Shown here piece after piece: positions 1 through 36,498 of a stretch of DNA of 36,498 nucleotides. Below the pieces are notes generated by a model. That model did not search any database and had not been told where the DNA came from. It saw nothing but the letters and a program-made list of their open reading frames with translations. The position numbers and the translations under genes were made by a program. Origin of the DNA: Actinomycetota bacterium (GTDB taxonomy: Bacteria; Actinomycetota; Actinomycetes; Streptosporangiales; Streptosporangiaceae); contig DAHUZQ010000073.1 of the NCBI GenBank assembly GCA_027306495.1, positions 1-36,498 on the forward strand, in the 5' to 3' direction. Numbering within the stretch: the stretch's first letter is position 1; each line of letters begins with the position of its first letter.

Positions 1-20
1 GTGCCGATGCCTGCCACCAT
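1..20 (-). CDS. Probable start of a second ABC permease gene (partial)
   Basis: An ATG on the minus strand at 20-18 follows the stop codon of the DppB-type permease after only 3 nt. The six codons visible before the window edge read MVAGIG. DppB-type genes are normally followed by a DppC-type permease, so this is probably its start, but the product is inferred from position only and cannot be verified here. Confidence 0.3.
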
Positions 21-23
21 GGC

Positions 24-1004
24 TCAGGCCTCCTGCCGGGTGCGCGGGTCGAGGAAGACGTAGACGAAGTCGGCGATGAGGTTGGCTGCCAGCACCGCGA
101 ACGTGATGATCAGGAACAGGCCCTGCATCAGCTCGTAGTCGTTGTTCGACACCGCCTGAAGCAGCAGCGAGCCGAGCCCCGGGTAGCTGAACACGATCTC
201 GGTGAGCAGCGAGCCGGACACGATGAACCCGATCGCGAGCGCGAACCCGGAGACACTGGGCAGGATCGCGTTGCGTGCTGCGTACCAGATCACCCGGCGC
301 TTGTGCAGGCCCTTCGCGGCGGCGATCAGCACGTAGTCCTCGTCCATCGTGGTGAGCATCACGTTGCGCATGCCCACAACCCAGCCGGCCGCCGAGGCGA
401 TCACGATCGTCAGTGCGGGCAGGATCGCGTGGTCGAGCACGTCGCTGATGTAACCCCAGGTGAGTGCCGGGAAGTCGGCGGGCGATGCCGCCCGCGCGGA
501 GGGGAACCAGCCGAGCCTGATGGCGAACAGGTCAATGGCCAGGAATGCGAGGAAGAAGTACGGCGCTGCCTGGAAGAACGTGACCGCCGGCAGCAGGTTG
601 TCCAGCCAGCTGCCGCGCCGCCAGGCGGCCAGCGCACCGATCGCGGTGCCGAGCACGAAGCTGATCACGGTGGCGACACCGACCAGCCCGATGGTGTAGG
701 GCAGAGCCTGCCCGATGACGGTGCTGACTGGCTCGAACCCATTACCCGACGAGACGCCGAGGTTTCCGTGCAGTACGTCGTTCCAGTAGTGCAGGTACTG
801 AGCCCACAGGCTGGCGCGGGTGTTGACGCCGAACTGCAGGTCCATCGCGTGGATGGTGGCTGGCGCAATGGTCACGCCCTGCATCCGGGACAGGATCGCC
901 TCCACCGGGTTGCCTGGTATCAGCCGGGGGATCAGGAAGTCCAGGCTGCCCGCGATGACGGCGGTCACCAGGTAAAAGAAGATCCGGCGGGCTATCAGCA
1001 GCAT
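24..1004 (-). CDS. ABC transporter permease, DppB/OppB family
   Basis: This is a 326-residue inner-membrane permease of a binding-protein-dependent importer for peptides, nickel or oligosaccharides. It has an N-terminal membrane helix (about residues 8-28), a long extracytoplasmic loop, and then several helices. The EAA-type cytoplasmic loop is visible around residues 212-250 (VLIAAAKGLHKRRVIW followed by RNAILPSV), the site that contacts the ATPase. The length is normal for the family. Its ATG directly follows the TAG stop of the upstream LacI-type gene, so the two are certainly co-transcribed and probably translationally coupled. A second permease seems to start 3 nt downstream. DppB-type transporters under LacI-type control often import oligosaccharides, so a sugar oligomer is a plausible substrate; this is inference. 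Confidence 0.93.
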   Translation of the reverse strand: MLLIARRIFFYLVTAVIAGSLDFLIPRLIPGNPVEAILSRMQGVTIAPATIHAMDLQFGVNTRASLWAQYLHYWNDVLHGNLGVSSGNGFEPVSTVIGQALPYTIGLVGVATVISFVLGTAIGALAAWRRGSWLDNLLPAVTFFQAAPYFFLAFLAIDLFAIRLGWFPSARAASPADFPALTWGYISDVLDHAILPALTIVIASAAGWVVGMRNVMLTTMDEDYVLIAAAKGLHKRRVIWYAARNAILPSVSGFALAIGFIVSGSLLTEIVFSYPGLGSLLLQAVSNNDYELMQGLFLIITFAVLAANLIADFVYVFLDPRTRQEA

Positions 1005-2141
1005 CTACCCGGCCTCCGCCACGGTGCGACTGGCCGGCCCGGCCGGAGGTGGATCGCACCCACAGCTCTGGCGCCGGACCAGCCTGGTCGGAAGTGCGAT
1101 GTCCCGCCCGCGGGCAGCGTCCCCGGGCCCGCCAGCGCCGCGCCCGATCATGGCGTACAGGGTCTCGAAGGCCGTGGCGCCCAGATCCTGGATGGACTGC
1201 CGGACGCTGGTGAGCCGCGGCCGGAGGTGACGGGCCACCGGGATGTCGTCGAACCCGGTCACGGCCACGTCTCCCGGAACCGCGATGCCGTGCAGCGACA
1301 GCGCATGCAGGACGCCGATGGCCGACTGGTCGTTCGCGCACACGATCGCCCGCGGCAGTTCGGTACCGGCCGCGATGAGCCGCTCGATGGCCCGCGCTCC
1401 GCCCGCGGCCTGATAACGGCCGCGCCACTGCTCGCCGGTCAGCAGAGTCGCCCCCGCGGCAGCCACCTGCGCGGCCAGTGCCTCGCCCCGGCTCAGGCTG
1501 TCCGGGCTGCCTTCGTGCCCGGCCAGGTAGGCGAGCGTCCGGTAGCTGTGATCGACGATCAGATGCCGGGCCAGCGCGCGCATGCCGGATTCGTTGTCAC
1601 CGTGAACGTTCACCGTTGTCGGCGTGGGCACCCCGGCCAGCGTCACCACCGGGATCTGGCGGGACAGCCGGTCAAGCGCCTCCGGTGAGAGCACGCGGTC
1701 GTGCAGGATCAGCCCGTCACTCTTGCGGGCGAGGGCGAAGATCCGCCGGCCGGCGTCGGGCTCGTTCAGGTCGACCGACCGCACCAGCAGGTCGAAGCCA
1801 TGCTGCTGGGCGACGATCTCCATGCCCCGGTTGATCATGTCCGGGAACTGCAGATTCTCGTCCTCGTCGGCGAACTGGCTGTCGTCGAACCAGCGCGGCC
1901 GGCGAACCACCACGCCGATGACTTCCTTGAGCCGGCCGCCCAGCGCCCTGGCGGCTCCGTCCGGCATGAAGCCGAGTTCGGCAACCGCCCGCAGTACGCG
2001 CTCTCTCGTCTCGGCCCGCGGATTGCGCTGGCCATTGAGCACACGCGACACCGAGGCGATCGAGACGCCGGCGGTCCTTGCCACGTCGTAGATCGTGGGC
2101 GGCTGGCGCGCTCCGTCGGTGTCTGCCGGGTCAATGCCCAC
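1005..2141 (-). CDS. LacI/GalR-family transcriptional repressor
   Basis: This is a 378-residue sugar-responsive regulator. Residues 15-36 form the LacI helix-turn-helix (TIYDVARTAGVSIASVSRVLNG split over the two helices), followed by the hinge helix (AARALGGR) and a periplasmic-binding-protein-like effector domain to about residue 355. The C-terminal CGC near residue 360 is common in actinobacterial members. The start is a GTG with a strong AGGAGG site 5 nt upstream. The stop codon touches the start of the DppB-type permease, so it very likely controls that transporter and itself. Two identical operator-like 13-mers lie 63 and 165 bp upstream. The effector is unknown, but the linkage suggests a mono- or oligosaccharide taken up by the transporter. 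Confidence 0.95.
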   Translation of the reverse strand: MGIDPADTDGARQPPTIYDVARTAGVSIASVSRVLNGQRNPRAETRERVLRAVAELGFMPDGAARALGGRLKEVIGVVVRRPRWFDDSQFADEDENLQFPDMINRGMEIVAQQHGFDLLVRSVDLNEPDAGRRIFALARKSDGLILHDRVLSPEALDRLSRQIPVVTLAGVPTPTTVNVHGDNESGMRALARHLIVDHSYRTLAYLAGHEGSPDSLSRGEALAAQVAAAGATLLTGEQWRGRYQAAGGARAIERLIAAGTELPRAIVCANDQSAIGVLHALSLHGIAVPGDVAVTGFDDIPVARHLRPRLTSVRQSIQDLGATAFETLYAMIGRGAGGPGDAARGRDIALPTRLVRRQSCGCDPPPAGPASRTVAEAG

Positions 2142-2203
2142 GCGTCCTCCTCGGCCCGGCCCGCCGGTGGGGCCAAACGAGCGGCCTGCTGCTGGGGTGC
2201 TAC

Positions 2204-2216
2204 GGAAAGCGCTTAC
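2204..2216. promoter_or_regulatory. LacI-type operator copy 1
   Basis: GGAAAGCGCTTAC contains the AAGCGCTT palindrome typical of LacI/GalR operators with a central CG. An identical copy lies 102 bp further upstream. It sits 63 bp upstream of the GTG of the LacI-family gene, so autoregulation is likely. Confidence 0.6.
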
Positions 2217-2305
2217 TCGAACCGCCGACGCAGCCCCCGGGCCAGATCATGGTTTGAGGTGCCGAGTCGCCCGCGGGGGACCGGGCGCGGGGGCCGTCCG
2301 GTTGA

Positions 2306-2318
2306 GGAAAGCGCTTAC
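2306..2318. promoter_or_regulatory. LacI-type operator copy 2
   Basis: This is a second exact copy of GGAAAGCGCTTAC, 102 bp from the first. Two operators at this distance (close to ten helical turns) would suit DNA looping by a tetramer or by two dimers; looping is inference. Confidence 0.6.
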
Positions 2319-2594
2319 CAGAGCAATTGCCAAGAGAGTAGGTCTCCCCCGGCAATCGCTCAAGACCCCAGGGGAACCGTTACCTTAACGTGACATGGAA
2401 GCCAATTCCGCGTTCCACCGTCACGGACAGTTCCCGGGCGCCCGGCCCCGATCCGCTCTTCACCGCCGCGCCCGGCAAGCCGGAGGAAACAGGCAGGCGT
2501 GACCCCGAACTCGCAGCGCCTGGTGGCTCCTGCCTGGGCGGCCGTCGGCGCGGCCACAAGCCCAGCGTGCCCACACCCGTGGGCCCGCTCCCCG

Positions 2595-2679
2595 GACACC
2601 TGGCGCATGCCACCCGCTCCCCCGACACCTGGCGCATGCCACCCGCTCCCCCGACACCTGGCGCATGCCACCCGCTCCC
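2595..2679. repeat. 29-bp tandem repeat, three copies
   Basis: Units start at 2595, 2624 and 2653 and begin with GACACCTGGCGCATGCCACC. They adjoin without spacers. The third unit diverges at its last two bases, where the next array begins. Confidence 0.9.
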
Positions 2680-2680
2680 G

Positions 2681-2740
2681 GGCCAGGCGGCCAGCTCCCG
2701 GGCCAGGCGGCCAGCTCCCGGGCCAGGCGGCCAGCTCCCG
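2681..2740. repeat. 20-bp tandem repeat, three copies
   Basis: The exact unit GGCCAGGCGGCCAGCTCCCG is repeated at 2681, 2701 and 2721. Each unit contains GGCCAGGCGGCC, and a partial fourth copy (GGCC) follows. The array is contiguous with the 29-bp array and lies just downstream of the lipoprotein gene. Confidence 0.9.
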
Positions 2741-2760
2741 GGCCGCGACGGCTGTCCCGG

Positions 2761-3363
2761 TCATCCCGAGTGCAGCCCGCCAGACACGTGCCTGGTCACG
2801 GTCACATGCATGCCTGTGGGCAGCACCTGCTGACAGGCCCGCACGGAGGCCTGGAACTGCGGCGACAACGGGCTGATACCAGCATCCTTGAGAGACGTCG
2901 CGGGCAGGCCGTTCGCTGTCGGATCGGGGAAGCTCGGCTCGCCATGGCTGCGCATGCACCGGGCGAACTTCAGCAACACCGGGAGCGCTCGCTGTCGCTG
3001 CTGCTGTATCCGCTGCTCGATCTGTGAGATGTTCGGTCCGCCGCCAGCCAGCAGGTGCCGGCACGCCCCGTAAGCCACCTGTATCTGGCTGCTGTCGATG
3101 TCAACGGTCCCAGGCGGGCCGTTCGGCGACGTCGACAAGTTGAAACCGCCCGAGGCAGCTGGATCGGGGAAGTTCGGCGCGCCGTGGCTGCGCATGCAGT
3201 GCGCCAGGGCGACCTCCTGCGACAAGGTCACCGACGCTCCCAGGGCAGAGCCTGCCGCAGATGGAGCGCTGCCACACGCCGTGGCCAGCGCGGCCGCGGC
3301 TACGGCGACTGCCAGCGCTCCGCCACGCCGCGGGCCCGCCTTACCGCCGGTCTTGCGATTCAT
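2761..3363 (-). CDS. Putative lipoprotein with two CMRSHG-x-P-x-FPDP repeats
   Basis: This is a 200-residue exported protein. I place the start at the ATG at 3363, which has GGAG about 8 nt upstream; a longer frame adds 21 unlikely residues. The N-terminus is basic (NRKTGGKAGPRR), followed by an Ala-rich hydrophobic stretch ending LATAC-GS, a plausible lipobox. The mature part has two related motifs, HCMRSHGAPNFPDP and RCMRSHGEPSFPDP, each followed by a further Cys (GACRHLL and RACQQVL). Two similar modules with paired cysteines result. The motif is familiar from uncharacterised actinobacterial secreted proteins often found beside two-component systems and ABC exporters; no function is established to my knowledge. 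It is transcribed divergently from the OmpR-type regulator across a symmetric operator, suggesting it is a target of that system. Confidence 0.82.
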   Translation of the reverse strand: MNRKTGGKAGPRRGGALAVAVAAAALATACGSAPSAAGSALGASVTLSQEVALAHCMRSHGAPNFPDPAASGGFNLSTSPNGPPGTVDIDSSQIQVAYGACRHLLAGGGPNISQIEQRIQQQRQRALPVLLKFARCMRSHGEPSFPDPTANGLPATSLKDAGISPLSPQFQASVRACQQVLPTGMHVTVTRHVSGGLHSG

Positions 3364-3449
3364 CGCGTTCTCCTCGAAATGCGCGGTGGGTTTTCGCGTC
3401 TTTTCTTGTGTCTTTCTTCCGCCCACCCAATCTGTTGTACAGAAGGGGC

Positions 3450-3490
3450 GGTGACAGCACGGTGACTGAAAATGTCACCTGGCTGTCACC
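3450..3490. promoter_or_regulatory. Symmetric four-half-site operator between divergent genes
   Basis: Two GGTGAC half-sites start at 3450 and 3461. Two inverted copies, GTCACC, start at 3474 and 3485. Within each pair the offset is 11 bp, the usual spacing of the direct repeats bound by OmpR/PhoB-family dimers. The outer arms extend to GGTGACAGC/GCTGTCACC and the whole 41 bp is symmetric around TGAAAAT. It lies in the 192-bp gap between the lipoprotein and the response regulator, so each pair could serve one promoter. Confidence 0.65.
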
Positions 3491-3555
3491 GGTGGGCTGC
3501 GATCCTGCGAGCGGACAGCTGGCATACCGTGGGCGCAGGAAGAGGCGGGCAGGCG

Positions 3556-4218
3556 ATGCGGATCCTGGTGACCGAGGACGACGAGGTGCTGGCCATGGCG
3601 GTAGCGGCCGGGCTGCGCCGCGAGGGGATGGCCGTCGACGTGGCCCTGGATGGCGGTGCGGCCCTGGATCGCCTGGCGGTCAACCGCTATGACGTGGTGG
3701 TGCTGGACCGGGACCTGCCCGGCGTGCACGGCGACGACGTCTGCCGGGCGCTGGCGGCGGGCAGATCCGGCAGCAGGGTGCTGATGCTCACCGCCGCCAG
3801 GTCGGTCGGCGACCGGGTCGAGGGCCTCGGGCTGGGCGCCGATGATTACCTGCCCAAGCCGTTCGATTTCGCCGAACTGGTGGCCCGCATACGGGCACTC
3901 GGGCGGCGTGCGGCCGCCCCGCTGCCCGCCAGCCTCCAATACGGTGACCTGAGCCTGGACCCGGCACGCCGCGTCGCGGTCCGCGCCGGGCGCCGCCTGC
4001 CGCTCACCCCCAAGGAACTAGCCGTGCTGGAATGCCTGCTCGCCGCGGACGGGCGGCCGGTCCCAGCGGAGGAACTGCTCGAACGGGTCTGGGACGAAGC
4101 CGCCGACCCGTTCACCAGCACTGTGAAGACCACCGTCCGGCGGCTGCGGGCCAAGCTCGGCGACCCGCCGGTGATCCAGACGATCCGGGAAAGTGGCTAC
4201 TGCATCGGAGAACCCTGA
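3556..4218 (+). CDS. OmpR/PhoB-family response regulator
   Basis: This is a 220-residue two-component regulator. The receiver domain (residues 1-115) has the acidic pair D8/D9, phospho-acceptor D51 (VVLDRDLPG), T79 and K101 (YLPKPF). The winged-helix DNA-binding domain covers about 125-218, with LTPKELAVLECLL and the C-terminal hairpin TIRESGYCIG. I chose the ATG at 3556 because the receiver begins there (MRILVTEDDE) and GGCGGGCAGG precedes it; an upstream in-frame ATG would add 28 unrelated residues. Its stop overlaps the start of the sensor kinase (TGATG), so the two are translationally coupled. A four-half-site operator with OmpR-type 11-bp spacing lies upstream, suggesting autoregulation and control of the divergent lipoprotein. 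Confidence 0.97.
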   Translation: MRILVTEDDEVLAMAVAAGLRREGMAVDVALDGGAALDRLAVNRYDVVVLDRDLPGVHGDDVCRALAAGRSGSRVLMLTAARSVGDRVEGLGLGADDYLPKPFDFAELVARIRALGRRAAAPLPASLQYGDLSLDPARRVAVRAGRRLPLTPKELAVLECLLAADGRPVPAEELLERVWDEAADPFTSTVKTTVRRLRAKLGDPPVIQTIRESGYCIGEP

Positions 4219-5606
4219 TGCGCACCCCTCACCCCCGCCCCCGTCCGCACCGCTGGCTGCGGCTGCCCCGCCGTACCGCCCGGCTGCGCCTGACCGTCCT
4301 GTACGGTGCGGCGTTCCTGATCTGCGGCGCGGCCGTGCTGGCCGTCGTCACCTACCTGCTCTACCCGACGCCGCACCTACCGCCCGTGAGCCAGCTCAAG
4401 AGCTCACCCGTGCAGGCGGTCCATGCCAGAGTCCCCGCCGCCGACGTCCACCGGTCGGGCGCCTTCGACATAGTCAAAGTCCCCGTGATGATCCCCGCCG
4501 CCGACGTCCACCGGGTGGGCGCCTTCGACGAATACAACCTCCGGTACCCGGTCCGCGGCGGCTCCCAGCTCTCACCGAAGCCACCCGTCATCACCGCGGC
4601 TGAGCAGGCCCGGCTGCTTGCCAGAGCGCAGGTGAAAGTCAACTACGCCGAGCAGCAGATCCTGATCATCTCCGCCACTGCCCTGGCGGTCATCGCGGTG
4701 GCCGCCGCGGCGATCGGCTGGCTCATCGCCGGCCGGGTGCTGCGCCCGCTCAGCACGATCACCGCCACCGCCCGCCGGATCGCCGCCAGCAGCCTGCATG
4801 AGCGGCTGGCTCTGCGTGGCCCCGACGACGAACTCAAGGAACTCGCCGACACCCTCGACAACCTGTTCGCGCGGCTGGAGGCCTCGTTCGACGCCCAGCG
4901 GCGTTTCGCCGCCAATGCCTCGCACGAATTGCGCACCCCGCTGACCCGGGAACGCGCCCTGTTGCAGGTCACCCTCGCCGACCCGGCCAGCACCACCGGC
5001 ACGTGGCAGTCCGTCAGCCGGGAACTGCTCGCATCCAACGCCGAGCAGGAACGCCTCATCGAGGCGCTGCTCACCCTGGCCAGCAGTGAAAGCGGCACCG
5101 GCGAGCGTGAACCACTCGACCTGGCGGCCATCACCAGCGCCGCCCTGGACGCGGCCCGTCCTGCGATCAGCCGTCTGCGCCTGAATGTCCATGCCGATGT
5201 CCAGCCCGCCGTTCTCGATGGTGACCCGCTGCTGGTCGAGCGGCTGGTGACCAACCTGATCGGCAACTGCGTAGTCCACAACGTCCCCGGCGGGGATGTC
5301 CGCGTCGCCACCGGGTCCGGCAGTGGTCACGCCGTCCTGTCAGTCGCCAACTCGGGAGAGGCCATCCCGCCGGACGAGGTGGACCGGCTGTTCCAGCCCT
5401 TCCAGCGGTTCGGTCCACGCCACGCCCGCCGCGACGGCGGACATGGCCTTGGCCTGTCGATCGTCCGGGCCATCGCCATCACCCACCACGCCACTATCTC
5501 CGCCCGCCCGCAGCCCGGCGGCGGCCTGGCGATCGACGTTTCCTTCCCCCCGTCAACGGCGCAGCGGACCCCGCCCGGCGGGCCGGCTGGGCGGAGCGAG
5601 GGCTAG
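4218..5606 (+). CDS. Membrane sensor histidine kinase with HAMP domain
   Basis: This is a 462-residue partner of the preceding regulator. After a basic N-terminus comes helix 1 (about 24-48), an extracytoplasmic segment (49-147), helix 2 (148-172), HAMP (172-225), the dimerisation/phospho-acceptor helix with H236 in ASHELRTPL, and the ATPase domain. The N-box is N346/N350 and the G-box is GGHGLGLSIVRAIA (407-420). The start overlaps the regulator stop by one base. The sensor segment contains an in-frame near-duplication, PAADVHRSGAFD followed 20 residues later by PAADVHRVGAFD (residues 73-84 and 93-104). The signal is unknown; the CutS/BaeS-like architecture and the lipoprotein neighbour suggest an envelope stimulus. 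Confidence 0.96.
   Translation: MRTPHPRPRPHRWLRLPRRTARLRLTVLYGAAFLICGAAVLAVVTYLLYPTPHLPPVSQLKSSPVQAVHARVPAADVHRSGAFDIVKVPVMIPAADVHRVGAFDEYNLRYPVRGGSQLSPKPPVITAAEQARLLARAQVKVNYAEQQILIISATALAVIAVAAAAIGWLIAGRVLRPLSTITATARRIAASSLHERLALRGPDDELKELADTLDNLFARLEASFDAQRRFAANASHELRTPLTRERALLQVTLADPASTTGTWQSVSRELLASNAEQERLIEALLTLASSESGTGEREPLDLAAITSAALDAARPAISRLRLNVHADVQPAVLDGDPLLVERLVTNLIGNCVVHNVPGGDVRVATGSGSGHAVLSVANSGEAIPPDEVDRLFQPFQRFGPRHARRDGGHGLGLSIVRAIAITHHATISARPQPGGGLAIDVSFPPSTAQRTPPGGPAGRSEG
4432..4529 (+). repeat. In-frame 60-bp duplication in the sensor domain
   Basis: A 38-bp segment starting TCCCCGCCGCCGACGTCCAC at 4432 recurs at 4492 with only a small substitution at the RS/RV codons. The period is 60 bp (20 codons), so the frame is kept. 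It encodes the repeated PAADVHR-x-GAFD in the extracytoplasmic segment of the kinase. Confidence 0.85.
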
Positions 5607-5609
5607 CCG

Positions 5610-6464
5610 GTGAGCACCGCACCGGGCAAACTGCTCGCCATCAGCGACCTGCACGTGGGCTTTGCGGACAACCGGCGGATCGTCGAGGGCATCCGGCCCG
5701 AATCAGCCAACGACTGGCTGCTGATACCAGGGGACGTCGGGGAACGGGCGGCCGACATCGAATGGGCCCTGCGGCTGCTGCGGGAGCGGTTCGCCGTCGT
5801 GGTCTGGGCACCGGGCAACCACGAACTATGGACCCGCCCCGGCGACCCGGTCCAGCTTCGGGGTGAGGAACGCTACCGGTACCTGGTCCAGATGTGCCGG
5901 CAGCTCGGCGTGCTGACCCCGGAAGACCCCTACCCGGTGTTTGAAGGCCCAGGGGGGCCCCTGGTGGTGGCTCCGCTGTTCGTCCTGTACGACTACTCGT
6001 TCCGGCTGCCGGGCCTTGATTCGGCCGAGGCGGCGCTGGCCCACGCATACCAGGTCAGAGTTGTCTGCACCGACGAGTTCCTGCTCGACCCTAGCCCCTA
6101 CCCGAGCAGGCAGGCCTGGTGCCAGGCACGCCTGGCACTCACCAGCGCCAGGCTGGCCGAGATCGATTCCTGCCTGGCGACCGTGCTGGTGAACCACTTC
6201 CCGCTGATCCGAGAGCCGACCAGGGTGCTGCGTCATCCCGACTTCGCGCTGTGGTGCGGGACAGAGCACACCGCCGACTGGCACCTGCGGTACCGGGCCG
6301 CGGCCGTCGTGTATGGGCATCTCCACATCCCCCGGACCATCTGGAGCGATGGGGTGCCGTTCGAGGAGGTATCGCTTGGATACCCACGGGAGTGGCGGCG
6401 GCGGGCCGCCGAGCCCGGCCGGCTGCGCCACGTCGTTCCCGCCAATCAGCGGTCCCCGGGCTGA
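5610..6464 (+). CDS. Calcineurin-like metallophosphoesterase
   Basis: This is a 284-residue cytoplasmic phosphoesterase. All the metal-binding signatures are present in order: D-x-H (SDLHVG, residues 11-16), GD (IPGDVGE), GNHE (APGNHELW), a late H (LVNHFPL) and GHLH (VYGHLHIP). The start is a GTG only 3 nt after the stop of the histidine kinase, so the gene is probably read with the two-component operon. The substrate is not predictable from sequence; family members act on nucleotides, phosphoproteins and phosphodiesters. Its last 19 bp overlap the 3' end of the convergent short-chain dehydrogenase gene. Confidence 0.93.
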   Translation: MSTAPGKLLAISDLHVGFADNRRIVEGIRPESANDWLLIPGDVGERAADIEWALRLLRERFAVVVWAPGNHELWTRPGDPVQLRGEERYRYLVQMCRQLGVLTPEDPYPVFEGPGGPLVVAPLFVLYDYSFRLPGLDSAEAALAHAYQVRVVCTDEFLLDPSPYPSRQAWCQARLALTSARLAEIDSCLATVLVNHFPLIREPTRVLRHPDFALWCGTEHTADWHLRYRAAAVVYGHLHIPRTIWSDGVPFEEVSLGYPREWRRRAAEPGRLRHVVPANQRSPG

Positions 6465-7312
6465 TCACCGGCGGGCCCGGACCGCGCCGCCAACCACTGG
6501 TGGGTGTGCTCCCAGAGCAGCAGGGCAAGTTCGCCCGTGGCCCTCGCGCTCGGCTCCCGTTCCCGGCAGTTGTCGTAGTACGCGCCGCTCCGCACGTCGG
6601 GGGATAGCGCGCAGTAGACCGATGTCCGGGCGCCCTCCTGCGTGGACAGCATCCGCCGGGTGACCAGCGGGCGCACCGGCCAGGGGATCCGCCGCCAGAT
6701 GTCAGAGGCGACCACGCCCGGGTGCAGCGAGCAGGCCACAACGCCGCGGCCGGCCATACGCTGGGCGATCTCGGACGAGAACAGCACGTTGCACAGCTTG
6801 GACACGGCGTACTCGCGCATCCCGGTGAAGCTTGCGGTGGGCCGCCGCACAGCCGTGAAATCGATGCCGCTCGCCTGGAAATGGGCGTCACTGGCGACGG
6901 TGACCACCCGCGCGGGGGCGCTCGCCGCCAGCAGGTCGGCCAGTGCCAGCGTAAGCGCGGCGTGGCCGAGGTGATTCACCCCGAAAGCCAGCTCGAACCC
7001 ATCGCTGGTGATGCCACGCTGTCCCGCTACGCCCGCGTTGTTGATGAGCACGTGCAGCGGTTCACCCAGCGCCAGGTACGCGCGGGCACACTCGGAAACC
7101 GATTCCAGGCTCGCCAGATCGAGCGGGAGGACGGCGACGTCCCGATTGCCCGTCCTCGCCGAGACGGCCGCTGCCGCTGCCCTTGCCTTGCCGGCCGAGC
7201 GGCATGCGAGGTAGACATGGGCACCCCGGCTCGCCAACTGCTCCGCGCAGGCCAGGCCGATGCCGGTGTTGCCGCCGGTCACCAGGACCCGCAGGTCCGC
7301 CAGGTCGTCCAT
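6446..7312 (-). CDS. Short-chain dehydrogenase/reductase, retinol-dehydrogenase-like
   Basis: This is a 288-residue NAD(P)-dependent oxidoreductase with a Rossmann fold. The cofactor motif TGGNTGIG is near the N-terminus, followed by an Arg-rich ACRSAGKAR (suggesting NADPH), NNAG (INNAGV), the catalytic Ser (VTVASDAH region) and the YxxxK pair (EYAVSKLCN). The C-terminal HPGVVASDIW is typical of the WW-domain/retinol-dehydrogenase-like branch. I prefer the ATG at 7312, preceded by GAAAGGG; an in-frame GTG at 7330 would add six residues. It converges on the metallophosphoesterase gene with a 19-bp overlap. The substrate is unknown, probably a hydrophobic alcohol or ketone. Confidence 0.92.
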   Translation of the reverse strand: MDDLADLRVLVTGGNTGIGLACAEQLASRGAHVYLACRSAGKARAAAAAVSARTGNRDVAVLPLDLASLESVSECARAYLALGEPLHVLINNAGVAGQRGITSDGFELAFGVNHLGHAALTLALADLLAASAPARVVTVASDAHFQASGIDFTAVRRPTASFTGMREYAVSKLCNVLFSSEIAQRMAGRGVVACSLHPGVVASDIWRRIPWPVRPLVTRRMLSTQEGARTSVYCALSPDVRSGAYYDNCREREPSARATGELALLLWEHTHQWLAARSGPAGDQPGDR

Positions 7313-7399
7313 GGCATCCCTTTCGTCCACTCACGGGCAGGTCCGCGTCATTATGCTCTAATGCCACATGCACCAGGCGGACCGGAGGGCCAGACGCTC

Positions 7400-8206
7400 A
7401 TGACCACCACCCCCCCTGCCAGCAGTGACACCGTCAGTCCGCCGGGCGGCGGTGGTTCAGCCGGCCCACCGGGCCGGCCGGGCCGCAAGCTGCGCCCTCT
7501 GCCACTGGCGCTCACAGCCGCCGCCCTGCTGGTGGTAGGTATCGTCACCGCCATGATCACCTTCGCCATCCGCGGCCCGGGCACGGCGGCCTCGAACCTG
7601 CCGCGGCCATCCGGCATCCCTGCCACCATCTCCACCAGGCTGGCCAATCTCATGCAGCTGGGCCCGCTCGACCATGCCGCCGCTCCCGGCTTCACCCTGA
7701 CCGACCAGGCCGGGCGGACCCTGTCCCTGTCGAGCCTGCGTGGCAAGGTGGTGGTGCTGGAGTTCATGGACCCACACTGCACCGACATCTGCCCGATCGT
7801 CTCGCAGGAATACGTGGACGCCTACCACGACCTCGGGCCGGCGGCCAGCAGAGTGGTGTTCGCCGCGGTGAACGTCAACCAGTACTTCCACTCCGTCGCC
7901 AATGTGGCCACGTTCTCCCGGGAACACGGTCTCACGGCCATCCCGGACTGGCATTTCTTCACGGGCCCGGTGCCGGGACTCCGCTCGGTCTGGGGTAACT
8001 ACAACATCACCGTCGAGGCACCCAACCCCAAGGGCGACATCGTCCACACCTCCGCCATCTACTTCATCGACGCCCGCGGCCGCGAGGCGTTCCTGGCCAT
8101 GCCCGCGGTGGACCACACCAGCAAGGGCACAGCCTTCCTGCCGGCCGGCCAGATGGCCGCCTGGGGCAAGGGCATCGCCCTGGTCGCCAGGTCCCTGGCC
8201 GGCTGA
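7400..8206 (+). CDS. SCO1/SenC-family copper chaperone
   Basis: This is a 268-residue membrane-anchored thioredoxin-fold protein for copper delivery or thiol redox in cytochrome oxidase assembly. One membrane helix (about 35-57) follows a Pro/Gly-rich cytoplasmic tail. The exported domain keeps the three copper ligands of the family: C127 and C131 in CTDICP, and H216 in VHTSAIYFID. I chose the ATG at 7400 because GGAGGG lies just upstream and the helix follows at the right distance. The gene diverges from the dehydrogenase and is followed after 12 bp by upp. No oxidase subunit is present in the window. The cytochrome b gene further on is not an obvious client, since that protein shows no copper site. 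Confidence 0.93.
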   Translation: MTTTPPASSDTVSPPGGGGSAGPPGRPGRKLRPLPLALTAAALLVVGIVTAMITFAIRGPGTAASNLPRPSGIPATISTRLANLMQLGPLDHAAAPGFTLTDQAGRTLSLSSLRGKVVVLEFMDPHCTDICPIVSQEYVDAYHDLGPAASRVVFAAVNVNQYFHSVANVATFSREHGLTAIPDWHFFTGPVPGLRSVWGNYNITVEAPNPKGDIVHTSAIYFIDARGREAFLAMPAVDHTSKGTAFLPAGQMAAWGKGIALVARSLAG

Positions 8207-8218
8207 GGCTGGTCTGCG

Positions 8219-8860
8219 ATGCGCACCCTGGTCATCGACCATCCACTGGTCACGCACAAGCTCACCGTCCTGCGCGATGCGGCCACGTCGGCACCGGCCT
8301 TCCGCAGGCTCACCGATGAACTGGTCACCCTGCTCGCCTACGAAGCCATGCGCGAGATGCGGGTCCGGCCGGTGACGGTCACCACTCCGCTGGGCCCCGC
8401 CGAGGGGGCCAAGCTGGCGAGCCCCGATCCGCTGGTGGTCCCGGTCCTGCGGGCGGGCATCGGCATGCTGGATGGGATGGCGCGGTTGCTCCCGACCGCG
8501 GACGTCGGCTTCGTGGGCATGGTCCGGGATGAGGAGTCGCTGGTCGCGACCACCTACGCCAACCGCCTCCCCACCGATCTCACCGGCCGGGACGTCTTCG
8601 TGCTCGACCCGATGCTGGCGACCGGTGGAACGCTGGAGACCGTCATCGGCATGCTCGCGGGCCGGGGGGCGGCCACCGTCACAGCGGTGTGCCTGCTGGC
8701 GGCGCCGGAGGGCCTGGCGCGGCTGGCCGCGGCCTACGGCGGGGACGATCCCGTGAGGGTGCGGGTGGTCACCGCGGCGGTGGACGAGCGCCTGAACGAC
8801 CGCGGCTACATCATTCCCGGTCTCGGGGACGCGGGCGACCGGCTCTTCGGCCAGATCTGA
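8219..8860 (+). CDS. upp: Uracil phosphoribosyltransferase
   Basis: This 213-residue cytoplasmic enzyme of pyrimidine salvage converts uracil and PRPP to UMP and pyrophosphate. The sequence matches the family along its whole length: the N-terminal [25 protein letters not shown], the PRPP-binding loop [11 protein letters not shown], and the uracil-binding C-terminus [16 protein letters not shown]. Length and start (ATG at 8219) are standard. It lies 12 bp behind the SCO-type gene and is probably co-transcribed with it. It converges on the large histidine kinase gene 31 bp downstream. Confidence 0.98.
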
Positions 8861-8891
8861 GCCCGCTGGGCGGCAGAACTGAGCCCCCGCG

Positions 8892-11114
8892 CTAGCGGAC
8901 ACGCTGCCACGCCCCGACAGCCGCCGCCAGCGGAAGGCGCAGGGTCACCGTGGTGCCCCGGCCTTCCGCGGATTCGACGATGACCTGCCCGCCGTGATTG
9001 TCGACGATCGTTCGCACGATCGCCAACCCGAGCCCGGTGCCGGGAAGCGAGCGCTCGATCGCGTTCGTCCCCCGGAAGAACCGCGTGAACAGAGCCGGCT
9101 GATCCGCCTGCGGGATGCCCGTCCCATTGTCTTGGACGCTGACCACGCCCCACCCGTTGTCGGCGCCCGTGACCACCCTGACCGCGCCCTGCTCCGGGGT
9201 GAACTTCAGCGCGTTGGACACCACGTTCATCAGCGCCCGGTCGAGCTGACCAGGATCGCCGCTGATGATGAGCCCACCGCGGGGCGCTTCCACCGTAAGG
9301 CTGACGCCCTTGCCGGCCGCGGCCGGCAGCAACGCCACGACCACCGAATATGCGATCTCCGCCAGGTCCACCGGCTGCGGGGATGCCTTGAAGGCCCCCG
9401 ACTCGATCTTGGACAGGGTGAGCACGTCCTCGATCAGGCTGCGCAGGCGTCCGGTGTTGCGGTCGATGGCCTCGAGCATCCGGATCTGCGCCCCGTTGAG
9501 CGAGCCCGCCTCGCCGCTCTCGAGCAGTTCGACATACCCGGCGATGCTGGTGAGCGGTGTGCGGAGCTCATGCGACACGGTGGCGAGAAAGTCCGATTTG
9601 GCGCGGTCCAGCGAGGTGAGTTCGCGCACCACCTTGCTCTCCTTTTCATAGAGCCGGGCATGGTGCAGTCCCCGCCCGAGGTCCGCTGCGATCGACTCGA
9701 CGGCAGCCGCTTCCGCGCGGGTCCACGGCGAGCCGCGCCGGGTCCGCCCCATCAGGATGACGCCATAGACGTCCCCACCGAGCCCGAACGGTGCCAGCAG
9801 CTGCGAGACCACCCCGGCCCGCTGCAGGGCGAACCGGATCCTGTCCGGGACCGCCGCGCCCTCGGGCCCGGCGAGGTCCTGGATGACCTGGCTGGAACCC
9901 CGGCTCAGCAGGTCTGTCGTGAAGGCCAGATCGCTCTCGGGCGCTTCGGCCAGCGGATCCGTGCCCCATCCGGCACCTCGTTCATCCCGTGACCGGTCAT
10001 CCGGCGCATGGTCATTCCCGTTCCGGCCGGCGGGCACTCCCAGTCCGGTCTGCGACAGCAGGTGGACCACCGCCAGATCAGCGTCGAAGTGCTCCGTGAT
10101 CACCCGCTGCGCCTCCGCGACCACATCCTCGGGCCGCAGGTGCTCGCGGATCCGCAAGCCGGCCATCCAGGCCAGCTCGCGCAGGCGGTTGGCCTCCCGT
10201 TGCTGCTGCCGCAGTCGCTCACTCTCGTCTGCGAGCGCGTTCAGCGACCTGCTTACCTCACAGATGTCGGGCGTTCCGGTGACCGGCGCCCTGGCTCGGA
10301 GGTCCCCTGATGCGAACCGCCGCACGGTCCGGTTCACCTCGGCCAGCGGCCGGGACACCCGGTGGATGGTCCAGGCCGTGATCCCGAAACCAGCCAGCAC
10401 CGCGAACGCGACCAGGGCACCGGTCCAGGCATAGGCCACCGTCAGGTCATGCTCCCCGGTGCTGACGGCCTGCGCCAGCCGGGCACGGAGCCGGGCGTCC
10501 AGGTTGTCGTTCGCCGTGTAGAAAGCGTTCACACTCGGCTGGATAGCGACGGTGAGCCGGGCGACCGTCGGGTCCCCTGGTGGGAGATTCCGGATCGCGT
10601 CCGCCTGGCGAATCCAGCTTGTCACCGCCCGGGATTCCGCGTTCACGTCCCGCACGAGCACGGTCTGGTCCACCGCCGAGGTCGCCCGGATGGAGGACGC
10701 CAGAGAAGACTGGTCATGGCTATAGAGGCCGAGGAAGGGCCGGTGACGGGAGAGCACGTACGCGCGCAGCACCGCCTGTGCCTCCGCGAAGTCGGCCCGT
10801 GCCCGCATATTGGCCTGTGCCAGCGGTTGGTCCTGGCGCGTGATGGTGGCGATGATGCGCGACTGGGCGCGGACGGTGACAATGGTTGCCACAGCGGTGG
10901 CGGTCAGCGCGATAACCATCATGATCAGCCCGGCCGACAGCCATGCCGTCACAGACCTGGGTATGAGATGGGCGGCCCCACGGGCCCCCGCCATCTGGAT
11001 GCGATGCCACCGGCCGGTGTGCCCCCGAGCACCCAGCCGGCCGTCCTGATTGCTGCCGTCACCTGCGCCCGGGAGGCCAGGCTCACCACGGCGACCGGTC
11101 ACAACGCCCCCCAT
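8892..11114 (-). CDS. Orphan hybrid-type sensor histidine kinase with HAMP and GAF domains
   Basis: From the chosen ATG the protein has about 740 residues; positions below count from a GTG at 11165, 17 codons further upstream. After a Gly/Arg-rich N-terminus come helix 1 (about 74-96), a mostly helical extracytoplasmic domain of about 145 residues (CHASE3-like in layout), helix 2 (about 246-268), HAMP (268-320), GAF (340-505), the phospho-acceptor helix with H532 (VSHELRTPLTSIAGY) and an ATPase domain with GTGLGLAIVRTIVDNHGG. The GAF domain has an Asp/Arg-rich insert at about 380-410. The start is uncertain: GTG 11165, ATG 11114 (with AGGGCGGG upstream) and ATG 10994 are all possible. No regulator gene adjoins it; the XdhC-like gene diverges from it. 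Confidence 0.92.
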   Translation of the reverse strand: MGGVVTGRRGEPGLPGAGDGSNQDGRLGARGHTGRWHRIQMAGARGAAHLIPRSVTAWLSAGLIMMVIALTATAVATIVTVRAQSRIIATITRQDQPLAQANMRARADFAEAQAVLRAYVLSRHRPFLGLYSHDQSSLASSIRATSAVDQTVLVRDVNAESRAVTSWIRQADAIRNLPPGDPTVARLTVAIQPSVNAFYTANDNLDARLRARLAQAVSTGEHDLTVAYAWTGALVAFAVLAGFGITAWTIHRVSRPLAEVNRTVRRFASGDLRARAPVTGTPDICEVSRSLNALADESERLRQQQREANRLRELAWMAGLRIREHLRPEDVVAEAQRVITEHFDADLAVVHLLSQTGLGVPAGRNGNDHAPDDRSRDERGAGWGTDPLAEAPESDLAFTTDLLSRGSSQVIQDLAGPEGAAVPDRIRFALQRAGVVSQLLAPFGLGGDVYGVILMGRTRRGSPWTRAEAAAVESIAADLGRGLHHARLYEKESKVVRELTSLDRAKSDFLATVSHELRTPLTSIAGYVELLESGEAGSLNGAQIRMLEAIDRNTGRLRSLIEDVLTLSKIESGAFKASPQPVDLAEIAYSVVVALLPAAAGKGVSLTVEAPRGGLIISGDPGQLDRALMNVVSNALKFTPEQGAVRVVTGADNGWGVVSVQDNGTGIPQADQPALFTRFFRGTNAIERSLPGTGLGLAIVRTIVDNHGGQVIVESAEGRGTTVTLRLPLAAAVGAWQRVR

Positions 11115-11261
11115 GTTCCCGCCCTGCGGAGAGCCGATACGGCGGAACGGGAACTTGAGCGTCACTCACCGTCCCAGCTCGTCCGGCTACCGTGTGTTAC
11201 GTGAATCGTACCTTTGGTGACCACATTCGACGATGACGATGTGAGGTGGCAGGCTCGATTC

Positions 11262-11822
11262 ATGACCGACGAGCACGTCCACACCCAGCCCACCGGTGAC
11301 GCGGCCTGCGATGTCGCCCATGGCGCTGCACCGCCAGCCGAACCGGCCCGGTCCCTCGCCGCGATCTTCGACTCACCGGTGGCGCGACTGCTGCTCCGCT
11401 ATGCCCACGACGCCGGTTACCGGACCCTGCTGGTCGAACCGGATACGGAACGAGCCAGCGCGGCCATGACCGGCGACGGCCGCACGGCAGATCCCTGGTC
11501 GGTCATCGGCACCCTCGACGGCCATCTGGACGCTGCCACCGATGTCGTGATGACCGACCATCACCGGCCAGAACTCGGGGACCTGCTGCGCGACGCCCTC
11601 GCCAGCCCGGCCCGCTGGGTCGGCATCATGGGCAACCCCCGCCACCCGGCACCACATGTCCCGGCGTTGCGGGCGCTCGGGGTTCCGCCAGAGCAGGTCG
11701 GCCGTGTGCACCGGCCGATCGGGCTCAACATCGGATCGCATTCACCGGCGGAAATCGCCATCGCCACCCTGGCCGGCCTCATCGCCGACCGCAACGGGCG
11801 GCCCGGCGGGTTCGAGTTCTAG
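11262..11822 (+). CDS. XdhC-like protein, Rossmann domain only
   Basis: This 186-residue protein matches the C-terminal Rossmann part of XdhC/CoxI proteins, which help insert sulfurated molybdenum cofactor into xanthine dehydrogenase-type enzymes. Seen here: a region resembling the dinucleotide-binding fold (GYRTLLVEPD), VVMTDH, ARWVGIMGNPRH, and the diagnostic RVHRPIGLNIGSHSPAEIAIATLAGLI. The Cys-containing N-terminal XdhC domain of full-length proteins is missing; it is replaced by about 30 unremarkable residues. No molybdenum hydroxylase genes are in the window. I take the ATG at 11262; in-frame GTG 11217 and TTG 11214 are alternatives. Its TAG stop shares the palindrome CTAG with the stop of the convergent VOC gene. 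Confidence 0.85.
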   Translation: MTDEHVHTQPTGDAACDVAHGAAPPAEPARSLAAIFDSPVARLLLRYAHDAGYRTLLVEPDTERASAAMTGDGRTADPWSVIGTLDGHLDAATDVVMTDHHRPELGDLLRDALASPARWVGIMGNPRHPAPHVPALRALGVPPEQVGRVHRPIGLNIGSHSPAEIAIATLAGLIADRNGRPGGFEF

Positions 11823-12340
11823 TCAGCGAGCAGCTTGCGGCCGTCGAACATGCCGAGTTCCTCCCGGTACAACTCCACCTGCACCCCGTTCGGGTCCCGG
11901 AAATACATGCTCTCTTCCACGCCCCGGTCGGGGCCGAGGTAGGCCACCCCGGCCTCGTCCAGCCGCCGCTTGGCGGCATCGAACTGCTCGGGCGAGATGG
12001 AGATGGCCAGATGCTGCAGCCCGCCGATCGTCTCGGTGAACTGCGGGTGCTCGTGGCCAGGAAAGTCGAAGAAACCCAGCAGGTTGTGGTTGCCGATATC
12101 GAAGAAGAAGTGGCTGGACCCCGCGTAGTCGCGGTTTTCCACCAGTTCGACCAGCGGGAAGCCGAGGAGCTCCTGATAGAACTCGATCGTCTCCGCGACG
12201 TCACGGCAGATGAAGGCGACGTGGTGCACGCCCTGCACGGTGGAGGCGGGCCGCTCGCCGAGAGCGCGCAGGTACTGCTCGCGCAGCCGCTGGCGGCGCG
12301 ACCGGATCTCTTCGAGTTCGGCTCCCTGGGGCTGTGGCAT
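11819..12340 (-). CDS. VOC-family (glyoxalase/dioxygenase-fold) protein
   Basis: This is a 173-residue vicinal-oxygen-chelate protein with a helical N-terminal extension (residues 8-28) and two beta-alpha-beta-beta-beta modules. Candidate metal ligands are H40 (GVHHVAFICRD), H110 (GLQHLAISI) and E156 (VQVELYREE), the His-His-Glu pattern of extradiol dioxygenases and glyoxalases. FRDPNG before the last strand is typical. The reaction cannot be deduced. It diverges from the dosR-like gene across a 251-bp control region and ends in a 4-bp overlap with the XdhC-like gene. Confidence 0.92.
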   Translation of the reverse strand: MPQPQGAELEEIRSRRQRLREQYLRALGERPASTVQGVHHVAFICRDVAETIEFYQELLGFPLVELVENRDYAGSSHFFFDIGNHNLLGFFDFPGHEHPQFTETIGGLQHLAISISPEQFDAAKRRLDEAGVAYLGPDRGVEESMYFRDPNGVQVELYREELGMFDGRKLLAD

Positions 12341-12449
12341 GGCCGCCTCCTACCGTCGTCTGAGCGCTGTCCGGGCCGAGCCCGGTGGGCCGATTCCCGG
12401 CATGGATCAGCGTATCCGTGTCCGGGCCGGTGGGACCTCCGTCGGCACC

Positions 12450-12469
12450 TGCGGGGCGATAGTCCCTGG
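12450..12469. promoter_or_regulatory. DosR-box-like site upstream of the dosR homologue
   Basis: The core GGGGCGATAGTCCC at 12453-12466 fits 14 of 20 positions of the mycobacterial DosR consensus TTSGGGACTWWAGTCCCSAA, with an intact AGTCCC half. A further GGGACC half-site lies at 12432-12437. It suggests autoregulation and could also serve the divergent VOC gene. Confidence 0.6.
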
Positions 12470-12497
12470 ACCCACCGCGGCTAGCGGTTACGGTTGA

Positions 12498-12572
12498 ATG
12501 ATGGTCCGGCGTGGCAGCTTTCATGGTGGTCCGGCGTGGCAGCCCTCATGATGGTCCCACGTGGCAGCCCTC
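12498..12572. repeat. Three 25-bp direct repeats in the dosR-like leader
   Basis: Units start at 12498, 12523 and 12548, all of the form ATGRTGGTCC followed by SRCGTGGCAG and a short C/T tail. They end 3 bp before the AAAGGAG ribosome-binding site. Each unit carries an ATG that reads in frame with the gene, but the strong AAAGGAG points to the ATG at 12592 as the real start. Confidence 0.85.
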
Positions 12573-12591
12573 ATTAAAGGAGCCGGGCAAG

Positions 12592-13278
12592 ATGGACGAG
12601 TCCGCAGGCCGAAAGATTGGCGTCTTCCTGCTGGACGATCACGAGATCGTCCGGCGGGGCGTACATGATCTGCTCGAGGCGGAGCCCGACATTACCGTGG
12701 TCGGCGAGGCCGCCACCGCGGAGTCCGCGCTCGCCCGTATCCCCGCCCTGCGGCCCGATGTCGCGGTGCTGGACGTGCGCCTCCCCGATGGCAACGGCGT
12801 GACGGTCTGCCGGGAGATCCGGTCGAAGATGCCGGAGGTTGCCTGCCTGATGCTCACCTCGTTCGGCGACGATGAAGCCCTCTTCGATGCGATCATGGCG
12901 GGGGCTGCGGGCTATGTGCTCAAGCAGATCCGTGGCACCGACCTCGTGGGCGCTGTCCGCACGATCGCCTCGGGCCGCTCCCTCCTCGACCCGGAAGCCG
13001 CCAGCAGGGTAATGCAGCGCATGCGTGACCAGGCGCAGCGCAACGACCCCCTCTCAGGCCTGACCGAACAGGAACGGCGGATCCTGGAACTCATCGGCGA
13101 AGGGCTGACCAACCGCCAGATTGGCGAGCGGCTCTTCCTGGCGGAGAAGACCGTGAAGAACTACGTCTCAGCGCTGTTTGCCAAGCTCGGCATGGAACGG
13201 CGCGCACAGGCGGCCGCCTACGCGGCGCGGATCTTCGATGAGCCGGACGGCGGCCATCCCCACACCAGCACGCACTGA
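12592..13278 (+). CDS. devR: DosR/DevR-like dormancy response regulator (NarL/LuxR family)
   Basis: This is a 228-residue regulator. The receiver has D15/D16, phospho-acceptor D61 ([12 protein letters not shown]), T89 (LTS) and K111. The LuxR-type domain (about 155-215) contains [21 protein letters not shown] and the recognition helix [26 protein letters not shown] split over its two helices. These segments are nearly identical to what I recall of M. tuberculosis DosR, including the Lys/Asn residues that contact DNA. The ATG at 12592 follows AAAGGAG at the right distance. The leader carries a DosR-like box and three 25-bp repeats. The cognate kinase gene is convergent and ends 41 bp away, rather than following in the same operon as in mycobacteria. 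Confidence 0.95.
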
Positions 13279-13289
13279 GGCGGATTGCG

Positions 13290-13313
13290 GGCCGCCGGGG
13301 TGCTCGGGCGGCC
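13290..13313. terminator. Weak hairpin between convergent dosR- and dosS-like genes
   Basis: GGCCGCC at 13290-13296 pairs with GGCGGCC at 13307-13313 around a 10-nt loop in the 40-bp gap. It could terminate both genes. There is no U-tract and the stem is short. Confidence 0.35.
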
Positions 13314-13318
13314 AGCGT

Positions 13319-15070
<1,752 letters not shown>

Positions 15071-15214
15071 TCAAGGTAACCCGAGCCGTGGCGACGAAGC
15101 CACGCGAGTCGCTCCTATTGTCGCGGCGCGGCGCCGCCGGCCGCCCCGCCGGGAGTGGCTGCCCGCACCGGCCCGGGGGCAGCCAGGCCCGGGCCAACGG
15201 TCAGGCCGCGGCGG

Positions 15215-16075
15215 TCAGGCCGCGGCCGCCGCGCTCGGCGGCACGAGCCAGCGCACCATTTCCGATCCCTCGCCGCCACCGGGCAACGGCGGGAACGAGT
15301 CACCTGTGCCAGGGCCTGCCTGCCGCGCGGGCCAGTCCCGGGCCCGGCCGGGGAGCTCACCTGCCGGTCCGGCCTGGCTCCGGTGTGCGCGCAAGGCGCG
15401 CGACTGCCGTTCCCGCACCTGGCCGGCCACGGACGCCAGGTCAACCCCCCACCGCTCGCCCGGCCCGGGAACAGTGCGGGCCAGCACGGCCAGCCCCGCC
15501 TGCCGCGCCGCTATGGAGGCCGCCACGGCCACCGCGGTGGTATCAAGGTCCGCGAACGCGGCGGGGTCCACGACCAGCAGCAGATCGGCACCTGCCCGCT
15601 GCGCCGCGCGCAGGATCCGCTCGGCCAGGCCGGCCGGCGGAACGAAGCCGAGACCGCCGTCAGGGTAGTCCGCGATGGTCACCGAACAGACACCGAGCAG
15701 TCCGGCGGCCGTCCGCAGTTCCCAGGGCCGGACCGCCTCCAGGCGTTCGGTTGTGGAGTTGCGTTCGGAAGCCTCACCCCGGGTCAGGCACATGACCGCC
15801 AGTCGGGCGCCCCGCATCCCGAAGTAGGACAGCAGCACCCCGAGATCGGCCGACTCCTGGCCCGGCCGGGCGATGACGGCCAGCACCGAATTCGCCCGGG
15901 GCAGGGACGCCGGGCCGTCTGCGACGGCGCCCGCGGATTCTGCTGCCGCGGGGCCTACCGCGGCCATGCCGCCAGGCACCTCTTCCCGGACCGACCCGGC
16001 TGGCAACTGTCGCGGCCCCAGCGAGGGACGTGCCGCCGGAACTGTTGTGATGGCTTCGCTGTTCAACCGGATCAC
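15215..16075 (-). CDS. PIG-L/LmbE-like protein lacking the catalytic metal site
   Basis: This 286-residue protein has the LmbE layout: a hydrophobic first strand (VLAVIAR), then LTRGEAS (98-103), LRTAAGLLGV (120-129), DYPDGGL (136-142) and the late RALRAHRSQ (226-234). The metal-binding motif AHPDDE reads ARPGQE (69-74), so His and both Asp are replaced. The second motif, normally GHPDH, is ADLDT (175-179). The protein is therefore probably not a zinc deacetylase. The first 60 residues and the Pro/Gly-rich tail are low complexity. The start is a GTG after AGGGTGGG. It lies upstream of the dosS-like gene and diverges from the Rv1733c-like gene, with a DosR-like box about 94 bp before its start. 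Confidence 0.8.
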   Translation of the reverse strand: MIRLNSEAITTVPAARPSLGPRQLPAGSVREEVPGGMAAVGPAAAESAGAVADGPASLPRANSVLAVIARPGQESADLGVLLSYFGMRGARLAVMCLTRGEASERNSTTERLEAVRPWELRTAAGLLGVCSVTIADYPDGGLGFVPPAGLAERILRAAQRAGADLLLVVDPAAFADLDTTAVAVAASIAARQAGLAVLARTVPGPGERWGVDLASVAGQVRERQSRALRAHRSQAGPAGELPGRARDWPARQAGPGTGDSFPPLPGGGEGSEMVRWLVPPSAAAAA

Positions 16076-16150
16076 CCCACCCTGTCTGCGTCACGGGGCC
16101 TGATCCATGATGTCCCACAGTGAGCCCGAATGGCCCGTCCCGGGCAGGTG

Positions 16151-16185
16151 CGTTGGTCCGGCAGCCGGGGGACCAACGGCCCTGC
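16151..16185. promoter_or_regulatory. DosR-box-like site in the PIG-L/Rv1733c-like divergent promoter
   Basis: The core is GGGACCAACGGCCC at 16169-16182. The 18-bp segment 16168-16185 is identical to 23501-23518's first 17-18 bases upstream of the nitroreductase gene. In addition CGTTGGTCC at 16151 and GGACCAACG at 16170 form a perfect dyad, so two sites may face each other. Confidence 0.6.
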
Positions 16186-16278
16186 GGGTTCCCTCCCCAA
16201 GTGCCCTAGGTCACCTTGCGCCGGGACCTAGACCTCTGCGGCGGCTGCCGCCACACGGGGAAACATGTCAGGTGGCGG

Positions 16279-16298
16279 CACGGGACCGAGGTCCCGGC
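16279..16298. promoter_or_regulatory. DosR-box-like palindrome upstream of the Rv1733c-like gene
   Basis: GGGACCGAGGTCCC at 16282-16295 has perfect 6-bp arms and ends 50 bp before the GTG start. A related dyad, CTAGGTC (16206) with GACCTAG (16225), lies between this box and the previous one. Confidence 0.7.
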
Positions 16299-16345
16299 CA
16301 CCGGCACCGGTGGGAGTGCGGCGACCCGGTGGAGAGGTGATCGGG

Positions 16346-17017
16346 GTGAACGGGGAGCATGCCGCAGGGAGCAGGCGGGGAGCGCGGAACCGGTGGGCAT
16401 CGTGGGCCCGCCCGGCCTCGTGGTTCAGGTGGGCATCGGGTGCCCACCCGGCCCGCCGGCTCGGCATCGATCGCAACCCGATGCGCCGTGGCCTCGACCG
16501 GGCTGAGGCGGCCATCCAGATCGCAGCGATCATCGCCTTCCTGGCCAGCATGCCGGTGGCTGTGACGGCTGTCGGTCACTGGGCGCAAAGTGCCACCCAA
16601 AGCGCGTCCGGGCCCCATGCACCGGGCTGGTACCCGGTCACCGCGACTGTGACGGCATCGGTGAGCGCCGCTTCGGCCTACTCCGCACGATCGGCGCTGG
16701 TGTGGGCGCCTGCCCACTGGCGCGCGCCCGGCGGCGCCACCCGGCGCGGCGAGATCCTGGCCCCCGTGGGGTCGCGGGCCGGGCAGAAGGTCCGGATCTG
16801 GACCGACCGCGCGGGAACTCCCCGCCCGGCTCCGCTCACGCATTCCCAGGTGGTCAGCCGCGTCATCACCGCCATGGCCCTCACCCCCATCGCCGGTGCG
16901 CTGCTGCTGGGCTTCGTGCTCGGGGTGGTTCACCGGATCCTGGAGCGGCGGCGATCGCGTGCCTGGGAGGCCGGCTGGTTGGCCGCGGAACCCCAGTGGA
17001 CCAAGCGGGCACGCTGA
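16346..17017 (+). CDS. Rv1733c-like two-helix membrane protein
   Basis: This is a 223-residue membrane protein. I take the GTG at 16346, which has GGAGAGG 8 nt upstream; earlier in-frame starts lie in the DosR-like box region. The diagnostic segment RNPMRRGLDRAEA precedes helix 1 (about 57-78). An extracytoplasmic loop of about 100 residues follows, with the pattern GEILAPVGSRAGQKVRIWTD-x-x-G. Helix 2 (about 175-198) comes next, then a basic cytoplasmic tail. This matches what I recall of M. tuberculosis Rv1733c (RNPLVRGTDRLEA and GDRVGIWVD), a DosR-regulon protein of unknown function. Two DosR-like boxes lie upstream, supporting the same control here. Confidence 0.85.
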   Translation: MNGEHAAGSRRGARNRWASWARPASWFRWASGAHPARRLGIDRNPMRRGLDRAEAAIQIAAIIAFLASMPVAVTAVGHWAQSATQSASGPHAPGWYPVTATVTASVSAASAYSARSALVWAPAHWRAPGGATRRGEILAPVGSRAGQKVRIWTDRAGTPRPAPLTHSQVVSRVITAMALTPIAGALLLGFVLGVVHRILERRRSRAWEAGWLAAEPQWTKRAR

Positions 17018-17327
17018 GGTCGCCGGCCCGGCACTCCCCAGGGACGGGCCGCACCCCCGGGCGCTGACGCATTTCCCCAAGGGACCGGTGCACCCCGGAC
17101 ATGAGCCTGCACCGACGCGACCCCACAATGACGCAGCCCGGCCGCGGCCCAAACATGCCGCCGCGCGGCTGCGGCCAGCCAAAGGGCCGGCCGCGACGAT
17201 GACCGAGGTCCCAGCCGATGGTGACCACGTCCCCTGCCCTCCGCCATACATCTCGCAGGAGGCTGCTTACAGAAGACAAATGGCCGGCCATAACGGGCCA
17301 GCCGGAAAGTGCCAAGGAGGCATTCCC
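17018..17327. other. 310-bp gap upstream of the second membrane-protein gene
   Basis: It holds no supportable gene. It contains one weaker DosR-like site at 17196-17215, a GGGACC half-site at 17081-17086, and a very strong AAGGAGG ribosome-binding site at 17314-17320 for the next gene. Confidence 0.5.
17196..17215. promoter_or_regulatory. Weak DosR-box-like site
   Basis: ATGACCGAGGTCCC at 17199-17212 has an intact right half (GGTCCC) and a degraded left half. It lies 116 bp upstream of the ATG of the 199-residue membrane protein. Confidence 0.4.
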
Positions 17328-17927
17328 ATGCGCCGCAGAACGTTCGATGTATTGGCCACCGCAGCCGGCCTGGTCATCGCGGTGGTGCTGCTGGTTGCCG
17401 GCGGCCTGATGCTGTGGGGACACAGCGTCGTGAACGACCAGGTCCACAGCCAGCTCGCGGCCCAGAAGATCTTCTTCCCCGCCAAGGGCAGCCCCGAACT
17501 CAAGGCACTTCCGGCTGCGGACGCCACGGCCATGTCCCGCTACGCCGGCCAGCAGTTGGTGAACGGCCAGCAGGCTGAGGTCTGGGCAGACCACTTCATC
17601 GCGGTTCACCTTGTCAAGATCGGCGGCGGGAAGACCTACTCCCAGCTGTCAGCCGCTTCGCTGGCCAACCCCAAGGACGCGGCGCTCGCCGCCCAGGTTC
17701 AGACCGTCTTCCGCGGGGAGACGCTACGGGGCCTGCTGCTGAACGCCTACGCGTTCTGGCAGATGGGCCAGATCATGCTGATCGGAGCCATCGTCGCGTT
17801 CGCCGCTGCGGCGATCATGCTGGTTCTGTCGCTGCTCGGGGTGTTGCACCTGCGCCGGGTCACCCCCGAGACGGAGCTGTTCGCCGGGCTCACCACCGTC
17901 ACCGCCAAGCCCGTCACAGCAAGCTGA
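17328..17927 (+). CDS. Two-helix membrane protein of unknown function
   Basis: This is a 199-residue protein starting at an ATG with AAGGAGG 7 nt upstream, one of the best ribosome-binding sites in the window. Helix 1 (about 9-32) is followed by an extracytoplasmic domain of about 115 residues with QKIFFPAKGSPELKALP, YAGQQLVNGQQAEVWADHFIAVHL and QTVFRGETLRGLLLNAYAFW. Helix 2 (about 144-170) precedes a short cytoplasmic tail. There are no cysteines and no heme motif. I know similar uncharacterised proteins from actinomycetes but no function. It sits between the Rv1733c-like gene and the cytochrome b gene on the same strand, each with its own DosR-like site, so it is probably part of the hypoxic membrane set. 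Confidence 0.88.
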   Translation: MRRRTFDVLATAAGLVIAVVLLVAGGLMLWGHSVVNDQVHSQLAAQKIFFPAKGSPELKALPAADATAMSRYAGQQLVNGQQAEVWADHFIAVHLVKIGGGKTYSQLSAASLANPKDAALAAQVQTVFRGETLRGLLLNAYAFWQMGQIMLIGAIVAFAAAAIMLVLSLLGVLHLRRVTPETELFAGLTTVTAKPVTAS

Positions 17928-17944
17928 CTCGGGCCGCTACCGCA

Positions 17945-17982
17945 ACCCTGGTTGCCGGGACCAAAGTCCCGGCAACCAGGGT
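17945..17982. terminator. Perfect 17-bp-stem hairpin that contains a DosR-like box
   Basis: The arms 17945-17961 and 17966-17982 are exact reverse complements around the loop CAAA, starting 17 bp after the stop of the membrane-protein gene. This suits an intrinsic terminator, although no U-tract follows. Its centre, GGGACCAAAGTCCC (17957-17970), is also the closest match in the window to the DosR core (AGTCCC and WW conserved). It may be a terminator, a regulator site, or both. Confidence 0.65.
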
Positions 17983-18223
17983 CTGCTTTCCTATGCATAA
18001 GCTGGCGGAATGCGGGCAGGCTGACCACGAGGGCACCCGCCAGTGAGGGGCCGGCACGGGGGAACCGGTCACCGGGGGAAGCCAGCGGAGAAGCAGGGAC
18101 TTGGGGCCGTAGCGCCGCCGAGACCCACCGTCGCCAGGACGGGATGCTCCGAGTGGCTGGACCCGATTCCTCACGGCGGGTGCCACTATCTTGTTCGTAG
18201 TGCCGATCGGCAGCCATTCGCCG

Positions 18224-18243
18224 CGCGGGACCAAGGTCCCCGC
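18224..18243. promoter_or_regulatory. DosR-box-like site upstream of the cytochrome b gene
   Basis: GGGACCAAGGTCCC at 18227-18240 has perfect GGGACC/GGTCCC arms and lies about 100 bp before the GTG start. Confidence 0.7.
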
Positions 18244-18339
18244 GCCCGGTGACTCCCATCCCTACGGGCGTCAGGCCACCCCGGCACATTATGGCCAAGC
18301 CGATACCCAACCCGCGGCAGACAATTCATAGGAGCGGCA

Positions 18340-20322
18340 GTGAGAGTTTTGAGCCTGATACCGACGGGCTCCGGACCGATCAATATGGACCAGCCCGGCA
18401 CCTTCCTGCACTGGTCAATCTTCACCGTCTCACTATCCAACCTCGTCCTGATTCTGGTCATGGTGGTAATTTTCGGGTTTGCCCTGGTTCTCCCATTCCC
18501 GCGGACCCGGGTGCTGCCACCCGAAACGGTCGCCGACCCCGCCACCGGTGACGCCCTCTTCTCCGGGACCGCAGGTGGCACCACCGACGGTGCGGCCAGT
18601 GGCGCCACGGCTGATCCGGAGGACGCCCGGATGTGGACTGCGCGGGTGCGCCGCCGCGCCCTCGCCCTGCTGCCACCCGGCAAGCTGCTGCCGGACCGCC
18701 AGCCCGCTTACGTCGCCTCCTGGGTATATGTCTTCGGCGTCGCCAGCCTCGCCGCCCTGGGCGTGGCCATCGTCTCCGGGGTGGTGATTGCGCTCGGCGG
18801 ACCCGACTGGTGGCACTACAACGCGGTGGGCCACTTCTTCAACAGCCTCCACCTGTGGAGCGTGGAACTGTTCATGGCCCTGATCGTCATCCACCTGTGG
18901 GGCAAGTTCTGGATGGCCGCCTGGCGTGGCCGCCGGTTCTGGACGTGGATCACCGGTGTCGTCGCATTCATGGCCTCCGTCGTGGAATGCTTCACCGGCT
19001 ACCTGTCCCAGCAGAACTTCGACTCGCAGTGGATTTCCACCAGTGCCAAGGACGCCTTCAACTCGGTCGGGATCGGCGCCTTCTGGAACGCCATGAACTT
19101 CGGCCAGATGCTGCTGTGGCACGTGGTGCTGGTCCCGATCGCGCTCGTCGCCATCGTCGGCGGCCACATCCTGCTGGTGCGGGTCCGGGGTGTGAGCCAC
19201 CCACTCCCCGCCCGCCTGCGGGAACCGGGCGCCACCGGGTCACGCCGGGAGCGCCGGCGCTCCCGCGCCGCCGGCGATGCCGCACCCTGGCGCGGGCCGA
19301 CCCGGCGCTACGACATCCTGAAAGAGGGCACGATCGCCTCGGTGATCGTGCTGGCGGCAACCCTGGCTCTGGCGGGCATCCTGTCCTCGCCCGACGATCC
19401 TTCGGTCACCGTGCAGTCCTGGTCCCGGGTCGCCCCGGCCGACTTCCTGGCCACCGCCGCGACCGAACTCAACGGCACCAGCGAGACCGCGACCTACGGC
19501 CCCCCCTACAACAACGGCACCGATGACGTCCAGCGACTGCTGTTCTCACCGCAGCAGGCGGCGGGCGTCACGCAGCCGATCGACGCGGCCCAGGTGTTCG
19601 TCCTCAGCCCGCTCGCCACGCTCGCCCACACCACCCCGGCACTCGCCTCGGCGCTGGCCACCTACCAGCGGGCGCCCGCTTCACAGCAGAAGTCGTGGGC
19701 GGACAACTACGCGAGTGCGGTGACCCACGTGAAGTTCGTGGGCGGTGCGCCAGTCGTCCCGCCGGCGAACGACGGCCCCGTGCCGACGATGCTCGCCTAC
19801 GAACTCGACATGGCCCGGAGCGGCGCGCTCGACACCGACCTGCTCGCCCAGCGCCAGTTCTACGGCACGGACTTCACCAAACCGCTGCTGTTCCTCGAAG
19901 ACGGCGCCTACTTCGCGAATAAGGCGACGGCGATGCACCTGACGGGGACGCAGTGGGGCGTCATGAACGAGACCGGCAGCTATCCGGGCCAGCCCTGGCT
20001 GTGGCTCTACACCCTCTGGTACCAGGTCCCGGGCTTCTCCTCGTCAGCCAACGTGGACATGATCGCGATCTACCTGACCGGCGCGGCCACGATCCTGCTG
20101 CTGCTGATCCCGTTCATCCCGGGGCTTCGGGACATCCCGCGGGTGATCCCGGTGCACCGGCTGATCTGGCGGCGGTGGCCGGTGGCGGCCGCGGGCCCGG
20201 CAGGCACCGGTGGTGCGCCCAGTGCTGGGCCGTCCGGCGCTGACGGGGCAGCGCGCGACGGCTCGGGCCAGCCGGGCTCCCGTGGGGAACGCCCATCCGG
20301 AAGCCCGCACCGAACCGGCTGA
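18340..20322 (+). CDS. Di-heme cytochrome b with large extra extracytoplasmic domain
   Basis: This is a 660-residue membrane protein starting at a GTG behind AGGAG. An extra N-terminal helix (about 25-51) and a Gly/Ala-rich linker precede a four-helix cytochrome b core (about 125-282). The core has two His pairs at the expected positions: H171/H185 (SLHLWSVEL, VIHLWGKF) and H261/H276 (LLWHVVLV, GGHILLV). WISTSAKDAFNSVG follows the first pair. After a basic linker comes helix 330-348, about 235 exported residues without cysteine, and a final helix (about 572-597) with a Gly/Ser-rich tail. Ordinary bc-complex cytochrome b has no such exported domain. No Rieske or cytochrome c1 gene is nearby. 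A DosR-like box upstream suggests induction under low oxygen. Confidence 0.9.
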   Translation: MRVLSLIPTGSGPINMDQPGTFLHWSIFTVSLSNLVLILVMVVIFGFALVLPFPRTRVLPPETVADPATGDALFSGTAGGTTDGAASGATADPEDARMWTARVRRRALALLPPGKLLPDRQPAYVASWVYVFGVASLAALGVAIVSGVVIALGGPDWWHYNAVGHFFNSLHLWSVELFMALIVIHLWGKFWMAAWRGRRFWTWITGVVAFMASVVECFTGYLSQQNFDSQWISTSAKDAFNSVGIGAFWNAMNFGQMLLWHVVLVPIALVAIVGGHILLVRVRGVSHPLPARLREPGATGSRRERRRSRAAGDAAPWRGPTRRYDILKEGTIASVIVLAATLALAGILSSPDDPSVTVQSWSRVAPADFLATAATELNGTSETATYGPPYNNGTDDVQRLLFSPQQAAGVTQPIDAAQVFVLSPLATLAHTTPALASALATYQRAPASQQKSWADNYASAVTHVKFVGGAPVVPPANDGPVPTMLAYELDMARSGALDTDLLAQRQFYGTDFTKPLLFLEDGAYFANKATAMHLTGTQWGVMNETGSYPGQPWLWLYTLWYQVPGFSSSANVDMIAIYLTGAATILLLLIPFIPGLRDIPRVIPVHRLIWRRWPVAAAGPAGTGGAPSAGPSGADGAARDGSGQPGSRGERPSGSPHRTG

Positions 20323-20340
20323 GCGCCAGGAACGGCACCC

Positions 20341-20378
20341 GGCGCCGGTGCCCCGCCTACCGGCGGGGCACCGGCGCC
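20341..20378. terminator. Bidirectional hairpin terminator, 17-bp GC stem
   Basis: The arms 20341-20357 and 20362-20378 are exact reverse complements with loop TACC. It lies between the convergent cytochrome b and GH65 genes. The right arm encodes the last residues of the GH65 protein (APVPRR) and the loop contains its stop codon. Confidence 0.8.
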
Positions 20379-22705
20379 CTGCCGGGTGGCTGCACCGGGG
20401 CGGGACCGGCATCAACCGGCGGGATCGGCAGGCTGACCGGCTCCCCCGGCAACAGGACCACCCTGTCGCCGTGGTGGATGATCTCGACCTGCTCGCCGCC
20501 GTTCATCAACAGGTACCGCGCCGCCAAGCGGGTCGCCTCGACCCGCAGCCGCCGGCCGCGCAGGGCCACCGTGAAGGCCAGCCGCTCCAGGCGGGCCGGC
20601 AGCCGGGGCGCGAAGCGGAGTTGATCGCCCTGCCGTCGCAGCCCGCCAAGCCCCCAGACCAGCGCCATCCAGGCGCCCCCCAGGGCCGCGATGTGCAGGC
20701 CGTTGCTGGTGTCATGCCGCAGGTCATCCCAGTCCATCAGGACCGCCTCGCCAACGTAGTCGTAGGCGAGGTCGAGATGGCCGACCTCGGCGGCGACGAT
20801 CGCCTGGCTGCACGCTGACAGCGAGGAGTCGCGCACCGTCCGGCGTTCGTAATAGGCGAAGTTGCGGGCCATCTGCTCGGCTGTGAAGCAATCGGGCCGG
20901 AACTGCATGGCCAGCACCAGGTCCGCCTGCTTGACCACCTGCTTGCGGTAGAGATCGAAATAGGGAAAGTGCAGCAGGAGAGGGTAATCCTGCTGCGCCG
21001 TCGCGGCGAAGTCCCACTCTTCGTGGTCGGTGAACCCCTCCGCCTGCGGGTGGACGCCGAGCCTTTCGTCGAAGGGGATCACCATGGCCTGCGCCGCCGC
21101 CAGCCAGCCCGCTGCCTCCTGCTCATTCGCCCGCAGGGCCGCGGCCCGCCCGGGATGGCGGTGCACCGCCCGCGCGGCATCACGCAGGTTCTGCTGCGCC
21201 ATCAGGTTGGTATAGACGTTGTTGTCAGCGATCGCGCTGTACTCATCGGGCCCGGTGACGCCATCGATCCGGAACCCCCCGGCCGCGTCGTAATGGCCGA
21301 GCGAGCGCCACAGGCGCGCTGTCTCGACCAGCAGGTCGAGTCCCTCGGCTGCCTCGAACTCCTCATCAGCGGCGACCCCGGCATACGCGGCGGCCGATTC
21401 GGCGATGCCAGCGTTGATATGGAAGGCCGCCGTGCCGGCCGGCCAGTAGCCCGAGCACTCCCGGCCGCTGATGGTGCGCCACGGGAAGGCGGCACCGGCC
21501 AGCCCCAGTTCCCGTGCCCGCTGCCGTGCGAGGTCCAGGGTGCCGTGACGCCAGCGCAGGGCCGCCGCAGCCGCCTCCGGCACCGTGTTCACCAGTACCG
21601 GCATCACGAAGATCTCAGTGTCCCAGAAGGCATTTCCGTCATACCCAGTGCCGGTCAGGCCTTTGGCCGGGATCGGGCGGCCTTCTGCGCGAGCACTTGC
21701 CTGCAGGACGTGGAAGAGCGCGAAACGCACCGCCTGCTGGACCTCGTCATCGCCGTCGACCTCTATCCCGGCGCGGTCCCAGAACCGGTCCAGGTACTCC
21801 CGCTGCTCGGCGAGCAGTCCCTCCCACCCGGCAAGCGCCGCGGTCGCCAGCGCCCCCTCGACCTGGTCGTACAGGGCGGGCCAGGACCGCGCCTGCGACC
21901 ATCCGTGAGCCACGAATTTGACCATCGCCAGCCGCTCGCCGGGTTGCAGCACGGTGCTGAGCGTCAGCCTCGCCAGATCGTGCCGGCTCTCCACGTGGTG
22001 GCGGACCTGCCCAGGGCACTGGACCTGATGATCCATCGCCACCGCGAGCCGCAGTCTGCTCAGCCTGGTGCGGTGCATCAGGATGGCGCTGTCCGCCCTG
22101 GCCTCGTCTGCCTCGTGCACCAGCGGGGAGTTCACCGCCCCGGCGGCCCGCGGATCGCCGGTCTCCTGGGGCAGTTCCTCGTTGGCCACGAGTTCGGACT
22201 GGACCACCACCCGGGCGCGTTCGGTTATGGGCTCTATCTCGTAGCGGATGGCGGCGATAGCGCGCTGGGTGAACGAGACCAGCCGCCGCGACCGCACCCG
22301 GACGGTGCTGCCCGTCGGTGAAACCCACTCGGCTTCCCGGTCCAGCACACCCGCCCGCAGGTCCAGCACCCGCTCGTGCGAGCGCAGCGTCCCATAGCGG
22401 ATATCGAACGGCTCATCGTCCACCAGCAAGCGAATGATCTTGCCGTTGGTAACGTTGATCATGGTTTCGCTGGACTCTGGATTGCCGTAGGCAGGCTCGG
22501 CGGGAGGCATCGGACGCTGCTCGTACATCCCGTTCAGATAGGAACCCGGTGTGCCGTGCGGTTCTCCCTCGTCGAGATTGCCGCGCCAGCCCACGTGCCC
22601 ATTGGCCAGCGCGAATACCGACTCATACTGACCCAGGCGGCTGACCTGCAGTTCTGTCTCCCGCACCGCCCACGGTTCGACCGGCCCCAGGGACTGGCCG
22701 GTCAT
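20357..22705 (-). CDS. GH65-family glycoside phosphorylase
   Basis: This is a 782-residue cytoplasmic enzyme that cleaves an alpha-glucoside such as trehalose, maltose or kojibiose with phosphate, giving beta-glucose 1-phosphate and glucose. It has the N-terminal beta-sandwich (to about 270), a helical linker and the (alpha/alpha)6 barrel with FWDTEIF (360-366). The general acid is E488 in GVTGPDEYS, and the phosphate-binding elements are KQAD (592-595) and DSSLS (626-630). A small C-terminal beta domain follows. Its ATG overlaps the stop of the HAD gene (ATGA), so the two are translationally coupled. That partner would convert beta-glucose 1-phosphate to glucose 6-phosphate. Substrate specificity cannot be read from sequence. 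In M. tuberculosis the DosR-regulated Rv2006 carries related HAD and GH65 domains (recalled). Confidence 0.94.
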   Translation of the reverse strand: MTGQSLGPVEPWAVRETELQVSRLGQYESVFALANGHVGWRGNLDEGEPHGTPGSYLNGMYEQRPMPPAEPAYGNPESSETMINVTNGKIIRLLVDDEPFDIRYGTLRSHERVLDLRAGVLDREAEWVSPTGSTVRVRSRRLVSFTQRAIAAIRYEIEPITERARVVVQSELVANEELPQETGDPRAAGAVNSPLVHEADEARADSAILMHRTRLSRLRLAVAMDHQVQCPGQVRHHVESRHDLARLTLSTVLQPGERLAMVKFVAHGWSQARSWPALYDQVEGALATAALAGWEGLLAEQREYLDRFWDRAGIEVDGDDEVQQAVRFALFHVLQASARAEGRPIPAKGLTGTGYDGNAFWDTEIFVMPVLVNTVPEAAAAALRWRHGTLDLARQRARELGLAGAAFPWRTISGRECSGYWPAGTAAFHINAGIAESAAAYAGVAADEEFEAAEGLDLLVETARLWRSLGHYDAAGGFRIDGVTGPDEYSAIADNNVYTNLMAQQNLRDAARAVHRHPGRAAALRANEQEAAGWLAAAQAMVIPFDERLGVHPQAEGFTDHEEWDFAATAQQDYPLLLHFPYFDLYRKQVVKQADLVLAMQFRPDCFTAEQMARNFAYYERRTVRDSSLSACSQAIVAAEVGHLDLAYDYVGEAVLMDWDDLRHDTSNGLHIAALGGAWMALVWGLGGLRRQGDQLRFAPRLPARLERLAFTVALRGRRLRVEATRLAARYLLMNGGEQVEIIHHGDRVVLLPGEPVSLPIPPVDAGPAPVQPPGRAPVPRR

Positions 22706-23445
22706 GGCCGGCCCAGCAGGTCAGCCAGGTCCCCGACGACCACGCTGGCGCCGTGCGCGCTCAGTTCCGCTGCCTGCCCGGTCCGGTCGACGCCCACCAC
22801 CCACCCGAAACCGCCCGCCCGCCCGGCTGCCACCCCGGCCAGCGCGTCCTCGAAGACGGCACAGTCGCCGGGCGGGACGTGCAGGGCCCGGGCGGCGGCC
22901 AGGTAGGTGTCGGGGGAAGGCTTGCCCGGCAGATGATCTCGGGCGGCGACGACGCCGTCGACGACCGTGTCGAACTTGCCGTCGAGACCGGCGGCTGCCA
23001 GCACGGCGTGGCAGTTCGCGCTGGCCGAGACAACGGCCCGGGACAGCCCCGCCTCGCGCACGGCCCTCAGGTAGGCGACCGAACCCGGGTACGGCCGCAC
23101 CCCGCCCTCGGCGATCCGCCTGAGCACGATGGCGTTCTTGGTCTGGCTCAGGCCCTGCACCGACCAGGTGCCGGCCGGGTCGTCCGGTGCGCCCTCGGGC
23201 AGCGTGATACCCCGCGAGGTCAGGAAGGTCCTGGTCCCGTCCGCTCTCGGGCGGCCGTCGACGTAGCGGTCATAGTCGCCCACCGGGTCGAACGGCCGGA
23301 AGCCGGCCCCTTCCCGGTCCGCCCATGCACGCAGGAAATCATCGAACATCTCTTTCCACGCGGCGGCGTGCACGGCCGCTGTCGACGTCAGGACACCGTC
23401 AAGGTCGAACAGGCACGCCCGTATCTGATCCGGCAGGCCTAGCAC
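22702..23445 (-). CDS. Beta-phosphoglucomutase-like HAD phosphatase/mutase
   Basis: This is a 247-residue HAD-superfamily protein. The nucleophile and acid/base aspartates are D14 and D16 in FDLDGVLTST; later come VVSASANC, the Lys of LPGKPSPDTY and the acidic pair FEDALAG. A helical cap (about 25-105) is present, as in beta-phosphoglucomutase. The start is a GTG (23445). The stop overlaps the start of the GH65 phosphorylase by 4 bp, the usual pairing for phosphorolysis of alpha-glucosides: it would turn beta-glucose 1-phosphate into glucose 6-phosphate. The promoter is shared divergently with the nitroreductase gene, where a DosR-like box lies 57 bp upstream of this start. Confidence 0.92.
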   Translation of the reverse strand: MLGLPDQIRACLFDLDGVLTSTAAVHAAAWKEMFDDFLRAWADREGAGFRPFDPVGDYDRYVDGRPRADGTRTFLTSRGITLPEGAPDDPAGTWSVQGLSQTKNAIVLRRIAEGGVRPYPGSVAYLRAVREAGLSRAVVSASANCHAVLAAAGLDGKFDTVVDGVVAARDHLPGKPSPDTYLAAARALHVPPGDCAVFEDALAGVAAGRAGGFGWVVGVDRTGQAAELSAHGASVVVGDLADLLGRP

Positions 23446-23498
23446 GCCTCAAGCTTCCCAGACGGGCAACCCGATGCCGAGGGCCGGCCGGGCGCGCA

Positions 23499-23518
23499 GC
23501 GGGGACCAACGGCCCTGC
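23499..23518. promoter_or_regulatory. DosR-box-like site in the HAD/nitroreductase divergent promoter
   Basis: GGGACCAACGGCCC at 23502-23515 is 76 bp before the nitroreductase ATG and 57 bp before the HAD gene. The core and its neighbours (GGGGACCAACGGCCCTGC) are identical to the site at 16168-16185. Confidence 0.65.
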
Positions 23519-23590
23519 CTCTCGGCGGCCCCACGGCGGAGGCTGATGATGGAGGTCACGGGGCGCCAGGCAGCGACACGGGGAGATGAC

Positions 23591-24562
23591 ATGAGAGAAG
23601 GACCGCTGTCCCAGCAGGAAGCCGAGCAGTTGGTCGAGACTGCGACGGCGGCGCCCTCCATGCGGAACCTGCAGCCCTGGCGGTTCGTGGTCCGGCCGGC
23701 CGACCGGGTCATCGAGATCTACGCCGACCCGTCGCGCACACTGCGCCAGGCGGACCCACGGGGGCGGGCCGTGCATATCTCCTGCGGAGCGGCGCTGTTC
23801 AACCTGCGCCTTGCCGTAGCGTGCGCGGGTGCCGAGCCGATAGCCAGGCTGCTGCCCTCCGCCCCGGCCAACCCGCTGCTGCTCGCCAGCGTCCGGATCG
23901 GTGGGCCGCGCCCGCCCCAGCCCCAGGAGCAGGACCTGCACGCGGCCATCCACGCCCCGCGGCCAGGGACAGACCGTCAGAGCCGGGCATCCCACATGCT
24001 TTCGGACAAGCTCGCGGCGGCGATGATCGAGGCAGCGAGCCTGGAAGGGGTTTCGCTGCGCATCCTGGACCGGTCGCAGGGGCTGCGGATCCTGGCCTCG
24101 ATGGCGGCTGCCGATCGCTCCCTGCACGCCGACCCTGCCTATCTCACCGATCACCTCGGGGCGCCCGTCCCCCGCTCCTTCGCGGCGCAGTTCCCAGCCA
24201 GCGGGCGCTTGGCGGTCCTGTCGACCAGGGCCGATGACCGCGCCAGCTGGCTGCGGGCGGGCCAGGCCCTGCAGCGGGTGCTGCTGCTCGCCGCGCACCA
24301 CGGATGCCCCGCGGCACCGCTGACCCAGGTGCTGGACCTCCTCGACGCGCCCGCCCGGCCAGATCCCAGGTTCGGGAGCGGTTTCCCGGCGATGCTGCTG
24401 CGACTGGGACCGCATCCCGCTGGGCAGACCCCCCGCACGACCGTGCGGCGGCCGGTCAGGCAGATCATGCGCCTGGTGCCCGACGCCACCGGCCACCGGG
24501 ACGAACGTCCTGGCGGCGCGCCACCTCGGACCCTGGCGCCATCCGGGGCGGCCCAGGTGTGA
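23591..24562 (+). CDS. Acg-type nitroreductase-fold protein
   Basis: This is a 323-residue protein of the Acg family (M. tuberculosis Rv2032, Rv3131 and relatives). The signature APSMRNLQPWRFVV lies near residue 22. HISCGAALFNLRLAVACAG and the C-terminal half (AGQALQRVLLLAAHHGCPAAPLTQ) follow the pattern of the family: two fused nitroreductase-like halves in one chain. Acg proteins are reported to hold FMN with little reductase activity, so a storage or protective role is possible (recalled). The ATG at 23591 has GGGGAG upstream; an earlier in-frame start lies in the promoter region. A DosR-like box precedes it and the CBS-domain gene follows 51 bp later. Confidence 0.9.
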   Translation: MREGPLSQQEAEQLVETATAAPSMRNLQPWRFVVRPADRVIEIYADPSRTLRQADPRGRAVHISCGAALFNLRLAVACAGAEPIARLLPSAPANPLLLASVRIGGPRPPQPQEQDLHAAIHAPRPGTDRQSRASHMLSDKLAAAMIEAASLEGVSLRILDRSQGLRILASMAAADRSLHADPAYLTDHLGAPVPRSFAAQFPASGRLAVLSTRADDRASWLRAGQALQRVLLLAAHHGCPAAPLTQVLDLLDAPARPDPRFGSGFPAMLLRLGPHPAGQTPRTTVRRPVRQIMRLVPDATGHRDERPGGAPPRTLAPSGAAQV

Positions 24563-24613
24563 TGGAAGGGCAGAGCCCAGCCCGGGCTCTCCCGGAGATG
24601 GGAAGAGATCACG

Positions 24614-25444
24614 ATGACCCGGCGGGACACCCACTTCGACGCCATGTTGCGCCACCTCGGCGCCAGCTACTACCAGACCCTGCGGGGTAAGGGGACGCCT
24701 GCCGAAGTCGCCAAGGCCCTGGATTCGGTCGAACGGGAGATATCCCGCCGACGTGGCGAGGCCGGCGAGCGGCCCACACCGCCGGCCGGGCCGCGCTCCG
24801 GGCGCTGGCGCGTCAAGGACGTCATGACCAAGCACGTGATCGCGGTTGACAGGCGGGCTACCAGCACGCAGATCGCCCGGCTGCTGGCCGAGCATCACAT
24901 CAACGCCATGCCGGTGCTGTCGGATAAGCGCAAGGTGGTCGGGGTGGTGTCCGAGGCTGACCTGCTGCGGACCCAGCAGCGGCCCGCATCCGCATGGCTG
25001 CCGGGCCGCAGTGCCCGGCGCTCCTCACCACGTGATCACTTCGCCGCCCAGCTGATGACCGCGCCAGCGGTGACGATCCACCCGGACGCGCCACTGGCTA
25101 CCGCCGCCCGGCGGATGACCAGCGACCATTTCACCCTGCTGCCCGTGGTGGAGGGACACGACGAACTCGTCGGCGTGGTGACCCGCCGGGACCTGCTGCG
25201 GGTCTTCCTGCGTCCGGACGGGGAAATCGCGGCCGAAGTGACAGCGATGCTGACGGACCTGATGATGATCGACCCCCATGCGGTCACGGTCAGCGCGCGG
25301 GACGGGATGGTCACCCTGTCCGGGGACCTGCCAGATCAGCAGCAGCGCTCGAGCGCCGTCCGCCTGGCGGGCGATATTGACGGGGTGCTCGCCGTGATCG
25401 ACAAGCTGTCCGCGCCTTCCGGCACCGCCGTGCCCGCGCGCTGA
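24614..25444 (+). CDS. CBS-CBS-BON domain protein (Hrp1-related)
   Basis: This is a 276-residue cytoplasmic protein. A helical N-terminus (about 1-60) precedes two CBS domains: about 68-120 (VKDVMTKHVIAVDRRA, HHINAMPVLSDKRKVVGVVSEADLL) and about 142-200 (AQLMTAPAVTIHPDAPL, FTLLPVVEGHDELVGVVTRRDLL). A BON-like domain follows (about 205-267, with AVTVSARDGMVTLSGDL). Paired CBS domains usually bind adenine nucleotides as energy sensors; BON domains bind phospholipid or mediate assembly. M. tuberculosis Hrp1 (Rv2626c) is a CBS-only DosR-regulon protein (recalled), so this is an extended relative. The ATG follows GGAAGAGA. It is likely co-transcribed with the Acg-type gene. Confidence 0.93.
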   Translation: MTRRDTHFDAMLRHLGASYYQTLRGKGTPAEVAKALDSVEREISRRRGEAGERPTPPAGPRSGRWRVKDVMTKHVIAVDRRATSTQIARLLAEHHINAMPVLSDKRKVVGVVSEADLLRTQQRPASAWLPGRSARRSSPRDHFAAQLMTAPAVTIHPDAPLATAARRMTSDHFTLLPVVEGHDELVGVVTRRDLLRVFLRPDGEIAAEVTAMLTDLMMIDPHAVTVSARDGMVTLSGDLPDQQQRSSAVRLAGDIDGVLAVIDKLSAPSGTAVPAR

Positions 25445-25489
25445 GCGCAGCGCCCGGCGGGCTGCCGGGCCCAGCCGGGCCGGCACCGG

Positions 25490-25969
25490 TCAGGGCCAGT
25501 CAGCGACCGCCTGCCCCGCCGCCCGGTCCAGCATCGAGACCCGCGTCGCCTGCAATCGCCGGATCACCACCACGATCAGCCGCCGGGTGAATTCGAAGCC
25601 GAAGTCGGTGTCGGCGTCGCAGTGCGCGCGCACTGCCGCGCCATCGATCTGGAACGCCTCCGTCGGCTGCAAGGTCATCGCGCCGAACTCCCAGCGGAAT
25701 GGAGACACCAACCATGACAGGCCGATCAGATCGCCCCGCCCGAGTGAGGAGATGACCACCCGGCCATCCCCCGGCGCCCGCACGTCCAGCACGACCTGGC
25801 CTGCCCGGATGAGCCAGAAGTCGCGCGCGACCCCACCCGCGCTGAAAAGGCGGTGCTCCGCGGGGAACTTGACGACCGAGGACACGCTGGTCAGGTAGGA
25901 AAGGTGCCGCTGCGGCATCCCGCGCAGGAACTGATGTGCGCCGAGCGCTGGCGCTGTCACCGTGGTCAT
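25490..25969 (-). CDS. Stand-alone cyclic-nucleotide-binding-domain protein
   Basis: This is a 159-residue protein with a Crp/Fnr-type cyclic-nucleotide-binding beta-roll (about 15-125). Recognisable segments are VVKFPAEHRLFSAGGVARDFWLIRAGQV, VVISSLGRGDLIGLSW and EAFQIDGAAVRAHCD, followed by the helix FTRRLIVVVIRRLQATRVSML. The chain ends where the helix-turn-helix of Crp would begin, so it cannot act as a normal transcription factor. The canonical cAMP phosphate-binding RxS pair is not evident, so the ligand is uncertain. It lies 10 bp behind the HTH/PNPOx-fold gene and its ribosome-binding site GAGGGGGAA overlaps that intergenic space; the two form an operon. Confidence 0.9.
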   Translation of the reverse strand: MTTVTAPALGAHQFLRGMPQRHLSYLTSVSSVVKFPAEHRLFSAGGVARDFWLIRAGQVVLDVRAPGDGRVVISSLGRGDLIGLSWLVSPFRWEFGAMTLQPTEAFQIDGAAVRAHCDADTDFGFEFTRRLIVVVIRRLQATRVSMLDRAAGQAVADWP

Positions 25970-25979
25970 CTGTTCCCCC

Positions 25980-26636
25980 TCAGCGCGCGCGGATGCGCCG
26001 GCCGGTCAGGGCCGCCACCGTGATCCGGATGTAGGTTTCCCGCTTACCGCCCGCCCACGGCCGTACGTGCAGACGGGCGACCTCGGCCACTTCGGCTGCT
26101 TCCACCACCAGGTGAGCACGCCCGCTCGCGAGCACGCTCCAGCCCTCACTGAACGCCTCATCGATGTAATCGACCTCGAACGAGACGCCGCGCTGCATGG
26201 CCCGGTGTGCGGCCGACGACCAGATGCTGGTCCGGAAGACGATGTCGTCGCCGAGCATCCGGAAATTGACCGGGGTCGCGACCGGCCCGCGGGTGTCGTC
26301 GAAAACGAACCGGCCGATCCCGCCGCTGCCCAGGTACTCCCGGCACTCCCGGCGGGTGAGGCTTTCCAGCACCGGGTGTGGATGCGCAGGCTGCTGGCCC
26401 GGCGGACGGTCCACCCCCGCTCCTGCCAGCGCGGGTCGCGATGTTCCCAGCGCGGATGCCAGGCGCGTCAGCGCTCCGGGCGTGGGAGCGGCCTCTGGCG
26501 CCGACTCCAGGTAGTCGAGGTAGGTCTCGGCCATCCCGGCGCGGGTGGCCGTCTCCTTGGTGCTCAGCCCCGCCCGGGACCGGTGCTCCCGGATCCGCCG
26601 GCCCAGGTCGGTTGCCCCGTGAGTGGTTTCGGTCAT
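25980..26636 (-). CDS. XRE-type HTH fused to pyridoxamine-oxidase-fold domain
   Basis: This is a 218-residue protein. Residues about 10-70 form an XRE-type helix-turn-helix (LGRRIREHRSRAGLSTKETATRAGMAETYLDYLES in pieces). Residues 90-215 form a split-barrel flavin/F420-binding domain of the pyridoxamine 5'-phosphate oxidase type: GGIGRFVFDDTRGPVATPVNFRMLGDDIVFRT, SFEVDYIDEAFSEGWSVLASGRAHLV. A flavin- or F420-responsive transcription factor, or a reductase with a DNA-binding module, is plausible. The ATG follows GGGAGGG. It heads a two-gene operon with the cyclic-nucleotide-domain protein and diverges from the DUF1918 gene. Confidence 0.9.
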   Translation of the reverse strand: MTETTHGATDLGRRIREHRSRAGLSTKETATRAGMAETYLDYLESAPEAAPTPGALTRLASALGTSRPALAGAGVDRPPGQQPAHPHPVLESLTRRECREYLGSGGIGRFVFDDTRGPVATPVNFRMLGDDIVFRTSIWSSAAHRAMQRGVSFEVDYIDEAFSEGWSVLASGRAHLVVEAAEVAEVARLHVRPWAGGKRETYIRITVAALTGRRIRAR

Positions 26637-26781
26637 CGGCCCTCCCCTGCCCGCCTCACGCCAGCAGAACCAGCATCATGCGCGCTGGTGGGCGCGGACA
26701 GAGTCGAAAGTCCGGCCGGGAGCGAGGTTGGTCCCGGCCACACGGCGGCCGCGATTCGTGGGCCGTCCGGCCCACGGCCGC

Positions 26782-26795
26782 GGGACCTGCGCCCA
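26782..26795. promoter_or_regulatory. Possible degenerate DosR-type site
   Basis: GGGACCTGCGCCCA has a good left half, but the right half is shifted by one base from the usual spacing. Another half-site, GTTGGTCCC, lies at 26727-26735. Both are in the 233-bp divergent promoter between the HTH/PNPOx and DUF1918 genes, at the distance seen for the better boxes. Confidence 0.25.
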
Positions 26796-26869
26796 CTGAC
26801 CTGCTCTGGCTGGGCCACCGACCATGGGTAATGAGGAAAGGGCGGTTGCCGGCCCAGGAGGTGATCACG

Positions 26870-27100
26870 ATGAAGGCCCATGTCGGGGATCGCTTGATCA
26901 CCGAGGACGGCGGCAAGAGCAGGGTGTGCGAGATCATCGGCCTGCACCACACGGACGGGTCCCCGCCCTACGTCGTGCGCTGGCTGAGCGATGGCCATAT
27001 CGCCCTGATGTCCCCCGGCCCTTACGCCAGGCTTGTCCACCGCAGGAACGGGAACGACCGGCACGAAAGACCGTTAAGCCGACGGGAGGCTGGACCGTGA
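26870..27100 (+). CDS. DUF1918-family small protein
   Basis: This is a 76-residue protein starting at an ATG with AGGAGG 8 nt upstream. The pattern MKAHVGDRLI, CEIIGLHHTDGSPPYVVRWLSDGHIALMSPGP in two parts, identifies the DUF1918 family: a small SH3-like barrel widespread in actinomycetes with no assigned function. The C-terminal 15 residues are basic. Its stop overlaps the GTG of the acyl-CoA synthetase (GTGA), so the two are translationally coupled. Confidence 0.9.
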   Translation: MKAHVGDRLITEDGGKSRVCEIIGLHHTDGSPPYVVRWLSDGHIALMSPGPYARLVHRRNGNDRHERPLSRREAGP

Positions 27101-29784
27101 CCGGACGGGCCGCGACCGGGCGTTCGTATGCCCTGCTGGCTGATGGCACCACGATCGAGATCCGGCAGGCGGAGCCCGACGATGAACGGGCCGTGCGGGA
27201 CTTCCACGAGGCCATGTCCCCTGGAAATCTGTACCTGCGCTTCTTCAGCATGAGCCGCCGCGCCGGCGAGCAGGAGGCGCAGCGCGTGTGCCGGCCGCCC
27301 GACGCCGAGCACGCGGCGCTGCTCGCCTGGCTCGGCGACCGGATCGCGGGCCTGGCCAGCTACGAGCCGGCGGGGGAGCCGGGGGCTGCGGAGGTCGCTT
27401 TCGCGGTGGCCGACGACCTGCACGGCCGTGGGATCGCCACGCTGTTGCTGGAGCATCTGGTCTCGCTCGGGCAGGCCCGCCACGTTCAGGCGTTCACGGC
27501 CCAGACGCTGCCGGCCAATACCGCCATGCTCGGGGTCTTCGCCGACGCGGGCCTGTCAGTCCAGCGCCGCGCGCTGGGCGACGTCATCGAACTGACCATG
27601 CCGCTACCCCGGGAGAGGGCGCTCGGCGCGGAGAGCCCCTACCTCGATGCGGTGGCCGAACGCGAGCAGCGAGCAGGCGCCGCGAGCCTGGCCCCCCTGC
27701 TGGCTCCCGGGTCGGTCGCGGTCGTGGGGACAAGCAGGCGGCGGGGTTCGGTCGGCCGGGAGATTCTGCTGAACATCCGCGACGCCGGTTTCACCGGCGC
27801 TCTCTATGGCGTGAACCCGCACGCCACCGACATCGACGGCATCCCATGCCTGCCCTCTGTCACCGCCCTGCCGGAACCGCCGGACCTGGCCGTCCTGGCG
27901 GTCCCACCAGCGGGGGTGGTGGACGCGGCCGAGGATGCCGGCAAGCGGGGTGCCCGGGCGCTGGTGGTCATCACGTCCGGGCTGGGCGCAGACGGCAACG
28001 CGGACCTGCTGGCGGCCTGCCGCCGGCACGGCATGCGGCTGGCCGGGCCGAACTGCTTCGGCGTCGCCGTGCCGGCCATCGGCCTGGACGCCACCTTTGG
28101 TGCGCGCCATCCACTCGACGGCAAGGCCGGCCTGGTCGTTCAGTCGGGTGGGATCGGCATCGCCCTGCTGGACCACTTCTCCAGGCTGGGTGTCGGCATC
28201 TCCTCGTTCACCTCGGTGGGCGACAAGATCGATGTCTCCGGCAATGACCTGCTGATGTGGTGGGAGCAGGATTCGGCCACCCGGCTGGCCGTGCTGTATC
28301 TGGAGTCGTTCGGCAACCCCCGCAAGTTCGCCAGGACCGCGCGGCGGGTCAGCGGGGCCATGCCGGTGCTCACCGTGCACGCCGGCCGCTCCGCACCTGG
28401 CCAGCGTGCCGCCGCGTCGCATACCGCCGCGGCAGCGGCGCCGCTTATCACCCGCGAGGCACTGTTCGAGCAGGCCGGTGTCATCGCCACGACCAGCCTG
28501 GGGGAAATGCTGGACGCGGCCGCGCTGCTGGCGAACCAGCCCATTCCGGAAGGCCGCCGGGTCGTGATCGTGTCCAACGCCGGTGGTGCCGGCGTACTCG
28601 CGGCGGACGCCTGCGTGGAGGCCGGGCTCACGGTGGCGCCGGTCAGCCCCCAGACCCAGCGCCGCCTCGCGCGGGTGCTGCCGCGCGGGGCCGCGCTCGG
28701 GGGGCCGGTGGACACCACAGCGGGAGTCACCGGGGAGGCGTTCGCGCGCTGCCTGGACCTGCTCGCACATGACGGCGACGGGCAGCCGTCTCCGAACGCC
28801 GTGCTGGCGCTCATCGTGCCCACCGCCTCAGCGGACCTCGAACCAACGATCAGGGCAGCGCGGCTGCCGGTCCCGCTGGCATGCGTGATCCTGAATCAGC
28901 CTGAGACCGTGCGGCTGCTGAGCGCTGCCGACGGCGGCCCGCCGGTCCCGGCCTACGCCTACCCCGAGAGCGCCGCCCGCGCCCTCGGCCACGCGGCCCG
29001 GTACTCGGCCTGGCGATCGCGGCCCGCCGGGAGCGTTCCGTCGTTGCCGGGCATCGACACCGGGCTGGCACGGGCGGCGGTCGAGGGATTCCTGGACCGT
29101 GCCCCCGGCGGCGGCTGGCTTCCCCCCACCGAGGCCGAGCACCTGCTGCGCTGCTACGGCGTGCCGGTCGTGGAGTCCCGGACCGTCACGTCGGCGGCAC
29201 AGGCCAGCGCGGCCGCAGCCAGCCTGGGGGGGCATGTCGCCCTGAAGGCGTACGTGCCCGGGCTTGTCCACAAGAGCGACAGCGGTGCGGTGGAACTCGA
29301 CCTGCACGGGCCGGGGGATGTCAGGGCGGCCATGAGCCGGCTGAGACGGCGCTTCTCCAGGCAGTTGGCGGGAGTCACCGTTCAGCCGATGATCACCGGC
29401 GGGACCGAGGTCATCATCGGTATCGTGCAGGAGCCGGTATTCGGGCCAGTGGTGGTCTTCGGCCTCGGGGGGGTCGCCACCGAGGTGCTCGGCGACCATG
29501 CGGCCCGGCTGGCCCCGCTCACCGACACCGACGCCGACGACCTCATTCACTCGATCCGCGCCACCCCGCTGCTGCTGGGCCACCGGGGCCAGGCTGCGGC
29601 CGATATCGGCGCCCTGCGGGACACGTTGCTGCGGATCTCCCAGCTCGCAGACGACCTGCCGCAGGTAGCCGAGCTTGACCTCAACCCGGTGATCGCCCGC
29701 AGCGACGGTGCCTTCGCGGTTGACGCCCGGGTGCGGGTCACCAGCCGTCACTCAGCGGACCCGTTCCTGCGCCAGTTGCGCTGA
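27097..29784 (+). CDS. GNAT acetyltransferase fused to ADP-forming acyl-CoA synthetase
   Basis: This is an 895-residue cytoplasmic protein. The N-terminal GNAT domain (about 10-170) has the acetyl-CoA loop HGRGIATLLLEHL. CoA-binding and ligase domains follow (about 195-490): VAVVGTSRRRGSVGREIL, AGPNCFG, VVQSGGIG, and the phospho-histidine H442 in AASHTAAAAAP. The ATP-grasp part covers about 665-890 (VALKAYVPGLVHKSDSGAVELDL in two parts, VFGLGG). GNAT-first order is that of the actinobacterial PatA type, unlike E. coli PatZ. The retained His suggests real acetate/acyl-CoA ligase activity (acetate + CoA + ATP to acetyl-CoA + ADP + Pi, reversible). The GTG follows GGGAGG. It is followed by phosphoketolase and acetate kinase, so acetyl-CoA/acetate interconversion fits; lysine acetylation is the alternative. 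Confidence 0.93.
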   Translation: MTGRAATGRSYALLADGTTIEIRQAEPDDERAVRDFHEAMSPGNLYLRFFSMSRRAGEQEAQRVCRPPDAEHAALLAWLGDRIAGLASYEPAGEPGAAEVAFAVADDLHGRGIATLLLEHLVSLGQARHVQAFTAQTLPANTAMLGVFADAGLSVQRRALGDVIELTMPLPRERALGAESPYLDAVAEREQRAGAASLAPLLAPGSVAVVGTSRRRGSVGREILLNIRDAGFTGALYGVNPHATDIDGIPCLPSVTALPEPPDLAVLAVPPAGVVDAAEDAGKRGARALVVITSGLGADGNADLLAACRRHGMRLAGPNCFGVAVPAIGLDATFGARHPLDGKAGLVVQSGGIGIALLDHFSRLGVGISSFTSVGDKIDVSGNDLLMWWEQDSATRLAVLYLESFGNPRKFARTARRVSGAMPVLTVHAGRSAPGQRAAASHTAAAAAPLITREALFEQAGVIATTSLGEMLDAAALLANQPIPEGRRVVIVSNAGGAGVLAADACVEAGLTVAPVSPQTQRRLARVLPRGAALGGPVDTTAGVTGEAFARCLDLLAHDGDGQPSPNAVLALIVPTASADLEPTIRAARLPVPLACVILNQPETVRLLSAADGGPPVPAYAYPESAARALGHAARYSAWRSRPAGSVPSLPGIDTGLARAAVEGFLDRAPGGGWLPPTEAEHLLRCYGVPVVESRTVTSAAQASAAAASLGGHVALKAYVPGLVHKSDSGAVELDLHGPGDVRAAMSRLRRRFSRQLAGVTVQPMITGGTEVIIGIVQEPVFGPVVVFGLGGVATEVLGDHAARLAPLTDTDADDLIHSIRATPLLLGHRGQAAADIGALRDTLLRISQLADDLPQVAELDLNPVIARSDGAFAVDARVRVTSRHSADPFLRQLR

Positions 29785-29831
29785 GTGGGTAGGACGCGGT
29801 CAGCGGGGAAACGAAACCAAAGGAGTCTGAC

Positions 29832-32213
29832 ATGCGGACACCTCCGGCCACGCGGGTGCAGCAGCGCGCCCCGCTCACCGACGGCGAACTCTCCCTTCTC
29901 GACCGCTACTGGCGGGCGGCCAACTACCTGTCCGCGGGGCAGATCTACCTGCTCGGCAACCCGCTGCTGACCGAGCCACTCCGGCCGGAGCACATCAAGC
30001 CCCGGCTGCTCGGCCACTGGGGCACCACTCCCGGCCTCAACCTCATCTACGCCCATATGAACCGGATGATCCGCAACTGGGACCTCAATGCGATCTTCGT
30101 GACCGGCCCCGGTCACGGCGGGCCCGCGGTGGTCGCGAACGCCTACCTGGAAGGCACCTATTCCGAGCTCTACCCGAATATCACCGCCGACGCCGCCGGG
30201 ATGGCGCGGCTGTTCAGGCAGTTCTCCTTCCCCGGCGGGATCCCCAGCCACGCCGCTCCCGAGACACCGGGGTCGATCAACGAGGGCGGTGAACTGGGCT
30301 ACTCACTCGCACACGCCTACGGCGCGGTGTTCGACAACCCGGACCTGATCGCGGTCTGCGTGATCGGGGACGGAGAGGCCGAAACCGGCCCACTGGCTGG
30401 GAGCTGGCATTCCAACAAGTTTCTCAACCCGGCGCGCGACGGCGCTGTGCTGCCCATCCTGCACCTCAACGGTTACAAGATCGCGAACCCTGCGATGCTG
30501 GCCCGGATCCCGGCTGGTGAACTGACCTCGCTCCTGGAGGGTTATGGCTACGAGGTGATCACCGTCGCGGGCGACGACCCGGAGCCCGTGCATCAGGACC
30601 TGGCCCGCGCCCTCGACGAAGCGGTCGGACGGATCGCCGCGATCTGGGAACGCGCCCGGACGGGCCGGACGGAACGGCCCCGGTGGCCGGTGATCGTGCT
30701 CGCCACGCCCAAGGGCTGGACCGGGCCGAAGACCATCGACGGCCTGCCCGTGGAAGGCTCGTTCCGTTCCCACCAGGTGCCGATTCCGCAGGCGCGCACC
30801 AATCCCGGACATCTGGCCGCACTGGAGCAGTGGCTGCTCAGCTACCGGCCGCGGGAATTGTTCGACGAGCGCGGGACCCTGGTGGCCGACCTCGCCGCGC
30901 TCGCCCCGCGCAGTTACCGGCGGATGAGCGCGAACCCGCACGCCAACGGCGGGCTGCTGCTCAAGGATCTGGACCTGCCGGACTTCCGCGGCTATGCCGT
31001 CCCGGTGAAACGGGGGAGCACGGACGGCACCGGCGGCACCACGGTGCTCGGTGAGTGGCTGCGCGATGTGATGGCCCGCAACCGCGAGACGTTCCGGTTG
31101 TTCGGCCCGGATGAGACCGCCTCCAACCGGCTGTCGGCCGTGTTCGAGGTGACCGACCGGACATTCGAGGGGCGCATCGAGCCGACCGATGACCATCTGG
31201 CCCCGGACGGCCGGGTGATGGAGGTGCTGTCGGAGCACCTGTGCGAGGGCTGGCTGGAGGGATACCTGCTGACCGGCCGGCACGGGCTCTTCAACTGCTA
31301 CGAGGCGTTCATCCACATCGTCGACTCCATGTTCAATCAGCACGCGAAATGGCTGAAGGTGTCGGCGACGATCGGCTGGCGGCGGCCGATCGCCTCGCTC
31401 AACTACCTGCTGTCGAGCCTGGTGTGGCGCCAGGACCACAACGGCTTCTCCCATCAGGACCCGGGATTCATCGATCATGTGGTGAACAAGAAGGCCGAAA
31501 TCATCCGGGTCTACCTGCCACCCGACGCGAACTGCCTGCTGTCGGTCGCCGATCATTGCCTGCGCAGCCGTGACTACGTCAACGTGATCGTGGCGGGCAA
31601 GCAACCGCAGCCCGTCTGGCTCGGCATGGACGAGGCGGTCATTCACTGCACGCGCGGCGCCGGCATCTGGGAGTGGGCGAGCACCGACACCGACGGGGAA
31701 CCGGATGTGGTGCTGGCCTGTTGCGGGGATATCCCCACCATGGAGACCCTCGCGGCAGCGGACCTGCTGCGTCAGCACCTGCCCGACCTGAAAGTGCGGG
31801 TGGTGAACGTGGTGGACCTGATGCGGCTGGAGCCTGCGTCCGAGCACCCGCACGGCATGAGCGACGCCGAGTACGACGCGCTGTTCACCACCGACCGGCC
31901 GGTCGTGTTCGCCTATCACGGCTACCCCTGGCTGATCCACCGGCTGACCTACCGCCGTCACGGCCATGACCACCTGCATGTGCGCGGATACAAGGAGGAG
32001 GGGACGACGACCACGCCCTTCGACATGGTCATGCTCAATGACCTGGACCGGTTCCACCTGGTGATCGACGTCATCGACCGGGTGCCCGGCCTGGCATCGC
32101 GGGCGGGGCGACTGCGGCAGTCGATGGGTGACCGCAGGCTGGCCTGCCGCGCCTACACCCGCCTGCACGGAGAGGACCCCCCGGAGATCCGGGACTGGTC
32201 CTGGCCATACTGA
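29832..32213 (+). CDS. xfp: Phosphoketolase (xylulose-5-P/fructose-6-P)
   Basis: This 793-residue thiamine-diphosphate enzyme splits xylulose 5-phosphate (and possibly fructose 6-phosphate) with phosphate into acetyl phosphate and glyceraldehyde 3-phosphate (erythrose 4-phosphate). The family signature [19 protein letters not shown] is at about 94-112. The cofactor motif is [34 protein letters not shown] is near the C-terminus. The length is standard. The ATG follows AAAGGAG at 29819-29825. It is 47 bp downstream of the acyl-CoA synthetase and 53 bp upstream of acetate kinase, forming an acetyl-phosphate operon. Which sugar phosphate is preferred cannot be told from the sequence. Confidence 0.97.
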
Positions 32214-32266
32214 CCGGCCGCCGATCCGATGACCGCGCCCGGCGCGTTTCCCGCCACGGAGGCCAC

Positions 32267-33376
32267 ATGCGCGTGCTGGCGGTGAACGCCGGGTCGAGCA
32301 GCCTGAAGCTGTCCATCGTCACGCAGACCACTGGGGCGGCGCAGTCGCAAGCGGTGCCCGCATCCCGGGGCGTGGCGGAACCGGCGGCGCTGCGCGAGGC
32401 GATCGCTGGGCTCGGGAAGGTGGACGCGGTCGGCCACCGCATCGTCCATGGGGGCACGGTGTTCACCGCGCCGGTGCTCATCGACACGCGGGTTCGGGCG
32501 CGGCTGGAATCCCTCACCGATCTGGCGCCGCTCCACCAGCCAGCCTCCCTGGCGGCACTGGACGTGGTGAGCGACGCCCTGCCGGGCACCCCCGCCGTCG
32601 CCTGCTTCGATACTGCGTTCCACGCCCGGATGCCACCAGCGGCGGCCACCTACGCACTCCCGCCGCAGTGGCGCCAGCGCTGGTCGCTGCGCCGCTACGG
32701 CTTCCACGGGCTCTCGCACGCCTACTGCTCACGCCGCGCGGCGGAACTCGCCGGAGACCGGCCCGGCCTCGCCGTCGTGAGCTGCCACCTCGGGGCGGGC
32801 GCATCGCTGGCCGCGGTGCGCGACGGGCGGTCGCTGGACACCACCATGGGGTTCACGCCGCTGGAGGGCCTGGTGATGGCCACCCGGTCCGGGTCGGTGG
32901 ACCCCGGCCTCGTGCTCTGGCTGGAGGAGCACGCGGGCACGCCACCCGGCGAACTCGCCGCCACGCTGGAGCACAGATCCGGCCTGCTGGGGCTGGCCGG
33001 GACCGCCGATATGCGGCTCATCATCGACCGCGCCGACGCCGGAGACCCGCGTGCGGCACGGGCTTTCGATGTGTACATCCACCGGCTCCGCGCGTCCATC
33101 GCCGCCATGGCGGCGGCCCTCGGGGGGATCGACGTGCTGGCCTTCACCGGCGGCGTGGGGGAGAACGCCCCCCGTGTTCGCGAGCGCGCGGCCGACGGCC
33201 TGGAGTTCCTCGGGATAGCCGTCGACCCTGCCCGGAACACGGCTGGCCAGCCGGGGCCGGATTTCCACATCGGAGCATCCGGCGCTCCGGTCGCGACGGT
33301 GGTGATCGCCGCCCGGGAAGACCTGGAGATCGCCGCCCAGGTCCGGTCCCTCCTGACGGCCGCGCACGGGGCCTGA
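32267..33376 (+). CDS. ackA: Acetate kinase
   Basis: This 369-residue enzyme converts acetyl phosphate and ADP to acetate and ATP. All signatures are present: NAGSSSLK (8-15), GHRIVHGG, FDTAFHARMP, RRYGFHGLSH, CHLGAGASL, TTMGFTPLEG and FTGGVGEN. It is about 30 residues shorter than typical family members; the loss is mainly in the N-terminal domain. The ATG follows GGAGG. With phosphoketolase directly upstream it gives one ATP per acetyl phosphate without respiration. No phosphotransacetylase gene is in the window, so the route to acetyl-CoA may run via the upstream ADP-forming synthetase. The last codons lie in a 20-bp tandem repeat. Confidence 0.97.
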   Translation: MRVLAVNAGSSSLKLSIVTQTTGAAQSQAVPASRGVAEPAALREAIAGLGKVDAVGHRIVHGGTVFTAPVLIDTRVRARLESLTDLAPLHQPASLAALDVVSDALPGTPAVACFDTAFHARMPPAAATYALPPQWRQRWSLRRYGFHGLSHAYCSRRAAELAGDRPGLAVVSCHLGAGASLAAVRDGRSLDTTMGFTPLEGLVMATRSGSVDPGLVLWLEEHAGTPPGELAATLEHRSGLLGLAGTADMRLIIDRADAGDPRAARAFDVYIHRLRASIAAMAAALGGIDVLAFTGGVGENAPRVRERAADGLEFLGIAVDPARNTAGQPGPDFHIGASGAPVATVVIAAREDLEIAAQVRSLLTAAHGA

Positions 33377-33434
33377 CGGCCGCGCACGAGTCCCGACGGC
33401 CGCGCACGAGTCCCGACGGCCCGCGCACGAGGCC
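33355..33434. repeat. 20-bp tandem repeat overlapping the ackA stop
   Basis: Copies beginning GACGGCCGCGCACG start at 33355, 33375, 33395 and 33415. The middle two are exact 20-mers (GACGGCCGCGCACGAGTCCC) and the last has one extra C. The first copy encodes the end of acetate kinase. A second short repeat, CAGCAGGCCAGGCA twice at 33500-33527, follows in the same intergenic region. Confidence 0.85.
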
Positions 33435-33591
33435 GTCACCGGGAATGTTGCGCGGTCAACTATCGTTAGCGACTTCGACCCGCGGAGCGCGGCGCGGCGC
33501 AGCAGGCCAGGCACAGCAGGCCAGGCACAGCGGGCCGGACCGCCGTTCTCTGCCGTGAAATGCCGCCGTTCGGTACCGCGAAGGAGGGGCA

Positions 33592-34587
33592 ATGCCCGCC
33601 GTGACCGTGGAAGACATCCTGATTCTGCCGCGCGTCGGAGAGCCGGACCGCATCGCCCCGGAGCGGCCGGTGCGCTCTGTGACTACCGCCCCTGCCGGAT
33701 TCGAGGGGGAAGGCTTCCCCGTCCGGCGCGCGTTCGCCGGTGTGGACCTGCGCCACCTCGACCCGTTCGTGCACATGGATCAGATGGGCGAGGTGGACTA
33801 CTCTCCCGGCGAGGCGAAGGGAACCGCCTGGCACCCGCACCGGGGGTTCGAGACGGTGACCTACATCATCGACGGCACCTTCCGCCATCAGGACTCCAAC
33901 GGGGGCGGGGGCCTGATCACCAACGGTGACACGCAATGGATGACCGCTGGCGGCGGCATCCTGCACATCGAGGAGCCACCCGAGGAACTGGTTGCCAGCG
34001 GGGGCCTGTTCCACGGGTTCCAGCTCTGGGTGAACCTGCCGGCGCGGCTCAAGCTGACCAATCCGCGCTACCAGGACATCCGGGCTGGCCAAGTGGCGCT
34101 GCTCGCCTCTGCCGATGGCGGTGCGCTGCTGCGGGTGATCGCCGGCGAACTGGCGGGCCACGCCGGTCCCGGCATCACCCACACCCCGATCACCCTGGTG
34201 CACGCGACGATCTCAGCCGGGGCACGGACGCGCCTGCCGTGGCGTCGCGACTTCAACGCACTCGCCTATGTGATGGCGGGGTCGGGCACGGTCGGCACCG
34301 AGAAGCATCCTGCCCGGACCGGCCAGCTCGCCGTCTTCGGTCCCGGCGAGGCGATCACCGTGGCCGCTGACCCACGTCCGCAGGGTCCGGGCACCAGCTT
34401 CGAGGTCCTGCTACTCGGCGGCGAGCCGATCCGGGAGCCGGTCGCCGCCTACGGGCCGTTCGTCATGAACACGCGCGACGAACTGGTCAAGGCCTTCGAG
34501 GACTTCCAGGCTGGCCGCCTCGGGACCATACCGGCCCAGCGGGTCAGTGTCCCGGAGGGGAACCACCCTGGGCACGACGTGATCTGA
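33592..34587 (+). CDS. Pirin-family bicupin protein
   Basis: This is a 331-residue bicupin. The metal ligands of the N-terminal cupin are H81 and H83 (HPHRGFETVTYI), H125 and E127 (GGILHIEEP), as in pirins that bind iron and, in some cases, oxidise quercetin. GFPVRRAF, DPFVHMDQMG and FHGFQLWVNLP are typical. The C-terminal cupin (about 195-290) lacks obvious ligands. The ATG follows AAGGAGG. It is about 40 residues longer than many pirins, mostly from N- and C-terminal extensions. Its role here is unknown; stress-responsive regulation is described in other bacteria. Confidence 0.93.
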   Translation: MPAVTVEDILILPRVGEPDRIAPERPVRSVTTAPAGFEGEGFPVRRAFAGVDLRHLDPFVHMDQMGEVDYSPGEAKGTAWHPHRGFETVTYIIDGTFRHQDSNGGGGLITNGDTQWMTAGGGILHIEEPPEELVASGGLFHGFQLWVNLPARLKLTNPRYQDIRAGQVALLASADGGALLRVIAGELAGHAGPGITHTPITLVHATISAGARTRLPWRRDFNALAYVMAGSGTVGTEKHPARTGQLAVFGPGEAITVAADPRPQGPGTSFEVLLLGGEPIREPVAAYGPFVMNTRDELVKAFEDFQAGRLGTIPAQRVSVPEGNHPGHDVI

Positions 34588-34620
34588 GCGGGGCACGCAG
34601 CGCTCCCGGCCAATTTCGTG

Positions 34621-34666
34621 ATTGGTTCATTTCACACCCCCGCCCGGGGGTGTGAAATGAACCAAT
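34621..34666. repeat. 46-bp perfect palindrome with 2-bp centre
   Basis: The arms 34621-34642 and 34645-34666 (22 bp each) are exact reverse complements around CC. The left arm begins ATTGGTTCATTTCACACCCC. The outer part is unusually AT-rich for this DNA. CCAAT at 34610-34614 adds another inverted half just outside. It lies 33 bp after the pirin stop and 32 bp before the ung start. It may terminate pirin transcription or be a protein-binding dyad. Confidence 0.85.
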
Positions 34667-34698
34667 GATGAGCCTGTCGCGGGCTAGAGTGACAGGCC

Positions 34699-35376
34699 GT
34701 GGCAGGACGGGATTTGCACGAGGTGGTCGAAGCGGGCTGGGCGCGTGCGCTGGCGCCGGTCGCGGGCCGGATCGCCGCGATGGGTGACTTCCTGCGGGCC
34801 GAACTCGCGGCCGGACGTGGCTATCTGCCAGCCGGAGCGCAGGTGCTCAGGGCCTTTCAGCAGCCCTTTGACGAAGTCCGCGTGCTCATTATCGGCCAGG
34901 ACCCCTACCCAACCCCCGGCCATCCGGTCGGGCTCAGCTTCTCGGTCGCCCAGCACGTCCGGCCGCTGCCGCCCAGCCTGGTCAATATCTTCAAGGAGTA
35001 CACCGCCGACCTCGGCTACCCGGCGCCGGCCACCGGGGATCTCACACCCTGGAGCGAGCGGGGCGTTCTCTTGCTGAACAGGGTGCTCACCGTCGCTCCG
35101 GGCAAGCCGGGTGCACACCGCGGGAAGGGCTGGGAGGAGGTGACCGAGCAGGCCGTCCGCGCGCTGGCGGCCCGGGGCGGGCCACTGGCCGCGATCCTGT
35201 GGGGCCGGGACGCCCAGAGTGCCGGGCACCTGCTCGGTGACATCCCCCGGATCGAGTCAGCCCACCCGAGCCCCTTCTCGGCCGATCGCGGCTTCTTCGG
35301 ATCGCATCCCTTCAGCCGGGCCTCTGCTCTGCTGGAGCAACAGGGCGCTCCCCCCATGGACTGGAAGCTGCCCTAG
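34699..35376 (+). CDS. ung: Uracil-DNA glycosylase, family 1
   Basis: This 225-residue base-excision repair enzyme removes uracil from DNA. Catalytic D68 lies in the water-activating loop [17 protein letters not shown]. The Pro-rich loop [11 protein letters not shown], the strand [11 protein letters not shown] and the DNA-intercalating loop [18 protein letters not shown] are all intact. The start is a GTG (34699) that shows no clear Shine-Dalgarno sequence. It is preceded by a 46-bp palindrome. The length is standard. Confidence 0.97.
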
Positions 35377-35467
35377 CTCTGCCCGTCATCTCCGTGACCC
35401 CTCCCGGCGAGAAAGTACCAACGGGACGCGCGATGACCTGCCCGGCCGGGGACCCGCAGCCCGCGCC

Positions 35468-36498
35468 TCAAGCAAGGTAGCTGGTAGGCCCGGTGGCAAA
35501 GGCCCGGCGTGACGGCGTGGTCCAGGTGAGTGCGCCGGGCCGCGTTTGATCCAGGTGCCAGCCGTGGCTCTGCTTGGCTCTGTGATGCCGTCTGCAGAGC
35601 GGGGCCAGGTTGCATTCGCACGTCCGGCCGCCAATGTCGTAGGGCACTGTGTGGTCGAGGTCGCTGCGCGCCGATGGACGCCGGCATCCGGGGAACGAGC
35701 ATGTGGCCTGGCGAATCTCGATGAGGTGGCGCAAGGATCGCGGAGGCTTGTAGGCGGCGTGCTCGCGCGGGTGGGTGCAGTGCCCGGCTTCCAGCCACTG
35801 AAGGTTGACTTCGGCCAGCCATGCGCGGAATGCGGCGAACCTGGTGCCGGGGTCAGCCGGGCGTGAGCCCGGTGGGCCGGGCGACGAACCGGCTGGCCCA
35901 GCTGATCTGGGTGATCTGGGTGATCTGAGTGCTGATCCGGTCTGTCCACCGCCGTCCCTCGCCGCGCCCGGGGGCGGATTGCGGGCGCAGCCGTGAGCCA
36001 CAGCCCGCCCGGCCGCGTCTGTGACCGTCAGGCACCACCTGCTCCGGGGATTCCCGGCGAGCGCGCCCGCGAGAGTCCGGCTGTCATCGGCATCAAGCGG
36101 CCCAAACCCAGCGACCTCACCCGGAATCTGCGTCCAGCCGAGCCAGTTCGTCAGCGGTAGGGTCAGGTTCACCGTCCCGGCCAGCCCGCCACGACCGGCG
36201 TCGGCGCCGGCTCCGGCTCCGCGTGCGGATCTGGGCCGGGGCTCACCGGTTGCCCCGCTCCTTCCGTGCTCATCGCCGCTGTCCCCACTGCGGGGGGCGT
36301 GCTGGGCGGGAGTCGCGCCGCGCACGCCCGCGCCGTCCAGGTCGGCGCCGTCGATGCCCGCGCCGCCGATGCCCGCGCTGCTTGCGGACGGCTGTGCCCG
36401 ACCGGTGAGCGCCTGGCCGGCGGGGTCGAGGCCGGCCAGCAGGGCCAGGAAAACGGTGGCCCGCAGCGCGTCCATACCGCCTTCCATCCCGGAGGCCT
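35468..36498 (-). CDS. HNH endonuclease, DUF222/13E12 type (5' end outside window)
   Basis: The visible 343 codons are the C-terminal part of a DUF222-HNH protein. The frame has no stop up to the window edge and DALRATVFLALLAGLDPAG is typical of the interior of DUF222, so the start lies beyond 36498. A Gly/Ala/Asp-rich segment (about residues 35-100, with repeated GIGGAGIDGADLDGAG) and a second Ser/Pro/Gly-rich one separate DUF222 from the nuclease. The HNH motif is complete: CSFPGC, DLDHTVPY, CNLAPLCRRHHRAKQ. These proteins are common in actinomycetes in many copies; they derive from mobile elements and their function is unclear. No other element gene is near. Confidence 0.88.
   Translation of the reverse strand, partial: ASGMEGGMDALRATVFLALLAGLDPAGQALTGRAQPSASSAGIGGAGIDGADLDGAGVRGATPAQHAPRSGDSGDEHGRSGATGEPRPRSARGAGAGADAGRGGLAGTVNLTLPLTNWLGWTQIPGEVAGFGPLDADDSRTLAGALAGNPRSRWCLTVTDAAGRAVAHGCARNPPPGAARDGGGQTGSALRSPRSPRSAGPAGSSPGPPGSRPADPGTRFAAFRAWLAEVNLQWLEAGHCTHPREHAAYKPPRSLRHLIEIRQATCSFPGCRRPSARSDLDHTVPYDIGGRTCECNLAPLCRRHHRAKQSHGWHLDQTRPGALTWTTPSRRAFATGPTSYLA

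Follow-up and report, generated by a model that had tools for sequence, protein, structure and literature searches.

A conserved candidate operator of mirrored direct repeats between a lipoprotein gene and an OmpR/PhoB-family two-component operon in actinobacteria

The described site whose overall layout comes closest to the element analysed here is the AgrR box of Cupriavidus metallidurans, which belongs to an autoregulated OmpR-family regulator of the CopR/PcoR class and combines an inverted repeat with direct repeats that may be absent. The core of the box is ATTACA-N4-TGTAAT (6-4-6), and the outer repeats are imperfect and optional (PMC7380067). Several other regulators of the family are known to read direct repeats. 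AfsQ1 of Streptomyces coelicolor recognizes GTnAC-n6-GTnAC, described as a single-arm site; its gene is divergent from the target sigQ, a sigma factor, and its own operon is not controlled (PMC6988585). The actinobacterial MtrA, a global regulator with many sites, uses the direct repeat GtnAcC-n5-GTnAcn, and autoactivation has been suggested for it (PMC13189361). The PHO box and the sites of Mycobacterium tuberculosis PhoP are single tandem arrays of two direct repeats spaced with a period of 11 bp; a dimer in head-to-tail arrangement binds them by means of the recognition helix (PMC4832192, PMC4415409). Finally, CutR of Streptomyces, like the regulator described below an actinobacterial OmpR-family protein connected with envelope genes, has the motif TAWATAAA, and SPR found no CutR site at its own promoter (PMC12802291).

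Here we have analysed a stretch of 36,498 nucleotides (hereafter the window), in which positions 3450-3490 of the plus strand read GGTGACAGCACGGTGACTGAAAATGTCACCTGGCTGTCACC, i.e., GGTGAC-N5-GGTGAC-N7-GTCACC-N5-GTCACC. The GGTGAC hexamers start at 3450 and 3461 and the GTCACC hexamers at 3474 and 3485, giving a start-to-start distance of 11 bp in both arms around a 7-bp centre, TGAAAAT; hexamers, offsets and span are exactly those of the original prediction. That prediction had also counted 41 symmetric bases, which holds perfectly for the 24 bases of the hexamers but not for the whole 41 bp, where 15 of the 20 pairs are symmetric (in the operators of some relatives all 20 are). A repeat finder also called the inverted repeat, with arms at 3449-3466 and 3474-3491 that are 89% complementary. 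The full pattern occurs once in the window, with zero mismatches, and none of 100 dinucleotide shuffles of the window contained a match, even when up to three mismatches were allowed. Direct repeats with a period of 10-11 bp, about a turn of the helix, are what a tandem dimer of the OmpR/PhoB family requires, and both arms have 11 bp.

The element lies, as had been claimed, between divergent genes, one for a lipoprotein and the other the first of a response regulator/histidine kinase operon (Table 1). The regulator matches both families that define the OmpR/PhoB type above their cut-offs (PF00072 with 86.1 bits and PF00486 with 73 bits). Its best NCBIfam match was VanR-O (218.6 bits, cut-off 505), and MtrAB_MtrA (148 bits, cut-off 300) and CseB (144.8 bits, cut-off 350) fell short likewise, so that we have assigned it to none of the three. 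The nearest solved structure by sequence is PDB 7lz9 (E 1.7e-63), which we take to be VanR of the Streptomyces coelicolor type. In the predicted outer domain of the kinase, at about 4430-4540 of the window, PAADVHR-GAFD is present twice in frame, as if a short segment of the sensor region had been duplicated in tandem.

Table 1. Coordinates of the features in the window; sites and promoter elements are predictions.
Feature	Position	Strand	Remarks
41-bp dyad operator, two 11-bp direct-repeat arms mirrored	3450..3490		Dyad centre 3470; kept in relatives
Left arm, predicted tandem-dimer site, lipoprotein promoter	3450..3466	-	Outward reading GTCACC-GTGCT-GTCACC; GTnAC-n6-GTnAC geometry (PMC6988585)
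Right arm, predicted tandem-dimer site, regulator-operon promoter	3474..3490	+	GTCACC-TGGCT-GTCACC; kept in relatives
Predicted -10 TACAAC, lipoprotein promoter	3434..3439	-	10 bp from operator edge; left-flank positions 11-16 conserved, 69 loci
Predicted extended -10 TGC-GATCCT, regulator operon	3498..3506	+	Hexamer 10 bp from operator edge
Lipoprotein, 200 aa, two CMRSHGxPxFPDP repeats, partner gene of the operator	2761..3363	-	ORF; alignment with lipoproteins beside related operators
OmpR/PhoB-family response regulator	3556..4218	+	Pfam Response_reg and Trans_reg_C; recognition helix FTSTVKTTVRRLR, variable at 189, 192 and 195
Sensor histidine kinase	4218..5606	+	Pfam HAMP, HisKA and HATPase_c; start codon overlaps regulator stop codon

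To place the element in a wider frame we have used 80 related regulators, 68-92% identical, apparently from Streptosporangiaceae, Thermomonosporaceae, Micromonosporaceae, Streptomycetaceae and other families; with the window they give 81 upstream regions. The 250 bp upstream of each were scanned for GGTNNC-N5-GGTNNC-N7-GNNACC-N5-GNNACC at a threshold of at least 13 of the 16 fixed bases. This degenerate operator was found at 73 of the 81 regulators (window included), compared with 9 of 1620 shuffled upstream regions (0.6%). The remaining eight have no full element, and several of them keep a well-formed right arm only. The spacing is strict: with altered arm or centre spacing the loci that reach the threshold fall from 73 to 11 or fewer, and when the arms are left unchanged no other centre length gives more than five. 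The centre is thus kept as strictly as the arms, and the element behaves as a single composite operator. The 11-bp direct-repeat period, from which the original prediction had derived one dimer per arm, is conserved in each arm of the relatives too.

A search that ignored the position of regulators gave the same picture, with exact matches in 17 of 100 related genomes and none for a reversed control pattern. At 11 of the 16 loci outside this genome a regulator adjoins the element. At a further one (L098) the regulator gene is absent, or fused, and the promoter leads into the kinase frame. At L011, in G032, the element is flanked by a C-terminal remnant of the kinase and a lipoprotein gene, a complete regulator being absent. 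One match (L106) has flanks that resemble coding sequence and was left out as one that probably arose by chance. The genomes carry one or two copies, nearly always beside the regulator. The search of related genomes that had been proposed for the 41-bp pattern was therefore successful both next to the regulators and independently of them. By the measure of these comparisons the element is a real, conserved operator.

The gene on the other side of the operator differs from genome to genome. Its most frequent products are ABC-transporter ATPases or multi-spanning membrane proteins; some genomes have a protein whose signal is Tat-like (RRRFL), and others a lipoprotein with CMRxxG..FPDP repeats. 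These descriptions come from reading N-terminal sequences; the lipoprotein of the window is the one partner that was scanned against families, and Pfam and NCBIfam gave zero matches for it. Its structure model (mean pLDDT 62, pTM 0.42) was too poor to be fit for a fold search. The protein does align with the lipoproteins adjacent to the operator at seven loci (L011, L017, L018, L019, L062, L080 and L093), and lipoproteins of a family with two CMRxxG-P-FPDP repeats accompany operators of this type in several genera. Just past the 3' end of the lipoprotein gene, at 2584-2744, the window contains tandem arrays of a 29-bp unit (3.3 copies) and a 20-bp unit (3.5 copies).

The letters of the half-sites vary among relatives, at the dinucleotide NN of GGTNNC, and we have scored their agreement over 69 loci. 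Across the mirror, the dinucleotides agree in 46 of 69 outer pairs and 50 of 69 inner pairs (shuffled maxima 22 and 28); within the arms they agree in 27 and 47 of 69 (shuffled maxima 16 and 25). They also follow the recognition helix of the adjacent regulator. Regulators with T189/T192 have mostly GA half-sites, those with A189/T192 have GT and those with A192/N195 have CA, whereas H192 goes with mostly CG at the inner half-sites and CG or TC at the outer ones. V192 or M192 with AA half-sites are single cases, and additional loci fit or widen the pattern (Q192 with AT, V192 with TA/TG). Within the H192 group (e.g., L066, L070, L076, L082 and L095) many operators have GGTTCC outside and GGTCGC inside in both mirrored arms, which may mean that outer and inner sites differ in affinity.

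Shared ancestry could produce such an association, and we have repeated the comparison on a tree of the 80 regulators built with the helix masked, using an approximate parsimony with 7 to 21 changes that ignores branch lengths. By this approximate test column 195 ranks first of all regulator columns for co-change with the dinucleotide (6 of 12 changes, p 1.8e-5) and column 189 first for co-change with its second letter (4 of 7 changes, p 9.2e-5). Without the tree, column 192 and, outside the helix, columns 104 and 66 also score high; with the tree, 104 and 66 do not lead and 192 falls outside the leading group. Part of the raw association between letters and helix is due to relatedness. In a helix alignment made by eye, residue 189 corresponds to Val213 and 192 to Ser216 of M. 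tuberculosis PhoP, two residues that point towards the bases in the solved PhoP-DNA complex (PMC4832192). The comparison indicates that many actinobacterial genera share the layout, its letters changing along with the predicted DNA-reading helix of the regulator.

The genome of the window provides a case of its own. A paralogous regulator (G000:C169:15639-16292, L114), 73% identical to that of the window, has an operator with the same 41-bp scaffold and GGTCTC half-sites (CT), together with a helix A189/Q192/Y195 and a divergent gene for an ABC-type ATPase. Together with the covariation, the scaffold of this paralogue points to the adjacent regulator as the protein that binds the operator. Pattern searches of the whole genome found a single exact copy, that of the window, and one decayed copy with two mismatches on contig C206 (L016:1501-1541, G000:C206), in which the right arm and TACAAC are intact and the left inner half-site has decayed. 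The downstream side of this copy has no clear target gene, and it is probably a remnant. Single arms (GTGAC-N6-GTGAC) number 10, near the background of 6 for a reversed control pattern, and among them the spacing to TACAAC is kept only by the operator of the window and its copy on C206, so that we claim no wider regulon.

The mirror extends to the promoters. Read outward from the operator edges over the 69 loci, the left flank has the consensus CG-TACAAC and the right flank CTGG-CATCGT (TGG-CATCGT at positions 8-16), with both hexamers at positions 11-16, i.e., a predicted -10 element follows each arm at a distance of 10 bp. A promoter scan of the intergenic region found no consensus sigma-70 promoter with a -35 element. 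In the PhoB class the activator occupies the place of the -35 element, and activating PHO boxes lie at the -35 of the promoters that they activate. A distance of 10 bp between arm and -10 is as expected if the activator substitutes for the -35. A number of relatives have a start codon at a distance of 22-25 bases from the edge of the operator, on the left or the right. Since this is where transcription is expected to start, their messages may be leaderless there.

We consider it probable, at roughly 80%, that the element is a composite operator for two outward-facing tandem dimers (four protomers), each of which would replace one -35 and thereby activate, respectively, the regulator's own operon and the partner gene. 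The phosphorylated regulator would occupy both arms, one tandem (head-to-tail) dimer per arm and the two back to back, with four winged-helix domains reading the four GGTGAC half-sites. Each outward-pointing arm would stand in for the absent -35 and recruit RNA polymerase, so that the lipoprotein gene and the regulator/kinase operon would be activated in coordination, the latter by positive autoregulation. Binding, the arrangement of the dimers, the dependence on phosphorylation and activation over repression are what we infer from the sequence patterns. The original idea of one arm per promoter is supported by the symmetric -10 elements and by the co-change of half-sites and helix, but in a refined form: there is one composite operator, and the partner gene that it serves varies.

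How tightly the two arms are coupled is the point on which another reading deserves most consideration. A complete OmpR-type site is already present in one arm, and in some relatives just one of the two arms is well formed, so the arms could be independent neighbouring sites, uncoupled across the centre. We regard this as somewhat unlikely given the 7-bp centre in 73 loci against at most five for any other length, and half-sites that agree across the mirror as strongly as within the arms. The regulator might also repress one or both promoters, its own included, as a roadblock beside the -10 elements, the operator edges being just 10 bp from both; CutR, of similar type, represses from sites near the start (PMC12802291). 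Such autorepression is unlikely in our judgement, since no consensus -35 was found, the -10 elements are not occluded, the 11-bp repeats of each arm resemble activating PHO boxes, and AgrR, with its related box, has been interpreted as a positively autoregulated type II activator (PMC7380067).

As to the identity of the protein, the main binder could be a global regulator that reads GTnAC (a homologue of AfsQ1, MtrA, PhoP or GlnR) instead of the adjacent one, and each arm does fit both AfsQ1 GTnAC-n6-GTnAC (PMC6988585) and MtrA GtnAcC-n5-GTnAcn (PMC13189361). With the GTGAC letters of the window, regulators of the AfsQ1/MtrA type may indeed cross-bind. As the main binder, however, a global regulator is quite improbable: the GGTCGC, GGTGTC and GGTTCC half-sites of relatives break GTnAC, the scaffold staying as the adjacent helix changes, and the many single arms that it should have across the genome are observed only near background. 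The long dyad symmetry by itself would also suit an RNA hairpin, a terminator or a mobile repeat. This we take to be extremely improbable, because the element is upstream of both predicted start sites and would be transcribed from neither promoter, the scan found no terminator at it, and its copy number is just one or two per genome, nearly always next to the regulator.

The composite operator read by the adjacent regulator remains our preferred explanation. Whether it stands for a widespread new class of actinobacterial two-component operators, with a rigid 11-7-11 layout, symmetric -10 elements, dimers meeting across the dyad, and paralogues insulated from each other by changes confined to two base pairs in each half-site and to two or three residues of the helix, in a code that could be read from genomes, is a more ambitious proposition, to which we give even odds. 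An exact operator tied to an uncharacterised actinobacterial two-component family would allow its direct targets to be predicted whatever the genome; half-sites and helices that change in pairs would offer a natural series on how signalling is kept separate among related OmpR-family regulators; and the symmetric placement of four protomers between two promoters would raise the question of whether divergent promoters fire together or compete.

With respect to the systems mentioned at the beginning, we have found in the literature no description of mirror-paired direct repeats for an OmpR-family regulator, subscription journals being mostly outside the coverage; AgrR and AfsQ1 are the nearest. 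Compared with the AgrR box, the core here is GTGACN-N5-NGTCAC, the outer repeats are strict at 11 bp on both sides and there are two symmetric -10 elements; the centre is one base longer than the 4 bp of AgrR/CopR boxes in the same register, and other lengths are hardly used, so we have not included the element among them. AfsQ1 shares the geometry of each arm, GTnAC-n6-GTnAC being present in both. The locus differs from that of AfsQ1, where the regulator is divergent from sigQ, in that the divergent gene here is that of a lipoprotein without family match. Autoactivation, suggested for MtrA, is likewise what we propose here, although the present regulator is well below the MtrA cut-off. The PHO box and PhoP have the same period in other letters and without a mirror pair, the TAWATAAA motif of CutR (PMC12802291) is absent from the operator, and VanR provides the nearest solved structure by sequence (7lz9) and the best NCBIfam match (vanR-O), but with a score below the cut-off, so that the regulator is not a VanR-O. 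Single arms are therefore of a known kind (AfsQ1, MtrA, PHO box, PhoP), and it is their combination in a mirrored layout with symmetric predicted promoters that appears to be new, as a variant of the known OmpR/PhoB operators.

Follow-up and report, generated by a model that had tools for sequence, protein, structure and literature searches.

Gene content of the locus

The stretch of DNA analysed here, referred to as the window (36,498 nucleotides), comes from an uncultured Streptosporangiaceae-like soil actinobacterium. The genes and predicted regulatory sites considered are given below, with scores from the matrix described in a later section.

12453..12466, no strand: predicted DosR box, putative autoregulation site, 125 bp ahead of the start codon of dosR; score 13.75
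12592..13278, plus strand: dosR, DosR/DevR-type response regulator, REC and LuxR-type HTH (Pfam), 228 aa; phmmer to DevR 3c3w, E 2.1e-83
13319..15034, minus strand: DosT/DosS-type sensor histidine kinase, 571 aa, GAF-GAF-HisKA_3-HATPase (Pfam)
15215..16075, minus strand: PIG-L-family protein; PF02585, E 3e-11, above cut-off
16169..16182, no strand: predicted DosR box in the gap separating two divergent genes, with the PIG-L-like start at 93 bp and the Rv1733c-like start at 163 bp; score 14.5
16282..16295, no strand: second predicted DosR box of the Rv1733c-like gene, 50 bp upstream of the start; score 15.6
16346..17017, plus strand: Rv1733c-family membrane protein; NF050032, 119.2 bits, cut-off 80
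17199..17212, no strand: degenerate DosR box preceding the 199-aa gene by 115 bp; score 6.7, noise by itself
17328..17927, plus strand: membrane protein of 199 aa, assigned to no named family; zero Pfam or NCBIfam matches at E <= 0.1
17945..17982, plus strand: terminator-like hairpin with box-like core 17957; fold -43.5 kcal/mol, z -5.6
18227..18240, no strand: predicted DosR box of cytochrome b, 99 bp upstream of the start; score 17.4
18340..20322, plus strand: solitary cytochrome b/b6-like membrane protein, 660 aa; PF13631, E 4.7e-10
20357..22705, minus strand: GH65 glycoside phosphorylase/hydrolase; PF03632, E 4.6e-123
22702..23445, minus strand: HAD, beta-phosphoglucomutase-like, overlapping the GH65 gene; TIGR02009, E 1.9e-44, 152.1 bits, slightly below the cut-off of 153.35; PF00702
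23502..23515, no strand: predicted DosR box separating the HAD-GH65 operon from the divergent acg, 56 bp to HAD and 75 bp to acg; score 15.7
23591..24562, plus strand: Acg/Rv3131-family FMN oxidoreductase; NF047509, 203.9 bits, cut-off 199
24498..24511, no strand: predicted DosR box located in the 3' end of acg and preceding CBS-BON by 102 bp, absent from the original prediction; score 16.55
24614..25444, plus strand: CBS-CBS-BON protein, CBS pair plus BON; PF00571, PF04972

The Rv1733c-like and Acg-family proteins were scanned as longer frames (16265-17017 and 23474-24562 respectively). Both matches exceeded the cut-off, in agreement with the earlier assignment of these genes to DosR-regulon families.

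The response regulator and the sensor kinase

The regulator is identical to M. tuberculosis DevR at 126 of 206 positions (61%). By alignment, D61 and K111 occupy the positions of the phospho-acceptor Asp54 and of Lys104 in DevR. K186, K189 and N190 correspond to Lys179, Lys182 and Asn183, named as the base-contact residues of DevR (PMC4082495), and all three are kept; the equivalents of DevR Thr198 and Thr205 are alanine.

The kinase gene is convergent to dosR, and the matrix scan of the window assigned it no strong box. The protein was matched by phmmer to the GAF-A domain of DosT (2vzw, E 1.8e-50). Comparison of its heme pocket with published residues (PMC4082495) aligned His136 with the heme ligand His149 of DosS and Tyr158 with the distal Tyr171, while Gly74 occupies the position of DosS Glu87 and DosT Gly85. 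This position separates DosT from DosS, therefore the kinase is regarded as DosT-like.

Boxes within the window

The seven cores named in the original prediction were all confirmed, position for position: three are exact GGGAC-N4-GTCCC (16282, 17957 and 18227), three have one mismatch (12453, 16169 and 23502) and 17199 has two. A scoring matrix was trained on 31 cytochrome b promoters, all from other genomes, and its seven best sites in the window were, in order, 17957, 18227, 24498, 23502, 16282, 16169 and 12453, with scores from 19.5 to 13.75; the next site scored 10.4. All six cores proposed as exact or one-base variants are among these seven, but strong site 24498 had been overlooked, which provides the CBS-BON gene with a separate box. 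A Markov background yielded 6.9 sites per Mb at score 13.75, equal to 0.25 expected per window, and the relatives' own loci yielded 55 per Mb, training sites and other boxes included. The weak site 17199 is noise by score alone (177 per Mb), but its place and sequence recur before the same gene, with a near-identical sequence at a similar distance in relatives L087, L108, L120, L194 and L176.

That boxes lie upstream of these genes beyond chance was borne out by the outside-trained matrix but not by the plain motif. With up to two mismatches the bare motif gave 43 matches in the window against 54 expected, and with up to one mismatch 227 in the whole genome against 264 in the reversed control; both counts fell below their controls and were dropped as evidence of enrichment. 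The box signal resides in strong, mostly W-centred sites. Exact cores number 12 genome-wide, three of them in the window (binomial 2.6e-4). RGGACNWWNGKCCY has 15 distinct genome sites, five in the window (4e-7), although its genome-wide count is lower than in the reversed control, and GGGACCNANGKCCC has six sites in the 3.38-Mb genome, five inside the window, a pattern chosen post hoc for which the reversed control gave 3 + 3. When dyads were sought de novo in 76 upstream regions, GGGAC-N4-GTCCC came first (11/76); in 20 control sets the top dyad reached 3 or 4 only. Equal-score sites were also found inside genes elsewhere in the genome.

The strongest site, 17957, needs separate treatment. 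It is the centre of a hairpin with 17-bp arms, 17 bp beyond the stop codon of the 199-aa gene, and because of this setting it is better read as a terminator, probably rather than an operator. Among 20 relatives, 12 have a perfect boxless hairpin within 200 bp of the stop of this gene, seven have none, and the near relative L018 has one that also holds a box core, so 17957 may serve as both terminator and operator. As an operator of cytochrome b it was not the first choice, being 369 bp from the start and inside the hairpin. It might be supposed that other boxes, or all of them, are likewise terminator hairpins or GC-rich palindromes of some other kind; we consider this very unlikely, as each of the six other strong sites precedes a start codon by 50-125 bp (16169 also by 163 bp, in the case of the Rv1733c-like gene) and boxes recur at comparable spacing before the dosR, 199-aa and cytochrome b genes of relatives.

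Recurrence of the box in related genomes

The rows from related genomes that enter these counts are not independent of each other. A box preceded dosR in 20 of 29 related loci (score >=12) and in 14 of 47 loci of a wider set; 26 of 30 dosR genes at <=67% identity had no upstream footprint. Of 76 relatives, 33 had a box with up to one mismatch ahead of cytochrome b, and a strong box preceded 18 of 38 homologues of the 199-aa gene. Against these dosR and 199-aa figures, about 2.8% of random windows reach such scores. A box upstream of cytochrome b was present in 37 of 53 genomes with DosR vs 2 of 23 without (p 7e-7), and in 37 of 53 vs 2 of 9 when genomes over 1.6 Mb were compared (p 0.01); 16 of the 53 cytochrome b rows in DosR genomes had no footprint.

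These figures bear on whether the palindromes could be the operators of a different NarL/LuxR-family regulator, either a paralogue of dosR or a MadR-like protein, with dosR a mere neighbour. The nearest NCBIfam equivalog for the regulator is MadR, albeit below the cut-off (191 vs 300 bits), relatives encode NarL-type paralogues at about 40% identity, and in two genomes, L050 and L089, the box is present and DosR was not found. However, both are sisters of DosR-bearing genomes, which makes an assembly gap or recent DosR loss likely there. Across genomes the box co-occurs with a DosR orthologue, dosR itself carries a box, the base-contact residues of DevR are retained, and the box core matches the published DevR/OsdR element (PMC5069765). 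Control by such a regulator is thus judged highly unlikely, and the boxes are treated below as DosR sites.

Flanking genes

For the remaining genes the box support is thinner. Rv1733c homologues were boxed in both of the two relatives available and Acg homologues in 3 of 7. A divergent box at the PIG-L/Rv1733c position was also seen in L137; a strong site preceded PIG-L homologues in one of five relatives. The relatives of GH65 and HAD were boxed in 0 of 1 each and CBS-BON homologues in only 1 of 5. Box support for PIG-L, HAD/GH65 and CBS-BON comes mainly from the window's own genome. In an alignment to LnmX (5bmo) the HPDD metal-site motif of the PIG-L-like protein has degenerated to RPGQ, and the protein is a probable pseudo-enzyme. 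The CBS pair of the CBS-BON protein is one that we take to be Hrp1-like.

Genes for phosphoketolase, acetate kinase and acetyl-CoA synthetase (26.8-33.4 kb) have no strong box in the window, and the footprints in relatives were 2/3, 0/3 and 0/9 respectively; they were excluded as regulon members.

A solitary cytochrome b and the 199-aa membrane protein

The heme ligands H171, H185, H261 and H276 of the cytochrome b are conserved at >=97% in 80 sequences, the window included. As in bc1 cytochrome b and b6-subunit IV there are four histidine ligands in two pairs, with a weak fold match to QcrB and b6. The AlphaFold model was of middling quality (pLDDT 64, pTM 0.59) and matched QcrB 7q21_B at E 2.2e-4 with low TM-scores (0.24/0.28), for which reasons it was used for fold class only. 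In 4 of 80 genomes the protein is split into two adjacent ORFs, which resembles the b6-subunit IV arrangement of b6f. Unlike bc1 and b6f, it has a large extra loop, lacks PWG, and has PEWY (the Qo-site motif) in 0 of 80 sequences, 78 carrying QPWLWL; the genome also encodes a separate QcrB elsewhere. Nor was a conserved partner gene found: neighbour clustering, which recovered cytochrome b itself in 57 of 80 loci, gave no neighbour family in more than 11 of 80, and no Rieske protein was seen among 20 neighbour proteins scanned, a minority of the neighbours. A four-histidine cytochrome b with neither PEWY nor a conserved partner is the least expected member of the regulon, and may act as a hypoxia-induced, quinone-linked electron carrier.

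The 199-aa protein is present in 27 of 80 genomes, the window's own included; a search of viral contigs did not find it. When gene distribution was compared across 79 relatives, with the window's own genome excluded, cytochrome b and the 199-aa gene co-occurred (13/15 vs 13/64, p 2.8e-6, kinship ignored). Co-occurrence with DosR was not significant in the same 79, either for cytochrome b (15/15 vs 55/64, p 0.13), because DosR is nearly everywhere, or for the 199-aa gene (25/26 vs 45/53, p 0.13).

Stress genes and comparison with known systems

No usp or hspX gene was found among the window proteins scanned. Universal stress protein genes typify the sets of mycobacteria and Streptomyces, and their absence counts against a DosR-type reading here; usp and hspX are nevertheless common in known DosR sets rather than defining. 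The six Usp genes on other contigs of the genome had no upstream site scoring >=12, the best being 10.1, 124 bp before the match in L243; a site of 14.2 at the Usp locus in L246 lies on the 3' side of the gene and was not counted. The island of relative L087 contains an Hsp20 gene, and those of L087 and L023 contain NiFe-hydrogenase genes.

As in M. tuberculosis DosR-DosS/DosT, there is an orthologous regulator, a heme-GAF kinase and the same box core, and the target families Rv1733c, Acg/Rv3131 and the CBS pair are common to both. The island differs in lacking usp and hspX, in the convergent kinase gene, in the extra BON domain of the CBS protein and in having HAD and GH65 as separate genes, M. 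tuberculosis Rv2006 being a fused OtsB1. Cytochrome b and the 199-aa protein are additions; neither is known to belong to the M. tuberculosis DosR set.

A non-mycobacterial DosR-type regulon is already known, OsdR-OsdK of Streptomyces coelicolor (PMC5069765). OsdR is a DosR orthologue of equal identity to DevR (61%) and has a nitroreductase-family target near osdR; it differs in its predicted consensus, AGGGCCGATCGGCCCT, and in its Table 1, where usp, nar and ppdk genes appear and a cytochrome b does not, the word 'cytochrome' occurring 0 times in the main text (PMC5069765). In M. smegmatis, according to PMC2799521, a NiFe hydrogenase is induced under hypoxia along with DevR clusters and its genes lie near DevR, as in L087 and L023; no hydrogenase gene was found among the window proteins scanned.

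A proposed DosR/OsdR-type regulon

The matching regulator and kinase and the recurring boxes therefore point to a DosR/OsdR-type regulon with lineage-specific members, and it is very probable that the island is an oxygen- and gas-responsive regulon of this type. The original prediction of a DosR-type island is upheld, regulator, kinase, box and target families being concordant and the boxes recurring before orthologues elsewhere. Its extension beyond the mycobacterial set holds for cytochrome b and the 199-aa protein, which are boxed in many genomes; for the PIG-L box the support comes from one relative. The sequences directly show the parts and the boxes, and that the boxes recur before dosR, 199-aa and cytochrome b orthologues.

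In the mechanism that we infer, the cytosolic DosT-like kinase would lose O2 from its heme GAF domain, or bind NO or CO, then autophosphorylate and hand the phosphate to the DosR orthologue. Phospho-DosR would bind GGGACNWWNGTCCC-type palindromes and activate dosR itself, the PIG-L/Rv1733c pair, the 199-aa gene and the solitary cytochrome b, as well as the HAD-GH65 operon, acg and the CBS-BON gene. These genes would presumably be induced by hypoxia. DosR-type regulation could be correct with a different signal, such as redox state, NO or development, since signal identity is unreadable from sequence and OsdR governs sporulation genes in S. coelicolor (PMC5069765); the retained heme ligands, the DosT-like open-channel Gly of the kinase and the hypoxia-linked genes in islands of some relatives make this rather unlikely, and hypoxia is preferred.

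More tentatively, and with rather more doubt than confidence, we suggest that the DosR-type regulon of Streptosporangiaceae and Acidimicrobiia has its own conserved effectors. One would be the solitary cytochrome b with four histidine ligands and neither PEWY nor a conserved Rieske partner, possibly a hypoxia-induced, quinone-linked electron carrier of a new kind; the other would be the co-occurring 199-aa membrane protein. The cytochrome might later have passed to small Saccharibacteria-like genomes, running there without DosR control.

Experiments are feasible because Trebonia kvetii (L057), a named isolate, has boxes before both dosR and cytochrome b. The DosR regulon has been studied mainly as a tuberculosis latency programme; that soil and peat actinobacteria have an island in which sensor, regulator and boxes all match supports an older, environmental role for DosR, and two little-studied membrane proteins, each with a conserved box before its gene, become testable candidates for electron handling when oxygen runs out.

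Gene content of the island and its two-component system

The assembly holding the window comprises 3.38 Mb in 252 contigs and is 91% complete; the window is its contig C177, 1.1% of the assembly. The island genes were identified by gene calling and scans against Pfam and NCBIfam, and the start codons of the Rv1733c-family and Acg genes were picked by hand from ribosome-site-like sequence.

Genes of the island (coordinates, strand, description)
12592-13278, +, DosR-type regulator
13319-15034, -, GAF-GAF histidine kinase, HisKA_3 and HATPase present (Pfam)
15215-16075, -, PIG-L-family gene
16346-17017, +, Rv1733c-family gene
17328-17927, +, 199-aa membrane protein
18340-20322, +, cytochrome b-like gene (660 aa)
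20357-22705, -, GH65 gene
22702-23445, -, HAD gene
23591-24562, +, Acg-family gene
24614-25444, +, CBS-BON gene

The regulator matched M. tuberculosis DevR (3c3w) with an E-value of 2.1e-83 and 126 identities over 206 aligned positions. In the alignment, equivalents of DevR Asp54, Thr82, Lys104, Lys179, Lys182 and Asn183 are retained and those of Thr198 and Thr205 are alanine. GAF-A of the kinase matched DosT (2vzw, E 1.8e-50), and its His136, Tyr158 and Gly74 align with DosS His149, Tyr171 and Glu87, glycine at the last position being the DosT state. According to a review that regards the matter as unsettled, this glycine may hold the heme channel open (PMC4082495). From its sequence, the kinase is naturally taken to be a putative sensor of O2, NO or CO.

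Boxes upstream of cytochrome b in other genomes

Cytochrome b loci were collected from other genomes (the best 80 of 372), and those with 250 bp or more of upstream sequence, 76 in all, were used. A GGGAC-N4-GTCCC core with at most one mismatch lay within 500 bp upstream of cytochrome b in 33 of the 76. A de novo 5-mer dyad search of the 250 bp upstream ranked GGGAC-N4-GTCCC first, with 11 of 76 loci; in 20 control sets the top dyad of each scored 3 or 4. The position matrix used hereafter was trained on 31 sites upstream of cytochrome b in other genomes and none from the window.

DosR orthologues (54-95% identity) were distinct from paralogues (no more than 44%) across 80 genomes at E 1e-40 or better. 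Leave-one-out scoring covered 76 rows (the other 4 of the 80 had too little upstream sequence), with a box defined as a score of at least 10 (reached by 1.5% of random windows). Cytochrome b had an upstream box in 37 of the 53 DosR-bearing genomes versus 2 of the 23 lacking DosR (Fisher 7e-7; the rows are related). Removal of 14 genomes of no more than 1.5 Mb left 37 of 53 versus 2 of 9 (p 0.01). The rows lacking both DosR and box form two clades on the tree, namely six Actinomycetota rows (five testable) and the 14 small genomes, plus two single rows (L037 and L053), so these numbers rest on only a few independent events. In L050 and L089 a box was found without DosR; both are sisters of DosR-bearing genomes.

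Boxes in the window and before homologous genes

All seven cores named in the original prediction are present at the positions given there, and six are among the seven best window sites by the matrix: 17957, 18227, 24498, 23502, 16282, 16169 and 12453, scoring from 19.5 to 13.75, with the next at 10.4. The newly found strong site, 24498, lies 102 bp upstream of CBS-BON. At 13.75 the Markov background gives 6.9 sites per Mb, or 0.25 per window, and the relatives' loci 55 per Mb (training sites included). Loose matches showed no excess, with 43 cores of at most two mismatches in the window versus 54 expected, and 227 of at most one mismatch genome-wide versus 264 for the reversed pattern. The window holds 3 of the 12 exact cores in the assembly, 5 of 6 GGGACCNANGKCCC sites (a pattern derived from window sites) and 5 of 15 RGGACNWWNGKCCY sites, each binomially tested. 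Strong sites thus do cluster in the window, although loose matches do not.

The remaining predicted core, 17199 (ATGACCGAGGTCCC), is weak; it has counterparts at comparable distances upstream of the 199-aa gene in four relatives' loci (L108, L087, L120 and L194), and in a fifth (L176) the counterpart is a full box, also at a comparable distance.

Site 17957 had been predicted as an operator, and its core has the top matrix score. It is also the centre of a hairpin with 17-bp arms and a fold z of -5.6 that starts 17 bp past the stop codon of the 199-aa gene, and we read it as a terminator. Perfect hairpins of at least 9 bp occur within 200 bp of this stop in 13 of 20 relatives and in none of the other 7; a box core lies inside the hairpin only in L018 among these 20. 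The predicted operator of cytochrome b is 18227, whose distance matches that of the box in relatives.

Homologues in relatives were scored with the same matrix at a cut-off of 12, reached by ∼2.8% of random 260-bp windows (regulon regions included), excluding hits without the first 40% and dosR hits below 54% identity. A box preceded dosR in 20 of 29 of one set. In a second, partly overlapping set the figure was 14 of 47, with boxes in 10 of the 17 loci sharing at least 77% identity and in 4 of the 30 sharing no more than 67%, so putative dosR autoregulation is common among closer relatives and mostly absent from the matches in more distant genomes. Homologues of the 199-aa gene were boxed in 18 of 38 cases, those of Acg in 3/7, Rv1733c in 2/2, PPOX in 4/17, the kinase in 7/32, phosphoketolase in 2/3, cNMP-binding in 1/4, and PIG-L and CBS-BON in 1/5 each. 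No box was found before homologues of GH65 or HAD (0/1 each), acetyl-CoA synthetase (0/9), acetate kinase (0/3), glyoxalase (0/3), the OmpR-type regulator (0/7) or SCO1 (0/1). In L183 (G096:C90, from the genome of L034, which places near Acidimicrobiaceae rows on the tree), HAD and GH65 homologues directly adjoin dosR and a strong box is absent.

After the island, cNMP-binding, HTH-PPOX, GNAT-fused ADP-forming acetyl-CoA synthetase, phosphoketolase and acetate kinase genes occupy 25490-33376, possibly an acetate fermentation module; no strong matrix site lies in this stretch. Between the HTH-PPOX and GNAT/acetyl-CoA synthetase genes, at 26760-26773, is GGGCCGTCCGGCCC, with a low matrix score of 4.0; the same sequence forms the core of the OsdR sites that Table 1 of PMC5069765 lists for SCO0215 and SCO6041 of S. 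coelicolor.

Candidate targets elsewhere in the genome

Only genome sites found by the search patterns were scored, the hits of one pattern being listed in part. Among intergenic sites, high scores were reached upstream of a CtaG-like gene (18.4), the gene of a Fer4_5 protein (17.4), an LmeA-like gene (16.2) and a radical SAM gene (16.4) that is divergent from isocitrate lyase; a second CBS-BON gene has a weaker upstream site (9.7). The sites before the CtaG-like, Fer4_5, radical SAM, LmeA-like and second CBS-BON genes are in records L009, L103, L098, L102 and L015. No gene was called downstream of the site in L105 (15.0). Sites of 13.3 to 15.5 also fall inside genes (L001, L007, L014, L101 and L169), so some outlying sites are chance occurrences, and the intergenic ones are leads to candidate targets.

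The cytochrome b-like protein

The protein matched PF13631 (E 4.7e-10); the genome's ordinary QcrB sits on a different contig. H171, H185, H261 and H276 are conserved in at least 97% of the 80 cytochrome b sequences (one short relative excluded), PEWY and PWG motifs are missing from all 80, and QPWLWL is present in 78. The structural model (pLDDT 64) gave low TM-scores in its match to Corynebacterium QcrB (E 2.2e-4) and target TM values of 0.45-0.53 against b6 chains. The protein may be a quinone-linked electron carrier without normal Qo chemistry. In G001:C443, G057:C157, G061:C248 and G078:C59 cytochrome b is found as two stretches side by side, an arrangement like the split between b6 and subunit IV.

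Among the best 80 of 372 loci, the closest relatives of this cytochrome b on the tree carry the titles Actinomycetota UBA9676, Actinomycetes RYN_230 and Streptosporangiaceae; Trebonia is more distant. Cytochrome b was found in 16 of 80 genomes of relatives (own included), with DosR in all 16 and the 199-aa gene in 14. Clustering revealed no conserved neighbour, no family exceeding 11 of 80 loci, in a procedure that recovered cytochrome b itself in only 57.

The family also occurs in 14 small genomes of 0.5-1.5 Mb, with a locus GC of 0.36-0.53 (L040, L047, L061, L067, L073, L079, L083, L084, L088, L091, L093, L094, L095 and L096). Seven of these bear the title Saccharibacteria and one that of Levyibacteriota. 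On the midpoint-rooted tree the 14 fall together in a single group (support 100) among Actinomycetota rows, and DosR and the box are absent from all of them. A single horizontal transfer of cytochrome b to Patescibacteria-like cells is likely.

Phosphoketolase and acetate kinase homologues directly adjoin cytochrome b in the Saccharibacteria-titled L047, from 11793 on, and are no more than 10 kb away from it in the actinobacterial L026 and L080. NiFe-hydrogenase large and small subunit, FeS and NAD-binding genes lie near cytochrome b in L087 (2056-7266), as does a large subunit gene in L023 (7536-8837), in both within the same 20-22 kb as dosR; in L087 an Hsp20 gene lies ∼260 bp before dosR.

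Relation to known regulons

Mycobacteria are known hosts of DosR-type regulons. Outside them, the S. coelicolor regulator OsdR is reported to bind DevR boxes and to share a core regulon (PMC5069765). Two further papers describe NiFe hydrogenase genes rising with devR clusters under hypoxia in M. smegmatis (PMC2799521) and a species-specific DosR set in M. abscessus (PMC10034137). Literature searches, in which subscription journals are thinly covered, returned no title on such an island for DosR in Streptosporangiales or Acidimicrobiia, nor, among the matches listed, for Trebonia with cytochrome b or for DosR comparative genomics in actinobacteria. As mycobacterial and OsdR regulons have been described, the DosR-type regulon is already known in kind, and its lineage-specific members appear to be new.
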